Assembly (NCBI GenBank): GCA_025458525.1
Contig: JALOSF010000005.1
Location: forward strand, 1-64,000
Source of the DNA: Cypionkella sp.
GTDB taxonomy: Bacteria > Pseudomonadota > Alphaproteobacteria > Rhodobacterales > Rhodobacteraceae
Length of the DNA stretch: 64,000 nt
Reading direction: 5' to 3'
The translations under genes and the position numbers were made by a program. Numbering within the stretch: position 1 is the stretch's first letter; the number at the start of each line of letters is the position of its first letter. This document shows, piece by piece, positions 1-64,000 of this stretch. The notes beneath the pieces are model-generated. The model was not told the DNA's origin. It searched no databases and saw only the letters and a list, made by a program, of their open reading frames with translations.

Positions 1-168
1 CAGTCCCGAAGGCGCGCCGCGATCGCAGACCGGCCCCAGCACCACATTCCATGGCGGCGGATCAAACCGTTCGCCCTCGATCACGGCGCGAATATCCGTG
101 GGCCACAGACAAGGCGCGGCAAGGGCCACGGCGGCTGCGGGGTGGAGGGGGCCGGTTTCGCGCTGCAT
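1..168 (-). CDS. N-terminal fragment of an unidentified protein, continuing beyond the left edge
   Basis: Open minus frame from ATG at 168 (MQRETGPLHPAAAVALAAPCLWPTDIRAVIEGERFDPPPWNVVLGPVCDRGAPSGL) with GAGGA ribosome-binding sequence upstream; no stop before the edge. Confidence 0.4.
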   Translation of the reverse strand, partial: MQRETGPLHPAAAVALAAPCLWPTDIRAVIEGERFDPPPWNVVLGPVCDRGAPSGL

Positions 169-194
169 TCGGGTCCTCGGGGTCAGGGTGTGAT

Positions 195-218
195 CGCTGG
201 CGCCACCTGACGCCAGCG
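195..218. other. Intercistronic hairpin, perfect 8-bp stem CGCTGGCG / CGCCAGCG
   Basis: Direct reading: CGCTGGCG-ccacctga-CGCCAGCG between two minus-strand ORFs. Confidence 0.6.
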
Positions 219-226
219 GCAGGTCA

Positions 227-973
227 TCAACGCTTGGCCAGCCACGACATCAGCTGGTCCCAGAACGGGCGGTAGTCCTTCCACGCAAGGAATTCCGGGC
301 TGCCCCAATGTGGCGAGCAATCCGAGGCAAAGGCCGCCGCGCGTCCGCTGCCATATTCACCCACGGCCAGAAACGGGTCGTCACCCACGGTCATCAGCAC
401 CGTTGCACCCTCACGCGGAGCGACGCGGTTGTAACCGAGGAAATGCGGCCAGTCGGTGGACAGGCCCGCAAGGATGGCATGATCCTGCGCCACGACAGGT
501 GTCACGCCCGCGGGTTTTTCAATCCGATCATCCCCGACAATGGTCTGCACGGGCAGAACATCGGCCACCGAGGTCATGCCAAACCGCCCGCGCCCTTCAA
601 AGCCGCTGAACGCCATATAGCCGCCGATCATCGCAAAGCCGCCGCCGCGACGCACCCATTCGGCCAGCAGTTCCAGCCGGTCAACGATGCGCTGACCCTT
701 CACGAAAGCCTTGGGGTGAAGCAGCAACGTGTCGGCCGAAATATCGCTCAGCACCACCACGTCATAGGCATCAAGCTCGTCCAGAGACCAGGGAAAACGC
801 TCTGTCGCCAGATGGTTGGGCAGGTGATCGACGTGCCAGCCAGCAGCTTGAAGCGCCTCGACCAGTGGCTTTTGCCCTTCGTCATAGGTGCCGGTCGTGT
901 AAGAGCTGAAGCCTTTCAGATGGACTCCGTAACTGATCCACGTCTCTCCGACAAGCAGCAGGCGTTTCGACAT
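227..973 (-). CDS. Glutamine amidotransferase-like (ThuA/GATase1-fold) protein
   Basis: 248 aa ORF, MSKRLLLVGETWISYGVHLKGFSSYTTGTYDEG..., typical of the putative cytoplasmic glutamine amidotransferase family. Confidence 0.75.
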   Translation of the reverse strand: MSKRLLLVGETWISYGVHLKGFSSYTTGTYDEGQKPLVEALQAAGWHVDHLPNHLATERFPWSLDELDAYDVVVLSDISADTLLLHPKAFVKGQRIVDRLELLAEWVRRGGGFAMIGGYMAFSGFEGRGRFGMTSVADVLPVQTIVGDDRIEKPAGVTPVVAQDHAILAGLSTDWPHFLGYNRVAPREGATVLMTVGDDPFLAVGEYGSGRAAAFASDCSPHWGSPEFLAWKDYRPFWDQLMSWLAKR

Positions 974-1199
974 TCACATCATTCCTTGTTTCTGTTCGAT
1001 GGTGTTTCAGGGCGGAGCCGCGTCACCGGCGGCTGCATCGCTCTCGCATCCAGATCGCGCCACGGGCCTGTGGGTGGTGCGTCGCCAGCGGCCCGCGGCA
1101 TTGGACGAAAGGGCCGTCGGACAGCGGGGCTTGCCCCACGGTCCTCCCTGCATTTTGCACGACATCGCTTGTGCGGATCATCGAGCCATCCTCCCTTTG

Positions 1200-1212
1200 T
1201 AAAATCGATTTG
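1200..1212. promoter_or_regulatory. Candidate operator TAAAATCGATTTG (copy 1)
   Basis: 13 bp identical to 1585-1597; palindromic core AAATCGATTT in an AT-rich intergenic region. Confidence 0.45.
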
Positions 1213-1584
1213 ATACACAAGTTTGGTTTTTGTCTATCTTTTTTCGATTGCGGCCCGCGCTGGTCGCGAGGTGGCGGGTGGCTTTTCTAGAAATTTAATT
1301 ATTTTCAATGTGTTACCACCCTGCAAAGCATTCGGCTGTGCGGGCCGATGCTGCGGTGCGCGCGCCGGTCGGCACAGGCGCTGCGTCTGGGTGGTTTCTA
1401 CAAATATAAAGTAATTTCAATGCACTAATCAGTTTCCAAGGCCGATTCGTCCGTGTGGTGCGACATTTTTTCCGCCGATGCGCCTGCGCGCCACAACATG
1501 GCGAAAATGCCTGAAAAACACGCAAAATGCCCAAATGCTGCTGCGTTCACAAACGGATGCGTCAGCGTCGGGCAATGCAAAAAT

Positions 1585-1597
1585 TAAAATCGATTTG
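1585..1597. promoter_or_regulatory. Candidate operator TAAAATCGATTTG (copy 2)
   Basis: 13 bp identical to 1200-1212; upstream of the glycerate kinase gene. Confidence 0.45.
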
Positions 1598-1815
1598 TAT
1601 TTCCGGTCACGACACGGCGGCCTGCCCGCAGCAAGGCTGTCGGTGGTCGTGGGTTGCATGATCTTTGCCGATCCGCTGGGTCGGCGCGGCGCGACTGGCG
1701 GCAAATGGATCATTGATTTCATTTGAAAATGCGGCATAGGTCGGGGGACAGTTCGCAATCCGCCGGGTCTGGACGCTGGTCTTTGCCGTCTTGCCCGCAT
1801 CGCACAGGCCCGCCG

Positions 1816-3075
1816 ATGATCGCTGATCCTTTCCAGTTCTTGCGCCACCTGTTTGACACCGCCGTCGAAGTGGCCGATCCGATGCGCAGCCTTGCCCGTC
1901 ATCTGCCGCCGCGCCCCGCGGGACGGGTCGTCGTGGTCGGGGCGGGCAAGGCCAGCGCGCGGATGGCCGAGGCGGTTGAGGCGGCCTGGGGCCCGTGTGA
2001 AGGGTTGGTCATTACCCGTTACGGCTATGCGCGTCCCTGCCGCAGCATCGAGATCGTGGAGGCCGCGCATCCCGTGCCCGATGCCGCAGGGCAGGCCGCA
2101 ACGGGGCGTATGCTCGACCTGCTGGCCGGGCTTGGCGCCGAGGATTTCGTTCTGTCTCTCATCTCGGGGGGCGCCTCGGCCTTGCTGGTCGCGCCTGTGG
2201 CCGGGGTCAGCCTTGCGCAAAAGCAGGCGGTGAATGCGACGCTGCTTGCCTCGGGCGCGCCGATCGACAAGATGAATACGGTCCGCAAGCATCTGAGCCG
2301 CGTCAAGGGCGGGCAACTGGCGGCGGCCGCCTATCCGGCCCGGATGCTCACGCTCATGATCTCGGATGTGCCGGGCGATGACCCGGCGTTCATCGGCTCG
2401 GGTCCAACGGTCGGCGACCGCTCCACCCCCGCCGAGGCGCTGGCCATTCTGGACCAGTGGCAGATCGACGTGCCCGCCTCGGTTCGGCTGGCGCTGCACG
2501 CGGGGTCGAGCGTGGTGGCGCCCGATGATCCACGGCTGGTCCGGGCGACAAACCATCTTTACGCGGCCCCGGCCCAGTCGCTGAGCGCCGCCGCGGATAA
2601 AGCGCGTGCGGCGGGCTGCACCGTCCGGCTTCTGGGCGATGCGATCGAAGGAGAGGCCCGCAGCGTTGCCGCCGATCAGGCGGCGCTGGCGCAGCAGATC
2701 CGCCACGACTTGCGCCCGGGGGATGCGCCCGTGCTGTTGCTGTCGGGCGGGGAGTTGACGGTGACGCGGCGCGGCGACGGGATTGGCGGGCCGAACGCGG
2801 AATTCTGCCTTGCGCTTGCCTGTGCGTTGAACGGGGCACCGGGCATCCACGCGCTTGCCTGCGATACCGATGGCGTCGATGGCGCCGCAGAGGTGGCGGG
2901 CGCGCTCGTCAATCCTGACACGCTGACGCGCGCAAGGGCTGTGGGCGTGGACCCGGCCTTGGCCTTGGCGCGCAACGACGCGCACAGCTTCTTTGCCGCC
3001 ATCGACGCGCAGGTGATCACCGGGCCGACCCTGACCAATGTCAATGATTTCCGGGCGATCCTGATCGCGCCCTAA
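1816..3075 (+). CDS. Glycerate 2-kinase / hydroxypyruvate reductase-like (MOFRL/TtuD family)
   Basis: VVVGAGKASARMAEA, SLISGGASALL, LLSGGELTVT and FAAIDAQVITGPTLTNVNDFRAI motifs. ORF runs from 1723; ATG 1816 preferred. Confidence 0.88.
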   Translation: MIADPFQFLRHLFDTAVEVADPMRSLARHLPPRPAGRVVVVGAGKASARMAEAVEAAWGPCEGLVITRYGYARPCRSIEIVEAAHPVPDAAGQAATGRMLDLLAGLGAEDFVLSLISGGASALLVAPVAGVSLAQKQAVNATLLASGAPIDKMNTVRKHLSRVKGGQLAAAAYPARMLTLMISDVPGDDPAFIGSGPTVGDRSTPAEALAILDQWQIDVPASVRLALHAGSSVVAPDDPRLVRATNHLYAAPAQSLSAAADKARAAGCTVRLLGDAIEGEARSVAADQAALAQQIRHDLRPGDAPVLLLSGGELTVTRRGDGIGGPNAEFCLALACALNGAPGIHALACDTDGVDGAAEVAGALVNPDTLTRARAVGVDPALALARNDAHSFFAAIDAQVITGPTLTNVNDFRAILIAP

Positions 3076-4022
3076 CTGCCCCAGACAACCGCATTTTCAT
3101 GGCGCTTGATCAGGTGCTTGATCTCCTCGAAGGCGCCGGTGACATGGGCGGTAAAGCGCTCGACCGCAGGCACGCGCGGCGCATGCATCAGCCGCAGCAA
3201 CCCAAGCGAACGGTTGGGCTGCGGGATATCCAGCGGCAGCACGGTGATGCGGTTTTCCTTGCGCGTGGCAAAGACCACCGAATGGGGCAGCACGGCCAGC
3301 GCCTTTGTCTCTGCCATGTAGTTGATCACGCTCATCAACGACCCGCCGGAATAGCGGATGTTCAGTTCCGACATGCCAATCGCCATCAAGATCGCATGCA
3401 GATCCGACATCAGGGGCGATCCGGGCAAGGGCGCGACCCAGGGAAATTCCGCCAGATCAGAGGTTTGCAGCCGCCGTTTGCGCAGCAACGGATGCGAGGT
3501 GGAACAGGCCACGATGTTGCGACCGGGCAGAATTTCCGAAAACTCGAACCCCTTCGGCGCATCCACGATCCCGATGGGCACCACCGCAAGGTCGATCTGA
3601 TCGCTGTTCAGGGCGGCGGTCAGTTCGGGCAGGTTTCCATAGCTTTGCTGGATGCTGATGTCGGGTTCGGTGTTCTGGAACTCGGCCACCATCTTTGAAA
3701 TCATCGCATCCATGAAGAACGGCACGCCGCCCACACGCACCACCCCGCGCGTGCCGCGCACAAAACCTTGCGCGGCGTCGGATGCCTTGCGCGAGGCGGC
3801 AAGGATCGCCCGGCCATGCGCCGCGAGTTGCAGGCCAAGGGGCGTCGGCTGATGGGGACGGCGGCCCTTGACAAACAGCGGCTCGCCGATCCTCTCCTCC
3901 AGCATGGTCAGGGACCGCGACACCGCCGGTTGCGTCATCCCAAGCACGGCCGCGCCCTGGCTGATCCCGCCCGAGTCGAGCACGGCAGCAAGTTGCATCA
4001 GGTGGCGCTCGTTCAGCTTCAT
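3072..4022 (-). CDS. LysR-family transcriptional regulator
   Basis: N-terminal HTH MKLNERHLMQLAAVLDSGGISQGAAVLGMTQPAVSRSLTMLEERIGEPLF; divergent from the aromatic operon. Confidence 0.92.
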   Translation of the reverse strand: MKLNERHLMQLAAVLDSGGISQGAAVLGMTQPAVSRSLTMLEERIGEPLFVKGRRPHQPTPLGLQLAAHGRAILAASRKASDAAQGFVRGTRGVVRVGGVPFFMDAMISKMVAEFQNTEPDISIQQSYGNLPELTAALNSDQIDLAVVPIGIVDAPKGFEFSEILPGRNIVACSTSHPLLRKRRLQTSDLAEFPWVAPLPGSPLMSDLHAILMAIGMSELNIRYSGGSLMSVINYMAETKALAVLPHSVVFATRKENRITVLPLDIPQPNRSLGLLRLMHAPRVPAVERFTAHVTGAFEEIKHLIKRHENAVVWGS

Positions 4023-4042
4023 ACCACAATGCTATACCATCT

Positions 4043-4064
4043 GCGCTGAATATCAATACAGCGC
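4043..4064. promoter_or_regulatory. Candidate LysR operator GCGCTG-N10-CAGCGC
   Basis: Perfect 6-bp inverted repeat in the 3072-4022(-)/4112(+) divergent spacer. Confidence 0.5.
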
Positions 4065-4111
4065 CCGATTTGCCGCCCTATCCTTTCGGCAGGCCGGGGA
4101 GGGCTTCAGGG

Positions 4112-4990
4112 ATGGACGGGGCTGGCACACAGCGCAAATTGGCATTGCTTGACGAACTCGCCGCGCGCATCGGCGAGGCGCGCGAGGATCGGATTGCCAG
4201 CGCCCTTCTGGCATCGGTCGGCCATGTGCATGATCTGCTGGCGGATCTGAGGCCAACGCCCGAGGAATGGCGCGAATTGATCGGATTTCTGACCGAGGTC
4301 GGTCATGCGGCCGATGCGCGGCGGCAGGAATGGGTCTTGCTTGCCGATGTGATCGGGGCGTCCACCCTGGTCGAGGATTTGCAATCGGTTCGTCCTGCGG
4401 GTGCAACCCCCAACACGCTGGCCGGGCCTTTCTATCGCGCCGATGCGCCTGACCTTGACCTTGGGGCAGACATCTCGCGCGACGGGATTGGCTCGCCGCT
4501 GGAGGTTTCGGGTTCTATCAAGGGCTTGCAAGGCGAGGCTGTGGCAGATGCGATGGTCGAGGTCTGGCAGGCCAACAGCTTTGGCGTCTATGAAAACCAG
4601 CAACCCGACCAGCAACCCGAATTCAATCTGCGGGGCCGGTTCCGCAGCGATGCAGCCGGGGCTTTCTGGTTCCGCACGGTGCGCCCGCGTGGCTATGCCC
4701 TGCCGGGTGATGGTCCGGTCGGGCGCCTGATGGCGCGGATCGGCGTTGCGCTGGAACGGCCCGCGCATCTGCATTTTCGTGTCTCGGCCTCCGGCTACGA
4801 CACGTTGACCACCCATGTCTATGATCGGGCCGACCCTGCCATCGGGCGCGATGCGCTGTTCGGGGTCAAGCCAGAGCTTCTGGGTGATTTCTGCGCACAG
4901 ACCGGCAGCACCCCGATCACCTATCGGCTGTCTGTTTCCTTTGTCCTGGCCCGGCTTGCGGGCCCTTGCACGTCCAACCCGCGGGTATAA
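4112..4990 (+). CDS. Intradiol ring-cleavage dioxygenase, hydroxyquinol/catechol 1,2-dioxygenase type (paralog 1)
   Basis: N-terminal helical domain plus AGPFYRADAP, VEVWQAN, RPRGYALPGDGPVG and RPAHLHFRVSASGYDTLTTHVY. Confidence 0.9.
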   Translation: MDGAGTQRKLALLDELAARIGEAREDRIASALLASVGHVHDLLADLRPTPEEWRELIGFLTEVGHAADARRQEWVLLADVIGASTLVEDLQSVRPAGATPNTLAGPFYRADAPDLDLGADISRDGIGSPLEVSGSIKGLQGEAVADAMVEVWQANSFGVYENQQPDQQPEFNLRGRFRSDAAGAFWFRTVRPRGYALPGDGPVGRLMARIGVALERPAHLHFRVSASGYDTLTTHVYDRADPAIGRDALFGVKPELLGDFCAQTGSTPITYRLSVSFVLARLAGPCTSNPRV

Positions 4991-5005
4991 CACGGAGGTA
5001 ATTCC

Positions 5006-5977
5006 ATGGCCCATCACGGCGCCCTTGTCAGCGGCTTTCACCATCTGACCCTGTCCACCGACGGGGCACAGGAGGATTTCGACTTTTATACCAAGACCTT
5101 GGGTCTGTATTCCGTCAAGCGCACGGTGCTGTTTGACGGCACCATTCCGGTTTATCACCTCTACTACGGCTCACGGAACGGGGATGCCTCTACCATCATC
5201 ACCACGTTTCCGTTCCGCAAGCCGGGTGTCTATGGCCGGCGCGGCACCAACCAGTCGCGCACCATCATGCAGACCATTCCGGTGGGTGCTGCGGATTACT
5301 GGGTGGACCGGCTCAACGCGCGCGGGGTTCCCGCGACCAAGGGCAGCCGTTTTGGCCTGACGCGGGTGATGTTCCACCATCCCTGCGGAATCCCGCACGA
5401 GCTTGTGGAAAACCCCGCCGATGTGCGCGCGCCCATCGTGAACACGGCCCAGGGCACCACGTCGCAAACCGCCATCAAGGGCATCTACGGCGGCGGGATT
5501 GCTGTCTATGACCTTGCATCGATGGATGAATTCCTGACCCATGGCATGGGCCTGTCGCAAGAGGCAAAGACGGAAGATGCCCTGATGTTTTCGGTGCCCG
5601 ATACGATGGGGCCGCATTCGGTGGTCGAAATCCTGCTCGACAACAAAAGCCCGCAAGGCACCTGGATGCTGGCGGGGGGCACCATCCACCACATGGCGCT
5701 CAACACCGTGACCGAGGAGAACCAGATCAAGCTCAAGGCGCAGCTTGAAGGCATGGGCTTCACCGATGTGTCCGAACAAAAGGATCGCAACTATTTCAAG
5801 TCGATGTATGTGCGCAGCCCCGGCGGTGCGCTGTTCGAAATCGCCTGGACCGTGCCGGAAGGCTGGGCCAAGGACGAGGCACCCGATGCCATCGGCACCA
5901 CGCTGGTGTTCCCGCCATGGTTCGAGGATCGCCGCGCCGAATTGATGGAAGGTCTGGAACAAGCGAGCTTCGCATGA
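5006..5977 (+). CDS. VOC/glyoxalase-fold ring-cleaving dioxygenase (MhqO/LinE-like)
   Basis: FHHLTLSTDGAQEDFDFYTKTLGL, HHPCGIPHELVE, IHHMAL, GGALFEIAW; two VOC halves. Confidence 0.85.
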   Translation: MAHHGALVSGFHHLTLSTDGAQEDFDFYTKTLGLYSVKRTVLFDGTIPVYHLYYGSRNGDASTIITTFPFRKPGVYGRRGTNQSRTIMQTIPVGAADYWVDRLNARGVPATKGSRFGLTRVMFHHPCGIPHELVENPADVRAPIVNTAQGTTSQTAIKGIYGGGIAVYDLASMDEFLTHGMGLSQEAKTEDALMFSVPDTMGPHSVVEILLDNKSPQGTWMLAGGTIHHMALNTVTEENQIKLKAQLEGMGFTDVSEQKDRNYFKSMYVRSPGGALFEIAWTVPEGWAKDEAPDAIGTTLVFPPWFEDRRAELMEGLEQASFA

Positions 5978-6621
5978 CCTCTGCTCCGCTTCTTGCGGGT
6001 GTGACCCCCGACAAGGCGCAGGTTCTGTGCGTCTTTGTCCATGGTCGCGGCCAATCGCCCGAGGCGATGGAGGAGGCGGTGATCCGCCGGCTCTCCACCC
6101 CGGGCGTGGCCTGCCTGTTGCCGCGTGCAGCCACGGGCAGCTGGTATGGGGCGCGGGCGGTCGATCCGCTCAACGCCGAGACGCGGGGCGAACTGGCCGC
6201 GTCGCTGGCCGAGCTTGCACGCGACATCACGGCGCTGCGCACGCAGGCAGCGCATCTGCCGCTTCTCCTTGCCGGGTCCAGCCAGGGTGCCTGTCTTGCA
6301 CTGGAACATGCCTTTGCCGCCGGGCCGTGGTCCGGTGCGCTGGCGGCCTTTACCGGCTGCCGCGTGGGGCAGGTGCAAGATACACGTCCGGCGGCCGATC
6401 TGACCGGGCTGCCGGTCTATCTGTCGGGCGGCGATGCCGACCCCTGGATTCCCGTTTCGGCCTTTGCCGAGGCTGCGGCGGCCCTTGGCCATGCCCATGC
6501 CCGGCTGCGCGCCGACATCTTTCCCGACCGCCCGCATGAGGTGTCTGCGGCAGAGATCGCCATCCTGGATACCATGCTGGCCGATCTTGCGGCAGGGCGG
6601 CACATGAACTGGAGCCGCTAA
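5974..6621 (+). CDS. Alpha/beta hydrolase, phospholipase/carboxylesterase (MhqD-like)
   Basis: VFVHGRGQSPEAME and AGSSQGACLALE nucleophile elbow; ATGA overlap with the preceding gene. Confidence 0.8.
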   Translation: MTSAPLLAGVTPDKAQVLCVFVHGRGQSPEAMEEAVIRRLSTPGVACLLPRAATGSWYGARAVDPLNAETRGELAASLAELARDITALRTQAAHLPLLLAGSSQGACLALEHAFAAGPWSGALAAFTGCRVGQVQDTRPAADLTGLPVYLSGGDADPWIPVSAFAEAAAALGHAHARLRADIFPDRPHEVSAAEIAILDTMLADLAAGRHMNWSR

Positions 6622-6622
6622 G

Positions 6623-7684
6623 ATGCTGGATCGTTTCACCTTTCCGGGCCTGACCACCCGCGTTGTCTTTGGCCGCGGCACGTTGGCCCAGGCCGAGGCG
6701 GAAATCACCCGCCTGGGTCATTCGCGGGTGCTGGTCCTGTCAACCCCGCATCAGGCGGCACAGGCGCAGGCCCTGTCGCATCAGCTTGGCAGGCTCTCGG
6801 CCGGGGTGTTTGCGGGGGCCGCGATGCACACCCCCACCGATGTCACCGAAGCCGCGCTGGCCGCGTTTCAGGGTGCGGGCGCGACGGCGGTGGTGGCCTT
6901 GGGCGGCGGGTCCACGACCGGGCTTGGCAAGGCCATCTCCACCCGCACCGGCGCCGATCAGGTGGTGATCCCGACCACTTATGCCGGGTCGGAAATGACG
7001 GATATTCTTGGCGAAACGGCGGGCGGGCAAAAGACCACGCGCCGTGACCCGTCGATCCGGCCCGAAGTGGTGATCTATGATGTGGATCTTACGCTGTCGC
7101 TTCCGGTGCCGCTGACGATGACCTCAGCGCTCAACGCGCTTGCCCATGCGATGGAGGCGTTCTATGCCCCCGACCTGAACCCCGTGGTCGATCTGATGTG
7201 CCGCGAGGCGCTGCGGGCGTTCCATTCCGGTTTGCCGGTGTTGGCGGGCGATCCGCACAATCCGCAGGCCCGCAGCCAGGCCCTGCTTGGGGCATGGTTC
7301 TGCTCGGTGGCGCTTGGGTCGGTGACGATGGCGCTGCATCACAAGCTGGCGCATGTTCTGGGCGGCAGTTTCAACGCGCCCCACGCCGAAACCCACGCCA
7401 TTCTGCTGCCCCATACCACCGCCTTCAATGCGGTTGCGGTGCCGCAGGCGCTTGCGCCGATTGCCGAGGTGTTCGGCGGCCCGCCCGGCGCGGGGCTTTG
7501 GGAATTTGCCAAGCGGATCAATGCGCCGATGCGTCTGGCCGATCTTGGCCTGACCGAGGCGGATATGGACCGCGCCGCCGATCTGGCGGTGCAGAACCCC
7601 TATTCCAATCCACGCCCCTTTGACCGCGAAGCCATTCGCCAACTGCTGCAAGACGCCCATCAAGGGCGCAAGCCCCAGACCTGA
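6623..7684 (+). CDS. Maleylacetate reductase (iron-containing alcohol dehydrogenase family)
   Basis: GGGSTTGLGKAIS, PTTYAGSEMTDILGET, HHKLAHVLGG, HAETHAILLPH. Confidence 0.9.
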   Translation: MLDRFTFPGLTTRVVFGRGTLAQAEAEITRLGHSRVLVLSTPHQAAQAQALSHQLGRLSAGVFAGAAMHTPTDVTEAALAAFQGAGATAVVALGGGSTTGLGKAISTRTGADQVVIPTTYAGSEMTDILGETAGGQKTTRRDPSIRPEVVIYDVDLTLSLPVPLTMTSALNALAHAMEAFYAPDLNPVVDLMCREALRAFHSGLPVLAGDPHNPQARSQALLGAWFCSVALGSVTMALHHKLAHVLGGSFNAPHAETHAILLPHTTAFNAVAVPQALAPIAEVFGGPPGAGLWEFAKRINAPMRLADLGLTEADMDRAADLAVQNPYSNPRPFDREAIRQLLQDAHQGRKPQT

Positions 7685-7706
7685 CACCATAACGGGAGGA
7701 CCACTC

Positions 7707-8981
7707 ATGCTGAACCGCCGCACGTTCCTGAAATCAACCGCCGCCACCGGCGTCACGCTGGCCGCAAGCACGCTTGCCGCCCCCGCCATCGCGCAAGGCG
7801 CCAAGATCAAGCTGGGCTATGTCAGCCCGCAGACCGGCCCGCTGGCAGGCTTTGCCGAAAGCGATGCCTTCAACATCCAGTCCTTCCTCGCCTCCGAGGC
7901 GGGGCAGAATTTCGAGGTGATCGTCAAGGACAGCCAGTCCAGCCCGAACCGCGCCGCCGAGGTTGCCAAGGAACTGATCGTGACCGACGAGATCGACCTG
8001 ATGCTGGTCGCCTCGACCCCCGAAAACACCAACCCCGTGGCCACGACCTGCGAGGCCGAAGGCGTGCCGGTCCTGTCCACCATGGCGCCCTGGCAGCCGT
8101 GGTTCATCGGCCAGCAAGGCAATCCGGGCGATCCGGCAAGCTGGCAACCCTTTGATTTCGCTTTCCACTACTTCTGGGGTCTGGAAGATGTGATCGCCGT
8201 ATTCACCAATATGTGGAGCCAGCTTGAGACCAACAAGATGGTGGGCGGCCTGTTCCCCAATGACGCCGACGGCAATGCCTGGGGCGATCCGAATGTGGGC
8301 GTCGGCCCCGGCTTTGCCGCTGCCGGCTTCCAGTTGACCGATCCTGGCCGCTATCAGAACCTGACCGATGATTTCAGCGCCCAGATCAATGCCTTCAAGG
8401 CGGCAAATGCCCAGATCATCACCGGCGTGGTGATCCCGCCCGATTTCACCACCTTCCGCAATCAGGCGATCCAGCAAGGGTTCAACCCGGCGATCATCAC
8501 GGTCGCCAAGGCGATCCTGTTCCCGCAATCGGTTGAAACGCTGGGGCAGGCGGGGCACAACCTGTCGTCCGAAGTCTGGTGGTCGGCTGCGCATCCGTTC
8601 AAATCCTCCCTGACCGGCGTGTCGGCTGCGGATCTTGCGGCAGACTTCACCGCGCAAACCGGGCGGCCCTGGACCCAGCCCATCGGCTTTATCCATTCGC
8701 TGTTCGAAGTCGCAACCAATGTGATGGGCCGCGTCAGCGACGTCACCGATGCCGAGGCCGTGGCGGCGGCGATCGCGGCCACCAGCATGGATACGATGGT
8801 CGGCAACATCACCTTCAACGGCGCGGGCCTGCCGCCCTTTGCTGCGGCAAACGTCACCAAGACCCCGCTGGTCGGCGGTCAGTGGCGGCGCAAGGAGGAT
8901 GGCACTTTTGATCTTGTGGTCGTCGATAACAAGACCGCGCCCACGATCCCGACCCAAGGCGTGATGGAAGCGCTGGCTTGA
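7707..8981 (+). CDS. ABC transporter substrate-binding protein, branched-chain amino acid/aromatic type, Tat-like signal
   Basis: MLNRRTFLKSTAATGVTLAASTLAAPAIAQGAKIKLGYVSPQTGPLAGF. Confidence 0.88.
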   Translation: MLNRRTFLKSTAATGVTLAASTLAAPAIAQGAKIKLGYVSPQTGPLAGFAESDAFNIQSFLASEAGQNFEVIVKDSQSSPNRAAEVAKELIVTDEIDLMLVASTPENTNPVATTCEAEGVPVLSTMAPWQPWFIGQQGNPGDPASWQPFDFAFHYFWGLEDVIAVFTNMWSQLETNKMVGGLFPNDADGNAWGDPNVGVGPGFAAAGFQLTDPGRYQNLTDDFSAQINAFKAANAQIITGVVIPPDFTTFRNQAIQQGFNPAIITVAKAILFPQSVETLGQAGHNLSSEVWWSAAHPFKSSLTGVSAADLAADFTAQTGRPWTQPIGFIHSLFEVATNVMGRVSDVTDAEAVAAAIAATSMDTMVGNITFNGAGLPPFAAANVTKTPLVGGQWRRKEDGTFDLVVVDNKTAPTIPTQGVMEALA

Positions 8982-8990
8982 TGACGCATG

Positions 8991-9012
8991 CCCCGGGGGC
9001 GACCCCGGGGCC
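8991..9012 (+). other. Intercistronic hairpin after the SBP gene (GCCCCGGGG-GCGA-CCCCGGGGC)
   Basis: 9-bp perfect stem with GNRA-type GCGA tetraloop and no U-tract. Confidence 0.7.
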
Positions 9013-9030
9013 CACCGCCCAGGAGATGCC

Positions 9031-9753
9031 ATGACCCCGATCCTCAGCCTTGCCGATGTTTCAAAAAGCTACGGCGCCCTCAAGGTAACTGATGGCGTCA
9101 GCTTCGAGGTGCCGCGCGGGCAGGCGCTGGGCATCATCGGGCCGAATGGCGCGGGCAAGTCCACCTTGTTCAACCTGATCACCGGCAATGTGATGGCCGA
9201 TCAGGGGCGGATCAGCTTTCTTGGGCAGGATGTGACCCGCATGGCGGCAATGCGCCGGGTCAAGATGGGGGTGGGGCGCAGTTTCCAGATCCCGCAACCC
9301 TTTGAAACGCTGACGGTGTTTGAAAACCTGCTGACGGCGGCCAGTTTTGGCCGCGATCTGCCCGAGGCGGCTGTGGCCGACGAGTGCGCCCGCATCCTTG
9401 ACCAGACCGAGCTGATGCGCCGCGCCAATACCCGTGCGGGGCAATTGTCGCTGCTGGAGCGCAAGCGGCTTGAACTGGCCCGCGCGATGGCGACGGGGCC
9501 AGAGCTTTTGCTGCTGGATGAAATCGCAGGCGGGCTGACCGAGGGCGAATGCAAGGCCCTGGTCGCCACCATTCGCGCGATTCATGCCAGCGGGACCACG
9601 ATCATCTGGATCGAACATGTGCTGCACGCGCTGACATCGGTGGTCGAACGGCTGCTGGTGCTGGATTTTGGCCGCGTGATCGGGATCGGCGCGCCGGATC
9701 AGATCATGGCCAGCCGCGAGGTGCGCGAGATCTATCTGGGGATCGAGGTATGA
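9031..9753 (+). CDS. ABC transporter ATP-binding protein (LivG-like)
   Basis: Walker A GPNGAGKSTLFNLITG; QLSLLERKRLELARAMATGPELLLLDEIAGGLTEGE. Confidence 0.92.
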   Translation: MTPILSLADVSKSYGALKVTDGVSFEVPRGQALGIIGPNGAGKSTLFNLITGNVMADQGRISFLGQDVTRMAAMRRVKMGVGRSFQIPQPFETLTVFENLLTAASFGRDLPEAAVADECARILDQTELMRRANTRAGQLSLLERKRLELARAMATGPELLLLDEIAGGLTEGECKALVATIRAIHASGTTIIWIEHVLHALTSVVERLLVLDFGRVIGIGAPDQIMASREVREIYLGIEV

Positions 9754-10460
9754 GCATCCTGCTGCAAACCATTGGCCTGACAGCGCAATACGGCGATTTC
9801 CGCGCGCTGTTCGGGGTGGATATCGAATTGAACGCGGGCGAGACGGTCGCGATCATCGGGGCCAACGGGGCGGGGAAATCGACGCTGCTGCGCTCGATCA
9901 CCGGGGTTCTGGTCAATGCACCCGAACAGGTTCTGCATCGTGGCACGCCGATTGGCGCCTTGCCTGCCGATCAGGTGATGGCGCGCGGCATCGCCATGGT
10001 GCCCGAGGGGCGCAAGCTCTTTCCTTCGCTGACGGTCGAGGAAAACCTGCTGATCGGCGGCCAGATGCGGCGCGTTGCGGGGCCGTGGACGCTGGAGGCG
10101 GTCTATGACCTGTTCCCCATCCTGCGAGAGCGGCGGTTGAACCCGGGCACCGCCTTGTCTGGCGGGCAGCAGCAGATGGTGGCGATTGGCCGGGCGCTGA
10201 TGTCGAACCCGGAAATCCTGCTGTGCGACGAGATCAGCCTTGGTCTCGCGCCGGTGGTGATCCGCGACATCTATGCCGCGATGCCGCGCATCAAGGCGTC
10301 CGGCGCGTCTGTCATCATCGTGGAGCAGGACATCGGCCAGGCGCTGCGCGTCGCCGACCGGGTCTATTGCATGATGGAGGGCCGCGTCACCCTGACAGGC
10401 GCCGCCGCAACCATCAGCCGCGAGGCCATTCACACCGCCTATTTCGGAGATGCCGCATGA
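9750..10460 (+). CDS. ABC transporter ATP-binding protein (LivF-like)
   Basis: GANGAGKSTLLRSITG, LSGGQQQMVAIGRALMSNPEILLCDEISLGLAP; ATGA overlap. Confidence 0.92.
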   Translation: MSILLQTIGLTAQYGDFRALFGVDIELNAGETVAIIGANGAGKSTLLRSITGVLVNAPEQVLHRGTPIGALPADQVMARGIAMVPEGRKLFPSLTVEENLLIGGQMRRVAGPWTLEAVYDLFPILRERRLNPGTALSGGQQQMVAIGRALMSNPEILLCDEISLGLAPVVIRDIYAAMPRIKASGASVIIVEQDIGQALRVADRVYCMMEGRVTLTGAAATISREAIHTAYFGDAA

Positions 10461-11320
10461 TCTGGATCGATACCTTGGTGCAGGGCATCTTGCTGGGCGG
10501 TCTTTATGCGCTGTTCGCCGCTGGCCTTAGCCTGATGTTCGGGATCATGCGGCTGGTCAATCTGGCGCATGGCGATCTGATCGTGCTGGCGGCCTATCTG
10601 TTGCTGGTGCTTGTCACCATGACCGGGATGCACCCGTTTGTCGCGGTGCTGATCGCGGCGCCGGTGATGTTCGCGATTGGCTGGGGTTTGCAGCGCGTGG
10701 TGCTGAACCGCACGCTAGGCAAGGACATCCTGCCGCCGCTGCTGGTGACTTTCGGCCTGTCGGTGGTGTTGCAAAACGCGCTGCTCGAAGGCTTTACCGC
10801 CGACAGCCGCCGCATTCCGGCGGGGCCGCTGGAAACCGCCTCGCTTGATCTTGGCGTGGTCACGGTGGGGGTGATGCCGCTGTTGACCTTTCTGACGGCG
10901 GTTGGCGTCATCATCGGCCTGAATCAGATCTTCTACCGCACCGCGCTGGGCCGCGCCTTTCGGGCCACCTCGGATGATCCCGTCACGGCCAGCCTGATGG
11001 GGATTAATCCGGGGCGGGTGTTTGCGGTGGCGACGGGGCTTGCCATGGTGGTGGTGACGATCGCCGCGCTTTACCTTGGCATGCGCTCGAATTTTGACCC
11101 GTCGATCGGGCCGGCCCGGCTGATCTATGCCTTCGAGGCGGTGATCATCGGCGGGCTTGGCAGCCTGTGGGGCACGCTGGCGGGCGGGGTCATCATCGGG
11201 GTGGCGCAGACCTTTGGCGCCGCGATCAACCCCGAATGGCAGATTCTGGCCGGGCATATCGCCTTTGTCGTCGTATTGCTGATCCGGCCGCGCGGGCTTT
11301 TCCCGCGCGCCAATGACTGA
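10457..11320 (+). CDS. Branched-chain-type ABC permease (LivH-like)
   Basis: LVQGILLGGLYALFAAGLSLMFGIMRLVNLAHGDLIVLAAY; C-terminal AFEAVIIGGLGSLWGTLAGG. Confidence 0.92.
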   Translation: MIWIDTLVQGILLGGLYALFAAGLSLMFGIMRLVNLAHGDLIVLAAYLLLVLVTMTGMHPFVAVLIAAPVMFAIGWGLQRVVLNRTLGKDILPPLLVTFGLSVVLQNALLEGFTADSRRIPAGPLETASLDLGVVTVGVMPLLTFLTAVGVIIGLNQIFYRTALGRAFRATSDDPVTASLMGINPGRVFAVATGLAMVVVTIAALYLGMRSNFDPSIGPARLIYAFEAVIIGGLGSLWGTLAGGVIIGVAQTFGAAINPEWQILAGHIAFVVVLLIRPRGLFPRAND

Positions 11321-12389
11321 GGGGGCGGGCATGGCTCGGACTTACCGCGTCACCACGCGCACCCGTGCGGGGCAGATCACCGGGCTTTTCGCCTTGGCGC
11401 TGGTGGCGCTGGGCGTGGTGTTGCCCGCCTTTGTGCCGCGCGGGGTGATCCTGGATCTGTTCTTCATCCTGACCATGCTGACGCTGGCGCAGCTGTGGAA
11501 CCTGCTGGCCGGTTACGGCGGGCTGGTCAGCGTTGGCCAGCAGGCCTTTGTCGGCATCGGGGCCTATGCGATGTTTGCGGCCGTGATCCTGTGGGGGATG
11601 AATCCGGTCCCCGCGATCCTTGTGGGCGGGGGTGTGGCGGTGCTGCTGGCTGTGCCTTCGGCGTTTTTCGCCTTTCGCCTGCAAGGGGCCTATTTCGCCA
11701 TCGGCACCTGGGTGGTGGCGGAAATCACCCGTCTTTCCATCGCGCAATGGAAGGCGCTTGGCGGCGGCACCGGAACCTCGCTCCCGCGGGAGGCGACGGG
11801 CAATATCATGGGCGTCGATCTGGTGCGCAGCCTGTTCGGCGTGCGCGAGGCGGCGGCGCGCGACATCCTTGCCTATTGGCTGGCGCTGGCCCTGGCGGTC
11901 GTGACCATCGGCGCGATCTACATGCTCTTGCGCAACCGGCTGGGTCTGGCGCTGGCCGCGGTGCGCGACAACACCGAGGCCGCGCGGTCGGTCGGGGTGG
12001 ATGCCGGGCGGCTCAAATGGGTGGTCTATCTGTTGACGGCGCTGGGCACCGGGTTGACCGGCGCCCTGATCCATCTGCAAACCGCCCGCATCTCGCCCGA
12101 CGCGGCGTTCAGCGTCACCAACTGGACCGCCTATGTCATCTTCATCGTCGTCATCGGCGGCATCGGCACCATCGAAGGCCCGATCCTGGGCGTTCTGGTG
12201 TTCTTTGCGCTGCAAACGCTGCTGGCCGATTACGGCACCTGGTATCTGCTGGCGCTGGGGCTGATCGGCATTGCGGTCATGCTTTTTGCCCCGCGTGGGC
12301 TGTGGGGGCTGATCTCGGCCCGCACCGGCATTCATCTGTTCCCCGTGCAGCGCCGCCTGCTGGGGCAAGACCAACTCAAGGGAGACTGA
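11313..12389 (+). CDS. Branched-chain-type ABC permease (LivM-like)
   Basis: LAQLWNLLAGYGGLVSVGQQAFVGIGAYAMFA...AVRDNTEAARSVGVDAGRLK. Start could be 11331. Confidence 0.9.
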   Translation: MTEGAGMARTYRVTTRTRAGQITGLFALALVALGVVLPAFVPRGVILDLFFILTMLTLAQLWNLLAGYGGLVSVGQQAFVGIGAYAMFAAVILWGMNPVPAILVGGGVAVLLAVPSAFFAFRLQGAYFAIGTWVVAEITRLSIAQWKALGGGTGTSLPREATGNIMGVDLVRSLFGVREAAARDILAYWLALALAVVTIGAIYMLLRNRLGLALAAVRDNTEAARSVGVDAGRLKWVVYLLTALGTGLTGALIHLQTARISPDAAFSVTNWTAYVIFIVVIGGIGTIEGPILGVLVFFALQTLLADYGTWYLLALGLIGIAVMLFAPRGLWGLISARTGIHLFPVQRRLLGQDQLKGD

Positions 12390-12392
12390 ACC

Positions 12393-14147
12393 ATGGCCGA
12401 TATCACAACCGATGTGCTGGTGATCGGAACGGGGCCTGCCGGGTCCGCCACTGCCGCGCTGCTTGCGACCCAAGGGGTCGATGTGATGGTGGTCAACCGC
12501 TATCGCTGGCTGGCCAACAGCCCGCGCGCCCATATCACCAATCAACGCACGATGGAGGTGCTGCGCGACCTTGGCCCCGAGGTGGAGCACGAGGCCTATC
12601 TGCACGCCACCCCGAAAGAGCTGATGGGCAACAACGTCTTTTGCACCTCGCTTGCCGGAGAGGAGCTTGGCCGCATCGCAACCTGGGGCACATCGCCCGC
12701 CTCGGCGGCGGAACATGCGCTGTCCTCGCCCACCGCGATGAACGACCTGCCGCAGACCTATATGGAACCCTTGCTGTTCAAGACCGCCTGCGCGCGCGGG
12801 GCGCAAGGCCGGATGAGCTGCGAATACCTGAGCCATGAGCAGGATGCAGACGGCGTGACCGCCACCTTGCGCGACCGGCTGACGGTGCGCGATTTCACGG
12901 TGCGCGCGCGCTATCTGGTGGGGGCTGATGGCGGCAACAGCCTGGTGGCCGAACATGCCGGCATCCCGCTCGAAGGCCAGATGGGGGTCGCCGGATCGAT
13001 CAACCTTTTGTGCAAGATGGACCTGTCGGCCTATGTCGCGCACCGGCCTTCGGTTCTTTATTGGGTGATGCAGCCCGGCTCCAACGTGGGTGGGATCGGC
13101 ATGGGCGTGGTGCGGATGGTGCGGCCGTGGAATGAATGGCTGATCATCTGGGGCTATGACATCACCAAGCCCCGGCCCGAGCTGACCGAGGAGGAGGCAA
13201 AGGCGATCATCCGCCAGCTGGTCGGGGTGCCGGATATCGAGATCGACCTGACCGCGATCAGCTATTGGACGGTGAACAACGTCTATGCCACGCATATGCA
13301 GAACGGGCGGGTGTTCGTGATGGGCGATGCGGCGCACCGCCACCCGCCGTCAAACGGCCTTGGTTCGAATACGTCAATTCAAGACGCGTTCAACATGGCG
13401 TGGAAGCTGTCGATGGTTCTGAAAGGTCAAGCCAGTCCTGCGCTGCTGGACAGCTATTCGCCCGAGCGCGCCCCGGTGGCCAAGCAGATCGTGACCCGCG
13501 CCAACAAGTCGATCCCCGAATTCGGCCCGATCTTTCAGGCGCTGGGCATGGATGGCAGTTTCGACCATGCCCGCATTCAGGCCAACATGGACGCGCGCTG
13601 CGATGCCACCCCCGAGGCCGAGGCGCAGCGCGAGGCCTTGCGGCAGGCGATCGCCTACAAGAAATATGAATTCGACGCCCACGGGGTAGAGATGAACCAG
13701 CGCTACAGCTCTGGCGCCATCGTCACCGATGGCCAGCCCGAGCCGCCCTTTACCCAGGATGCCGAACTGCATTACCAGCCGACCACCTGGCCCGGCGCGC
13801 GCTTGCCGCATGTCTGGGTGTTCGACACCAAGGGGCGCAAACTCTCGACGCTGGATCTGTGCGGGCAAGGGCAATTCACGCTGTTGACCGGGATCGGCGG
13901 TCAGCCTTGGGTGGAGGCCGCGCAGGCCGAGGCGGCAAAGCGCGGCATCCCGCTGCGCACCCATGTCATCGGGCCGCGCCAGCCGATTGCCGACCACAGC
14001 GGCGATTGGGCGCGGGCGCGCGAAATCTCGGACGCGGGCTGTCTCTTGGTGCGCCCCGATCACCACGTCGCCTGGCGCAGTCCGGCGCTGAGCGCGGATC
14101 CTGCGGGTGATCTCTCCCGCGTTCTGACCGCAATCCTGGGGAAGTGA
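12393..14147 (+). CDS. FAD-dependent aromatic monooxygenase (phenol/resorcinol hydroxylase family)
   Basis: VIGTGPAGSATAALLATQGV FAD fold, GDAAHRHPPSNGLGSNTSIQDAFNMAWKL, C-terminal thioredoxin-like region. Confidence 0.88.
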   Translation: MADITTDVLVIGTGPAGSATAALLATQGVDVMVVNRYRWLANSPRAHITNQRTMEVLRDLGPEVEHEAYLHATPKELMGNNVFCTSLAGEELGRIATWGTSPASAAEHALSSPTAMNDLPQTYMEPLLFKTACARGAQGRMSCEYLSHEQDADGVTATLRDRLTVRDFTVRARYLVGADGGNSLVAEHAGIPLEGQMGVAGSINLLCKMDLSAYVAHRPSVLYWVMQPGSNVGGIGMGVVRMVRPWNEWLIIWGYDITKPRPELTEEEAKAIIRQLVGVPDIEIDLTAISYWTVNNVYATHMQNGRVFVMGDAAHRHPPSNGLGSNTSIQDAFNMAWKLSMVLKGQASPALLDSYSPERAPVAKQIVTRANKSIPEFGPIFQALGMDGSFDHARIQANMDARCDATPEAEAQREALRQAIAYKKYEFDAHGVEMNQRYSSGAIVTDGQPEPPFTQDAELHYQPTTWPGARLPHVWVFDTKGRKLSTLDLCGQGQFTLLTGIGGQPWVEAAQAEAAKRGIPLRTHVIGPRQPIADHSGDWARAREISDAGCLLVRPDHHVAWRSPALSADPAGDLSRVLTAILGK

Positions 14148-14148
14148 C

Positions 14149-15027
14149 ATGACCGAATATTTTACCGAAGCCCGGTCGGCCGAGGCGGTCATCGCCCGCA
14201 ACGCCGCCGAAAACCCGCGGCTGCAACAGGTGATGGCGGTGATCGTCACCAAGCTGCACGAAGCGGTGAAGGAAATCGAACCGACGCAGGACGAATGGAT
14301 GCAAGCCATCCAGTTCCTGACCGAAACCGGCCATATGTGCAGTGATTGGCGGCAAGAGTTCATCTTGCTGTCCGATATCCTTGGCGTGTCGATGCTGGTG
14401 GATGCGATCAACAACCGCAAACCCTCGGGCGCGTCGGAAAGCACGGTTCTTGGCCCGTTTCATGTGGAGGATGCGCCCGAATTGCCGATGGGGGCCGACA
14501 TCTGCCTTGACCAGAAGGGCACCCCGATGCGGGTGCATGGCCGGATCGTCGATACCGAAGGCAACCCGGTGGCGGGGGCCAAGATCGATGTCTGGCAGGC
14601 GAATGACGAAGGGTTTTACGACGTGCAGCAAAAGGGCATTCAGCCCGATTTCAACCTGCGCGGCGTGTTTCGGACCGGGGCGGATGGCCGCTATCACTTT
14701 CGCGGGGTAAAGCCGAAATTCTATCCGATACCCGATGACGGGCCGGTGGGGCGGCTGCTGCGGGCCTTGGGGCGGCATCCTTATCGTCCGGCGCATCTGC
14801 ATTACATCATCACCGCGCCCGGCTTTGCGCCGCTGATCACCCATATCTTCGATCCCGACGATCCCTATATCGCCTCGGATGCGGTGTTTGGCGTCAAGGA
14901 AAGCCTTCTGGCCGCCTTCAAACCCGTGGACGACCCGGCCCTGATCGCGGCGGCGGGGTTTGCGGGCCCGTTCCTTGATACCGAGTTCGATTTCATCCTG
15001 GCCCGCGCGCAAACGCCGCCAAAATGA
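14149..15027 (+). CDS. Intradiol ring-cleavage dioxygenase, hydroxyquinol 1,2-dioxygenase type (paralog 2)
   Basis: LGPFHVEDAPELPMGADI, IDVWQANDEGFYD, YPIPDDGPVGRLL, RPAHLHYIITAPGFAPLITHIFDP. Confidence 0.92.
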   Translation: MTEYFTEARSAEAVIARNAAENPRLQQVMAVIVTKLHEAVKEIEPTQDEWMQAIQFLTETGHMCSDWRQEFILLSDILGVSMLVDAINNRKPSGASESTVLGPFHVEDAPELPMGADICLDQKGTPMRVHGRIVDTEGNPVAGAKIDVWQANDEGFYDVQQKGIQPDFNLRGVFRTGADGRYHFRGVKPKFYPIPDDGPVGRLLRALGRHPYRPAHLHYIITAPGFAPLITHIFDPDDPYIASDAVFGVKESLLAAFKPVDDPALIAAAGFAGPFLDTEFDFILARAQTPPK

Positions 15028-15104
15028 CGCTTGCGTGATATGGCATATTGATTGTGCTGGGGAATTCGGTGTCTGGTGTCATCAAACACGCACAGGCTTT
15101 CCCC

Positions 15105-15569
15105 ATGATACCCACGATCGCGCTGGAAACACCGCTCGGCCCCGACCTTGATCTGTTGATGCAGCGCCATACCGCCGACATGCATGCCGACACGCCCCCC
15201 GAAAGCATTCACATGATGGATGCCACCCAACTTGCCAGCCCCGGCATCTGGTTCTTCGTGATGCGTGAGGAGGGGGTGCCGATCGGGATGGGCGCGTTCA
15301 AGCGCATCGACGCCACCCATGCCGAGATCAAGTCGATGCATATTCTGGCCGAAGTGCGGGGCAGGGGCCTGTCACGCCGGATGCTTGAACATCTGGTGGA
15401 TGCGGCCCGCGCCGAGGGCTTTACCCGCCTGTCGCTTGAAACCGGGGTGCAGCCGACTTTTGTCGCGGCCCGGGCGCTTTATGCCAATGCGGGCTTTACC
15501 GAGTGCCCGCCGTTCGAGGGCTATGAAGACGACCCCAATTCGGTGTTCATGACGCGCAGTCTGCTTTGA
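15105..15569 (+). CDS. GNAT-family N-acetyltransferase
   Basis: IKSMHILAEVRGRGLSRRMLEHLVDAAR, ARALYANAGFTECPPFEGYEDDPNSVFMTRSL. ORF runs from 15048. Confidence 0.85.
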   Translation: MIPTIALETPLGPDLDLLMQRHTADMHADTPPESIHMMDATQLASPGIWFFVMREEGVPIGMGAFKRIDATHAEIKSMHILAEVRGRGLSRRMLEHLVDAARAEGFTRLSLETGVQPTFVAARALYANAGFTECPPFEGYEDDPNSVFMTRSLL

Positions 15570-15668
15570 CGCGGCGTGCCGCGGCGCGCGGCTGCGGGGT
15601 TCGGGCGGCAGAAGGGGGGGCGGCACTGGCCCGAAAGCGCGGCCCACAAACAGGTGCCCGGCCCCGAC

Positions 15669-15701
15669 TGACACGCCCGGCGCGCTGCGCCGGACATGTC
15701 A
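15669..15701. terminator. Candidate bidirectional hairpin between convergent genes
   Basis: TGACA...CCGGCGC-gct-GCGCCGG...TGTCA nested inverted repeats between the GNAT gene (+) and a small ORF (-); no clear U-tract. Confidence 0.45.
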
Positions 15702-15720
15702 CGGTCATGAACCCGGACGA

Positions 15721-15918
15721 TCAGGCCAGAGCGTGCTTTGCCGCATCAAGTTCGCGGTTGCACTCGGCGTCATTCTTGGCGGTGTGCGCCTTTTCGGCCG
15801 CCTGATAATGCTTCAGGGCCGCATCCTTTTTGGGGCCGGCTTCGGCTTTGTCCCAAACCGCCTTGACGGATTTCATCTTGTCTTCCGTGCTGGGCATCGG
15901 TGTTTTCGCGTCCATCAT
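15721..15918 (-). CDS. Small lysine/alanine-rich conserved-looking protein
   Basis: 65 aa MMDAKTPMPSTEDKMKSVKAVWDKAEAGPKKDAALKHYQAAEKAHTAKNDAECNRELDAAKHALA; soluble helical composition. Confidence 0.6.
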   Translation of the reverse strand: MMDAKTPMPSTEDKMKSVKAVWDKAEAGPKKDAALKHYQAAEKAHTAKNDAECNRELDAAKHALA

Positions 15919-16115
15919 CTTGTAGATCCTTTATATGTCTGTCGGGCAGGGCCAGGGTTTTCCAACACGGAAAGCCTTGCCCTTGCCCTGAACAGAGCAC
16001 GGCGGCGAAGGAGTGAGCCGTCCCCTTATCCCTAGCGCGTCACGCGCGGGCCAAGGCTGATCCATGTTGGTCTTTCTGACGTGTCTTGCAGATCGGCGGA
16101 AACGCGCCCGCCCAC

Positions 16116-16352
16116 CTATCGCCGCCGGACAGAGTTTCCGCCGGCAAGGATTGCATTGATCAAGGCCGCAACCGCGGCGTGCAGATCGGCCATGCCATCT
16201 TCGCCCGGATCATTGGCATGCGCCGCCGCAGCATCGCGCAGGATGCCGACGATTTCACGTTCGGGCAGAACGTTGCGGTCATTCAGCGCCAGAAGCAGGG
16301 ACTCGCAGATGGCGAGCGCGGCGGTGCCCGCCACATCTGGAAGGTTTTTCAT
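16116..16352 (-). CDS. Small hypothetical protein
   Basis: MKNLPDVAGTAALAICESLLLALNDRNVLPEREIVGILRDAAAAHANDPGEDGMADLHAAVAALINAILAGGNSVRRR; protein-like composition, divergent from the Crp/Fnr gene. Confidence 0.6.
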   Translation of the reverse strand: MKNLPDVAGTAALAICESLLLALNDRNVLPEREIVGILRDAAAAHANDPGEDGMADLHAAVAALINAILAGGNSVRRR

Positions 16353-16554
16353 GTGTTTCCCTTTCGCTTGCGGCATCACGCCCATGCGTCTGACAGCCGC
16401 AAAATCATTTTCGACACCAGTGTGGCAGACCCGTGCTAGGCTGGGCTGACGCAGATCAGCATCATCTCGCGCGCGGTGAATAAGACAGAGGCTCTGCGGT
16501 ATCGTCCGCGCAAGGTGCGCGGGGGCGCGCGCGTCCCGAAAGGATTGGCCACGG

Positions 16555-17286
16555 GTGAACACCCATCACACGCCCTTTGCCCGCAAGCTGGGGGCCTTTG
16601 TTGCGCTTTCCGACATCGAACTCGCCTTGCTGGACCAGTTGCACAGTCGGCGGCGGTCGTTTGCGGCGCGGCGCGACATGGTCCATGAAGGTCAGGTGGA
16701 GCGTTCGGCCTATATCGTCGCCTCGGGCTGGGTATGCTCTTACAAACTTTTGCCCAGCGGCGCGCGGCAGATCGTCGATTTCCAGATACCGGGCGATTTT
16801 CTGGGTTTGCGGTCGGTGTTGTTTCGCACCGCCGACCACAACATCGAGCCGATCACCCGCGTGCAGGCGTCCGAGGTTCAGGCGCGGGATCTGCTCGACG
16901 CGTTCAACACGGCGCCCCGGCTTGCCGCGGCGGTGCTCTGGGCTGCGTCACGCGACGAGGCGATGGTGGTGGAACATCTTGTCGATTTGGGGCGCCGCGA
17001 TGCAAAGCAGCGGATGGCTCATTTCCTGCTGGAACTTGGCGCGCGGCTGAAACTGGTGGGATTGGGCACGAATGAGGGATATGCGTGCCCCCTGACGCAA
17101 TACCTGCTTGCCGATGCGCTTGGGCTCAGTGCGGTGCACGTCAACCGTGTGCTGCGCGACCTGCGCGAGGAAGGGCTTGTTTCCTTTCAGCAGGGCAAGG
17201 TCATTTTCGAAAACTTCGCGGGTCTTGTCGCCTTGTGCGATTTCGATCGGACCTATCTGGATCATGAAGGGCCCTTGATGCGCTGA
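16555..17286 (+). CDS. Crp/Fnr-family transcriptional regulator
   Basis: cNMP-like N-terminal domain and C-terminal HTH YLLADALGLSAVHVNRVLRDLREEGLVSFQQGKV; GTG start; no N-terminal Fe-S cysteine cluster seen. Confidence 0.9.
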   Translation: MNTHHTPFARKLGAFVALSDIELALLDQLHSRRRSFAARRDMVHEGQVERSAYIVASGWVCSYKLLPSGARQIVDFQIPGDFLGLRSVLFRTADHNIEPITRVQASEVQARDLLDAFNTAPRLAAAVLWAASRDEAMVVEHLVDLGRRDAKQRMAHFLLELGARLKLVGLGTNEGYACPLTQYLLADALGLSAVHVNRVLRDLREEGLVSFQQGKVIFENFAGLVALCDFDRTYLDHEGPLMR

Positions 17287-17586
17287 CCCACCGCTCCTGT
17301 CCGGCAAAGGGCCGTCCACCCGAAGCGAAGGGGACATCCGCAACGGGTGGAACGGGAATTGCCAGCCTTGCGGCGTCGGGGATGCCCCTTTGGCAATCCG
17401 CCCCATCTTGCCGCTTTCTGGCGCCTGCGCACTGAGCGAGGTCAGTGTTTGGGCCGATTTCCACCTTGGATGCGCGCCTTTGGCCGGGGTCCGCGCCAGA
17501 CAAACCGGCCGCTGAGGGGGCACGGCCACCCGGTGGCAGGTGGCCGTGCAGTCCGGGCGCCCGAGCCGTGCTTCGGGCGGCTTGCG

Positions 17587-18642
17587 TTACACCGCCAACA
17601 ACCGGCCGCCGTCCCGGGCCGAGGCTTCGGCGCGGTCGAGCAAGTGTTGCAGGCTGGCGCCGCGTGCGAAATCCGGCTCGGGTGCTCCGTCCCCCCGGAT
17701 CGCCGCGATGAAGCGCTGATAGATGGTCGGCACGGGGGGGCAGGTCACATCCATCCAGGTCGCGGTCTGCACATCGGTGCCAAGGCAGGCGCGCAACCGG
17801 CTGACCGCGTTTTCGAAACTGACCTCCAATCCGCCCTCCTGCCCATAGATCCGCAGGCGCAGATCGTTCAGGTGGCCGGTCGCAAAGCGCGTGGCCGCAA
17901 CCGTGCCCAAGGCACCATTGGCCAGCCGCAGCTGCATCGTGGCGCTGTCATTGGCATCCAGCACATAATCGCCCACGCGCCCGCCCGGGGCCTTGTCAAA
18001 GGTCTGAAGTAGGCAAGACACCGCCTCCGCTTCGGTTCCTGCAATGAAGGTGGCGAAGTCCAGGATGTGTATGCCCACGTCGCCCAGCACCCCCTTTGAC
18101 CCATGGGCCGTGGACAGGCGCCAGAGCCATTGCGGCTCGGTGCGCCATTCCCCCCAGGCGGGTTGGGTCAGCCAGCTTTGCAAATAGCTCGCCTCGAAAT
18201 GCCGGATCGTGCCGATGGCGCCGTCGCGCACCATCGCGGCCGCCTGTTGCAGGGCGGGCACGTTGCGATAGCTGAGGTTGACCATGTTCACCACCCCCGC
18301 CGCTGCGGCGGCAGCGGCCATCGCATCGGCATCGGCGGCATTGGTTGCCAGCGGCTTTTCGCACAGCACATGCTTGCCCGCGGCCAGAAGGGGCATCGTG
18401 GTTGCATGATGGGCCGCGTCGGGCGTGACATTCGTCACCGCATCAAACGCGCCCCAGTCGAGCGCCTCCTGCACCGAGCCAAAGCCCCGCTCGATGCCAT
18501 GCGCGGCCTGAAAGGCGGCCAGTTGCGCCGGGCGGGTATCGACACCCCCGACGACAGAGACGCCGGGAATGGCCTGAAAGCCTTCGGCGTGGTTGCGGGC
18601 CATGCCCCCGGTGCCGAGGATCAGCAGACGAACCGGACGCAT
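17587..18642 (-). CDS. thuB: Gfo/Idh/MocA-family oxidoreductase (ThuB-like)
   Basis: LLILGTGGMARNHAEGFQAIPGVSVVGGVDTR, HVLCEKPLATNAADA; last gene of a thu-order operon. Confidence 0.8.
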   Translation of the reverse strand: MRPVRLLILGTGGMARNHAEGFQAIPGVSVVGGVDTRPAQLAAFQAAHGIERGFGSVQEALDWGAFDAVTNVTPDAAHHATTMPLLAAGKHVLCEKPLATNAADADAMAAAAAAAGVVNMVNLSYRNVPALQQAAAMVRDGAIGTIRHFEASYLQSWLTQPAWGEWRTEPQWLWRLSTAHGSKGVLGDVGIHILDFATFIAGTEAEAVSCLLQTFDKAPGGRVGDYVLDANDSATMQLRLANGALGTVAATRFATGHLNDLRLRIYGQEGGLEVSFENAVSRLRACLGTDVQTATWMDVTCPPVPTIYQRFIAAIRGDGAPEPDFARGASLQHLLDRAEASARDGGRLLAV

Positions 18643-19427
18643 CAGCGGAACCCCTCCTCGCCGTCGTGGTGCAGGCGCGGGCCGCGTTCCTCGATCTGTT
18701 CAAGCGCGCGGGCGACCGGCGTGTTGGGCGCGTCGTTCGGGTTGGCGATGCGGCTTTCGGGATTATGCGCCCAGCGGACCGCATTGGCGATGACCTTTTG
18801 CACCAAGGGCTGGTGATAGGTCGGATAGGTTTCGTGCCCCGGACGGAAGTAGAAGATATTGCCCGCCCCGCGCCGATAGGTCAGACCCGAGCGGAACACT
18901 TCACCGCCCTGGAACCAGCTGATGAACACGGTTTCCAGCGGCTCTGGCACGCCGAAGGGTTCGCCATACATCTCCTCGTTCTCCAGCTCGAAATGATCGG
19001 GCAGGCCGCGGGCGATGGGGTGCTGGCGGCTTGTGACCCAGATCCGCTCGCGCTCGCCAGCTTCGCGCCAGGTCAGGTTGCAGGGCGCGCCCATCAGCCG
19101 CTTGAAGGGTTTCGCGAAATGGGCCGAGTGCAGGAAGATCATGCCCATCCCGCCCCAGACCGCGTTGCAGACGCGCTCGACCACCGCGTCTTGCACCTCG
19201 CCATGGGCGGCGTGGCCCCACCAGATCAAGACATCGGTCTGGGCCAGTTTCTCGGCCGTCATGCCATGGTCGGGGTCTTGCAGGGTCACGGTTGACGCGG
19301 TGATGCCGTCTTCGCGGTTCAATGCCGCGGCGATCGTGCCGTGCATGGTCGCAGGATAGACCTGGGCCACCACCTTGTTCTTCTGTTCATGGACGTTTTC
19401 GCCCCACACGGTGACGCGGATGGTCAT
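18642..19427 (-). CDS. thuA: ThuA-domain trehalose/disaccharide utilisation protein
   Basis: VTVWGENVHEQKNKVVAQVYPATMHGTIAAAL, VLIWWGHAAHGEV, FYFRPGHETYPTYH; ThuA-specific. Confidence 0.9.
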   Translation of the reverse strand: MTIRVTVWGENVHEQKNKVVAQVYPATMHGTIAAALNREDGITASTVTLQDPDHGMTAEKLAQTDVLIWWGHAAHGEVQDAVVERVCNAVWGGMGMIFLHSAHFAKPFKRLMGAPCNLTWREAGERERIWVTSRQHPIARGLPDHFELENEEMYGEPFGVPEPLETVFISWFQGGEVFRSGLTYRRGAGNIFYFRPGHETYPTYHQPLVQKVIANAVRWAHNPESRIANPNDAPNTPVARALEQIEERGPRLHHDGEEGFR

Positions 19428-19462
19428 GGAAAGTCTCCTTGGCTTTGCGCTTTTGCGCAGTC

Positions 19463-20464
19463 TTAACGGATGGGTGTCCCGCTTTGGTCAAAGCGGTAGA
19501 GGTGGTCGGGCAGCGGCGCCAATGCAACCCGCGTGCCGATGGGGATGTTGGCCTTGCCGGGGCGGCGGACGATGACAGGGTCTTCTGCCCCGATTTCGAC
19601 AAAGATGAAATGGTCTGATCCAAGGTCTTCGACATGCAGCACATCGCCCGACCACGGGCCGTTTTCGACCAGCTGGATATGCTCTGACCGCACCCCCAGC
19701 GTCGCACAGCCCTCGGCCTGGGCAAAATGGCCGGTCAGGAAGTTCATCTTCGGGCTGCCGATGAAGCCCGCCACAAACAGCGAATTTGGCCGTTCGTAAA
19801 GCTCGGCCGGGGTGCCCACCTGCTCCAGCTTTCCGTCGCGCAGCACGGCGATGCGGTCGGCCAGCGTCATGGCCTCGACCTGATCATGGGTGACATAGAT
19901 CATCGTCACATCCTTCATCGCATGATGGAGCTTGGCGATTTCAAGCCGGGTCTGCACGCGCAAGGCCGCGTCAAGGTTCGACAAAGGCTCGTCGAACAGG
20001 AACACGCGCGGATCGCGCACGATGGCACGGCCAATCGCGACGCGCTGACGCTGACCGCCCGACAACTGCTTTGGCAGCCGGTCCAGCAGGTGGTCGATCT
20101 GAAGCAGTTTCGCGGCCGCCGTGACGCGCTTTCTGATCTCGCCCTCGCCGGATTTCTCCAGCTTCATGCCGAAGGCCATGTTGTCATAGACCTTCATGTG
20201 CGGGTAGAGCGCATAGGATTGAAACACCATGGCAATGCCCCGTTTCGACGGGATCAGGGTGTTGACCCTTTGGCCGTCAAAGCTCATGTCGCCCGTGGTG
20301 ATCTCCTCCAGCCCCGAGATCAACCGCAAAAGCGTGGATTTGCCGCAGCCCGACGGGCCGACAAAGACCATGAATTCGCCTTTCTCGATCGTCAGGTCGA
20401 TGCCCTTGATCACCTGCAAAGCGCCATAGGACTTCGTCACGTTCTTCAGTTCGATCTTTGCCAT
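19463..20464 (-). CDS. thuK: Carbohydrate ABC transporter ATP-binding protein (UgpC/ThuK type)
   Basis: FVGPSGCGKSTLLRLISGLE, LSGGQRQRVAIGRAIVRDPRVFLFDEPLSNLDAALR. Confidence 0.9.
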   Translation of the reverse strand: MAKIELKNVTKSYGALQVIKGIDLTIEKGEFMVFVGPSGCGKSTLLRLISGLEEITTGDMSFDGQRVNTLIPSKRGIAMVFQSYALYPHMKVYDNMAFGMKLEKSGEGEIRKRVTAAAKLLQIDHLLDRLPKQLSGGQRQRVAIGRAIVRDPRVFLFDEPLSNLDAALRVQTRLEIAKLHHAMKDVTMIYVTHDQVEAMTLADRIAVLRDGKLEQVGTPAELYERPNSLFVAGFIGSPKMNFLTGHFAQAEGCATLGVRSEHIQLVENGPWSGDVLHVEDLGSDHFIFVEIGAEDPVIVRRPGKANIPIGTRVALAPLPDHLYRFDQSGTPIR

Positions 20465-20468
20465 GATA

Positions 20469-21298
<830 letters not shown>

Positions 21299-21302
<4 letters not shown>

Positions 21303-22249
21303 TTCTGGCTCTCCCCCGACAGGTCAACCTTGCCCAGCCAGATGTAAAGGCTGACGAAAACGGCGATGATCGCGAACAAAAGCGTGGATTGCGCCGCGCC
21401 ATAGGCGAACTTGTCGAAGTCGATCATGTTCTCGCGGCTGATGACCGACATGGTCTTGGCCGCGGCCGAGTTCGGGGTCAGCACATAAACCAGGTCAAAG
21501 ATGCGCAGCGCATCAAGCATGCGGAAGATGATGGCCACCGCCAGCGCGGGGCGGATCAGCGGCAGCGTCACCTTGAAGAACACCTTGACCGGGTTCACCC
21601 CATCCAGCCTTGCGGCCTCATAGATATCGCGCGGCACCATTTGCAGGCCGGCAAGGATCAACAGCGCCATGAAGGGCGTGGTCTTCCAGATATCGACGAT
21701 CAGAACCGCCGTCATCGCCGTGTCAACGCTGGCCGTCCAGGCGATCTTCTGGTCGATCAGGCCAAGGCCAAGCAGGATATCGTTGATGATCCCGAACTGG
21801 TCGTTCAACATCCAGGCCCACATCTTTGCGCTGACGATGGTCGGGATCGCCCAAGGGATCAGGATCGCCGCGCGCACGAAGCCGCGCCCCTTGAACTCGG
21901 CATTCAGGACCAGGGCGACGATCAGGCCCAGGATCGTCTCGAAAAAGACCGAGACAAAGGCAAAGCGCACCGTGTTCCAGACCGCGTTCCACCAGGCCGG
22001 ATCGACCAGCGTCCCGCGCCAGATCCAGCGGCCCGACTCGAGGATGCGCAAGGATAGATAGTTGTCGAACCCGATCCACTCGCCGCCATAAAGGTCCGAC
22101 AGCGTGGTGTCGGTCAGCGAAAACCAGATCGTGCGGATCAGCGGCCAGGCCGCGACAAAGAACAGTGCGGCAAGCATCGGCGCAAGGAACCAGAAGGCCG
22201 CGCGCTGGCGTTGTTGCGACAGGCTGAGGCCGTCGGATTTGTCTGTCAT
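21299..22249 (-). CDS. thuF: Carbohydrate ABC transporter permease (ThuF-like)
   Basis: MalF-type permease with YEAARLDGVNPVKVFFKVTLPLIRPAL. ORF extends to 22318; MTDKSDG start at 22249 preferred. Confidence 0.88.
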
Positions 22250-22291
22250 CTTACCCTCCCCGATCGGGCCCATGCGGCCCGGTTTGAAGGA

Positions 22292-22314
22292 CGGGCGGCC
22301 ATGCGGGCCGCCCG
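22292..22314 (-). other. Intercistronic hairpin after the SBP gene (CGGGCGGCC-atgcg-GGCCGCCCG)
   Basis: 9-bp perfect stem between thuE-like and thuF-like genes. Confidence 0.7.
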
Positions 22315-22343
22315 CCACAGGGGTCAGTGTGGTCCGGGAGGAC

Positions 22344-23621
22344 TTACCAGCCCGACCCCTTGATGTCGGTCAGCTCGACCTCCAGCAGTTCCAGGTTTTC
22401 GGCCGCACTGCCGTTGCCCGACAGCGTGCTGTGAACCGCCGACCAGAAGCGGGCCGACACTTCATTGTATTTGCCCAGTGTGGGGGCCGACGGGCGCGGC
22501 ACCGCGTTCAAGAACACCTCTTTCCATTGCGGAATGATGGGCTGCGCGGCGGCGATCTCGGCATCATCGTAAAGCGACACGATGGTCGGAAGGTTGGATT
22601 CAGTCAGCGCGCGTTGCTTTTGCGCCTCGGGCCCGGCCAGATAGAGCGCAAGGCTGATCGCGGCCTCTTGCTTGGTCGAGTATTTCGACACCGCGACATT
22701 CCAGCCGCCCAGCGTCGCCGCCGACCCGGAGCCTTCGCCGCCCGACGGCAGCGGGGTGACGCCGAACAAGCCTTTGACCGCGCTGTCCTCGCCGTTGCCA
22801 AGACCGTAGGCATAGGGCCAGTTGCGCATGAACACCGCATTGCCGGTCTGCCACAGGCCGCGGGCTTCTTCTTCCTGATAGGCCAGAACGCCCTCGGGGC
22901 TGATGGTGCCGACCCAGCCCTTGGCCGTTTCCAGCGCCGCCACGGCGTTTTCATTGTTCACGCTGATCGTGCCGTCCGCCTCGACGATCTGGCCGCCGCC
23001 AAAGGACTTGACCCATTCCAGCGCATTGCAGGTCAGCCCTTCGTAAGCGTTGCCCTGCCAGACAAAACCCCAGATGTCCGCGTCGCCGGCTGCACGTTCG
23101 GCGTCCTGAATGAACTGCGCGGTTTCCTGCATCTCGGCCCAGGTGGTGGGAACGGCCTTGCCGTGCTTTTCCAGCAGATCCTTGCGGTAATAAAGCGCCG
23201 GTGCATCGGTAAAGATCGGCAGGGCGACCAGCTTGCCGTTCACCGTCTGGCTTTCGATGATCGAGGGGAAATGCGTTGGCGCCAGATCCTTGGCGACCTC
23301 GGTCAAGTCAACGAAATGATCGGCCAGTTGCGGGGCCCAGATCACATCGGTCTGGTAAAGATCGATATCCGACGCACCCGCAGCAAGCCAGAGCCGATAC
23401 TGGCCGAACTGATCGGTGGTCGAAGCCGGCATCGGCACCATCGTCACGGTGTGGCCGGTCGCCTCCTCCCAGGGTTTGACCAGCGTCTTGAAGTTTTCCA
23501 CCGCATTGCCGACGGCGCCCGAGACGTAGAACAATTCCTCTGCCATCGCCGGGGCGCCAAGCCCTGCCATAAGCGCGCCAAGGGCAGCCGAGCGCAGGGC
23601 GCGGCCTGTCATCTTCATCAT
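22344..23621 (-). CDS. thuE: Carbohydrate ABC transporter substrate-binding protein (ThuE-like)
   Basis: Signal peptide MMKMTGRALRSAALGALMAGLGAPAMA; SBP family 1 body. Confidence 0.88.
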   Translation of the reverse strand: MMKMTGRALRSAALGALMAGLGAPAMAEELFYVSGAVGNAVENFKTLVKPWEEATGHTVTMVPMPASTTDQFGQYRLWLAAGASDIDLYQTDVIWAPQLADHFVDLTEVAKDLAPTHFPSIIESQTVNGKLVALPIFTDAPALYYRKDLLEKHGKAVPTTWAEMQETAQFIQDAERAAGDADIWGFVWQGNAYEGLTCNALEWVKSFGGGQIVEADGTISVNNENAVAALETAKGWVGTISPEGVLAYQEEEARGLWQTGNAVFMRNWPYAYGLGNGEDSAVKGLFGVTPLPSGGEGSGSAATLGGWNVAVSKYSTKQEAAISLALYLAGPEAQKQRALTESNLPTIVSLYDDAEIAAAQPIIPQWKEVFLNAVPRPSAPTLGKYNEVSARFWSAVHSTLSGNGSAAENLELLEVELTDIKGSGW

Positions 23622-23712
23622 TGGTAGTCCTCCCATCAGGCGCGGCAAAACGGGGGCGCCTTTTCCCATACCGATCGCTTCGCGGCTTTGGCGCCTCCTT
23701 GCGCCACGGCTT

Positions 23713-23728
23713 TCCGAAACGTTTCGGA
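23713..23728. promoter_or_regulatory. LacI-type operator TCCGAAACGTTTCGGA
   Basis: Perfect 16-bp palindrome with LacI-family central CG, upstream of the thuE-like gene. Confidence 0.8.
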
Positions 23729-23791
23729 TGCATAGGATGACAGGGTGTTCACGGTCAACGATTCGTTATCGGATCGGCGCGAGGCCAGGTT

Positions 23792-24814
23792 TCAGATCGA
23801 ACTGACCGAGTTTCTTGCGATGAATTCGAAGCGGCCCACCCGTTGCAACTGGTCCAGCGGCCTGCCGTCTATGGCGCCCGCCAGACAATCGGCCAGGGGT
23901 TCCCAGCTTTCGCGCAACGGCGCCTTGGTGACGGTAAGCGCCGGAAAGAAGGCCGAGGCGCGCAAGGCGGGCAGGTGGTCATCATGGGCCACCACCGACA
24001 CATCGCCCGGGATCGACAGGCCAAGCGCTGCCAGGGCCTGATAGACCCCGCGGGCAAGGCGCACATTGCCGCAAACGATGGCGGTCGGGCGCGGGCCGCC
24101 ATCGGAAAACATCCGCACCGCAGCCGTCAGGCCATTGGCCTCGTCCATCGGCGCATGGATGTGCAGGCGCGGATCGGGCGTCAGCCCGGCCTGCGCCAGG
24201 GCGGCGCGATAGCCCCGTTCGCGCACGGTCACATAAGACCGCCCGGCAACACCGTTCAGAAAGGCAATCCTGCGATGGCCCCGCGCGGCAAGGTGGGACG
24301 TGAGGTCAAAGGCAAGCTGTTGATTTTCAATGTCGAAATAGGGGTAATCCGGGGCCTCGCCGATGCGGCCATGAACGACAAAGGGAATGCCGGCCTTGCG
24401 CAGAAAGGCGACGCGCGGGTCTTGGTCCAGCGGATCGATCAGGACAAACCCGTCCAGCATCGCCTTGCCGATCAGCTTTTGATAGACCGGCAGCACGGGT
24501 TCGTCCTGCCCCGTGATGTGAAGCACAAACTGCATCCCGCGCCCCGAAAAATTGGCCGACAGGCCTGCGACCACCTCCAGAAAGATGCCGTCCTGCCCGA
24601 TGTTGGGGTGTTGCGGCACCACAAGCCCGACCATGCCGGATCGCCCCGACACCAGCTTTCGTGCCAGCATGTTGGGGTGATAATTCATGCGCCGCGCGGT
24701 TTCCTTGACGCGCAGGCGGGTTTCCTCGTTGACATCGGAATGTCCGTTCAGGGCGCGGCTGACCTGGGTGATCGACATGTCGAGCGCGCGCGCGATGTCT
24801 TTCAGCGTTGCCAT
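23792..24814 (-). CDS. thuR: LacI-family transcriptional regulator (ThuR-like)
   Basis: MATLKDIARALDMSITQVSRALNGHSDVNEETRLRVKETARRMNYHPNMLARKL. Confidence 0.9.
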   Translation of the reverse strand: MATLKDIARALDMSITQVSRALNGHSDVNEETRLRVKETARRMNYHPNMLARKLVSGRSGMVGLVVPQHPNIGQDGIFLEVVAGLSANFSGRGMQFVLHITGQDEPVLPVYQKLIGKAMLDGFVLIDPLDQDPRVAFLRKAGIPFVVHGRIGEAPDYPYFDIENQQLAFDLTSHLAARGHRRIAFLNGVAGRSYVTVRERGYRAALAQAGLTPDPRLHIHAPMDEANGLTAAVRMFSDGGPRPTAIVCGNVRLARGVYQALAALGLSIPGDVSVVAHDDHLPALRASAFFPALTVTKAPLRESWEPLADCLAGAIDGRPLDQLQRVGRFEFIARNSVSSI

Positions 24815-24838
24815 CTGTCCCGATCTCTCCTGTCTGCG

Positions 24839-24858
24839 GTTTCCGAAACATTTCGGAA
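24839..24858. promoter_or_regulatory. LacI-type operator TTTCCGAAACATTTCGGAAA, upstream of the lacI-family gene
   Basis: Same half-site as 23713-23728 (CCGAAA..TTTCGG); symmetric except the two centre bases. Confidence 0.72.
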
Positions 24859-25231
24859 AGCCATTTGCCAGCCGTTCCGGCGGCCAGTCTGTTGCGTGTT
24901 CTGCCTCAACTGGGGCGGCTTTCAAAGCCCGGATGCGCGGGCCTTGTGCCGTTTGCCTGCTGGTGTCGCGTTTTGGCGCGGCGCCGTGGCGGCCGAAACC
25001 GGGGTCTGGCGACGCGCGCGGCGGCGGATCGCTGTGGCCTTTGATCAGCGCGATGGGTAAGAAAACGCGGTGCGCCGCCCTCGGACGGCCCGGTGGTGGC
25101 GGGGTCGCCCCGATGCCCCGCTCCTCGGCGCCGTTGGCCCGGCCTGACCTTATTATTATTTTCGTTTTTGTATCTTGCGAAGTTTTTCAAAAGCCTTTGC
25201 GGCATCATCCAGCTGGCTCTGTCACCATAAA

Positions 25232-25255
25232 GCACATTTTTGCAGCGAAATGTGC
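25232..25255. promoter_or_regulatory. Candidate operator/hairpin GCACATTT-ttgcagcg-AAATGTGC
   Basis: Perfect 8-bp inverted repeat in the AT-rich upstream region of the amidohydrolase operon. Confidence 0.55.
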
Positions 25256-25377
25256 AGGTTTATGTCAAGAGTTTCGGGAATATTGGAATCTGCGTTTTTT
25301 TTCATTGTCACATGTCTAGAAACAGGCAACGCTCAGGGTTGGGACTCGCGGCGAGTCTTGGCAAGCGGGGGCAGGTG

Positions 25378-26850
25378 ATGAGCATGAAGCTGGCTGCAAG
25401 ATGGATCCTGGCCCATGACGGTCATGACCATGTGCTGGTGGAAGATGGCGAAATGGTCATCGATGCGGGCAAGGTTGTCAGCATCGGCCCGCGCGGCACG
25501 CTGCCGGGGGGCGAGGGTCTTGATCTGGGCGAGGCGCTGATTGCGCCCGGCTTCGTCGACCTCAACGCGCTTGCCGATGTCGATACCACGATTCTGGGCT
25601 TTGGCGGCATGCCTGTTGCGGATGCCAAAAGCGTGCGCGAGGGCCATGTGGCGGCGGCGCGCGATCTGCTGACGACCCAGCAGATGGTGATGGCCGCGCG
25701 CGGGGCCTTTTGCCAGCTTCTTCTGTCGGGGGTGACGACCGCGCTGCCCGTGACCTCGCTCCTGTTTCGCAAATGGGCCGAAAATGCCGCCGAGTTCGAG
25801 GCGGTTGCGGCCCTGTCCGACGAACTGGGCCTGCGCCTTGTGCTGGGCCCCAGCTTCCGCTCGGCGATCAATGTGGTGCGGGCCGACGGGAGCAGGGGGC
25901 AGGTCGAGGATGAGGCGGCTGGTCTGGCCGGTCTGGCCGATGCTGTCCGGTTCATCAAGCGGCTTTCGGGCGGGCTTGTGTCTGGTCTGCTGGTGCCCTC
26001 GACCATTGAAACCTGTTCCGATGCACTGATCCGGCAGACGGCGGAACAGGCGGCAGAGTTGAACGTGCCGTTCCGCCTGCATTGCTGTCAGTCGCAGGCT
26101 GAAACCGAAATGATCTGGGGCAGGGCGGGCAGGTCGTCGATCGGCTTGCTGCGCGACCTTGGCGCCTTGTCGCCGCGCGCGCTGTTGCCCCATGCCAAGC
26201 TGCTGGGCGGGCCGAACGCCGATCCTGACCTGATCGCGGCAGACCGCGAGGCGCTTGCCGAAAGTGGCGCGGTCGTGGTGCATTGTCCGCTGGTCATCGG
26301 CCGGGGGGGCAAACGCCTGAACAGCTTTGCCGATTTCACCGCCCAAGGCATCCGCATCGGCATGGGCACCGACACGACCCCGCCCAATATGCTGATGAAC
26401 CTGCAAGCCGGGCTGACGATGGCGCGGATCAGCGATCCGGCGACGCGGCCCGCCGATATCATGCGCGCGGCCACGCTGGGCGGTGCCGCGGCCATCGGCA
26501 GGCCCGATCTGGGGCGTCTTGCGCCGGGCTCTGCCGCTGATCTGGTGGTGTGGGATCTTGCCGCGCTCGAGGTGCAGCCGGTGCATGACCCGGTCGAGGC
26601 GCTGTTTCTGATGCCGCCGGGCCTGCGCCCCCGGCATGTCTGGGTGGCAGGCCGCCAGGTCGTGCGCGACGCGCAGGTGGTGGGCATCGATGAACAGGCC
26701 ATCGCGTCCGCCATGCAAGCGATCTTTGTGGTGCTGCGCGACAGTTTTGCCACCCGCCATCCGCAGGGCCTTGGCTGGCCCGCGCTCTTTCCGCCGTCCT
26801 TTCCCCTCATAACAAGAAACGCGAAAATCCAGCACGGAGACGTATCATGA
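25378..26850 (+). CDS. Amidohydrolase-superfamily protein (deaminase/chlorohydrolase-like), HxH variant
   Basis: MSMKLAARWILAHDGHDHVLVEDGEMVIDAGKVVSIGP...RLHCCQSQAET...LLPHAKLL...IGMGTDTTPPNMLMNLQAGL; ORF runs from 25240. Confidence 0.82.
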   Translation: MSMKLAARWILAHDGHDHVLVEDGEMVIDAGKVVSIGPRGTLPGGEGLDLGEALIAPGFVDLNALADVDTTILGFGGMPVADAKSVREGHVAAARDLLTTQQMVMAARGAFCQLLLSGVTTALPVTSLLFRKWAENAAEFEAVAALSDELGLRLVLGPSFRSAINVVRADGSRGQVEDEAAGLAGLADAVRFIKRLSGGLVSGLLVPSTIETCSDALIRQTAEQAAELNVPFRLHCCQSQAETEMIWGRAGRSSIGLLRDLGALSPRALLPHAKLLGGPNADPDLIAADREALAESGAVVVHCPLVIGRGGKRLNSFADFTAQGIRIGMGTDTTPPNMLMNLQAGLTMARISDPATRPADIMRAATLGGAAAIGRPDLGRLAPGSAADLVVWDLAALEVQPVHDPVEALFLMPPGLRPRHVWVAGRQVVRDAQVVGIDEQAIASAMQAIFVVLRDSFATRHPQGLGWPALFPPSFPLITRNAKIQHGDVS

Positions 26851-28352
26851 AACTACATCGAAGCCTAACTGCGGGACTGGTTGCCCTGACCCTTGCGATG
26901 CCCGCACACACCGCCTGGTCACAGGACGCAGAGCCGGTTGTCATCGCCTCGTCCGAGGATGTCATCAGCCTTGATCCGCACATGCTTGACAGCAACAATC
27001 CCACCGGATCGGTGATCTGGTCGGTGTTCGACAGTCTTGTGCGGCGTGCGCCTGATGGCACGTCGGTGCCACGGCTGGCCACCGAATGGGAGCGGGTCGA
27101 TGACGTGACCTGGCGGTTCAAGCTGCGCGAAGGCGTGACCTTCAGCAATGGCGAGCCGTTCAATGCCGCAGCGGTTCAGGTCAACTTTGCCCGTATGAAC
27201 ACCGCGCCGTTCAACTCGGTCCAGCAGTTGCACGACCAGACCGGCCTGACCGAGGTTCGCATCATTGACGATTACACGATCGAACTGGTGACGGAAAAGC
27301 CGACGGTCAACATGCTCTACTGGCTGGCCGAGGCCTTTATCGCGGCGCCCGATTACATCACCAACACCGCCCCCGACGTGGTGGCAAGCGCGCCCGTCGG
27401 CTCTGGCCCCTATGTCCTTGGCGAATGGAACCGGGGCGACTCGCTGACGCTGGTTGCGAATGACGCCTATTGGGGCGGTGCGCCGGCGGTCAAGACCGTG
27501 ACCTTCCGCGCCATCCCCGAAGTCTCCTCGCGGCTGAACGAATTGCGCGCGGGGACCGTCGATCTGGTTGTCGGCATCACCCCGGACTCGGCCGAGCAGG
27601 CCAATTCGGATGTCAGCGATCTGGTCCGCATCGAAGGTCTGCGCAAGATGCATATGGGCATCTCGATCAAGGGCGAGCAGCCTGCACTGGCGGATGTGCG
27701 GGTGCGCCAGGCGCTGAACCATGCCGTCGATGTGCCCACCATCGTGGCTTCGTTGATGGGCGGGTCCACCTCGCCGCTGGTCAGCATCGTCAACCCGCCG
27801 AACAACAACCCCGATCTGACGCCCTTTGCCTATGACCCGGAAAAGGCCAAGGCCCTGCTGGCCGAGGCAGGTTTCCCCGATGGCTTCCCGCTGACGCTGC
27901 AATGGTCCACCCGTTTTGACGGCGGCAAGGAAGTGTCCGAAGTCGTGGGCGCCTATCTGGAGCAGGTGGGCATTCAGCCAACCTATGAGGCGGTCGAGAT
28001 CGGGCAGTTCCGCGCCGGGCTGTCCTCGGCCTCGCTCAAGGGCATTTATTTCCAAGGCTGGGCCGCGCTGATCAACCCGTCGGTCGAATTGGTCATCCTG
28101 ACCTGCGGTCACGTTGACAATTCCAGCGGGTATTGCAACCCAGAGTATGACAAGCTGGTCATCGAGGCCTCCCAGACGCTGGACGATCAGGCCCGGCAGA
28201 AGCTGGAGTTTGCGGCACAGGAAATCATCTGGAACGATGCGCCCTGGCTCTATCTGTGGCGCTTGCCCAGCTTCTTTGGGATCTCGAAGGAGCTGAGCTA
28301 TGAGTTTCGTGCCGACAACTATCTCGAGCCGTATCTGATCACCTACAAATGA
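26847..28352 (+). CDS. Dipeptide/oligopeptide/nickel-type ABC transporter substrate-binding protein (DppA-like)
   Basis: Signal peptide; EDVISLDPHMLDSNNPTGSVIWSVFDSLVRR, SBP family 5. Confidence 0.9.
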   Translation: MKLHRSLTAGLVALTLAMPAHTAWSQDAEPVVIASSEDVISLDPHMLDSNNPTGSVIWSVFDSLVRRAPDGTSVPRLATEWERVDDVTWRFKLREGVTFSNGEPFNAAAVQVNFARMNTAPFNSVQQLHDQTGLTEVRIIDDYTIELVTEKPTVNMLYWLAEAFIAAPDYITNTAPDVVASAPVGSGPYVLGEWNRGDSLTLVANDAYWGGAPAVKTVTFRAIPEVSSRLNELRAGTVDLVVGITPDSAEQANSDVSDLVRIEGLRKMHMGISIKGEQPALADVRVRQALNHAVDVPTIVASLMGGSTSPLVSIVNPPNNNPDLTPFAYDPEKAKALLAEAGFPDGFPLTLQWSTRFDGGKEVSEVVGAYLEQVGIQPTYEAVEIGQFRAGLSSASLKGIYFQGWAALINPSVELVILTCGHVDNSSGYCNPEYDKLVIEASQTLDDQARQKLEFAAQEIIWNDAPWLYLWRLPSFFGISKELSYEFRADNYLEPYLITYK

Positions 28353-28360
28353 CACGACTC

Positions 28361-28385
28361 CCTGCCCCGGATTGTCCGGGGCAGG
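28361..28385 (+). other. Intercistronic hairpin after the SBP gene (CCTGCCCCGGA-ttg-TCCGGGGCAGG)
   Basis: 11-bp perfect stem between DppA-like and DppB-like genes, no U-tract. Confidence 0.75.
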
Positions 28386-28405
28386 GCAGAAGGCAGGTTC
28401 CCTGA

Positions 28406-29323
28406 ATGCCCCTTTTTCTGTTCAAACGGTTCCTTCAGGCGCTTCTCGTCCTGATCGGAGTGTCGTTTTCCACGTTCATCGTGGCCCATATGACCGGCGA
28501 CCCTGTGGAGTTGATGGCGCGTGAAAACGCCACGCTCGAGGACAAGCAGGCGCTGCGCGAGTTTCTGGGCCTCGATCGTCCGCTGGCCGAGCAATACCTG
28601 AGCTTTGTCGGCAAGGCCTTGCAGGGCGATCTTGGCTATTCCTTCGTGCAGCAGGCGCCTGTCACCCAACTCATAGCCGAGCGTTTGCCCGCGACCTTGC
28701 TGCTTGCCGCCGCGGGCTTTGTGCTGGCCTTGCTGATTTCGGTGCCCCTGGGCATCATCATCGCGCTGAAGCGCAACACCGTCTGGGATGTGGTGGTGAC
28801 GGCCCTTGCGATGATCGGGCAGGCCGCGCCGGGGTTCTGGATCGGGCTGATGCTGGTGGTTCTGTTTGCGGTCGAACTGAAGCTGCTGCCCGTGTCCGGT
28901 TATGGCGGCCCGTTGTATCTGGTCCTGCCTGCCATCACGCTGGCGCTGCAATCGGCGGCGCGCCTTACGCGCCTTGTCCGTGCCAGCATGCTCGAGGTGC
29001 TCAACGCCGACTATATCCGCACCGCGCGGTCCAAAGGGCTGCGTGAGCGCACGATCCTGTTCATCCACGCCTTTCGCGGCGCCATGATCCCGGTGGTGAC
29101 GATGGCGGGGCTGGAACTGGCCGAACTGGTGTCGGGGGCCTTCATCACCGAAACGATCTTTGCCTGGCCGGGCGTCGGGCGGCTTGCCGTCAATGCGGTC
29201 TATCAGCGGGATTTCCCGTTGATTCAGGGGGTTGTCCTGATGGCGGCCGCCTTCTTCGTGATCATCAATTTCCTTGTCGATGTGCTGTATGTGGTCATCG
29301 ATCCGCGGGTGAAACTGAAATGA
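28406..29323 (+). CDS. ABC transporter permease (DppB-like)
   Basis: MPLFLFKRFLQALLVLIGVSFSTFIVAHMTGDPV; DYIRTARSKGLRERTILFIHAFRGAMIPVVT. Confidence 0.92.
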   Translation: MPLFLFKRFLQALLVLIGVSFSTFIVAHMTGDPVELMARENATLEDKQALREFLGLDRPLAEQYLSFVGKALQGDLGYSFVQQAPVTQLIAERLPATLLLAAAGFVLALLISVPLGIIIALKRNTVWDVVVTALAMIGQAAPGFWIGLMLVVLFAVELKLLPVSGYGGPLYLVLPAITLALQSAARLTRLVRASMLEVLNADYIRTARSKGLRERTILFIHAFRGAMIPVVTMAGLELAELVSGAFITETIFAWPGVGRLAVNAVYQRDFPLIQGVVLMAAAFFVIINFLVDVLYVVIDPRVKLK

Positions 29324-30204
29324 CCGTTCCCGTCGCAGACCGCCCCGCCTCGCGCCCCTTTGCCGTCCGGCGCTTTTTCGCGCGCCACACCATCGGCCTG
29401 ATCGGGCTGACCATCCTGCTTTGCGCGGTATCGGCGGCTTTGTTCGCCCCCTGGATCGCGCCGCATCCGCCCTCGGCCGTCAATCTGATGGCGCGTCTGG
29501 CCCCGCCCGCCTGGGTCGAGGGCGGGTCGATGACCCATCTCCTCGGCACCGACAACCTTGGCCGCGACATCCTCAGCCGGGTGATCTACGGCGCCCAGGT
29601 TTCGCTTTCGGTCGGGGCGGGTGCGGTGGTGCTTGGCGCGATCATCGGCTCCAGCGTGGGCCTGCTGGCCGGATATTTCGGCGGCTGGGTCGATGCGGTT
29701 CTGTCCTTTCTGATCAACGTGCAACTGTCCTTTCCGTTCACCTTGCTGGCCATCTTTCTGTTGGCCAGTTTCGGCGGCGGCTTTGTGTCGGTGGTGGTGG
29801 TGGTGGCGCTTGCCACATGGGTCAACTACGCCCGTGTGGTGCGTGGTCAGGTGATGAGCGTGACCAATCAGGACTATGTCGAGGCGGCGCGGACCGTGGG
29901 CGTGCCCACGCTGCGTATCCTGCGCCATTACATCTTGCCCAATATCCTGTCGCCGATCATCGTGGTCGCCAGCTTTTCGATGGCCCAGGCCATCCTGACC
30001 GAGGCCGCGCTCAGCTTTCTGGGTGTGGGCGTGGGCGGCACCCAGCCGTCTTGGGGCATGATGCTGAACGATGGTCGCAATTATCTGCAAAACGCGTGGT
30101 GGATGACCGCGATGCCGGGCATCGCCACCGCGCTGACCGTGCTGGCCGGCAATCTGTGCGGCGACTGGTTGCAGGACCGGACCGACCCGAGGTTGCGCAA
30201 ATGA
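29320..30204 (+). CDS. ABC transporter permease (DppC-like)
   Basis: HLLGTDNLGRDILSRVIYGAQVSLSVG; DYVEAARTVGVPTLRILRHYILPNILSPIIV. Confidence 0.92.
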   Translation: MTVPVADRPASRPFAVRRFFARHTIGLIGLTILLCAVSAALFAPWIAPHPPSAVNLMARLAPPAWVEGGSMTHLLGTDNLGRDILSRVIYGAQVSLSVGAGAVVLGAIIGSSVGLLAGYFGGWVDAVLSFLINVQLSFPFTLLAIFLLASFGGGFVSVVVVVALATWVNYARVVRGQVMSVTNQDYVEAARTVGVPTLRILRHYILPNILSPIIVVASFSMAQAILTEAALSFLGVGVGGTQPSWGMMLNDGRNYLQNAWWMTAMPGIATALTVLAGNLCGDWLQDRTDPRLRK

Positions 30205-31184
30205 GTGGCCCCATGCTGGATGTGCAGAACCTGTCGGTGACCTTTCAAAGCGACGGTGGACCCGTCTATGCCGTGCGCGACCTGTCGCTTCGTCTTGCGC
30301 CGGGCGAGGTGATCGGCATCGTGGGGGAAAGCGGGTCGGGCAAATCGGTGACGATGATGTCGGTGTTGCGCCTGCTCGACACCCGGCGCACCGAGATTTC
30401 GGCGACAGAACTGGCGGTCGATGGCCAGTCGCTGCTGGGGCTGCCGGCCCGTGCGTTGCAGGATTTGCGCGGCCCCGTCGTGTCCTATATCTTTCAGGAT
30501 CCGCTGACCGCGCTCAACCCGCTGCTGACGGTGGGCCGCCAATTGACCGAAGGCATGCGGCGCCATGCCGGGCTGGGCCGGGCCGAGGCGCGGGCCAAGG
30601 CGCTGGATCTGCTGCGGCGCGTGGGCATTCCCGCGCCCGAATTGCGGATCGACCAGTTGCCGCATCAGCTTTCGGGCGGCATGCGGCAGCGCGTGATGAT
30701 CGCCATCGCGCTGGCCTGTGATCCGAAATTGCTGATCGCCGACGAACCGACGACGGCGCTTGATGTGACCGTGCAGGCCGAGATCGTCCGTCTGGTGCAG
30801 TCGATTCAGGCCGAACGCGGAATGGCGATGGTCTGGGTCACGCATGATCTGGCGCTGCTGGCCCGGCTGGCCGACCGCGTGGTCGTGATGTATGCGGGCC
30901 GCATCATCGAGGACGCCCCGGCCCGAACGCTCTATTCGTCACCCGCTCATCCCTATACGGCAGGGCTGCTTGCCAGCACGTCGCGCATCGACGATCCCTT
31001 CACCGAACAGACCTCCATCCCTGGCATGCCGCCAGATCCGCGACGCATCGCACCCGGGTGCAGCTTTGCCCCGCGCTGCACGCGGGCGCTGGCCCAGTGC
31101 CAAACGGTCGTGCCGCCCTTGGTGCAACAGCCCGACGGCCGCCGCCTTGCCTGTTTCAACCCCTTGCCGGAAGCCCACACATGA
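30201..31184 (+). CDS. ABC transporter ATP-binding protein (DppD-like)
   Basis: [55 protein letters not shown] 30201 in ORF 29421-31184. Confidence 0.9.
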
Positions 31185-32167
31185 CCGCCGTTCCCGTGAT
31201 ACATGCCAAAGGGTTGACGGTCGAATTCGGCGTGCGCCGCTCGGTCTTGACGGGGCGCAAGGCGGGGGCGGTGCAAGCGGTCAGCAACGTTGACCTGACG
31301 GTAGATCGCGGCGAAACGCTGGCGGTGGTCGGGGAAAGCGGCTGCGGCAAAAGCACGCTTGGCCGCGCGCTCTTGCGCTCGGTTCCGATCGCCCAAGGCC
31401 GGCTGGAGTTCATGGGCAAGGATATCACCGAGCTGGAAGGCGATGCGCTGCGTGCCGCGCGCCATCAATTCCAGATGGTGTTCCAGGACCCCTATGCCTC
31501 GCTCAACCCCAAGATGAAGATCTTCGAGACCTTGGCCGAACCCTTGCGCGTTCATACCACGGACAGCGCCGCCACCATCCGCGAGCGCGTGATGGACATG
31601 ATGGCCGCCGCCGGGTTGGCGCCGGATTTCGCAAGCCGCTATCCGCATGAATTCTCGGGTGGTCAGCGGCAGCGCGTGGCGATTGCCCGTGCGGTGATCC
31701 TGCGCCCCGATTTCGTGGTGGCGGACGAGCCGCTTTCGGCGCTGGATGTGTCGTTGCAACTTCAGATCCTGACGCTGTTTCGCCAGCTGAAGTCCCAGTT
31801 TTCGCTGACCTATCTGTTCATCTCGCATGATCTGGCGCGGGTCTTCGGCTTTGCCGACCGGATCGCGGTGATGTATCTGGGCAAGATCGTCGAGATCGGA
31901 ACCGCGCGGGAAATCTATGCCGCGCCCGCCCATCCCTATACCCGGGCGCTGATTGCCGCGGCCCCGTCGCCCGACCCCGCGCGCGGCACCGAACGCGATG
32001 CGCTGACCCTGCGCGGCGAATTGCCAAGCCCCGCGAACCCGCCCAAGGGCTGCCGCTTTCACACCAGATGCCCGCTGGCGATGCCCGTCTGTTCCGAGGT
32101 GGAGCCGCAGATGGTTGGGCTTGGCGGGCGGCATGCCGCCGCCTGCCATCTTGTCACGCCGGGCTGA
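31181..32167 (+). CDS. ABC transporter ATP-binding protein (DppF-like)
   Basis: VGESGCGKSTLGRALLRSV, FSGGQRQRVAIARAVILRPDFVVADEPLSALDVS; start 31181 in ORF 31058-32167. Confidence 0.9.
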   Translation: MTAVPVIHAKGLTVEFGVRRSVLTGRKAGAVQAVSNVDLTVDRGETLAVVGESGCGKSTLGRALLRSVPIAQGRLEFMGKDITELEGDALRAARHQFQMVFQDPYASLNPKMKIFETLAEPLRVHTTDSAATIRERVMDMMAAAGLAPDFASRYPHEFSGGQRQRVAIARAVILRPDFVVADEPLSALDVSLQLQILTLFRQLKSQFSLTYLFISHDLARVFGFADRIAVMYLGKIVEIGTAREIYAAPAHPYTRALIAAAPSPDPARGTERDALTLRGELPSPANPPKGCRFHTRCPLAMPVCSEVEPQMVGLGGRHAAACHLVTPG

Positions 32168-32185
32168 GGCATGCGTGGCGGCGTA

Positions 32186-33439
32186 TCACGACCGGGCCGC
32201 CTTGCGCAGCCCGTTCCAGCGGTGCAGCAACTGGTCCGCGATGGCCGCAGGGGAAAGCCTGCGTTCGTGCAGAAGCTGGTGCCGGATCAGGTCATCGGCT
32301 TGGCTGGACCAATCAAGGAACCACGCCTGTTGCGTCGGCGGCGAGACCTGTGCCCGATTGCGCCCCTCGATCAGGCGGGCCACATGATCCTGCGTCCCGG
32401 GCGCCGGAAAGAACCGGCCAAGGGCCGCTTGCACGGCGCGGTCGCGGTCGAGTTCCGGGTAGGGCACCGCAAACAGGCAGTCCGTCAGCCAGCGCTGGTG
32501 CACGCCGGGGCGGCCCGTCGCATCGCGCCCGCCCAGATAGGTCAGCAAAGCCTCGGCCCGGCTGCGCATGGCCGGATCGATCCGCGCATTCAGGCACAAC
32601 AGCGCGTGCCCCGGGAAAAGTGCCGTGCCCGTGGCGCCGGGCAGCGCCATCGGCACATTGATCGGGCGCCCCGCCTGTTGTGCGGCATCGGCGGCCAGAT
32701 AATCCATGGTAAAGGTCATCACATGCTGCCCGCTGGCCCAGCGGATCACGGCGGGGGTGTCGCCCTTGTCATGCACTGCTGCGGGGGGCACCAAAGCCTC
32801 GCGGCACAGGGTGTCAAAGAACCGCAATGCCGCGGTCATCGCCTCTGGCGCGCCCGCGTCGTCAAGGCTCAGGACGCCCTCGCTCGCCAGATGGCACAGA
32901 AGGCTCCAGACCAGCCCGGTCTGGCTGTCATGCCAGCGGGGCACAAAGGGATGCGCGATGCCGCCCCGCTGGCTTGCGCGCAGATGGTCCAGCACCGCGT
33001 CCCAGCTTGTCAGATCGTCCGGCACGGCGTGGTCGCAATGGGCAAACACCGCGAAAGGCCCCCCGTTGTAATAGGTGAGCCCGATCAGATCACCGGCGGC
33101 ATTGCGCGCGCCCTCGATCAGCCGCGCGTCCATCCCCGCGAGCGACGCCGCCAGCGGCCCCGTTTCCTCCAGCGCCCGAAGGAACCCGCGCGCGTCCCAC
33201 TGGGCCGCTTCGGCCCGCTGGGCATAGAACACCATCGGCGCCGCGCTGGTTTCAAAGGCGTGGTCCATCCAGCTGCCGTAATCGCCCGCGATTTCATGGG
33301 CGATGATGCTTGCGCCGGTTTCGGCGGCGAAGCGCGCCAGATTGTCTGTCACCACATCGGGCCGAACGTTCCAGAATGCAAAGCTGATCGGCGGCTCTGC
33401 TGCGCTGCCGATGAGGGTGCTGTGAACCGTGCTGTCCAT
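32186..33439 (-). CDS. Solute-binding-protein-like (SBP family 1-like) protein without signal peptide
   Basis: 417 aa ISFAFWNVRPDVVTDNLARFAAETG...DLIGLTYYNGGPFAVFAHCD...WASGQHVMTFTMDYLAADAAQQAGRPINVPMALPGATGTALF; in-frame TGA seven codons upstream fixes the start. Confidence 0.65.
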   Translation of the reverse strand: MDSTVHSTLIGSAAEPPISFAFWNVRPDVVTDNLARFAAETGASIIAHEIAGDYGSWMDHAFETSAAPMVFYAQRAEAAQWDARGFLRALEETGPLAASLAGMDARLIEGARNAAGDLIGLTYYNGGPFAVFAHCDHAVPDDLTSWDAVLDHLRASQRGGIAHPFVPRWHDSQTGLVWSLLCHLASEGVLSLDDAGAPEAMTAALRFFDTLCREALVPPAAVHDKGDTPAVIRWASGQHVMTFTMDYLAADAAQQAGRPINVPMALPGATGTALFPGHALLCLNARIDPAMRSRAEALLTYLGGRDATGRPGVHQRWLTDCLFAVPYPELDRDRAVQAALGRFFPAPGTQDHVARLIEGRNRAQVSPPTQQAWFLDWSSQADDLIRHQLLHERRLSPAAIADQLLHRWNGLRKAARS

Positions 33440-33442
33440 CCA

Positions 33443-33456
33443 GAAAGGATCCTTTC
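33443..33456. promoter_or_regulatory. Shared divergent RBS palindrome GAAAGGATCCTTTC
   Basis: Perfect 14-bp palindrome supplying AAAGGA to both start codons (33439 minus, 33457 plus), which are 17 bp apart. Confidence 0.75.
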
Positions 33457-34950
33457 ATGCGCGACCTGTTGATCCGCAACGGCAACTTACTGCTGTCGGC
33501 CGACCATGAAAACCTCTTGCGGGCCGATGTGCTGATCCGCGACGGGGTGATCGTGCAGATTGCGCCGGAACTGTCCGCCGATGTCGAAACGCTTGATGTT
33601 GCGGGGGATATCGTGATCCCCGGCCTGATCAACGCGCATGTCCATTCGCCGGGAAACTTCATGCGCGGCACACTCGAAGGGCTGCCGCTGGAAGTGTTCA
33701 TGCTGTATGAAGTGCCCCCCCTTGCCTCGGGGCGCGAAGACCCGGCCCGCGTGCGCCTGCGCACCCTGATCGGCGCGGCCGAGATGCTGAAGCTCGGCAT
33801 CACTTCGGTGATGGATGATGCGTTCTTCGTGCCCCTGACGACGCCCGAGGCGATCGATGCCATTGCCGGGGCCTATGACGATATCGGGATTCGCGCGACG
33901 CTGGCGCTGGATCAGCCGATTGTCGTCGAATATGACAAATACCCGTTCCTGAAGGATATTCTGCCGCCCGATCTGCGCCGCACGATGGAGGATGCCCCGC
34001 GAGAGACGGCAGAGGGGATGCTGGCCCATTACGACCATCTGATCCGCGAATGGCATGGGGCAGGGCAGGGGCGGATCGCGGCGGCCGTGTCCTGCTCGGC
34101 CCCGCAGCGCGCAACGCCCGACTATCTGCGCGCGCTGCACGGGCTGTCGCAGACCCATGATCTGCCGTTCTTCTGCCATATCCTTGAGACGAAATTGCAG
34201 CGCGTGCTGGGGATCGAAAAGTTCGGCATGTCCCTGATCCGCTATGTCGATCAGCTTGGCATTCTGGATGAGCGGATGCTGGTCATCCATTCGATCTGGG
34301 TCGATGACGAGGATATCGCGATCCTTGGCGCCTCGGGGGCCAGTGTGGCGCATAACCCGGTGTGCAACCTGCGGCTTGGCAGCGGCGTCATGCCGTTTCG
34401 CAAGCTGCGCGATGCCGGGGTGCCGATCTGCCTTGGCACCGATGAGGCGGTCAGCGACGACAGCCACAATCTGTGGGGCGCGATCAAGACCGCGGGCGTC
34501 GTGCATGCGATCAGCGGCGGCGATTACGCGCGCTGGCCAAAGGCGCAGGAAATCCTCGCCGCCGTCTGGGACGGCGGGCATCGGGCCATGCGGCGCCCGC
34601 AGCGGCTGGGCCGGATCGAAACCGGGGCGGCGGCCGATCTGGCGGTGCTGGATGCAAGGGGGGCTGCGTTCCAGCCCTTGCATGACATCCGCCGCGCGCT
34701 TGTGCTGGCCGAAGCGGGGGCCTCGGTGCGGCACACGGTGGTGGATGGGTTGGTCGTGGTGCGCGACGGGCGCCTGACGCGGATCGACGAAGACCTTTTG
34801 CGCGCGGACCTGCGGCGCCTCGAGCCGCAATTGCGCGCCGAGGCGGTGGCGCTGCGGGCGGGGGCAGAGCAGCTTGAACCCTATTACCGCCAGATCGTGG
34901 CGCGTGCCGCCGCGACCGATGTCGGCTTTTCAAGGTGGGTAGGACAATGA
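33457..34950 (+). CDS. Amidohydrolase-superfamily protein (TrzA/AtzA/guanine deaminase-like)
   Basis: PGLINAHVHSPGNFMRGTLEGLPLE, FFCHILETK, LVIHSIWVDDEDI, VAHNPVCNLRLGSG, CLGTDEAVSDD. Confidence 0.9.
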   Translation: MRDLLIRNGNLLLSADHENLLRADVLIRDGVIVQIAPELSADVETLDVAGDIVIPGLINAHVHSPGNFMRGTLEGLPLEVFMLYEVPPLASGREDPARVRLRTLIGAAEMLKLGITSVMDDAFFVPLTTPEAIDAIAGAYDDIGIRATLALDQPIVVEYDKYPFLKDILPPDLRRTMEDAPRETAEGMLAHYDHLIREWHGAGQGRIAAAVSCSAPQRATPDYLRALHGLSQTHDLPFFCHILETKLQRVLGIEKFGMSLIRYVDQLGILDERMLVIHSIWVDDEDIAILGASGASVAHNPVCNLRLGSGVMPFRKLRDAGVPICLGTDEAVSDDSHNLWGAIKTAGVVHAISGGDYARWPKAQEILAAVWDGGHRAMRRPQRLGRIETGAAADLAVLDARGAAFQPLHDIRRALVLAEAGASVRHTVVDGLVVVRDGRLTRIDEDLLRADLRRLEPQLRAEAVALRAGAEQLEPYYRQIVARAAATDVGFSRWVGQ

Positions 34951-35840
34951 CCTTGCATCCTGATCGCGATTTTCTGGGCTATGGCGAGGTGCCGCCCCGC
35001 GTGCGCTGGCCGGGGGACAAGGCGGTGGCCGTTTCGCTGGTGCTCAATATCGAAGAAGGCGCCGAATTCGCGCTGTCCTCGGGGGATGCGCGCAACGAGG
35101 CAGTCTATGAGGTGCATCAGGAACTGACCGGCGCGCGCGATCTGTGCATGGAAAGCCATTTCGAATACGGCAGCCGCGCAGGCTATTGGCGCATCATGCG
35201 GGTGCTCGACAGCTTTGGCGTCAAGGTGACGCTGAACCTGTGTGGGCGCACGCTCGAGTCGACCCCGTGGCTTGCGCGGCACGCCGTGGCGCATGGCCAT
35301 GAGATCATGTGCCACGGCTGGCGCTGGGAAGATCAGGCCCATATGCCCGAGGAGGAGGAACGCGCCCTGATCCGCCGCTGCGCGGAAGGGATCGAGGCCG
35401 CGACAGGACAACGCCCGCGCGGTTGGCATGTGCGCAGCTATCCATCGGTCAACACCCGGCGGCTGTTGCAAGAGGAAGGGTTTCTTTACGACTGCAACGC
35501 CTATCACGACGATCTGCCGGTCACGCTGCGCCGGGGCGACCGGCCCTATGTCGTGCTGCCTTATGCCTTTGATACCAACGACATGAACTTTTACAAATCG
35601 CAGCGCTTCGTGCATGGCAGCGATTTCGCCCGCTATTGCAGCGATGCCTTTGACTGGCTGGCGCGCGAGGCGGCAACTGCGCCGCGCATGATGACCATCG
35701 GCCTGCACACCCGCATCCTGGGCCGGCCCGGGCGGATTGCCGGGCTGGAGCAGTTTCTGGCCCATCTGGCGCAGGCGGGAACCGCCTGGGTGGCCCGGCG
35801 CGACCAGATCGCGCAGGTCTGGCTTGATCAGGGGCTTTAG
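34947..35840 (+). CDS. Polysaccharide deacetylase-fold (NodB) protein, PuuE allantoinase-like
   Basis: VSLVLNIEEGAEF, SRAGYWRIMRVLDSFGVKVTLNLCGRTLE, GHEIMCHGWRWEDQ, RSYPSVNTRRLLQEEGFLYDCNAYHDDLP. Confidence 0.85.
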   Translation: MTLHPDRDFLGYGEVPPRVRWPGDKAVAVSLVLNIEEGAEFALSSGDARNEAVYEVHQELTGARDLCMESHFEYGSRAGYWRIMRVLDSFGVKVTLNLCGRTLESTPWLARHAVAHGHEIMCHGWRWEDQAHMPEEEERALIRRCAEGIEAATGQRPRGWHVRSYPSVNTRRLLQEEGFLYDCNAYHDDLPVTLRRGDRPYVVLPYAFDTNDMNFYKSQRFVHGSDFARYCSDAFDWLAREAATAPRMMTIGLHTRILGRPGRIAGLEQFLAHLAQAGTAWVARRDQIAQVWLDQGL

Positions 35841-36718
35841 ACGGCCAGCCCCGGGTCGGCGTGGATCACCTCGGCGATCTGGCCCGGGGTCGTCAGCCAC
35901 ACGCGGTCCATGTGGGCGGCGATATGCGCCAAGGCCCGGCGCAGCGCGCGCAGCCGGAACGGCTGACCCGAGATGAAGGAATGGATCACGATCGGCATCA
36001 CCAGCGGCTGATCCTCGGACGCCTCGAGCATTTCGTCGAACTGGTCGATGATCATCTGGGCAAAGTCGGTCGCGCTGGCCTGTCGCCCGATGATGGTGGA
36101 ACTGTCGTTCACCTCCAGCGCATAGGGGATGCAAAGCAGCTTGCCCGTGGCGGTGTTCAGCCAGACCGGCTGATCGTCCATCCCCAGATCCAGCACATAG
36201 CGATAGCCGGTTTCGTGCAAGAGATCCGGCGTGGCCTGGGTATGGGCCAGCCAAGGGCTTGACCAGCCCGCCGGGGGCGCGCCTTCCTGCCTGCGGATCG
36301 CGTCAGAGACGGCGCGCAGATAGGCGCGCTCCTCCTCGGGGCTGCGTCCGGCAAGGGTATGCGAATTGGTCAGACCATGCGCCACGATCTCGCAGCCATG
36401 GGCGCGGGCGAAATCCACCAGATCGGGGGCATGGTCATAGACTTCGGTGTTGAGCAGCAGCGCCACGGGAAATCCTTCGCGCGTCGCCCGTTCGATCAGC
36501 CGAAAGCCGCCCACACGGTTGCCATAGTCACGCCAGGACACATTGGCATAGTCGGGCTTTGACGCGCCGGGGAACAGATCTTCGGTCAAGCCTTCGCCAA
36601 ATATGTATTCCTCGACGCCAAGCGCAAGATAGACCGCCAGACGCTTGCCCCCCGGCCAGTGATAATCGGGCCGTCGGGTGATCGGGCTGTAATCATAGCG
36701 GGTCTGGCGGGGCAGCAT
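35837..36718 (-). CDS. Polysaccharide deacetylase-fold (NodB) protein (second, divergent paralog)
   Basis: RLAVYLALGVEEYIFGEG, GCEIVAHGLTNSH, WSSPWLAHTQATPDLLHETGYRYVLDLGMDDQP. Confidence 0.85.
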   Translation of the reverse strand: MLPRQTRYDYSPITRRPDYHWPGGKRLAVYLALGVEEYIFGEGLTEDLFPGASKPDYANVSWRDYGNRVGGFRLIERATREGFPVALLLNTEVYDHAPDLVDFARAHGCEIVAHGLTNSHTLAGRSPEEERAYLRAVSDAIRRQEGAPPAGWSSPWLAHTQATPDLLHETGYRYVLDLGMDDQPVWLNTATGKLLCIPYALEVNDSSTIIGRQASATDFAQMIIDQFDEMLEASEDQPLVMPIVIHSFISGQPFRLRALRRALAHIAAHMDRVWLTTPGQIAEVIHADPGLAV

Positions 36719-36728
36719 GATCGCTCTC

Positions 36729-37820
36729 CTATTGCCCGGTGCCCAGCAGCGACCGGCGCGTCAGCTTGCGGCTGACGGCAAAGCGGGCCGCGTCGCTGCG
36801 CAGATGGTCGCGCTTGTTCGGGTCGGTGCCACTGGCAAAGCCAAGATGATAGGCCAGAAGCTGAAGCGCGATGGCTTGCGTGATCCCGGCGGTATCGGCG
36901 GCACCCGGCAGGGCAAGGCGCATGGTCGCGCTTTGAACCGACACCCCTTGGGGTTCGAGCGCAAGGGTCACGACATCCAGATCGGCCAGCGCATCGGCCG
37001 TTGCCTCGGCATAGGCGGCGGTCGCGGCATCGCCCGGCAACAGGACCACAAGCTCCGACAGCTGCATGCTCCAGTATTGGCGATGGGCGAATTCCTCGAT
37101 GTCATCGCTCCAGGCCGGGATTTTCGTGACCTCGACACATTTGGCCGCCGCATAATCCGCCGTCGCCACCGACGCGCCCGCCCCAAGAAAGCGCGCGCCG
37201 CTGATCCGGCTGCCCGTGCGCTGCGCCACATCCTTGCCAAAGGCATCGGCGCGGTTGATCAGGTCGGGCAGGGCGGGCAGAACGGCGGCAAGGCTGTTGG
37301 CAAACCCGGGCCATGCGGTCGGAAAGGCCAGTTGCAGCACGGCAAGTGTCGCGGTGTAACTCGACGTGCCGCACAGGAAGGGCGCGATATCCGGGATGCC
37401 AAGCGAAAAGCGGTTGACCCCCAGCGCGCCAAGCCGACCGCCGCCCTCATTAGTCAGGATGGCGACCGTTGCCCCAGAGGCCATGGCCAGTTGCGCCCCT
37501 TCCAGCGTGCGGTCCACATTGCCCGACATGGAGATCGCCAGCGCGCGGTCGTCCGCACCAAGGCGCGGCGCCACATTCAGCGTGAAATCAAGCCCCGAGG
37601 CCGCCCGTCCAGCCTCGGACCCGGTCAGGGCCGCGCGCGCGGCAAACCACCCGTCGCCCGACCCGAAGACCCAGGCCCGGCCCCCGTTGCCCGGCCGCAG
37701 GCTTTGCGCGGCAAAGCGCGCGATGTCATCCTTGCGGGCCAGAAGATCGGCCAGAACCTGCGGCTGGCGGTGGATGTCGGCCTGCATCGGCGGGATGGCA
37801 AGCGTCGGGCTGTCGGTCAT
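36729..37820 (-). CDS. SIS-domain sugar isomerase/aminotransferase-like protein (1)
   Basis: WVFGSGDGWFAARAALTGSEAG, ALAISMSGNVDRTLEGAQLA, ARFLGAGASVATADYAAAKCVEVTKIPAWSDDIEEFAHRQY; start MTDSPT preferred over 37895. Confidence 0.8.
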   Translation of the reverse strand: MTDSPTLAIPPMQADIHRQPQVLADLLARKDDIARFAAQSLRPGNGGRAWVFGSGDGWFAARAALTGSEAGRAASGLDFTLNVAPRLGADDRALAISMSGNVDRTLEGAQLAMASGATVAILTNEGGGRLGALGVNRFSLGIPDIAPFLCGTSSYTATLAVLQLAFPTAWPGFANSLAAVLPALPDLINRADAFGKDVAQRTGSRISGARFLGAGASVATADYAAAKCVEVTKIPAWSDDIEEFAHRQYWSMQLSELVVLLPGDAATAAYAEATADALADLDVVTLALEPQGVSVQSATMRLALPGAADTAGITQAIALQLLAYHLGFASGTDPNKRDHLRSDAARFAVSRKLTRRSLLGTGQ

Positions 37821-37915
37821 GTCGGTCTTGTCCCTTTGCACCGGCAGAGGGCGCCGGATGCTGCGAAAGGTCACGGCATCGCCTGCAAAAGGCAAGAAAA
37901 ATTTGCGATAATTTT

Positions 37916-37935
37916 GCTTTCGATTTCTTTCGAAG
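37916..37935. promoter_or_regulatory. Candidate DeoR/AgaR-type operator GCTTTCGATTTCTTTCGAAG
   Basis: Repeated TTTC(G) units as in AgaR/DeoR-family sites, just downstream of the deoR-type gene and upstream of the SIS gene. Confidence 0.5.
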
Positions 37936-37955
37936 TTAAGATTCTGTAAGATTGC

Positions 37956-38729
37956 CTAGGCAACGAGCACTTCCAGCCCGGCCGCCCGCAAGTCGCGCAG
38001 GATTTCGGCAGAGGTGTTGGAGTCGGTGATCAGCGTATCGACTTGATCCAGCATGGCGATCCGTGCGGTGGCGATATGGCCGATCTTGGTGTGATCGGCC
38101 AGAAACACCACGCGCCCGGCTGCCTTTATCATCGCCTTCTTGATCTCCGCCTCCTCCCAGTTGCCATTGGTGAACCCCTTTACCGGGTCGACCCCGGCGC
38201 AGCTCATGAAGGCGATATCGGCGTTGATTTCCTTAAGGATTAGGTCGCCAAACGGCGAGATCAGCGAGTTCAGGCGTGGGCGCAGCGTGCCGCCGGTGAC
38301 GATCACCGTGGCGCCTGCGTGATCGACAAGTTCAATCGCGACGGGCAATGAATTGGTCACGACGGCAATATCGGTCAGGCTGCGCGGAAAGGCGTTGGCC
38401 AGGGCCGCGACGGTGGACCCGGTGTCCATGATGACCGTTTCGCCATCGCGGATCATCTCGGCCGCAAGCGCGGCAATCGCGTTCTTTTCTGCACTGCGCA
38501 GGGCGGCGTTGATATCGACGGGGCGTTCATAGCGGCTGGGCCGCACCGCGATGGCACCGCCCCGGATCCGGCGCAAAACCTGGCTTTTCTCCAGAAAATG
38601 CAGGTCGGCGCGGATCGTGACGGTCGAGACCATCAGGCTGTCTGCCAGGTCCATCACATCGACCCGCCCCTGCGCCGCAAGCTGAGCCATGATCTGCTGA
38701 TGTCTTTCGGTAGCTTTCAAAGCTGGCAT
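37956..38729 (-). CDS. DeoR-family transcriptional regulator
   Basis: ERHQQIMAQLAAQGRVDVMDLADSLMVSTVTIRADLHFLEKSQVLRRIRGGAI. Confidence 0.92.
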   Translation of the reverse strand: MPALKATERHQQIMAQLAAQGRVDVMDLADSLMVSTVTIRADLHFLEKSQVLRRIRGGAIAVRPSRYERPVDINAALRSAEKNAIAALAAEMIRDGETVIMDTGSTVAALANAFPRSLTDIAVVTNSLPVAIELVDHAGATVIVTGGTLRPRLNSLISPFGDLILKEINADIAFMSCAGVDPVKGFTNGNWEEAEIKKAMIKAAGRVVFLADHTKIGHIATARIAMLDQVDTLITDSNTSAEILRDLRAAGLEVLVA

Positions 38730-38844
38730 CTGTTAAAAATCCTGTGACTTTGATTCTTGTCTTGCTTGCCGCAGCATAAACGGTTTCTTCCCGCGGCACA
38801 GGCTGCTGGTTCGGCCGTCGCGCTCGGCCATTCCGGAGTGTTCC

Positions 38845-39642
38845 ATGCCCGTCCCTGCCGTGATCGCTGCCCTGCAACTGCCGCCCTTCAAGGGGGGGGC
38901 TGTCCGCCCCTTCTCCTGGTATGAGGATTTTCTGCTCTCCAACGCCCGGATCTTCGTCGAGGCCGGGATCACCGCAATCAAGGTGCAGGACGAAACGCGC
39001 GAGGAAGGCCCCGCCGCGATGCAGACGGTGGCGCGGATGGCGGCCTTGGGCCGCAGTTTCCGGCGCGAATTTCCGGGCACCGCGCTTGGCATCATCGTGC
39101 AGGCGCATGACGCGGTCGGCCCGCTTGCCATCGCCGACGCCTGCGATGCCGATTTCGTGCGGCTCAAGGTCTTTGTCGGCGCTGCGGTGAATGCCGAAGG
39201 GCTGCGCATGGCGCTCAATATCCCCGCGACCCAGTATCGCGCCGCGATTGGCCGGCAGGACATCAAGATTTATGCCGATGTGCATGACCGCACCTGCGTG
39301 CCGCTGGCGGGCATGGCGCCGGAAACGGCGGCGGTCTGGGCGCAGTCGCTTGGCGCGGATGCGGTGATCCTGACCGGCTCGGGCTTTGACGACACCTTGT
39401 CGCGCGTGGCGGCGGCGCGCAAGGCGGGCGTCGTGCGCCCGATCCTGATCGGGGGCGGTGTGACCACGGCCAATATCGGCGCGGCGCTGTCGGCGGCCGA
39501 CGGGGTGATCGTCAGCACCGCGTTGCTGCGCGACGGGGCGGCGCATGACGATTTCGCCCTGTGGGACCGCGAAAAGGTCTTGCGGCTGGTCGAGGCCGCC
39601 CAGACCGCCCGTCACCCTGCCGCCACCGTCATTGCCGACTGA
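38845..39642 (+). CDS. BtpA/SgcQ-family (TIM-barrel) protein
   Basis: VIAALQLPPFKG, ITAIKVQDETREEGP, DADFVRLKVFVGAAVNAEG, DVHDRTCVPLAG, LGADAVILTGSG. Confidence 0.88.
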   Translation: MPVPAVIAALQLPPFKGGAVRPFSWYEDFLLSNARIFVEAGITAIKVQDETREEGPAAMQTVARMAALGRSFRREFPGTALGIIVQAHDAVGPLAIADACDADFVRLKVFVGAAVNAEGLRMALNIPATQYRAAIGRQDIKIYADVHDRTCVPLAGMAPETAAVWAQSLGADAVILTGSGFDDTLSRVAAARKAGVVRPILIGGGVTTANIGAALSAADGVIVSTALLRDGAAHDDFALWDREKVLRLVEAAQTARHPAATVIAD

Positions 39643-39660
39643 CTGACAAAGGAACCCCGG

Positions 39661-40833
39661 ATGTCTTATGCCGATCTTACCCCGCTGCTGGCCGAGGACT
39701 CTCCTCTGGACGAGGCGCAAAAGGCCCTGATTGCCGAGTTGTTTGCGCGCGAGCAATCGCTGATGGCGGCGCTGCCGACCGATGACCCGCTGGACCCCAA
39801 GCGCCGCAGCCGGGTTGATTTCACCTTGCCCGAGATCCTGGAACAGCCCGATGTGATCCGCGCCACCCTTGGCCGCGAGCGCGCGGCCATTGCCGCCGCT
39901 GCCCGCAGCGTGGCCGCATCAAACCTGCGCCGCATCTGCATGACGGGGTGCGGCGACTCGCTGGCGGTGATGACCGGCGTGCGCAGCCTGCTGGAGGACA
40001 TGACCGGCCTGCCGTGCGAGCCGATCCAGGCGCTCGATCTGGCCTATTACCAGCACCGCCTGCTGGGGCCCGATGTGCTTGTCATCACGCTCAGCTCCAG
40101 CGGCACCACGACACGCACCGTCGAGGCGCTGATGATGGCAAAGGCGCGTGGCGCGCAGGCGCTGGCGCTGAGCAACACGCCCGGCTCTGCCCTGATGACG
40201 CAATCGGACCACCGCCTGACGATCCACGCCCAACGCAAGGGCTGGCCGACGCAAGCCAGCACCGCCGCCATGGCGCTGCTCAGCCAGTTCGCGATCGATA
40301 TCGGTGCGGCGCGCGGGCTTGATGTGTCGGCGCTTCAGGCCGCGCTGGATGCGGTGCCAGATCAGATCGCGCAGGTGATCGCCGATCATCAGGACAGCAT
40401 CGCCGCCATTGCCGAGGCCGAGCGCGACCGCAGCACCTATCTTTTTGCGGGCGGCGGCACGTCCTATGCCGCGGCGCTGTTCGGGGCGGCCAAGGTCAAG
40501 GAATGCACCCCCGATCACGCCATCGCCATTCCGCAAGAGGAATTCCACCACTACAATTCGCAAAAGCTGGGCGATCCCTTGATGCTGATCGCGCCCGCCG
40601 GGCCATCGGTTCCGCGCGCGCATGACACGGCGCAGGAAGGCAAGCGCTGGGGCGGGCAGGTCTATGCCATCGTCACCGGCGACGAGCCGCGCTTTGACGA
40701 TGTGGCCGATGCCGTTCTGCGCCTGCCTGCGGTGCCGGAATCTTTGTCCTCGCTGGTCTATACCATCCCGGTGCAGCTTTATGCCTATCATCTGGCGATG
40801 GCGAAATTCCGTGCGGCGGAAGCCCGGACATGA
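39661..40833 (+). CDS. SIS-domain sugar isomerase/aminotransferase-like protein (2)
   Basis: ICMTGCGDSLAVMTGVRSLLEDMTGLPCEPIQALDLAYY, VITLSSSGTTTRTVEALMMAKARGA, YLFAGGGTSYAAALFGAAKVKE. Confidence 0.88.
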   Translation: MSYADLTPLLAEDSPLDEAQKALIAELFAREQSLMAALPTDDPLDPKRRSRVDFTLPEILEQPDVIRATLGRERAAIAAAARSVAASNLRRICMTGCGDSLAVMTGVRSLLEDMTGLPCEPIQALDLAYYQHRLLGPDVLVITLSSSGTTTRTVEALMMAKARGAQALALSNTPGSALMTQSDHRLTIHAQRKGWPTQASTAAMALLSQFAIDIGAARGLDVSALQAALDAVPDQIAQVIADHQDSIAAIAEAERDRSTYLFAGGGTSYAAALFGAAKVKECTPDHAIAIPQEEFHHYNSQKLGDPLMLIAPAGPSVPRAHDTAQEGKRWGGQVYAIVTGDEPRFDDVADAVLRLPAVPESLSSLVYTIPVQLYAYHLAMAKFRAAEART

Positions 40834-41756
40834 CCGCACCGCGCCTTGTCTGCCTTGGCAATTTCACCATCGATGACGTGGTCTTGCCCGATCTGACCGA
40901 ACGGCCCGGGTGCACCGGCGGGGATGCGCTTTATGCCACGCTTGCCGCGCGGCCCTGGCAACCCGCGACCGAACTCGTCGCGCCGATCGGGTCGGATTTT
41001 CCCGCCTCGATCGCGCAAGCCATGGCGCGCGAAGGGTTGAACGACGCAGGCTTTGCCCGCCGCGACCTGCCCACGCTGCACAACCGGGTGGAATATTTCG
41101 CCGACGGCGGCCGCAAGTGGACCCTGTTTGCCAAAGAGGGGGCGTTTGATGCGCTCTCGCCCCTGCCTGGCGATATTCCGGCCAGCTATCTTCAGGCCGA
41201 CGCCTTCATGATCCTGGCCATGACCCTGTCGGGTCAGCAGCGTCTGGTTGATGATCTGACCGCGCGGCCCGGCAAGCTGGTCGCGCTTGACCCGCAGGAA
41301 GATTACATCCGTGGGAACGAGGCGGCGATCCTTGAGATGATCGCCAAGGTCGATATCTTTTTGCCAAGCGCGGAGGAGGTCGTGCGCCTGCTTGGCACCT
41401 CCGACTGGCTGGCGGCCGCGCGGCGCTTTGCCGCCCTTGGGCCACGACTGGTGGTCATCAAGCTGGGCGAGGACGGCTGTCTGGTGCATGAGGCGGCAAC
41501 AGGGCGCACGACCAGGGTTCCCGCCTATGCGGTGGACCGCGTGGTTGATACCACCGGCGCAGGCGACAGCTTTTGCGGCGCCTTCATGGCCGCCTATCTG
41601 CAAGACCCCGATGCGGTGCGCGCCGCGCGGGCCGGGGCGGTTGCAGCCTCGGTGACGGTGCAGGGCTACGGCGTCGATCCGCTGTTTGCCGCCGATCCGG
41701 CCGAGATGCGGCGCCGGTTTGAAGCCTGGGCGCCGAACTGCCCGCAGATCGCCTAA
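40830..41756 (+). CDS. PfkB-family carbohydrate kinase
   Basis: CLGNFTIDDVVLPDLTERPGCTGGDALYATLAAR, VVDTTGAGDSFCGAFMAAYL. Confidence 0.93.
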   Translation: MTAPRLVCLGNFTIDDVVLPDLTERPGCTGGDALYATLAARPWQPATELVAPIGSDFPASIAQAMAREGLNDAGFARRDLPTLHNRVEYFADGGRKWTLFAKEGAFDALSPLPGDIPASYLQADAFMILAMTLSGQQRLVDDLTARPGKLVALDPQEDYIRGNEAAILEMIAKVDIFLPSAEEVVRLLGTSDWLAAARRFAALGPRLVVIKLGEDGCLVHEAATGRTTRVPAYAVDRVVDTTGAGDSFCGAFMAAYLQDPDAVRAARAGAVAASVTVQGYGVDPLFAADPAEMRRRFEAWAPNCPQIA

Positions 41757-42487
41757 CCCTTGGGCATCAGACCGGCATAGGCCCCGGTCAGACCCTTGAG
41801 CGGGGGGAAGGCAAAGCTCGCGCGTTTGCTGGTGCGCAGGCCAAGCGTCACCAGCCCTTCGGCCAGTTTCAGCCCCGCCATCACCCCGTCGATCACCGGA
41901 ACACCAAGGCTTTGGCCCAGCGGCTCGACAAGCCCGCTTAACCCCGCACAGCCCAGAATGATGGCTTCGGCGTGGTCTTGCTCCAGCGCGCGACGGCCTT
42001 CGGCTTCAAAGGCCGCGCGCACCGCCGCGTCTTCGTCCAACAGATCAAGCACCGGAAGGTCAATGGCCCGCACCACGCAGCGCTCGGTCAGGCCGGTCTC
42101 GCGCAGCACGCGGTCGCTGTGAATGCGGGTGCGCGGGGGCAGGGTGATCACGGTGAACCGTGCGGCCACCAGGGCCGCGGCGTAAAGTGCGGCTTCCGTC
42201 ATGCCGATCACTGGCGCAGCGGTGATTTCCCGCGCGGCGGCAAGCCCCGTGTCGCCGAAACAGGCGATGACATAGCCGTCCACCCCGTCGCGGTCCCCGT
42301 CGCGCACCATTTCGATCACCCCCATCGCGCCGATGGCTTCTTCGACATGGCTTTCCACGCTGGGCGTGCCGGTGGCGGGGCTGCGGGCATCGACCTTGGT
42401 GCCGGGCGCTGCCAGACGGGCGGCCGCGCTTTCCAGATCATGGGTGAAGGCAAGGGTGGTGTTCGGGTTCAGGATACGGATGTGCAA
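41753..42487 (-). CDS. Aspartate/glutamate (hydantoin) racemase-family protein
   Basis: HIRILNPNTTLAFTHDLESAAARLAAPGT, CFGDTGLAAAREI, AIILGCAGLSGLVEPLG; TTG start inferred. Confidence 0.88.
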   Translation of the reverse strand: MHIRILNPNTTLAFTHDLESAAARLAAPGTKVDARSPATGTPSVESHVEEAIGAMGVIEMVRDGDRDGVDGYVIACFGDTGLAAAREITAAPVIGMTEAALYAAALVAARFTVITLPPRTRIHSDRVLRETGLTERCVVRAIDLPVLDLLDEDAAVRAAFEAEGRRALEQDHAEAIILGCAGLSGLVEPLGQSLGVPVIDGVMAGLKLAEGLVTLGLRTSKRASFAFPPLKGLTGAYAGLMPKG

Positions 42488-42683
42488 GGCAGTTTCCTCT
42501 GACGACCGGGCAAGGCTATGCGGGACAAGGCGGCAAGGAAAGCCGGATTTGCGCCCCGCGCGCGCCTGGCCCCGCCCCAAGCCAGCCCGACCCCGGCGCG
42601 ACGGGCGCCCCGCTGGCCCGCGCGGGCCGGTCGGTGCGTCATCCCCACGGGTCATCCGGCGCGAGCGGCCAGCCTGTCCCGGC

Positions 42684-45080
42684 TCAGGCGGGCAAGGCCG
42701 TGCGCCGCCGCGCAAGGGCAGACCGATCCCCGGGCGACAGCGCCAGAACCGCCTGCACCAAGGACTGGCGGTCGATCCCGAAATGACGGTAAAGATCGCC
42801 GATCGTGCCGGTCTGCCCGAAATGTTCGACCCCGCGCGACACCGTCCTGTGGCCGCCCACCGCCCCCAGCCAGGCCAGTGTGGCGGGATGTCCATCGATC
42901 ACCGTCAACATCAGGCAGTCGCGCGGCACATCCTGAAGCAGGGTCTCGATATGGCTGGACGCGCCGACGGTGCCGCGCACCCGCGCGCGCTGCGCCGCCG
43001 TCCAGCCCGCGTTCAGCCGATCCGCCGACGTGACCGCCAGCACACCGACATCGCGCCGATGTTCGCCCAACAGCCCGGCTGCCGCGATCGCCTCGGGCGC
43101 GATGCAGCCCTGATAGGCGATGACCACATCGCAATTCGGCCCCGGTTTGCGCAGCCAATAGGCCCCGTCGATTGCGCCTTGCCGGAAGGCATCATCCTGC
43201 CGTTTTCCGGGCTGCTCCAGCGGGTTGGTGGTCAGCCGCAAATAGACCGATCCGCCGGTTTCATCGCGCAGCCAGGTGCGTTCGTCCGGGTCGCCCTCGC
43301 CCGAGCGCTGCATGTAGTCGAAGGCCCATTCTAGGATCACCGCCAGTTCATCGGCAAAGGCGGGTTCAAAGGCTGCCAGCCCATCTTGGGACAGGCCGGT
43401 CAGCGGCGTGCCGATCGACTGATGCGCGCCGCCTTCGGGGGCAAGCGTCACACCCGAGGGCGTGCCGACGATCATGAAGCGCGCATCCTGATAGCAGGCA
43501 TAGTTCAGCGCATCGAGCCCGCGATGGACAAAGGGATCATAAACCGTGCCGATGGGAAACAGCCGCTTGCCGAACAGGCTGTGCGACAGGCCCGCAGCCC
43601 CCAGCAGCAGGAACAGGTTCATCTCGGCGATGCCCAGTTCGATGTGCTGGCCCTCGGGGGCGAAGTCCCATTTCGCGGTGGACGGAATGCGGTGTTCGAT
43701 GAAGGTGTCGGCCCGCGCCTTGCGGGCGAACAGCTTGCGCCGGTTGACCCAAGGGCCAAGGCTGGTGGTCCCCGTCACATCGGGCGAGGTGGTCACAATC
43801 CGTTCGGCCAGCGGGCTGCCCCCCCTGGCCAGATCGTCGAGGATCTTGCCAAAGGCCGCTTGGGTCGAGATTTCGCGCTCTGTCTCGACCGCAATCGGCG
43901 GCACAGGCAGCCGCGCATCGGTAAAGCGCCGTGGACCTTTGGCAAAGAACGGCACCTGCGCCAGAAAGGCGCGCAAGCCGTCTGGGTCCGGCACGGCGGC
44001 AAAGGGCTCCCATTCCGCGCCTTGGGGCACGCCCATGTGCTTTTGCCAGGCTGCGAATTGCGTCTGGGTCATCAGCCCGCCGTGGTTGTCCTTGTGGCCC
44101 GCGATGGGGGTGCCCCAGCCCTTGATCGTATAGGCCAGAAAGCAGGTGGGCCGGTCATGGGTGATGGCGTCAAACGCCTCGGCCATGGTCTGCACGCAGT
44201 TGCCGCCCAGGTTTTCCATCAGCGCGGCAAGCTCGGCATCGCTGCGCGCCTCGATCAGCGCTGTCACCTCGCCTTGATCGCCCAGATCATCCAGCAGCCG
44301 CCGACGCCAGACCGCGCCGCCCATGAAGGTCAGCGCGGCATAATCCTGGTTCGGGCAGGCATCGATCCAGTCGCGCAAGGCGGCCCCGCCCGGCTCGGCA
44401 AAGGCCGCGCGTTGCAAGGCCCCGTATTTGATCCGCACCACATCCCAGCCAAAGGCGTCAAAGATCTTTTCCACCCTTGCAAACAACCCCTCGCGCACGA
44501 TCCCGTCCAGCGACTGGCGGTTGTAATCGATGATCCACCAGCAGTTGCGAAGGTCGTTCTTCCAGCCTTCCTGCAAGGCCTCATAGATATTGCCCTCATC
44601 CAGTTCCGCATCGCCCACCAGCGCCACCATGCGGCCCAAGGGCAGATCGCGGCCCCAGGCCTTGGCCGAAATGTAATCCTGCACCAAGGCCGCGAAGGAC
44701 GTGATCGCAACCCCAAGACCGACCGACCCGGTCGAGAAATCCACATCATCGCTGTCCTTTGTCCGGCTGGGGTAGCTTTGCACCCCGCCCAGGCCGCGAA
44801 AGTTTTCCATCGCCGCGCGCGACAGGTTGCCCATCAGATACTGGATCGCGTGAAACACAGGCGCTGCATGCGGCTTGACCGCCACCCTGTCCTCGGGGCG
44901 CAGGGCGTGAAAGTAAAGCGCCGTCAGGATCGACACCATCGAGGCAGACGAGGCCTGATGCCCGCCGATCTTTATGCCATCCACCTTTGGGCGCAGATGG
45001 TTGGCGTGATGGATCATCCAATGCGACAACCACAGCAACCGCTGTTCCAGCGTCTTGAGAGGGGGGGCGTCTGGTGTCAT
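42684..45080 (-). CDS. Transketolase / homodimeric pyruvate dehydrogenase E1-like protein
   Basis: KIGGHQASSASMVSILTALYF, DFSTGSVGLGVAITSFAALVQDY, ALVGDAELDEGNIYEALQEG (ThDP motif), NDLRNCWWIIDYNRQSLDG; N-terminal ORF extension rejected. Confidence 0.88.
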   Translation of the reverse strand: MTPDAPPLKTLEQRLLWLSHWMIHHANHLRPKVDGIKIGGHQASSASMVSILTALYFHALRPEDRVAVKPHAAPVFHAIQYLMGNLSRAAMENFRGLGGVQSYPSRTKDSDDVDFSTGSVGLGVAITSFAALVQDYISAKAWGRDLPLGRMVALVGDAELDEGNIYEALQEGWKNDLRNCWWIIDYNRQSLDGIVREGLFARVEKIFDAFGWDVVRIKYGALQRAAFAEPGGAALRDWIDACPNQDYAALTFMGGAVWRRRLLDDLGDQGEVTALIEARSDAELAALMENLGGNCVQTMAEAFDAITHDRPTCFLAYTIKGWGTPIAGHKDNHGGLMTQTQFAAWQKHMGVPQGAEWEPFAAVPDPDGLRAFLAQVPFFAKGPRRFTDARLPVPPIAVETEREISTQAAFGKILDDLARGGSPLAERIVTTSPDVTGTTSLGPWVNRRKLFARKARADTFIEHRIPSTAKWDFAPEGQHIELGIAEMNLFLLLGAAGLSHSLFGKRLFPIGTVYDPFVHRGLDALNYACYQDARFMIVGTPSGVTLAPEGGAHQSIGTPLTGLSQDGLAAFEPAFADELAVILEWAFDYMQRSGEGDPDERTWLRDETGGSVYLRLTTNPLEQPGKRQDDAFRQGAIDGAYWLRKPGPNCDVVIAYQGCIAPEAIAAAGLLGEHRRDVGVLAVTSADRLNAGWTAAQRARVRGTVGASSHIETLLQDVPRDCLMLTVIDGHPATLAWLGAVGGHRTVSRGVEHFGQTGTIGDLYRHFGIDRQSLVQAVLALSPGDRSALARRRTALPA

Positions 45081-45647
45081 GGCGGGCCTCCGACCTTGCG
45101 CGTATGGGACAGCCCGCAGATGCTGGCCATCACGACTGGCCTTGCCCCTTGCCCCATCGATGGGCACAGCGCCCGGCCCCCCCATAAGGCACGTTTTGGC
45201 CGCAGGGGGAAAGAGCCTTGCACAACGGGCAGGCCCCGGGTCTGCGCGCTTGCCCGACAGGGCCGGGCCTCTGGCCCCGGTCGCCATGCGCATGAAACCG
45301 CGCCGATCCCCCCCCGCCGCGCGGGGCGGGACTTGCATCTTTTGGTTGATTGATGTCTTCTTGAAGGTGTGTGAGGTGACGTGCCGGCCCCGTGTCGAGA
45401 CCCCGTGTCTGAACCCCGTCTTTGCGATGTGGGGCAGGGCGTCGGTCGGCTCTGGCAGCTGGTTTTGGCGTCCGCGCAGCCATCGGGCGCTGCGTTGGCT
45501 CTTTGGTTGTTGCGAAAGTGTGGGTGAAGCCCTGGATTGCGGGCGCCGATGGCACGCAGATCGCCGTGCCGCCGCTCTGCGGGGCAGGGGATGGTCGGCC
45601 GGGTGGTTTTGAAAAGGATGTTTGGCCTGTAACGGGGAAAGCCAAAG

Positions 45648-46349
45648 GTGGAGTTGATAGATCTGGGTCTCGCCAAGCGGAACGAGGAAAGTTTTGTCAC
45701 TTTCCTTGACCAGATCTGTAGCAGGTTCGAACTCGATCACGCCGCCTATGCCGGCACCAACCCCGTTTCCGGCGCGATCCATGGCTATGTCACCTATCCC
45801 GATGCCTGGAAGCGGCATTATGCGGAAAACGGCCTGCACCGTCTTGATCCGACCCTGATCATGGCCAGCAAATCGATCGCGCCGGTCGATTGGCGTCGGC
45901 TGGAGCGGACCGCGGGCTATGACACGGTGTTTCGCGACGCGCGTGACTTTGGCATCACCGAGCGTGGCCTGACCATTCCCGTGCGCGGGCCTTATGGCGA
46001 CATCGGTATGCTCAGCGTGACCCGCGATTGCAGCGTGACCGAATGGGAAAAGCTGTTGCGCCACATCCTGTCGGATCTGCAATCGGTGGCGGTGCATGTG
46101 CATGATACCGTGATGCGATCGGACGCTTTGTCGCGCGCGCTGCGCTATCCGTCGCTGTCCACGCGAGAACGTGAAATCCTGCAATGGATCGCCGCCGGAA
46201 AATCGCAGCAGGATGTCGGCGATATCCTTGGCATCTCGCACCGCACGGTCGAGGTGCATCTCCGCTCGGGGCGCGAGAAACTCTATGCGCTGACCACGCC
46301 ACAGGCGGTGGGGCGCGCGATCATGCTGGGCCTGATCTATCCTCTTTAG
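45648..46349 (+). CDS. LuxR-family regulator with autoinducer-binding domain
   Basis: Autoinducer-binding domain (W/Y/D pattern) plus SLSTREREILQWIAAGKSQQDVGDILGISHRTVEVHLRSGREKLYA; GTG start. Confidence 0.93.
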   Translation: MELIDLGLAKRNEESFVTFLDQICSRFELDHAAYAGTNPVSGAIHGYVTYPDAWKRHYAENGLHRLDPTLIMASKSIAPVDWRRLERTAGYDTVFRDARDFGITERGLTIPVRGPYGDIGMLSVTRDCSVTEWEKLLRHILSDLQSVAVHVHDTVMRSDALSRALRYPSLSTREREILQWIAAGKSQQDVGDILGISHRTVEVHLRSGREKLYALTTPQAVGRAIMLGLIYPL

Positions 46350-46378
46350 CGCGACAGGAAGATCAACCTTTACGGGAT

Positions 46379-46446
46379 TCCCCTCATGGTCTGCGCGGCG
46401 GATGCCGTTTACCCTTTGACACAGATGGACATCATGTCAGGGGAAC
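46379..46446 (+). promoter_or_regulatory. Inverted repeat potentially sequestering the luxI ribosome-binding site
   Basis: TTCCCCT-CATG (46379-46389) versus CATG-TC-AGGGGAA (46434-46446); AGGGG is the likely SD for ATG 46450. Confidence 0.45.
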
Positions 46447-46449
46447 GAG

Positions 46450-47298
46450 ATGATCATAGTCATTGACGCATTGAACAAGGATCGCTTTGCCGACCTTCTG
46501 GACGACATGTATCAGCTGCGCGCGCGGGTGTTCGGCGACCGTCTGGGGTGGGAAGTCGAGATCATCGACGGGCGCGAAATCGATCAGTTCGACCGGCTGG
46601 ACCCGGCTTATGTGATCGGTCTGGATGACGAAGGCCACGTCGTCTCTTGCGTGCGGGCGTTGCAGACCACGGGTCCGCACATGCTTTCGGACGTGTTTCA
46701 GGCCATTCTCGATGGCGAGCCGCCGCTGCGCAGCGCCACCTTGTGGGAATCGACCCGGTTTTGCGTGGACACCCAGCGACTGTGCCGCGATGGCAACACG
46801 ATGAAGGCCGTCTCGCTTGCGACCTGCGAACTCATGATCGGCTCGCTTGAATTCGCGCGGCGGTCGGGGATTGCCGATATCATCACCGTGATCGACCCGG
46901 TGATCGACCGGGTGCTGAAACGGTCAAACAACGCGCCCTATGATTACGTCGGTTCGACCAAGCAGATGGGCAAGGTGCCCGCGATGGCCGCCCTGCTTGA
47001 TTGCAGCGAGGAGCGGATCGCCCGCGTGCGCGACTTTGCCGGCATCCATCACGATGTGTTTGCCAGCGAAGATCAGGTGCGCCAGCTGCTCGACAAGCGC
47101 CACGCCGAAGCCGACCGTGTCGCAATCGCCCAAGCCGAGGCCGAAGGGACCAGCGTGGTCAGCGCGCAGCAGTTGATGGACTATTGCCGCGAACAGCTTG
47201 ACGCCGCCCGGACCGAGGAAGAACGCGCCGCAGCACGGCGGCTGGTGGCGGTGCTGCTTGACAACACGGACCGGCCCGGCCTGCGTCTGGCGGTTTGA
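46450..47298 (+). CDS. Acyl-homoserine-lactone synthase (LuxI family) with long C-terminal extension
   Basis: LDDMYQLRARVFGDRLGWEVEIIDGREIDQFDRLDPAYVIGLDDEGHVVSCVRALQTTGPHML, LWESTRFCVD. Confidence 0.94.
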   Translation: MIIVIDALNKDRFADLLDDMYQLRARVFGDRLGWEVEIIDGREIDQFDRLDPAYVIGLDDEGHVVSCVRALQTTGPHMLSDVFQAILDGEPPLRSATLWESTRFCVDTQRLCRDGNTMKAVSLATCELMIGSLEFARRSGIADIITVIDPVIDRVLKRSNNAPYDYVGSTKQMGKVPAMAALLDCSEERIARVRDFAGIHHDVFASEDQVRQLLDKRHAEADRVAIAQAEAEGTSVVSAQQLMDYCREQLDAARTEEERAAARRLVAVLLDNTDRPGLRLAV

Positions 47299-47349
47299 CC
47301 CGACGCGGCACGGGCCGTTCCGCCGCCGGTCCTGCGGCGGCGCGGGTCA
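47296..47349. terminator. Candidate bidirectional terminator/hairpin between luxI and modC
   Basis: CCGCCGC-cggtcct-GCGGCGG nested inside TGACCCG/CGGGTCA; outer arms include both stop codons; no U-tract. Confidence 0.5.
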
Positions 47350-48462
47350 GGCACGCGGTGCCCGTGTGGCCCCGACGTTCTGCTGGGCCACCGACAGCGC
47401 CTTGAGGATGGCAAAGACGTTCTGGCCAGCCACCAGGCCGAGCGTCTGCGCCGACCGCCGCGTGATGCGGGCAAGGATCGTCTCTCCGCCCGCATCCAGC
47501 CGGATCAGCGCGCCGGGCCCGTCGCCCAGCCTGATGTCGCGGATCACCGCAGGCAGCACGTTGAGCGCCGAGAGGTGCTGTGGCCGCTCCGTCGCCAGGA
47601 TCACATCCTGCGCCAGAATACGGATGCGCAGCGCCGTGCCGGGCGGCGCGTCCAACTGCGGCAACCACAGCGGGCCTGCCGCGCTGTCCAGCCGCGTCAG
47701 GCCATCGACATCATGCGCGGCGACGCGCACGCCCAGCAACGCGCCCGCTTCGCGCAGCCCCAGCGTCGGGGCGGCGGCCGGGTCTGACAGCACGTCGGCC
47801 GCAGGCCCTGCTGCCACCACGCGCCCCGCCTCCAGCACCACCACCGTCGTCGCCAGCCGCGCCACCTCGGCCATGGCGTGGCTGACGTAAAGCATCGGCA
47901 GGTGCAATTCGTCGCGCAACCGCTCCAGATAGGGCAGGATCTCGGCCTTGCGCGCATCGTCCAGCGCGGCCAGCGGCTCGTCCAGCGCAAGCAGCCGTGG
48001 CCGCGACAGAAGGGCGCGCCCGATCGCGACGCGCTGCTTTTCGCCGCCCGACAGCCCGCCGGGCCGCCGCTCCAGCAAGGCACCGATCCCCAGCAGATCG
48101 ACGATCCGGTCAAGCCCGACCCCCGGCTCCCCGACGCCCGGCCCCTTCGGCGCAAACCATTGTCCATACGCAAGATTTTGTCGCACGGTCATATGCGGGA
48201 ACAGTCGCGCATCCTGAAACACATAGCCGATGCGCCGCCGATGCGGGGGCAGGCAAAGGCCACGCCCGCTGTCAAGCAACGTGACCCCGTCAAGGGTGAT
48301 CCGGCCCTGATCGGGGCGAAACAGGCCCGCAACCGCGTTGATTGTCGTGGTCTTGCCCGACCCGGACCGCCCGAACAGCGCGGTCACGCCGGGTGGTGCG
48401 TCAAAGGCCACATCCAGCGCAAAGCCGCCAAAGCGATGTGTCAGGGCAATCTGCACGGTCAT
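47347..48462 (-). CDS. modC: Molybdate ABC transporter ATP-binding protein
   Basis: FGRSGSGKTTTINAVAGLFRPDQGRI, LSGGEKQRVAIGRALLSRPRLLALDEPLAALD, C-terminal TOBE/Mop-like domain. Confidence 0.92.
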   Translation of the reverse strand: MTVQIALTHRFGGFALDVAFDAPPGVTALFGRSGSGKTTTINAVAGLFRPDQGRITLDGVTLLDSGRGLCLPPHRRRIGYVFQDARLFPHMTVRQNLAYGQWFAPKGPGVGEPGVGLDRIVDLLGIGALLERRPGGLSGGEKQRVAIGRALLSRPRLLALDEPLAALDDARKAEILPYLERLRDELHLPMLYVSHAMAEVARLATTVVVLEAGRVVAAGPAADVLSDPAAAPTLGLREAGALLGVRVAAHDVDGLTRLDSAAGPLWLPQLDAPPGTALRIRILAQDVILATERPQHLSALNVLPAVIRDIRLGDGPGALIRLDAGGETILARITRRSAQTLGLVAGQNVFAILKALSVAQQNVGATRAPRA

Positions 48463-49157
48463 GTGCCTGCAATCCGGCGCGCGACACCCCGCGCCACCCA
48501 TTCCGACAGCACCAGCGCCGCCATCGCCACCCCGATGGCCACCCAGACCAGCCGTGCCGCCGTCGCCTCGCCCCCCGGCACCTGCAAGACGGCATAGATC
48601 GCCGATGGCAGGGTCTGCGTCTGGCCCGGAATGTTCGACACAAAGGTGATCGTGGCGCCGAATTCGCCCATCGCCTTGGCAAAGGCAAGGATGGCGCCCG
48701 CGATGATGCCGGGAAGGATCAGCGGCAGGGTCACGGTGGCAAAGACCCATGGCCGCGACGCGCCAAGCGTCGCCGCCGCCTGTTCCAGCTTTGGGTCCAC
48801 CGCCTCGATCGCAAGGCGGATGGCCCGCACCATCAGCGGAAAGGCCATGACCGCCGCCGCCAGCGCGGCCCCGGTCCAGCGAAAGGCCAGCACGATGCCG
48901 AACCATTGGTCCAGATACTGCCCCACAGTGCCGCGCCGCCCGAAGGTCATCAGCAGCAAATAGCCCGTCACCACCGGCGGCAGGATCAGCGGCAGGTGCA
49001 CGAGGCCGTTCAAAAGCTGCTTGCCCCAGAACTGCCACCGCGCCAGCGCATAGGCGACAAGGATGCCCAGCGGCAGCGACAGCGCCGTGGCCCAGAGCGA
49101 CACGCGCAGCGACAAGGCCACGGCGCGCCATTCATCAGGGGTCAGCCAGTCTGTCAT
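48459..49157 (-). CDS. modB: Molybdate ABC transporter permease
   Basis: VHLPLILPPVVTGYLLLMTFGRRG, AFAKAMGEFGATITFVSNIPGQTQTLPSAIY. Confidence 0.92.
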   Translation of the reverse strand: MTDWLTPDEWRAVALSLRVSLWATALSLPLGILVAYALARWQFWGKQLLNGLVHLPLILPPVVTGYLLLMTFGRRGTVGQYLDQWFGIVLAFRWTGAALAAAVMAFPLMVRAIRLAIEAVDPKLEQAAATLGASRPWVFATVTLPLILPGIIAGAILAFAKAMGEFGATITFVSNIPGQTQTLPSAIYAVLQVPGGEATAARLVWVAIGVAMAALVLSEWVARGVARRIAGT

Positions 49158-49172
49158 GCTGCCTCGTTGGGG

Positions 49173-49197
49173 CGGGGCGTCGGGGTCGCGCGCCCCG
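49173..49197 (-). other. Intercistronic hairpin after the SBP gene (CGGGGCG-N11-CGCCCCG)
   Basis: 7-bp perfect inverted repeat between modA and modB. Confidence 0.55.
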
Positions 49198-49204
49198 TGC
49201 CGTA

Positions 49205-49963
49205 TCAGTTCAGGATCACAAAGCCTTGTGCGGCGAATGTCGCATCGGCGGCGTCGGACGACAAGGCGTCGAAAAACGCGGCATCCGCGGCATCCGCCGC
49301 ACCCGACAAAAGCGCCGCAGGATAGACGATCTGCGGATGGCTGTCGGCGGGAAAGGTGGCGACAACGGTGACATTGTCCTGCGGCGCGGTGTCGGTGGCA
49401 TAGACGATGCCATAGGGCGCCTCGCCCGCCGACACCAGCGTCAGAGCGGCGCGCACGTTTTCCACCTGGGCGACAAGCGGTTCCACCGATTGCCACAGCC
49501 CAAGGCTGTCCAGCGCCGCCTTGCCATATTGCCCGGCAGGCACCGCATCGACCAGACCCATCGCCAATCTGCCCGACCCGATCAGCCCGGCAAGATCGAG
49601 GCCGCGGGACAGCGCGACAGCGGGCGCATCCGTGCCATGGGCGACCAGAACCAGCCTGTTGCCCACCAGATCGCGCCGCTTGGCCGCCGCGACCAGCCCG
49701 GCGGCGTCCACCGCATCCATCCAGTTGACCGCCGCCGAGATGAAGATATCGGCCGGCGCGCCGTCGATGATCTGCTTGGCCAGCGCGCCCGACCCGCCAT
49801 AGCTGATCGTGACCTTGTGGCCGGTTTCGGCCTGAAATTCGGCCGCAATCCCATCCAGCGCGGTCTTCAGCGAGGCTGCGGCAAACACCACCACCTCCTC
49901 GGCCCGGGCCGGGCTGGCCAGGCTGGCCGCAAGGGCGAAGGCAAGGGCAAGACGGCGCGGCAT
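49205..49963 (-). CDS. modA: Molybdate ABC transporter substrate-binding protein
   Basis: Signal peptide MPRRLALAFALAASLASPARA; EEVVVFAAASLKTALDGIAAEFQAETGHKVTISYGGSGALAKQIIDGAPADIFISA. Confidence 0.93.
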   Translation of the reverse strand: MPRRLALAFALAASLASPARAEEVVVFAAASLKTALDGIAAEFQAETGHKVTISYGGSGALAKQIIDGAPADIFISAAVNWMDAVDAAGLVAAAKRRDLVGNRLVLVAHGTDAPAVALSRGLDLAGLIGSGRLAMGLVDAVPAGQYGKAALDSLGLWQSVEPLVAQVENVRAALTLVSAGEAPYGIVYATDTAPQDNVTVVATFPADSHPQIVYPAALLSGAADAADAAFFDALSSDAADATFAAQGFVILN

Positions 49964-49977
49964 CGGGCTCTCCTGGC

Positions 49978-49999
49978 GATATAGTTTGCCAAACATATC
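49978..49999. promoter_or_regulatory. Candidate Mo-box (ModE-binding site) GATATAGTTTGCCAAACATATC
   Basis: Imperfect dyad with ATAT half-sites between modE and modA. Confidence 0.55.
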
Positions 50000-50026
50000 A
50001 CCGGGGCCCGCGCCAAACCGCAAGCG

Positions 50027-50392
50027 TTATTTTTCTGCGGACATATCCGGCGCGTCAGCGGGCCGCAGCATGGCCTCGAGGCTGGCGAGGCTTTCGGCCG
50101 AGGCCATGGTCGCCGTCTCGACGATCCGGTGATAGAGCCCCAGCACACGCTTGCCCGCCTCGGTCAACTCCGCGCCGCCGCCCCCAGGGCCGCCGCGCGT
50201 GCTGCTGACCAGAGGGTCGCGAAAGGCGCGGTTCATCTCCTCGACCAGCATCCACGCGCGCTTGTAGCTCATGTTCATCTGGCGGCCCGCGGCGGAAATC
50301 GACCCGGTCTGCCCGATCCGTTCCAGCAATTCGGCCTTGCCGGGGCCCAGCATCGCCTCGTCAAACAGGATCCGCAGACGCAGCACAGTCAT
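50027..50392 (-). CDS. ModE-type winged-helix regulator lacking Mop domains
   Basis: LRILFDEAMLGPGKAELLERIGQTGSISAAGRQMNMSYKRAWMLVEEMNRAF...SSTRGGPGGGGAELTEAG; only about 121 aa. Confidence 0.9.
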   Translation of the reverse strand: MTVLRLRILFDEAMLGPGKAELLERIGQTGSISAAGRQMNMSYKRAWMLVEEMNRAFRDPLVSSTRGGPGGGGAELTEAGKRVLGLYHRIVETATMASAESLASLEAMLRPADAPDMSAEK

Positions 50393-50580
50393 CAAACCCC
50401 TCCGTGGCCCCTCCGTGGCACTGGTGGCGACTGTCCCAAACCGCGGCGCCGCGCGCAAGCCCGAAGCGGACAGCGCCGGGCAGGGGCGGGATCGAACAGG
50501 CCTTTGGTCGCGTTGCGCCCGATCGGGTTCGGGTGTCTGCTGCGCGCCGGCGCTGAAACGCTTGGAAGCGGAGCCTTGTC

Positions 50581-51540
50581 ATGCCAACCCCGATCACACA
50601 GCACAGCTCGCGCATCGAAGCCGCGATTGCCGCCGGTCTGGCGGTGCGCTCTTTTGTTGCGGCCTCCTGGGCGCGCTCGGCCCAGCTTTACCGGCTGGAC
50701 CCGTCCGAGCGCCCCGGGGCAGAACGGCTCACCACGGCGGAACTGACACAGGCGCGCGACCGGCTTGGGGCGCTGCTGCCCACCGCGGCCCCCCATCTGG
50801 ACCGGCTGTTCCAGCTTGTCGCGGGCCTTGGCGGCTGCATCGTGTTGGCCGATGCGCAGGGCGTGGCGGTGGACCGTCGCGGCGCTGCGGGTGATGATCG
50901 CGTGTTCGAGGAGGCGGGGTTGTGGACCGGGACGCTCTGGTCCGAAGCGCGCGCTGGCACCAATGGCATCGGCACCTGTCTGGCCGAGGGGCGGGCCGTC
51001 ACCATTCACCGCGACCAGCATTTTCTGGCGCGCAACATCGGGCTCAGTTGTTCTTCGGCCCCGGTGCATGGGCCGGACGGGCAGTTGCTGGCCGTGATCG
51101 ACGTGTCCACCGCGCGGGCGGAGCTTGCCGATGCGGTGGCCGGCCTCATTGGCAACACGGTGGCCGAGGCCGCGCGCAAGGTCGAGGCGGACCTGTTCCA
51201 CCGCCACTATCCGCGCGCCCGCGTGCTTCAGGTGCCAAGCCTGGAGCGCGCGGCGGGGGCACTTCTGGCGGTCGATGCCGATGATCTGGTGATCGGGGCG
51301 ACACGGGCGGCGCGTCAGCACCTTGGGCTTGCGGGCGATCTTTCCGCCGCACCCTGCCTGCTTGACGATGTGCTTGGGCTGGACCGGCACGACAGCTTTG
51401 CGCAGGCCGAACGCGGGGTTCTGACCCGCGCGCTGGTGCGGTCGTCGGGCAATGTGTCGGCCGCCGCCCGGGCCCTTGGCCTGAGCCGTGCGACGCTGCA
51501 CCGCAAGCTGGCACAAGGCGGCATCGATCAGGGCGTTTGA
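50581..51540 (+). CDS. GAF-Fis (AcoR/AcxR N/C-domain) regulator lacking the AAA+ domain
   Basis: GAF-type sensor (ARAGTNGIGTCLAEGRAVTIHRDQHFLARNIGLSCSSAPVHGPDGQLLAVIDVS), then Fis HTH ALVRSSGNVSAAARALGLSRATLHRKL; 319 aa, no GESGxGKE or GAFTGA. Confidence 0.88.
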   Translation: MPTPITQHSSRIEAAIAAGLAVRSFVAASWARSAQLYRLDPSERPGAERLTTAELTQARDRLGALLPTAAPHLDRLFQLVAGLGGCIVLADAQGVAVDRRGAAGDDRVFEEAGLWTGTLWSEARAGTNGIGTCLAEGRAVTIHRDQHFLARNIGLSCSSAPVHGPDGQLLAVIDVSTARAELADAVAGLIGNTVAEAARKVEADLFHRHYPRARVLQVPSLERAAGALLAVDADDLVIGATRAARQHLGLAGDLSAAPCLLDDVLGLDRHDSFAQAERGVLTRALVRSSGNVSAAARALGLSRATLHRKLAQGGIDQGV

Positions 51541-51541
51541 C

Positions 51542-51561
51542 CTGTCGCAGAACTGCGACAG
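51542..51561. promoter_or_regulatory. Palindromic operator CTGTCGCAG-AA-CTGCGACAG
   Basis: Perfect 9-bp inverted repeat, about 100 bp upstream of aldehyde dehydrogenase. Confidence 0.72.
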
Positions 51562-51658
51562 ATCGGCCGTCTGACCCGCTGCCCCCCCGGTGCGCCCCGG
51601 GGCAAAAGCGTGAAAGCTCTGCCAAGGCCGCGAGGGGGCGGTCGATGGATCGGAGGAA

Positions 51659-53185
51659 ATGACCATGAACGTGATGACGGAACCGGCAGGCCAGCAAGTC
51701 TCGCCCTTCAAGATGCGCTATGACAATTTCATTGGCGGCCGCTTTGTCCCGCCGGTGAACGGGCGGTATTTCGACAATGTCACCCCGATCAACGGGACAA
51801 AGATCTGCGAAATCGCCCGGTCGGATGCTGCCGACATCGCCCTTGCGCTGGATGCCGCCCATGCCGCCAAGGATGCCTGGGGCAAGACCAGCGCCGCCCA
51901 CCGCAGCAACATCCTGCTCCGGATCGCGGATCGGATCGAGGCCAATCTCGAGGCGATCGCGCTGGCCGAAACATGGGACAACGGCAAACCGATCCGCGAG
52001 ACGGTGAATGCCGATATCCCGCTGTCGGTCGATCACTTCCGCTATTTTGCCGGTGTCTTGCGCAGTCAGGAAGGCACGATGTCGGAAATCGACACCGACA
52101 CCGTCGCTTATCATTTCCACGAACCCCTTGGCGTCGTCGGCCAGATCATCCCGTGGAACTTTTCCATCCTGATGGCCGCATGGAAACTGGCCCCGGCCTT
52201 GGCCGCGGGCAATTGCATCGTGATGAAGCCCGCCGAGCAGACGCCGGCGGCCATCATGGTCCTGGTCGAACTGATCGCCGACCTGCTGCCGCCGGGCGTG
52301 TTGAATATCGTCAACGGCTATGGCGCCGAGGCAGGCGACGCGCTGGTGCGGTCGGGCCGCATTGCCAAGATCGCCTTCACGGGCTCCACCGCGACGGGCA
52401 GGAAGGTGGCCGAAGGCGCGGTTGCGGCCCTGATCCCCTTCACGCTGGAACTGGGCGGGAAATCCCCCAACATCTTCTTTTCCGACGTGATGGCCGCCGA
52501 TGATGCCTTTCTTGACAAGGCGGTCGAAGGCTTTGTCCTGTTCGCCTTCAACCAGGGCGAGGTCTGCACCTGCCCGTCGCGGGCGCTGATCCAGGAAGAC
52601 ATCTATGACCGCTTCATGGAACGCTGCATCGCCCGCGTGAAGGCGATCAAGCAAGGCGACCCGCGCGACATGGCCACCATGGTCGGCGCGCAAGCCAGCC
52701 GCCAGCAGCATGACAAGATCATGTCCTACTTCACCATCGGTCGCGACGAAGGCGCCGAGGTGTTGGTGGGTGGCGATGCCGCACGCTTCAACGGCGATCT
52801 GGCGGGCGGTTTCTACATCCAGCCGACGATCCTGAAAGGCCATAACAAGATGCGGGTGTTTCAGGAGGAAATCTTCGGCCCCGTGGTCTCTGTCACCACC
52901 TTCAAGGACGAAGCCGAGGCCCTCGCCATCGCCAATGACACGATGTATGGCCTTGGTGCGGGCGTCTGGACGCGAGACGGCACCCGCGCCTACCGCTTTG
53001 GCCGCGAGATTCAGGCAGGCCGCGTCTGGGTGAACAACTACCACGCCTATCCGGCCCATGCGGCCTTTGGCGGCTACAAACAATCGGGCATCGGGCGCGA
53101 GACGCACAAGATGATGCTCGATCATTACCAGCAGACCAAGAACATGCTGGTCAGCTACAACCCCAACAAGCTGGGCTTCTTCTGA
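51659..53185 (+). CDS. NAD-dependent aldehyde dehydrogenase (acetaldehyde dehydrogenase type)
   Basis: [111 protein letters not shown]. Confidence 0.95.
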
Positions 53186-53197
53186 TCGGACAGGCGG

Positions 53198-53222
53198 GGC
53201 GGGGGGCAGCGTTCCCCCCGCC
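53198..53222. terminator. Candidate bidirectional terminator GGCGGGGGG-cagcgtt-CCCCCCGCC
   Basis: 9-bp perfect stem between convergent aldehyde dehydrogenase and ThiY-like genes. Confidence 0.6.
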
Positions 53223-53229
53223 TTGCTGG

Positions 53230-54225
53230 TCAGCGGGCCATCCAGCCCTGATCATACCAGCCCGTCACATCGCCGGGCCAGACCAGCGGGGCGCCGCTTT
53301 CATCCGTCAGGACGCCGCTGTCGAACAAAAAGCGCGCCATGGTGGCAAAGCGGACCGGATCGATCTGGCCCACGGGCGTATCGCCGCTGCGCAGATAGCC
53401 GCCGTCCACGATCGCCTGCATCGACCCATGCACCAGCGCGGGGTTCGGAAACTCGCCCGCCGCAAGCAGCAGGTCGGCGGCCTGTGCCGGGTTGTCTGCC
53501 GCCCACTCATACCCGGCTTGGGTGGCGCGCATGAAGGCGCGCACCAGATCGGGTTTGTCGGCCAGCACGTCTGACCTCGTCGAGATATAGCCGTTCTGCT
53601 GATCGGGCACGCCATAATCGGCATAGGCAAAGGCCGATTGCTTGCGCCCCAGCAGGACGCCATTCACCCCTTCCCATGTCGCGACCTCCAGCGTGAAATC
53701 GACCGCGCCACTGGCCAGCGCCTCATAGGCCCCGGTGCCAAGCGTCACCGTATCCCAGACCGGATCGCCGCCGTCATGGCGGATCATCGTGCCGATCAGC
53801 GCCGCTTCCCACGCGCTGCCAAAGCCCGCATAGGTCTTGCCCGACAGATCGGAGGGCCGGGTGATCGCGGTATTGTCGGAGTTATAGACCAGCCGCCCGG
53901 TTTCACGTTGCATCGTGGCCCACAGGGCCGTCACATCGGCCCCGCCCGCCCGCGCGCTCATGAAGCCAAGCGCCGTCAGATAGCCAAAGTCCGCCACCCC
54001 CCCGGCCAGCAGGGCGGCGGAACTGGTGTCGGAAAACGGCAGGATTTCAACCTCCAGCCCCGCTTGCGCATAAAGCCCGCGATCCCGGGCGACGATCAGG
54101 CCGATGTGATTGGTGTTCAACGTCCAGTCCAGGGCCACGGTCACGGGCGTCTCGGCGCGGGCAGGGCCGGACGTGGTGGCGACCGGAAGCGCCATCACAA
54201 GCGCAAGCAGGAACGGGCGGATCAT
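53230..54225 (-). CDS. ThiY/NMT1-family substrate-binding protein (thiamine precursor)
   Basis: Signal peptide; VTVALDWTLNTNHIGLIVARDRGLYAQAGLEVEILPFSDTSSAALLAGGVADFGY. Confidence 0.88.
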   Translation of the reverse strand: MIRPFLLALVMALPVATTSGPARAETPVTVALDWTLNTNHIGLIVARDRGLYAQAGLEVEILPFSDTSSAALLAGGVADFGYLTALGFMSARAGGADVTALWATMQRETGRLVYNSDNTAITRPSDLSGKTYAGFGSAWEAALIGTMIRHDGGDPVWDTVTLGTGAYEALASGAVDFTLEVATWEGVNGVLLGRKQSAFAYADYGVPDQQNGYISTRSDVLADKPDLVRAFMRATQAGYEWAADNPAQAADLLLAAGEFPNPALVHGSMQAIVDGGYLRSGDTPVGQIDPVRFATMARFLFDSGVLTDESGAPLVWPGDVTGWYDQGWMAR

Positions 54226-54965
54226 GGGGCAGACTCCTTCAGCAACAGGGATTTGAGCGTTTCGCGCAGCGGGGCCAACCCGGCCTCGCTGCGTTGGTCC
54301 GGTGGGTGGGGGACGGCGATATCCGCGACGATCCGGCCGGGATCTGCCGCCATCACCAGAATGCGGTCGGCCAGGCTTGTGGCCTCGTGCAGGTCATGTG
54401 TCACCAGCAGGACGCCGCGGGGCGTGGCGCGCAAGCGTGCCAGCAGCCAGCCTTGCATCCGCATCCGCGTGACCGCATCCAGCGCCGAAAACGGCTCGTC
54501 CAGCAGCACAAGGCGGCTGTCTTGCACGATGGTGCGCAAGAAGGCGGCGCGCTGGCGCATGCCGCCCGAAAGCTGGGCGGGAAACAGCGCCTCGCATCCC
54601 GCAAGACCAAAGGGCGCGAACAGCGGGGCCACCCGCGCCCGCGCGGCCTTGGGCGGAAGCCCCGCCACCTCCAGCCCCAGCGCCGCATTCTGCGCGATGG
54701 TCAGCCACGGAAACAGCGCATCACCCTGCGGCTGATAGGCAAGGGCCGGGCTGGGCCGGGTCAGCGGCGCGCCGTCAAGGCTCAGCGCGCCATGCCCCAC
54801 CACCCCCGGCGGCGCCAGCCCCGCCAGCCATTTGAGCACCGATGTCTTGCCACAGCCCGACGGCCCGATCAGGGCGGTGATCCCGCGCGCGCGCAGGGTC
54901 AGCGACAGATCCTGCACCAGGACGCGCCCCCCCGCGCGCAAGGATAGCCCCCGCAGCTCAAGCAT
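54222..54965 (-). CDS. ABC transporter ATP-binding protein (ThiZ-like)
   Basis: [54 protein letters not shown]. Confidence 0.88.
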   Translation of the reverse strand: MLELRGLSLRAGGRVLVQDLSLTLRARGITALIGPSGCGKTSVLKWLAGLAPPGVVGHGALSLDGAPLTRPSPALAYQPQGDALFPWLTIAQNAALGLEVAGLPPKAARARVAPLFAPFGLAGCEALFPAQLSGGMRQRAAFLRTIVQDSRLVLLDEPFSALDAVTRMRMQGWLLARLRATPRGVLLVTHDLHEATSLADRILVMAADPGRIVADIAVPHPPDQRSEAGLAPLRETLKSLLLKESAP

Positions 54966-55713
54966 CGCGCCGCTCCTTCGGGCCGCGTGCCGTGATCCGG
55001 TCGATCCCCCGCACAAGGCCCAGCAACGCCAGCGTCAGGCACGCCGACATCACGACAGCCGCCAGCACCAGATCGGCGCGAAAACTGTTCTTCGCGGCCA
55101 GGATATAGATGCCAAGCCCCTGCCGCGCCCCCGCATATTCGGCAAAGATCGTGGCGACGATGGCATAGGTGCCCGAAATGCGCAGCCCGGCCAGAAAACT
55201 TTCGCGCGCACAGGGCAGCACGGCCCGCCGGAACAGGCCCCAGCGCCCGGCGCCCATCGAGGTCAGCAGATCGAGAAAGGCGCGCGGCGTCTGCGCATAT
55301 CCCGCCAGAAGGCTCATCAGGATCGGCAGAAAGGTCACAAGGATGACCAGCAGCACCTTGGGCAGCAGGCCGAAGCCGAACCACAGGATCATCAGCGGCG
55401 CCAGGGCCACCAGCGGCACCGTCTGGCTGGCCACAAAGATCGGCATCAGCGCGCGCTCGACCCGTGGCGCGGCATGCAAAAGGACCGAGAGGACAAAGGC
55501 AAACCCGACCGACAGCCCAAATCCGAAGCCGGCCACCAGGGCGGTTGCGATGGCATGGCCGCCAATCTCGTCCCAGTTCAGAACAAGCGCGCGCACCACC
55601 CCCGACGGCGGTGGCAGGATCAGCGCCGATACTGCCGAAAGGCGGCAATACACCTCCCACACCGCGACCAGCAGGGCAAAAACCGCCATAGGCGCAAGAC
55701 CACGCGTCAGCAT
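54958..55713 (-). CDS. ABC transporter permease (ThiX-like)
   Basis: SsuC/ThiX-type permease: LAPLMILWFGFGLLPKVLLVILVTFLPILMSLLAGY. Confidence 0.85.
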   Translation of the reverse strand: MLTRGLAPMAVFALLVAVWEVYCRLSAVSALILPPPSGVVRALVLNWDEIGGHAIATALVAGFGFGLSVGFAFVLSVLLHAAPRVERALMPIFVASQTVPLVALAPLMILWFGFGLLPKVLLVILVTFLPILMSLLAGYAQTPRAFLDLLTSMGAGRWGLFRRAVLPCARESFLAGLRISGTYAIVATIFAEYAGARQGLGIYILAAKNSFRADLVLAAVVMSACLTLALLGLVRGIDRITARGPKERRDA

Positions 55714-55736
55714 CGGACCAACCTTTCCGCGCGCGA

Positions 55737-56348
55737 TCAGCGTGCAGAGGGGCTGTTGGCCGAAGCAGTCAGATCGATGGTCACATGGCCTTCGGCGGGG
55801 CCAAAGCGCAGGAAGGCTTGCCGCACCGTTTCAAACACCGCCCCGGCATCGCCACGCAGCCGGGTGCAAAAGTTCTTTGATTTCAGAAACGTGCCAGAGT
55901 CGCGCAAAAAGGCGATGCAGCCATAGATTTCGTCCATGTGCCGATCCTGCCCCAGCACATAAAGCGAAAACTGCATGTCGATCTGCACGCCCGTCAGCGG
56001 GGCTGTGGCGACGGCGGCACGCGCCTCGGCCTGGCGTTGGGCAAGGGGCGCGCCCTGCGCCACCGCCAGCACGTCGCAGCGGCAGGAGGGATCATCAGGC
56101 TCGCCCGGGCAGCCGCGCGACAGGGTGGCATGCAGGGCCACATGCGTCCCGCCTTGTGCGCTGCGGGCAAACAGATCGCGCATCGCGGCAAACAGCGGTT
56201 CCGGCGCGCCGACCATCAGGGTCGAGATGTCGTCGGTTTCGATCCGCAGCCTGTCACGATAGGGCGCCAAAGCCTCCAGCCCGGTCAGGATGACCGGCAC
56301 GAAATCGGACGTCATGGGGTAAAGCGACACTTGCGCGCCAATGAACAT
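55737..56348 (-). CDS. YkoF-family HMP/thiamine-binding protein
   Basis: GAQVSLYPMTSDFVPVILTGLEAL...TDDISTLMVGAPEPLFAAMRDLFARS, VQIDMQFSLYVLG; immediately after a TPP riboswitch. Confidence 0.88.
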   Translation of the reverse strand: MFIGAQVSLYPMTSDFVPVILTGLEALAPYRDRLRIETDDISTLMVGAPEPLFAAMRDLFARSAQGGTHVALHATLSRGCPGEPDDPSCRCDVLAVAQGAPLAQRQAEARAAVATAPLTGVQIDMQFSLYVLGQDRHMDEIYGCIAFLRDSGTFLKSKNFCTRLRGDAGAVFETVRQAFLRFGPAEGHVTIDLTASANSPSAR

Positions 56349-56349
56349 G

Positions 56350-56437
56350 TCTTCCTCGCTCCGCCGGCATTACCCGGATCAGCTGTAAAGGGTTCGCGCA
56401 CTTGCGCATCTCAGCCCCGAACGGAGCACCCCTGGTT
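56350..56437 (-). ncRNA. TPP (THI-box) riboswitch
   Basis: Minus strand reads AACCAGGGGTGCTCCG...GGGGCTGAGATGCGC...GAACCCTTTACAGCTGATCCGGGTAATGCCGGCGGAGCGAGGAAG, matching GGGGUGC / CUGAGA / ACCC / CUGAUC-GGGUAAUGCC. Confidence 0.95.
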
Positions 56438-56492
56438 GATGTTCGGCAAACATGCGACGCCGCGGCGGCACTGTCAAGCGCGCTGTGCGTGG

Positions 56493-57663
56493 CTAGTGGC
56501 GCGCGGCGATATCGGCCCGCGGACCGGCCGCCATGGCGCTCTGGCGCCGTTTCTTGCGGTCGTAATGGCTGGCCACGGCAAACAGCACGCAAAGCCCCGC
56601 AGCAATCAGCGCGGTGTCCAGCAGGACCGAGGGCGGCACGATGGATTTCGTCACCTGCGCGCCATAGGCGAGCACCGTGCTGACCGCAAAAACCGGAAGC
56701 GAGTGGCGCCCCAGCATCACCAGCGGCGCGAGCGCGGGCCGGGCCGCCAACCGCCGCACCACCGGCAGCGCGCTGAGCACATAGGCCAAGGCCAGAATGT
56801 GCAACAGCCGCGGCAGGAACAGAAAACTCTTGTCGAACGAGGTCAGGACCGGCGGAAAGCCCGCGTATTCGTAAAGCAGCCACAGCCCGTGCCCACCCCA
56901 AGCAGACACCTGGGGCACCTGAACCCAGACCGCGGACAGGATCAGAAAGCCTATCGCAAGACGCAAGGGCCAGACGCGCACGGGCAGCACCCGTTCGCCC
57001 CGCCGCAGCGCCAGCCCGGTCACGATGCCCGCCACAAACAGCACCTGCCAGGCGAGGGGGTTGAAGAACCAGCCGTAATCCAATGGATAGGTTGGCATTT
57101 TCACCTTCCACAACCCGACCGCGAACCAAAGGGCCAACGCGGCCAGCATCACCAAGGCAGGTGCCCGCACCGCGGCGAACAAAAGCGCCGGGGCCACCAG
57201 CATAGGCAAATTGATGCGCAAGGGTCACAAGCGGCACCAGATACCGGCCCGGCTCCTCCAACACGGGCAGGATGTTGCGCTTTTCGGCCATCTCAAGGAT
57301 GCCGGTCTGATCTTGGGTCAGCACGAACAGCCCATAGATCGCCACCACCACCACCACATGCACCAGCCAGAGCGTGACCGCCCGCCGCCAGGGCCGCAAC
57401 GCCTCGGCCAGCGTCGGGCGACCGCGCAGGAAGGGGGGGCCATAGGCAAGCGCCGTCGCAATGCCGGACATCAGCACAAAGCCCTCTGCCGCATCGGAAA
57501 AGCCAAAATTGCGCGAGGTGAGGTTTTCCCAGACCGTGCCGGGAATGTGGTTGATGAAGATCATCACCAGCGCAAGGCCGCGCAAAAGATCGATCCGGTG
57601 ATCCCGGACGTGGATGCGATCAGGCAACTTTCGGCTCCGCCGCGCCGCGGACCCAGGTGTCAA
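56493..57663 (-). pseudogene. opgC: OpgC-like membrane acyltransferase (osmoregulated periplasmic glucan), split by an apparent frameshift near 57200
   Basis: N-terminal half DHRIDLLRGLALVMIFINHIPGTVWENLTSRNFGFSDAAEGFVLMSG in frame of ORF 56254-57663; C-terminal transmembrane half INLPMLVAPALLFAAVRAPALVMLAAL... in ORF 56493-57221. Confidence 0.75.
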
Positions 57664-59407
57664 GGATTGTATCGTGCAGCGCGACCACGGGCGGAACAGC
57701 CTGATCCGTCGGCACGCGGAAATGGCCGGGGGCCGCGGTGCGCGAGGTCCACCAGATCAGGACCGGCGCAAAGATCATCGGCAGCGCCACGGGCAGCAGC
57801 CAGAGGGTCAGCACCGGGGCGACAAGCTGTGTGACGGCGATGCCGGCCAGGCCCCAGGCGCTGATCCAGCTGCCCGCAGCCCAGCTTTCCGCGCCGCTCA
57901 GCCCGCCATCGCCCCGGTTGTTGGGCGGCCAGCCGCCATCGCGGCCCAAGAGAACCTGCACCACCGACCGGCACTGAAAGGCAAGAAGGATCGGCGCAAC
58001 AAGCGAAGACACCGCCAGTTCCGACAGCACCGCCCGCAAGCCGTGCAGAGCACCGCCAAAGCCCGCGACCCGCCCCGTCAGCACCGCGTCAAGCCCCACA
58101 AGAACCTTTGGCATGACCAGCAGCCCGAAGATCCCGACCGCAAGGCCGATGGCCTTTGGCGTCTGGTCGTCGGGAAAGGCGGGGAAGGGCCAGTTTTCCT
58201 GCGGGAAATAATCCAACTCTCCGGCCAGCGGGATGGCGGCAATCGACACCAGGATGAAGGCCAGCCAGATCAGCGGCGCGATATAGGAGAAGATGCCTTG
58301 AAACAGCGCAAACCGGCTCCAGCCCAAAAGGCCGGGCGCGGCAAGCACCTTGCTGTGCTGCAAGTTCCCCTGACACCAGCGCCGGTCACGCTTGGCATGG
58401 TCGATGATGTTTTCGGGGCCTTCCTCGAACGAGCCTTCCAGATCATCGTCGAGCCGCACCGTCCAGCCCGCGCGTGCCAGCAGCGCGGCCTCGACGGAAT
58501 CATGGCTCATGATATGGCCGCCAAAGGGGGGTCGGCCCGACAGTTCGGGCAGGCCGCAGCTTTCGGCCCAGGCCCGGATGCGCACAATCGCATTGTGGCC
58601 CCAGAACGGGCCGCTGCGCCCTTGCATCGCGGCCAGGCCGCGGGCAAAGGCGGGCGAATGGAAGCCTGCGGCAAATTGCATGGCGCGGCCAAAGATCGAC
58701 CGCGCGCGGATCACCTTTGGCAGCGTTTGCAGCAGGCCAAGCCGGGGGTCGCCCTCGATCCGCCTGATCATCTCCAGCACGGTCTGGCCTTCCATCAGGC
58801 TGTCGGCGTCAAGGATCAGCGCATAGTCCCAGGCCGCGCCCGAGGCTGTGATGAAGTCTTCGATATTGCCGGCCTTGCGGCCCAGGTTCTTGCTGCGCCG
58901 GCGATAGAACATGCGCCCAGCACCGTTTTGCCGCGCCAGAAGCTGGGCAAACCAGCGATGCTCGGCCGCGGCGATCTCGTCATTGGTGGTGTCGGACAGC
59001 ACCGCAAAATCGATATGCGCCGGATCGCCCGCCGCGCGGATCGACTCGTCCATCGCGGCGATGCGGGCAAAGGTATCCACCGGGTTTTCGTTGTAGATTG
59101 GCACGATCACCACGGTCTTGCCCCGGATCGGCCCCGTCGCCCGCAACGGCTGCGCGCCCGAGCGCGATGTCAACCCTAACAGGGCCGTGGCCGCGCCCCA
59201 GGCCAGCCACCAGGTGGACAGAAGGATAAGCCCCGAGCGAACCCAGTCGATCGCCGAAATCCCGTCGGCGGCCCCATAGACAAAGAACACGCCCCCCGCG
59301 GCCATGGCGGCCAGAAGGCTGGAGGCCAGAGCAAGAAAGCGGGCCCCCATGGCCCGCTGTGCTGCTGTGTCCTTCTGGGCATCCCTCGGATGGGCCGACC
59401 GATCCAT
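57620..59407 (-). CDS. opgH: Glucans biosynthesis glucosyltransferase
   Basis: VVIVPIYNENPVDTFARIAAM, RRRSKNLGRKAGNIEDFI, LILDADSLMEGQTVLEMI, DDDLEGSFEEGPENIIDHAKRDRRWCQGNLQHSKVL. Confidence 0.95.
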   Translation of the reverse strand: MDRSAHPRDAQKDTAAQRAMGARFLALASSLLAAMAAGGVFFVYGAADGISAIDWVRSGLILLSTWWLAWGAATALLGLTSRSGAQPLRATGPIRGKTVVIVPIYNENPVDTFARIAAMDESIRAAGDPAHIDFAVLSDTTNDEIAAAEHRWFAQLLARQNGAGRMFYRRRSKNLGRKAGNIEDFITASGAAWDYALILDADSLMEGQTVLEMIRRIEGDPRLGLLQTLPKVIRARSIFGRAMQFAAGFHSPAFARGLAAMQGRSGPFWGHNAIVRIRAWAESCGLPELSGRPPFGGHIMSHDSVEAALLARAGWTVRLDDDLEGSFEEGPENIIDHAKRDRRWCQGNLQHSKVLAAPGLLGWSRFALFQGIFSYIAPLIWLAFILVSIAAIPLAGELDYFPQENWPFPAFPDDQTPKAIGLAVGIFGLLVMPKVLVGLDAVLTGRVAGFGGALHGLRAVLSELAVSSLVAPILLAFQCRSVVQVLLGRDGGWPPNNRGDGGLSGAESWAAGSWISAWGLAGIAVTQLVAPVLTLWLLPVALPMIFAPVLIWWTSRTAAPGHFRVPTDQAVPPVVALHDTILDTWVRGAAEPKVA

Positions 59408-59410
59408 GGC

Positions 59411-59608
59411 TCAGCCGGTGCGACGCAGACTGTGCTTGATCAGCGGCAAGCGCTGCGCCAAGGCCAGAACGGCGCGCACCAGCGCACCACGCTGGGCAAC
59501 CAGCACCTGCTTTGGCATGGCAAGCGGTGCGACCGGCGGAGCGAAAGGGTCCGCGCCGATGCGCTGCGCCGTGTCAAGATCCGGCAGCCTTGTCATTTGA
59601 ACGGTCAT
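59411..59608 (-). CDS. opgI: Small OpgI-like protein between opgG and opgH
   Basis: 65 aa MTVQMTRLPDLDTAQRIGADPFAPPVAPLAMPKQVLVAQRGALVRAVLALAQRLPLIKHSLRRTG; overlaps the opgG stop (ATGA); position matches opgGIH of Rhodobacter sphaeroides. Confidence 0.6.
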   Translation of the reverse strand: MTVQMTRLPDLDTAQRIGADPFAPPVAPLAMPKQVLVAQRGALVRAVLALAQRLPLIKHSLRRTG

Positions 59609-61215
59609 GCGATCACCCATTGATAAAGCCAGTTTTCGGACAGCTTGCGTCCGTAACCCGCAACATGTGCGACCAGTTCCACGGTATTTGCCTCCTCGGG
59701 CAGAACATCGATGACGAGCCGCCAGATGTTCACCGAGTCGATCTTTGACAAGGTCTTGACCGCAATCTTGCCGCCAGAAATCGTCACGACCGGCTCGATC
59801 TTGGCATCTGCGGGCAAGGAGGCGAGCATGCCGCCCGCGAAATCGACCACGAACTTGCGTGTTCCATCGGTGTTTTCCACGCCCGAAACCCCGCCGATCC
59901 CGGCGCGCGTTTCCTTGACATAGGCGATGTCCGCCGCCGGATCGACGGGCAGTTGCCCCCAATGCAGGCGATAGGCGAATTCGTAAACCTCACCGATCAC
60001 GGGCTTTGCCTCGGGCACCCAGAAGGCGACGATATTGTCGTTCACTTCAAGGTCGGTCGGAATCTCGACAAGGCGCACCGCGCCGCGTCCCCAGTCGCCC
60101 AAGGGTTCGACCAGAAGCGAGGGGCGGCGTTCGTAATGCGACACGGCGTCCTGATAGCTTTCGAAATCGCGGTCGCGCTGCATCAGCCCGAAGGCGCGCG
60201 GATTTTCCTCGACGAACCACGACTCCGACAGCCGCGGCGGGTTGTTGAGCGGGCGCCAGATATAGTCGCCATCGCGGCGGTGAATGGCCAGACCGTCACT
60301 GTCGTGCACGTTGGGGCGGAAATCGTCGAATTCGGCGCGGTTCTTTTCCGAGAACAGGAACATCGACGTCAGCGGCGCCACCCCGACCTGACCCACCTCG
60401 TTGCGGAAGAACAGGCGCGCGGTGACATCCATTTCCGTATCGGTGCCGGGGCGGATGACAAACCGATAGGCCCCGGTGCAGCTTGCGCTTTCAAGGGCGG
60501 CATAGACCGTCACCTCGCGGGCAAAGGGCACGGGCTTTTCCACCCAGAACCGCGAAAAGCGGGGGAATTCCTCGGGTTGGCCCATGCCTGTGTTGATGGC
60601 CAGACCGCGCGCCGACAGGCCATAGCCGGTGTCGCGCCCAAGCGCGCGGAAATAGCTGGCGCCAAGGAAAGCCACAACCTCGTCAAACAGATCCGCGCGG
60701 TTCAGCGGGGCATTCAGGCGAAAGCCCGCAACGCCCGGCAGCGGTTCGTGCAGCGGCACACGGTCCTTGACGCGGTCATAATAGAGAAAATCATCGGTGT
60801 TGAAGATGATCGGCTGCGCGATGCCGCCCTCGACCTCGAACATCGTCACCGGCTCGGCAAACAGCCAGCCAAGGTGGAAGGCATGCATGTGAAAGCCCGC
60901 CTCGGGGCCGGCCCAACGGGCGCGCTTTGGGTTGAACTGCACCGCCTGATAGTCGTCATAGGTGAAGTCGCTGAAGAACCCGGTCGCGATGGTGGCCGGC
61001 GCCTGCGGCGCCTGCGCCAGCACCCGCATTTCCTCGGTCAGCCGATCAAAATCGAACGGCACACCGGCAGAAGCGGCAGCGGGGGCCGCTGGCTCCGTCT
61101 GGGCAAGGGCAGGCCCTGACAGGATGGTGCTGCATTGCAGAATTGCTGCGGCTCCAAAACCCGCCAGAAGGGCGCGGCGTGGCAGATTGACGGATGAACC
61201 CGGTTCGACCGGCAT
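59605..61215 (-). CDS. opgG: Glucans biosynthesis protein, periplasmic
   Basis: Twin-arginine-like signal NLPRRALLAGFGAAAILQ...; FDFDRLTEEMRVLAQAPQAP, DYQAVQFNPKRARWAG, RDFESYQDAVSHYERRPSLLVEPLGDWGRGAVRLVEIPT. Confidence 0.95.
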   Translation of the reverse strand: MPVEPGSSVNLPRRALLAGFGAAAILQCSTILSGPALAQTEPAAPAAASAGVPFDFDRLTEEMRVLAQAPQAPATIATGFFSDFTYDDYQAVQFNPKRARWAGPEAGFHMHAFHLGWLFAEPVTMFEVEGGIAQPIIFNTDDFLYYDRVKDRVPLHEPLPGVAGFRLNAPLNRADLFDEVVAFLGASYFRALGRDTGYGLSARGLAINTGMGQPEEFPRFSRFWVEKPVPFAREVTVYAALESASCTGAYRFVIRPGTDTEMDVTARLFFRNEVGQVGVAPLTSMFLFSEKNRAEFDDFRPNVHDSDGLAIHRRDGDYIWRPLNNPPRLSESWFVEENPRAFGLMQRDRDFESYQDAVSHYERRPSLLVEPLGDWGRGAVRLVEIPTDLEVNDNIVAFWVPEAKPVIGEVYEFAYRLHWGQLPVDPAADIAYVKETRAGIGGVSGVENTDGTRKFVVDFAGGMLASLPADAKIEPVVTISGGKIAVKTLSKIDSVNIWRLVIDVLPEEANTVELVAHVAGYGRKLSENWLYQWVIA

Positions 61216-61264
61216 GATGGCTCCCAAACTCCGATTCGCGAAAAACTCAGGAGATTTCGCAGGT

Positions 61265-61283
61265 TATAGCACGCGGCGCTATA
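61265..61283. promoter_or_regulatory. Inverted repeat TATAGC-N7-GCTATA upstream of opgG
   Basis: Perfect 6-bp dyad about 50 bp upstream of the opgG start. Confidence 0.35.
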
Positions 61284-61498
61284 TCACTTGCGATGCGCCG
61301 ACCGCAATGCTGCCATGCAGCACAATCAACCCTACTCCGTGAGTGTTCAATAACGCCTATAAGGGTTGGTGCGGCGTGTCATTTCGTCAATTCTTGGGGC
61401 CGGTCACGACTGCGGGACGCTTGAAATATAGGCAGATTTCCGCCGATCTTGCAGGCAATCTTCTGAAAAACCGGCAAGGACATGCCGGTGCAAGGCGG

Positions 61499-62554
61499 CT
61501 AGGGCCGCAGGGGCAACTGGTCGAGCACCCGTCCCGCCACGCGGGCGGTATCGTCCCAGCTTGGCAGCGCCGCGCCAAGCCGTGCGGCCGCGCGCGCCAT
61601 GGCCGCCCGCTCGGACCCTTGGGTCAGCATCCGGCGCAGCCCCGCGGCAAAGGCCGCCGGATCCTCGGGCGTGACCAGCAGACCGGCCTCGGCGGGCACC
61701 GTATCGGGCACCGCGCCGGTGCGGCACGACAGGATCGGCAGCCCGTGGGCCATCGCCTCGTCAAACACGATGCCATAGCCTTCGTAGCGGGTGGCCAGCG
61801 CAAAGACCGACGCCCGCGCATAATGGTCGGCCAGCACCTGCTGGCTGACCCGGCCCGCAAGGCGCACCCTGTCGCCCAGCCCCAGACTGGCGTGCAGCAC
61901 ATCCAGAGCCCCGGCATGGGCCGCATCATAGCGCGACCCGATGATGACGGCCTGCCAGTCAAGATCCGTCACCTGCGCCAGCGCGTGCAAAAGGATGTCA
62001 TGGCCCTTGCGCGGGTGCTGGATCCCGACCGACAGGATCAGCGGCGGGTCGGATGGCACCGCCTGCCGCGGCGGCCTGTCGGTCCCCGGCTGGGCGATGG
62101 TGATGCGCGCGGGCGCCACGCCATAATCCGACTGGAGCAGGGCCGCCGTATGCGGGCTGGGCACCAGCACATGGGCGGCATGGGTCAGATTGTCCCGCTC
62201 GGTCCGGTAAAGATGCGCCCGCAGCGCAGGGTCCAGCCCGCTTTCATGCGCCAGAGGGTGATGCAGCATCGCCACCACCGGGGCGGCCATCCGGGCAAGG
62301 ATTGCCGTGTCGATCGATCCGAACACCAGCCCATCGAGGATCAGCGGGCAGGTCGGGGGCAGGGCGGTCAAGCGGGCTGCCGCCTCGGCCATGTCGCGGG
62401 CGTTGGGCACCGGGAATGACCCGCCCAGCTGAATATGGGCCACGTCCCGGCCATGGGCGCGCAGCCCTTCGAGCAGGCGGCGTTCATAGATATAGCCGCC
62501 GGTCAGGGTGGTGATATCGCCGGGGATGGCAAAAGCGGCAGGTCTTTGGGTCAT
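61499..62554 (-). CDS. Glycosyltransferase (GT4-like)
   Basis: LSVGIQHPRKGHDILLHAL, LGDRVRLAGRVSQQVLADHYARASVFALATRYEGYGIVFDEAMAHGLPILSCRTGAVPDTVP; start 62554 inside ORF 61499-63463. Confidence 0.88.
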   Translation of the reverse strand: MTQRPAAFAIPGDITTLTGGYIYERRLLEGLRAHGRDVAHIQLGGSFPVPNARDMAEAAARLTALPPTCPLILDGLVFGSIDTAILARMAAPVVAMLHHPLAHESGLDPALRAHLYRTERDNLTHAAHVLVPSPHTAALLQSDYGVAPARITIAQPGTDRPPRQAVPSDPPLILSVGIQHPRKGHDILLHALAQVTDLDWQAVIIGSRYDAAHAGALDVLHASLGLGDRVRLAGRVSQQVLADHYARASVFALATRYEGYGIVFDEAMAHGLPILSCRTGAVPDTVPAEAGLLVTPEDPAAFAAGLRRMLTQGSERAAMARAAARLGAALPSWDDTARVAGRVLDQLPLRP

Positions 62555-63993
62555 CGACTTTGCTCGGGGGCGTAGATGTGCAGGACCCTGGCCTCGACCG
62601 CGCCCACGGCCGCGTAGCCAAGCGCCGAGAGTGCGGCGACAAGCGCCACCGCGCTCCACAACATGTCGTGATCCGATACCGAGGCAGACAGCGCCATCAG
62701 CGTGCCGATCCCGATGCCGGTTGCCAGCCATTCGACCACCGTCACGGCCAGCACCGCGGCGGGAACGGCCATGCGCGCCGCGGCAAAGAAGGCGGGCAGC
62801 ATGGCCGGGATCTGAAGGCGCACCAGCCGTTGCAGCGGCCCGGCGGCATAGCTGTCGAACACATCGGTCACCTGGCCGGGCGTCTGGCGCAGCCCGTGCA
62901 GGCAGGCCACCAGCGTGGGAAAGAACACCATGACCGCCACAAGCGCGACGGTCCCCACCGCGCCGCGCCCCAGCATCAGCACGATCAGCGGCGCCGTGGT
63001 CACGATCGGAACCGAGCGCAGCGCGATGGCAAGCGGCATCGCCGTGATCGCCAGCCGGGGCAGCAGGGTGAAGGCGATGGCAAGCCCCGCCCCGGCGATC
63101 AGCCCGGCCAGATAGCCGGGGATCAGCAGAACCCCGGTTTCCACCAGCGCCTCGCCCAGGGTTGCGCGGGTCTGCGCGGCATCCGGCTGCCAGAACAGCG
63201 CCGCCAGCACATCTTCGGGCCCTTTGGCGAAAAACGGGTTGACCCCGAACAGCGCAAGCCCGCCGCCCCAAAGCAGCACGACCACGGCAAGCACCGACAC
63301 CGCACCCAGAAGTGCAGCGGCAAGGCCCGCACTGCGCCCGCGCGGCTCGGCGGGCGGCGCAAGGATCATCGGGGGCGCATCGGTCAGCACGCGCCGCGCA
63401 AGCAACCCGATGCCCAGATAGGCCATCACGGCCACCCCCGTGGCCAGTGTGGCGATGGCCCATGTCATCTCGACATCCAGCCCGCGCATCGCCCGCACGG
63501 TCAGCACGCCGATGCCGCGCTCTGCCCCGGTGAATTCCCCGACCATCGCCCCAAGGATCGCTGCCGGGGCGGCAATCTGCAAACCGGCAAACAGATAGGG
63601 CAGCGCCGCCCGCATCCGCACATGGACCAGAGCGGCTAGCCGACCACGCCCGTAGCTGCGCACCAGATCGAACCAGCTGGAGGGCGCGGCGCGCAGGCCG
63701 ACCAGAAGCGGGATCAGCGTGGTGTAATAGACCGCCAGCGCCGCCAACACGATCTGCGGCCCGTCGCCCGGCCCCATCAGCACCCGAAGGATCGGCCCCG
63801 TCGCCACCAGCGGCAGGCAGAAGATCACCAGCGCCACGCCTGTCACCACACGTTGCGCCGCAGGCCAGATCAGCGCCAGCGCGGCAAGTGCGATGGCCGC
63901 CAGATTGCCCAGCACGAACCCGGCCAGCGCATTGGTCAGCGTGGCCGCCAGCGCGCGCCCCATCAGCGCGTGGTTTTCGACCAGATAGCCCAC
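62551..63993 (-). CDS. ABC transporter permease with two tandem SsuC/ThiX-type permease domains (5' end may lie beyond the window)
   Basis: Two copies of the EAA-like permease core: VLAALAVYYTTLIPLLVGLRAAPSSWFDLVRSYGRGRL... and LIVLMLGRGAVGTVALVAVMVFFPTLVACLHGLRQTPGQVTDVFDSYAAG.... Confidence 0.85.
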   Translation of the reverse strand: MGYLVENHALMGRALAATLTNALAGFVLGNLAAIALAALALIWPAAQRVVTGVALVIFCLPLVATGPILRVLMGPGDGPQIVLAALAVYYTTLIPLLVGLRAAPSSWFDLVRSYGRGRLAALVHVRMRAALPYLFAGLQIAAPAAILGAMVGEFTGAERGIGVLTVRAMRGLDVEMTWAIATLATGVAVMAYLGIGLLARRVLTDAPPMILAPPAEPRGRSAGLAAALLGAVSVLAVVVLLWGGGLALFGVNPFFAKGPEDVLAALFWQPDAAQTRATLGEALVETGVLLIPGYLAGLIAGAGLAIAFTLLPRLAITAMPLAIALRSVPIVTTAPLIVLMLGRGAVGTVALVAVMVFFPTLVACLHGLRQTPGQVTDVFDSYAAGPLQRLVRLQIPAMLPAFFAAARMAVPAAVLAVTVVEWLATGIGIGTLMALSASVSDHDMLWSAVALVAALSALGYAAVGAVEARVLHIYAPEQSR

Positions 63994-64000
63994 AACCGCC

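Follow-up and report, generated by a model that had tools for sequence, protein, structure and literature searches.

The window, a 64,000-nucleotide stretch of Cypionkella sp. DNA, carries a real, conserved catabolic operon that is apparently undescribed and larger than first reported. A sequence-only reading of this DNA had placed a BtpA/SgcQ protein, two SIS proteins, a PfkB kinase and a DeoR regulator here, and Pfam assigns PF03437, PF01380, PF00294 and HTH_DeoR/DeoRC at those places. The interval then given, 38845–41756, does contain module genes but proved too narrow, as the conserved unit covers about 25378–42487. Two further claims did not survive this extension. A dedicated transporter, said to be lacking, is present as a complete Dpp-type ABC importer (26847–32167) syntenic with the module, and the supposed want of any substrate hint is countered by two PuuE/allantoinase-like proteins, a TRZ/ATZ amidohydrolase and an allantoin-racemase-like protein that travel with it. 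The broader proposal is supported, namely an as yet uncharacterised BtpA-SIS-PfkB pathway that is linked to DeoR and follows the logic of amino sugars or sugar phosphates. What the sequence itself shows is the importer, the conserved association of the genes, how they are arranged in operons, the fold families to which their products belong and the residues of the active sites. The genes are as follows (compared loci are designated by L numbers):

25378–26850, + strand: AmidoH2, a second TRZ/ATZ-type amidohydrolase, which opens the importer operon (PF01979, 98 bits)
26847–28352, + strand: family 5 (oligopeptide/opine-type) solute-binding protein (open reading frame; homologous to SBP5 in L049, L052–L054, L056, L066 and L077)
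28406–30204, + strand: two Dpp-type permeases, 28406–29323 and 29320–30204 (open reading frames, gene clustering)
30213–32167, + strand: two Dpp-type ATPases, 30213–31184 and 31181–32167 (open reading frames, gene clustering)
32186–33439, − strand: conserved protein of 417 aa without a Pfam match (Devosia counterpart in the equivalent position, 51% identical)
33457–34950, + strand: AmidoH, a TRZ/ATZ-type metal amidohydrolase, deaminase-like (PF01979, 135 bits)
34947–35840, + strand: PuuE-1, allantoinase-like, polysaccharide-deacetylase fold (TIGR03212, 294 bits)
35837–36718, − strand: PuuE-W2, a divergent second allantoinase-like protein (TIGR03212, 107 bits)
36729–37895, − strand, probable start about 37787: SIS-B, a GlmS-isomerase-like double-SIS protein (PF01380, predicted fold)
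37956–38729, − strand: DeoR/AgaR-type regulator, divergent from BtpA (HTH_DeoR and DeoRC)
38845–39642, + strand: BtpA-K, a variant BtpA/SgcQ TIM barrel (PF03437, 93 bits)
39661–40833, + strand: SIS-A, a GlmS-isomerase-like double-SIS protein (PF01380, alignment to GlmS)
40830–41756, + strand: PfkB1 sugar kinase (PF00294, 95 bits)
41753–42487, − strand: Asp/Glu/hydantoin-racemase-family protein, allantoin-racemase-like (PF01177, 162 bits)

The open reading frames of the module are uninterrupted, and the starts and stops of neighbours lie only a few bases apart: SIS-A and PfkB1 overlap by 4 bp, as do AmidoH and PuuE-1, while BtpA lies 18 bp 5′ of SIS-A and the spacing between PuuE and SIS-B is 10 bp. 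For SIS-B the probable start is about 37787 and not 37895, judging from its relatives, which open with M(L/Q)xDIxRQP. By gene clustering, AmidoH2 also heads the importer in L052, L053, L054 and L056, and the divergent DeoR-BtpA pair is found again in L051–L054 and L056–L058. A conserved block beside BtpA (CTTTCAAAG) was considered as a DeoR operator and rejected, as this is where the coding sequence of DeoR begins; no convincing shared palindrome was found.

How widely is this gene set conserved? A single-protein query against genome contigs gave no matches, and a profile built from a three-row alignment recovered 29 loci from named organisms, spanning Rhodobacterales, Hyphomicrobiales, Rhodospirillales and others. 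A set recurring at 29 loci is not a chance association. Although strongly conserved, the module is rare: among 298 genomes, a close relative of its BtpA turned up in a single further genus of the family, and among 385 of the class, in a single genome from a different family. The fullest order obtained by gene clustering is SBP-SBP-SIS-B-PfkB2-ATPase-perm-perm-SIS-A-PfkB1-BtpA-PuuE-PuuE-racemase-like-amidohydrolase, which occurs in full in Skermanella, Aurantimonas, Ancylobacter and Paracoccus and with slight differences in Aureimonas and Alsobacter. This compact operon of 14 genes is available in culturable strains, namely Ancylobacter tetraedralis, leaf isolates of Aureimonas and Aurantimonas, Skermanella and Paracoccus. 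In Devosia psychrophila the arrangement of the window is matched gene for gene over the stretch compared, with the importer syntenic with the module. DeoR, BtpA, SIS-B, AmidoH2 and the same importer are kept in a variant order in Aureimonas AU22, Pseudoruegeria, Kandeliimicrobium and one MAG, three of these four having PfkB as well.

Nineteen of the loci have flanks of 7 kb or more on either side. All 19 carry a SIS gene and an ABC importer, 18 carry PfkB and 10 carry PuuE; AmidoH is present in every one of these ten PuuE-bearing loci. Eight loci show an overlap of BtpA with PuuE, by 4 or 13 bp, and two show an overlap of PfkB with AmidoH, by 4 bp, which places sugar and ring genes in a single transcription unit. 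PuuE, AmidoH and racemase genes are all missing from five adequately flanked operons that do possess the sugar genes (L063, L066, L074, L075 and L077), so that the ring part is not obligatory; from these we argue that the sugar genes form the core, to which the ring genes are an extension. The importer type also differs among loci (Dpp, Pot or BMP; the two binding proteins of Ancylobacter, L070 778–1827 and 1882–2931, are of the Pot type), and the substrate may therefore vary by genome.

To our knowledge, a reaction has yet to be established for any protein of the BtpA/SgcQ family, and we found no BtpA structure in the PDB. BtpA-K scores 93.2 bits against PF03437 (gathering cut-off 30) and stays below the curated cut-offs of TIGR00259 (BtpA/SgcQ; 95.6 versus 153.4) and NF045918 (PSI-biogenesis BtpA; 77.4 versus 400). 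Its AlphaFold model (pLDDT 93.9, pTM 0.90) is a confident one that predicts a phosphate-binding TIM barrel of the ribulose-phosphate-binding kind, the nearest solved folds being thiamin-phosphate synthase, TrpA, KDPGal aldolase, TrpF, HisF and ribulose-phosphate epimerase (TM no higher than 0.75). At the active-site ends of beta strands 4 and 5 it has Lys108 and Asp148-Arg149, respectively, where ordinary BtpA proteins have NQW (Asn-Gln-Trp) and VKH(G) (Val-Lys-His). K108 and D148-R149 are common to the window, alphaproteobacterial, Mesorhizobium and Oscillospiraceae members, and BtpA-K is, judged from its sequence, a distinct BtpA subfamily. The genome of the window has a second BtpA gene of the ordinary type, with NQW and VKH motifs, on another contig (G000:C170, 1256–2026; L037).

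In the E. coli sgc cluster, SgcQ is accompanied by DeoR-type regulation, a PTS transporter and an SgcE-type epimerase. This cluster and the ordinary BtpA-PfkB-sugar-ABC loci resemble the window locus in having a BtpA/SgcQ barrel, often beside a PfkB kinase and a sugar ABC transporter. However, sgc uses a PTS whereas window-type loci use ABC importers, and no PTS or SgcE-like gene was recognised among the conserved clusters of the loci; the window locus is a different cluster from sgc. Ordinary loci differ not only in the motifs described above but also in their partners: SIS, PuuE, AmidoH and racemase genes were found in none of 12 such loci taken as a control. Most ordinary BtpA loci do carry a PfkB gene, and for this reason the substrate of BtpA is plausibly the product of the kinase.

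SIS-A and SIS-B both match PF01380 with two SIS stretches apiece. SIS-A aligns with the isomerase domain of GlmS at 2.7e-47, placing E281 and H297 on E488 and H504, and E248 and H264 of SIS-B align with this pair, which is invariant within each SIS family. The AlphaFold model of SIS-B (pLDDT 89.3, pTM 0.88) finds its best PDB folds in GlmS/GFAT isomerase domains, with TM up to 0.82. Like GlmS/GFAT, the two proteins align across the entire double-SIS unit, but they have no glutaminase domain, a length of 390 aa covering the isomerase part alone; the score on the GlmS equivalog is 147 bits against 418, and SIS-A terminates ahead of the C-terminal catalytic lysine region. By sequence comparison, then, both SIS proteins are GlmS-isomerase-like with the catalytic Glu/His retained. 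Trees set SIS-A apart from SIS-B and PfkB1 apart from PfkB2, the window kinase falling within the PfkB1 clade, whose genes adjoin SIS-A/BtpA. In one genome (L034–L035 of G126; L035 6594–7643), SIS-B and the binding protein adjoin a GlmS-like SIS gene of a third and more divergent kind, SIS-C.

The ring enzymes are also variants of known families. AmidoH is a member of the deaminase/chlorohydrolase group: its profile relatives in the PDB include atrazine chlorohydrolase as well as deaminases of 5-methylthioadenosine/S-adenosylhomocysteine, 8-oxoguanine and guanine, and there is no variation at the His/Glu/Asp positions where metal binding is expected. Among solved structures, the PuuE-like proteins come closest to PuuE allantoinase and the racemase-like protein to the hydantoin/allantoin racemases (HpxA-type). 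However, PuuE-1 (294 bits) and PuuE-W2 (107 bits) are below the TIGR03212 equivalog cut-off of 424.6 and coexist with a real PuuE, encoded on another contig with HIU-hydrolase-like and ureidoglycolate-lyase genes and exceeding the cut-off at 508 bits. Because of this separate allantoinase, the window pair are regarded as paralogs and not as the housekeeping enzyme, and the idea that the module is the housekeeping allantoin pathway was rejected. PuuE-1 shares 55–60% identity with the PuuE-1 proteins of several further operons, and PuuE-W2 has orthologs in Devosia and Jiella. The racemase-like protein (PF01177, 162 bits) of the window, like those of Devosia and one Jiella copy, has Cys76 and Cys180, which we take to be the catalytic cysteine pair of this racemase family; 12 of 15 relatives lack the two. 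In ten loci (L057, L058, L060, L061, L064, L065, L067, L070, L073 and L076) they are replaced by Ala and Gly, and these proteins are probably not two-base racemases.

What, then, might the operon do? The reading that we prefer, although we give it somewhat less than an even chance, is catabolism of an imported sugar or amino sugar N-linked to a hydantoin-, imidazolone- or ureide-like unit, that is, a nucleoside-like or glycated compound. We infer the individual reactions, their order and the origin of sugar and nitrogen ring from a single molecule. Initially, the ABC importer would take up the sugar-linked ring compound, and the PfkB kinase would phosphorylate its sugar. The SIS proteins would then cleave the sugar C–N bond or deaminate an amino-sugar phosphate, using the ring-opening and enolisation chemistry of the Glu/His pair, and BtpA-K would isomerise, epimerise or cleave the freed unusual sugar phosphate so that it can enter central metabolism. 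The nitrogen ring might be deaminated by the amidohydrolase, have its stereochemistry set by the racemase-like protein and be opened by the two PuuE-like proteins, the product passing to the ordinary allantoin/ureidoglycolate route of the genome. DeoR would repress the operon until sugar phosphate builds up. An internally generated sugar, which the sequence-only reading had suggested as one option, is less likely than an imported sugar linked to a nitrogen heterocycle, since the importer and ring genes accompany the module and often share a transcription unit with it. By joining BtpA with a kinase, a pair of SIS enzymes, ring-opening hydrolases and an importer, the operon gives the BtpA family a testable pathway, for which the binding proteins offer a direct route to substrate identification.

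A nucleoside-like substrate is weakly favoured, because PfkB-SIS-BtpA triads related to the module adjoin BMP-type (putative B6/nucleoside-family) importers in Mesorhizobium and because an Oscillospiraceae MAG has a nucleoside hydrolase and a BMP-type binding protein near such a triad; BMP-family importers are not all for nucleosides, and the conserved set contains neither a nucleosidase nor a phosphorylase gene. In pseudouridine catabolism, PsuK, a PfkB kinase, works with the glycosidase PsuG. The likeness is that PfkB phosphorylates a nucleoside ahead of base-sugar cleavage; the difference is that PsuG is of another family, and no PsuG homolog was recognised in the mapped loci. A damaged-nucleoside pathway, which we consider a long shot, would import oxidised purine ribosides of the guanidinohydantoin/spiroiminodihydantoin or allantoin type, phosphorylate them by PfkB, deaminate and open the ring with the amidohydrolase, the racemase and the PuuE-like enzymes, and recover pentose phosphate by means of SIS and BtpA-K. 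If true, it would provide a first enzymatic role for BtpA and a salvage route for damaged nucleosides.

Among known systems, the locus would work most like the fructosamine operon frlBONMD-frlP of B. subtilis, in which a SIS deglycase, an ABC importer and a PfkB-type kinase are combined (PMC12632257). The window locus likewise is a dedicated operon with these three components and its own repressor, and oligopeptide/opine-type and polyamine-type binding proteins would fit Amadori or Heyns cargo; BtpA and the second SIS could then serve a rarer sugar, and the ring hydrolases a cyclised amino-acid part. This remains an unlikely explanation in our estimate. As for identity with an already characterised pathway, the window proteins fall short of the FrlB (18.5 versus 430) and FrlD (40 versus 247) cut-offs, both SIS proteins are nearer GlmS than FrlB, and frl is devoid of BtpA, second SIS, allantoinase-like, racemase-like and amidohydrolase genes. 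A role for BtpA as an Amadori isomerase (HisA/TrpF-like) ahead of a SIS deglycase was dropped, because the deglycase would reverse the step via the same intermediate in a futile manner. Kinase-plus-SIS catabolism of the frl kind is already known, and the version in the window is possibly new; no description of a BtpA-SIS-PfkB route was found in the open literature, the scope of our search.

It might also be supposed that two separate nutrient routes share the locus, one for an unusual sugar or amino sugar (importer, PfkB, SIS and BtpA) and the other for scavenging nitrogen from free allantoin or hydantoin. Where flanks are adequate, about one locus in two is without ring genes, and these genes exist as two versions, that of the window and that of the others, both of which surround a single BtpA-SIS-A-PfkB core in Jiella (L055, 5778–17028), where the window-type AmidoH/PuuE/racemase set has the cysteines. 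We think this improbable, to much the degree that we doubt fructosamines: sugar and ring genes overlap by 4 and 13 bp in independent arrangements (BtpA-PuuE and PfkB-AmidoH), which argues for one pathway, and a complete-looking allantoin cluster already exists elsewhere in the genome. Breakdown of a natural product joining an amino sugar, a cyclic guanidine and a cationic peptide, such as a streptothricin-type antibiotic, is very improbable. On chemical grounds, it would suit peptide/polyamine importers, an amidohydrolase acting on the cyclic guanidine, lactam/hydantoin hydrolases and a kinase with SIS for a rare amino sugar, but gene clustering of the loci yielded no conserved peptidase or amide-bond hydrolase.

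Several genes flank the unit. A sugar ABC cluster at 17587–24814, with a LacI regulator, an oxidoreductase and a ThuA-like gene, resembles the trehalose/maltose operon thuEFGKAB; its inclusion in the module was rejected, and it is judged a separate thu-like operon. On the other side, 42684–45080 encodes a large AceE-like homodimeric 2-oxoacid dehydrogenase E1 of 798 aa (175 bits on the aceE model versus 860), for which the single same-genus genome searched gave only a fragmentary 28% match, and 45648–47298 holds the gene for a LuxR-type regulator and, after it, one for a LuxI-type autoinducer synthase.
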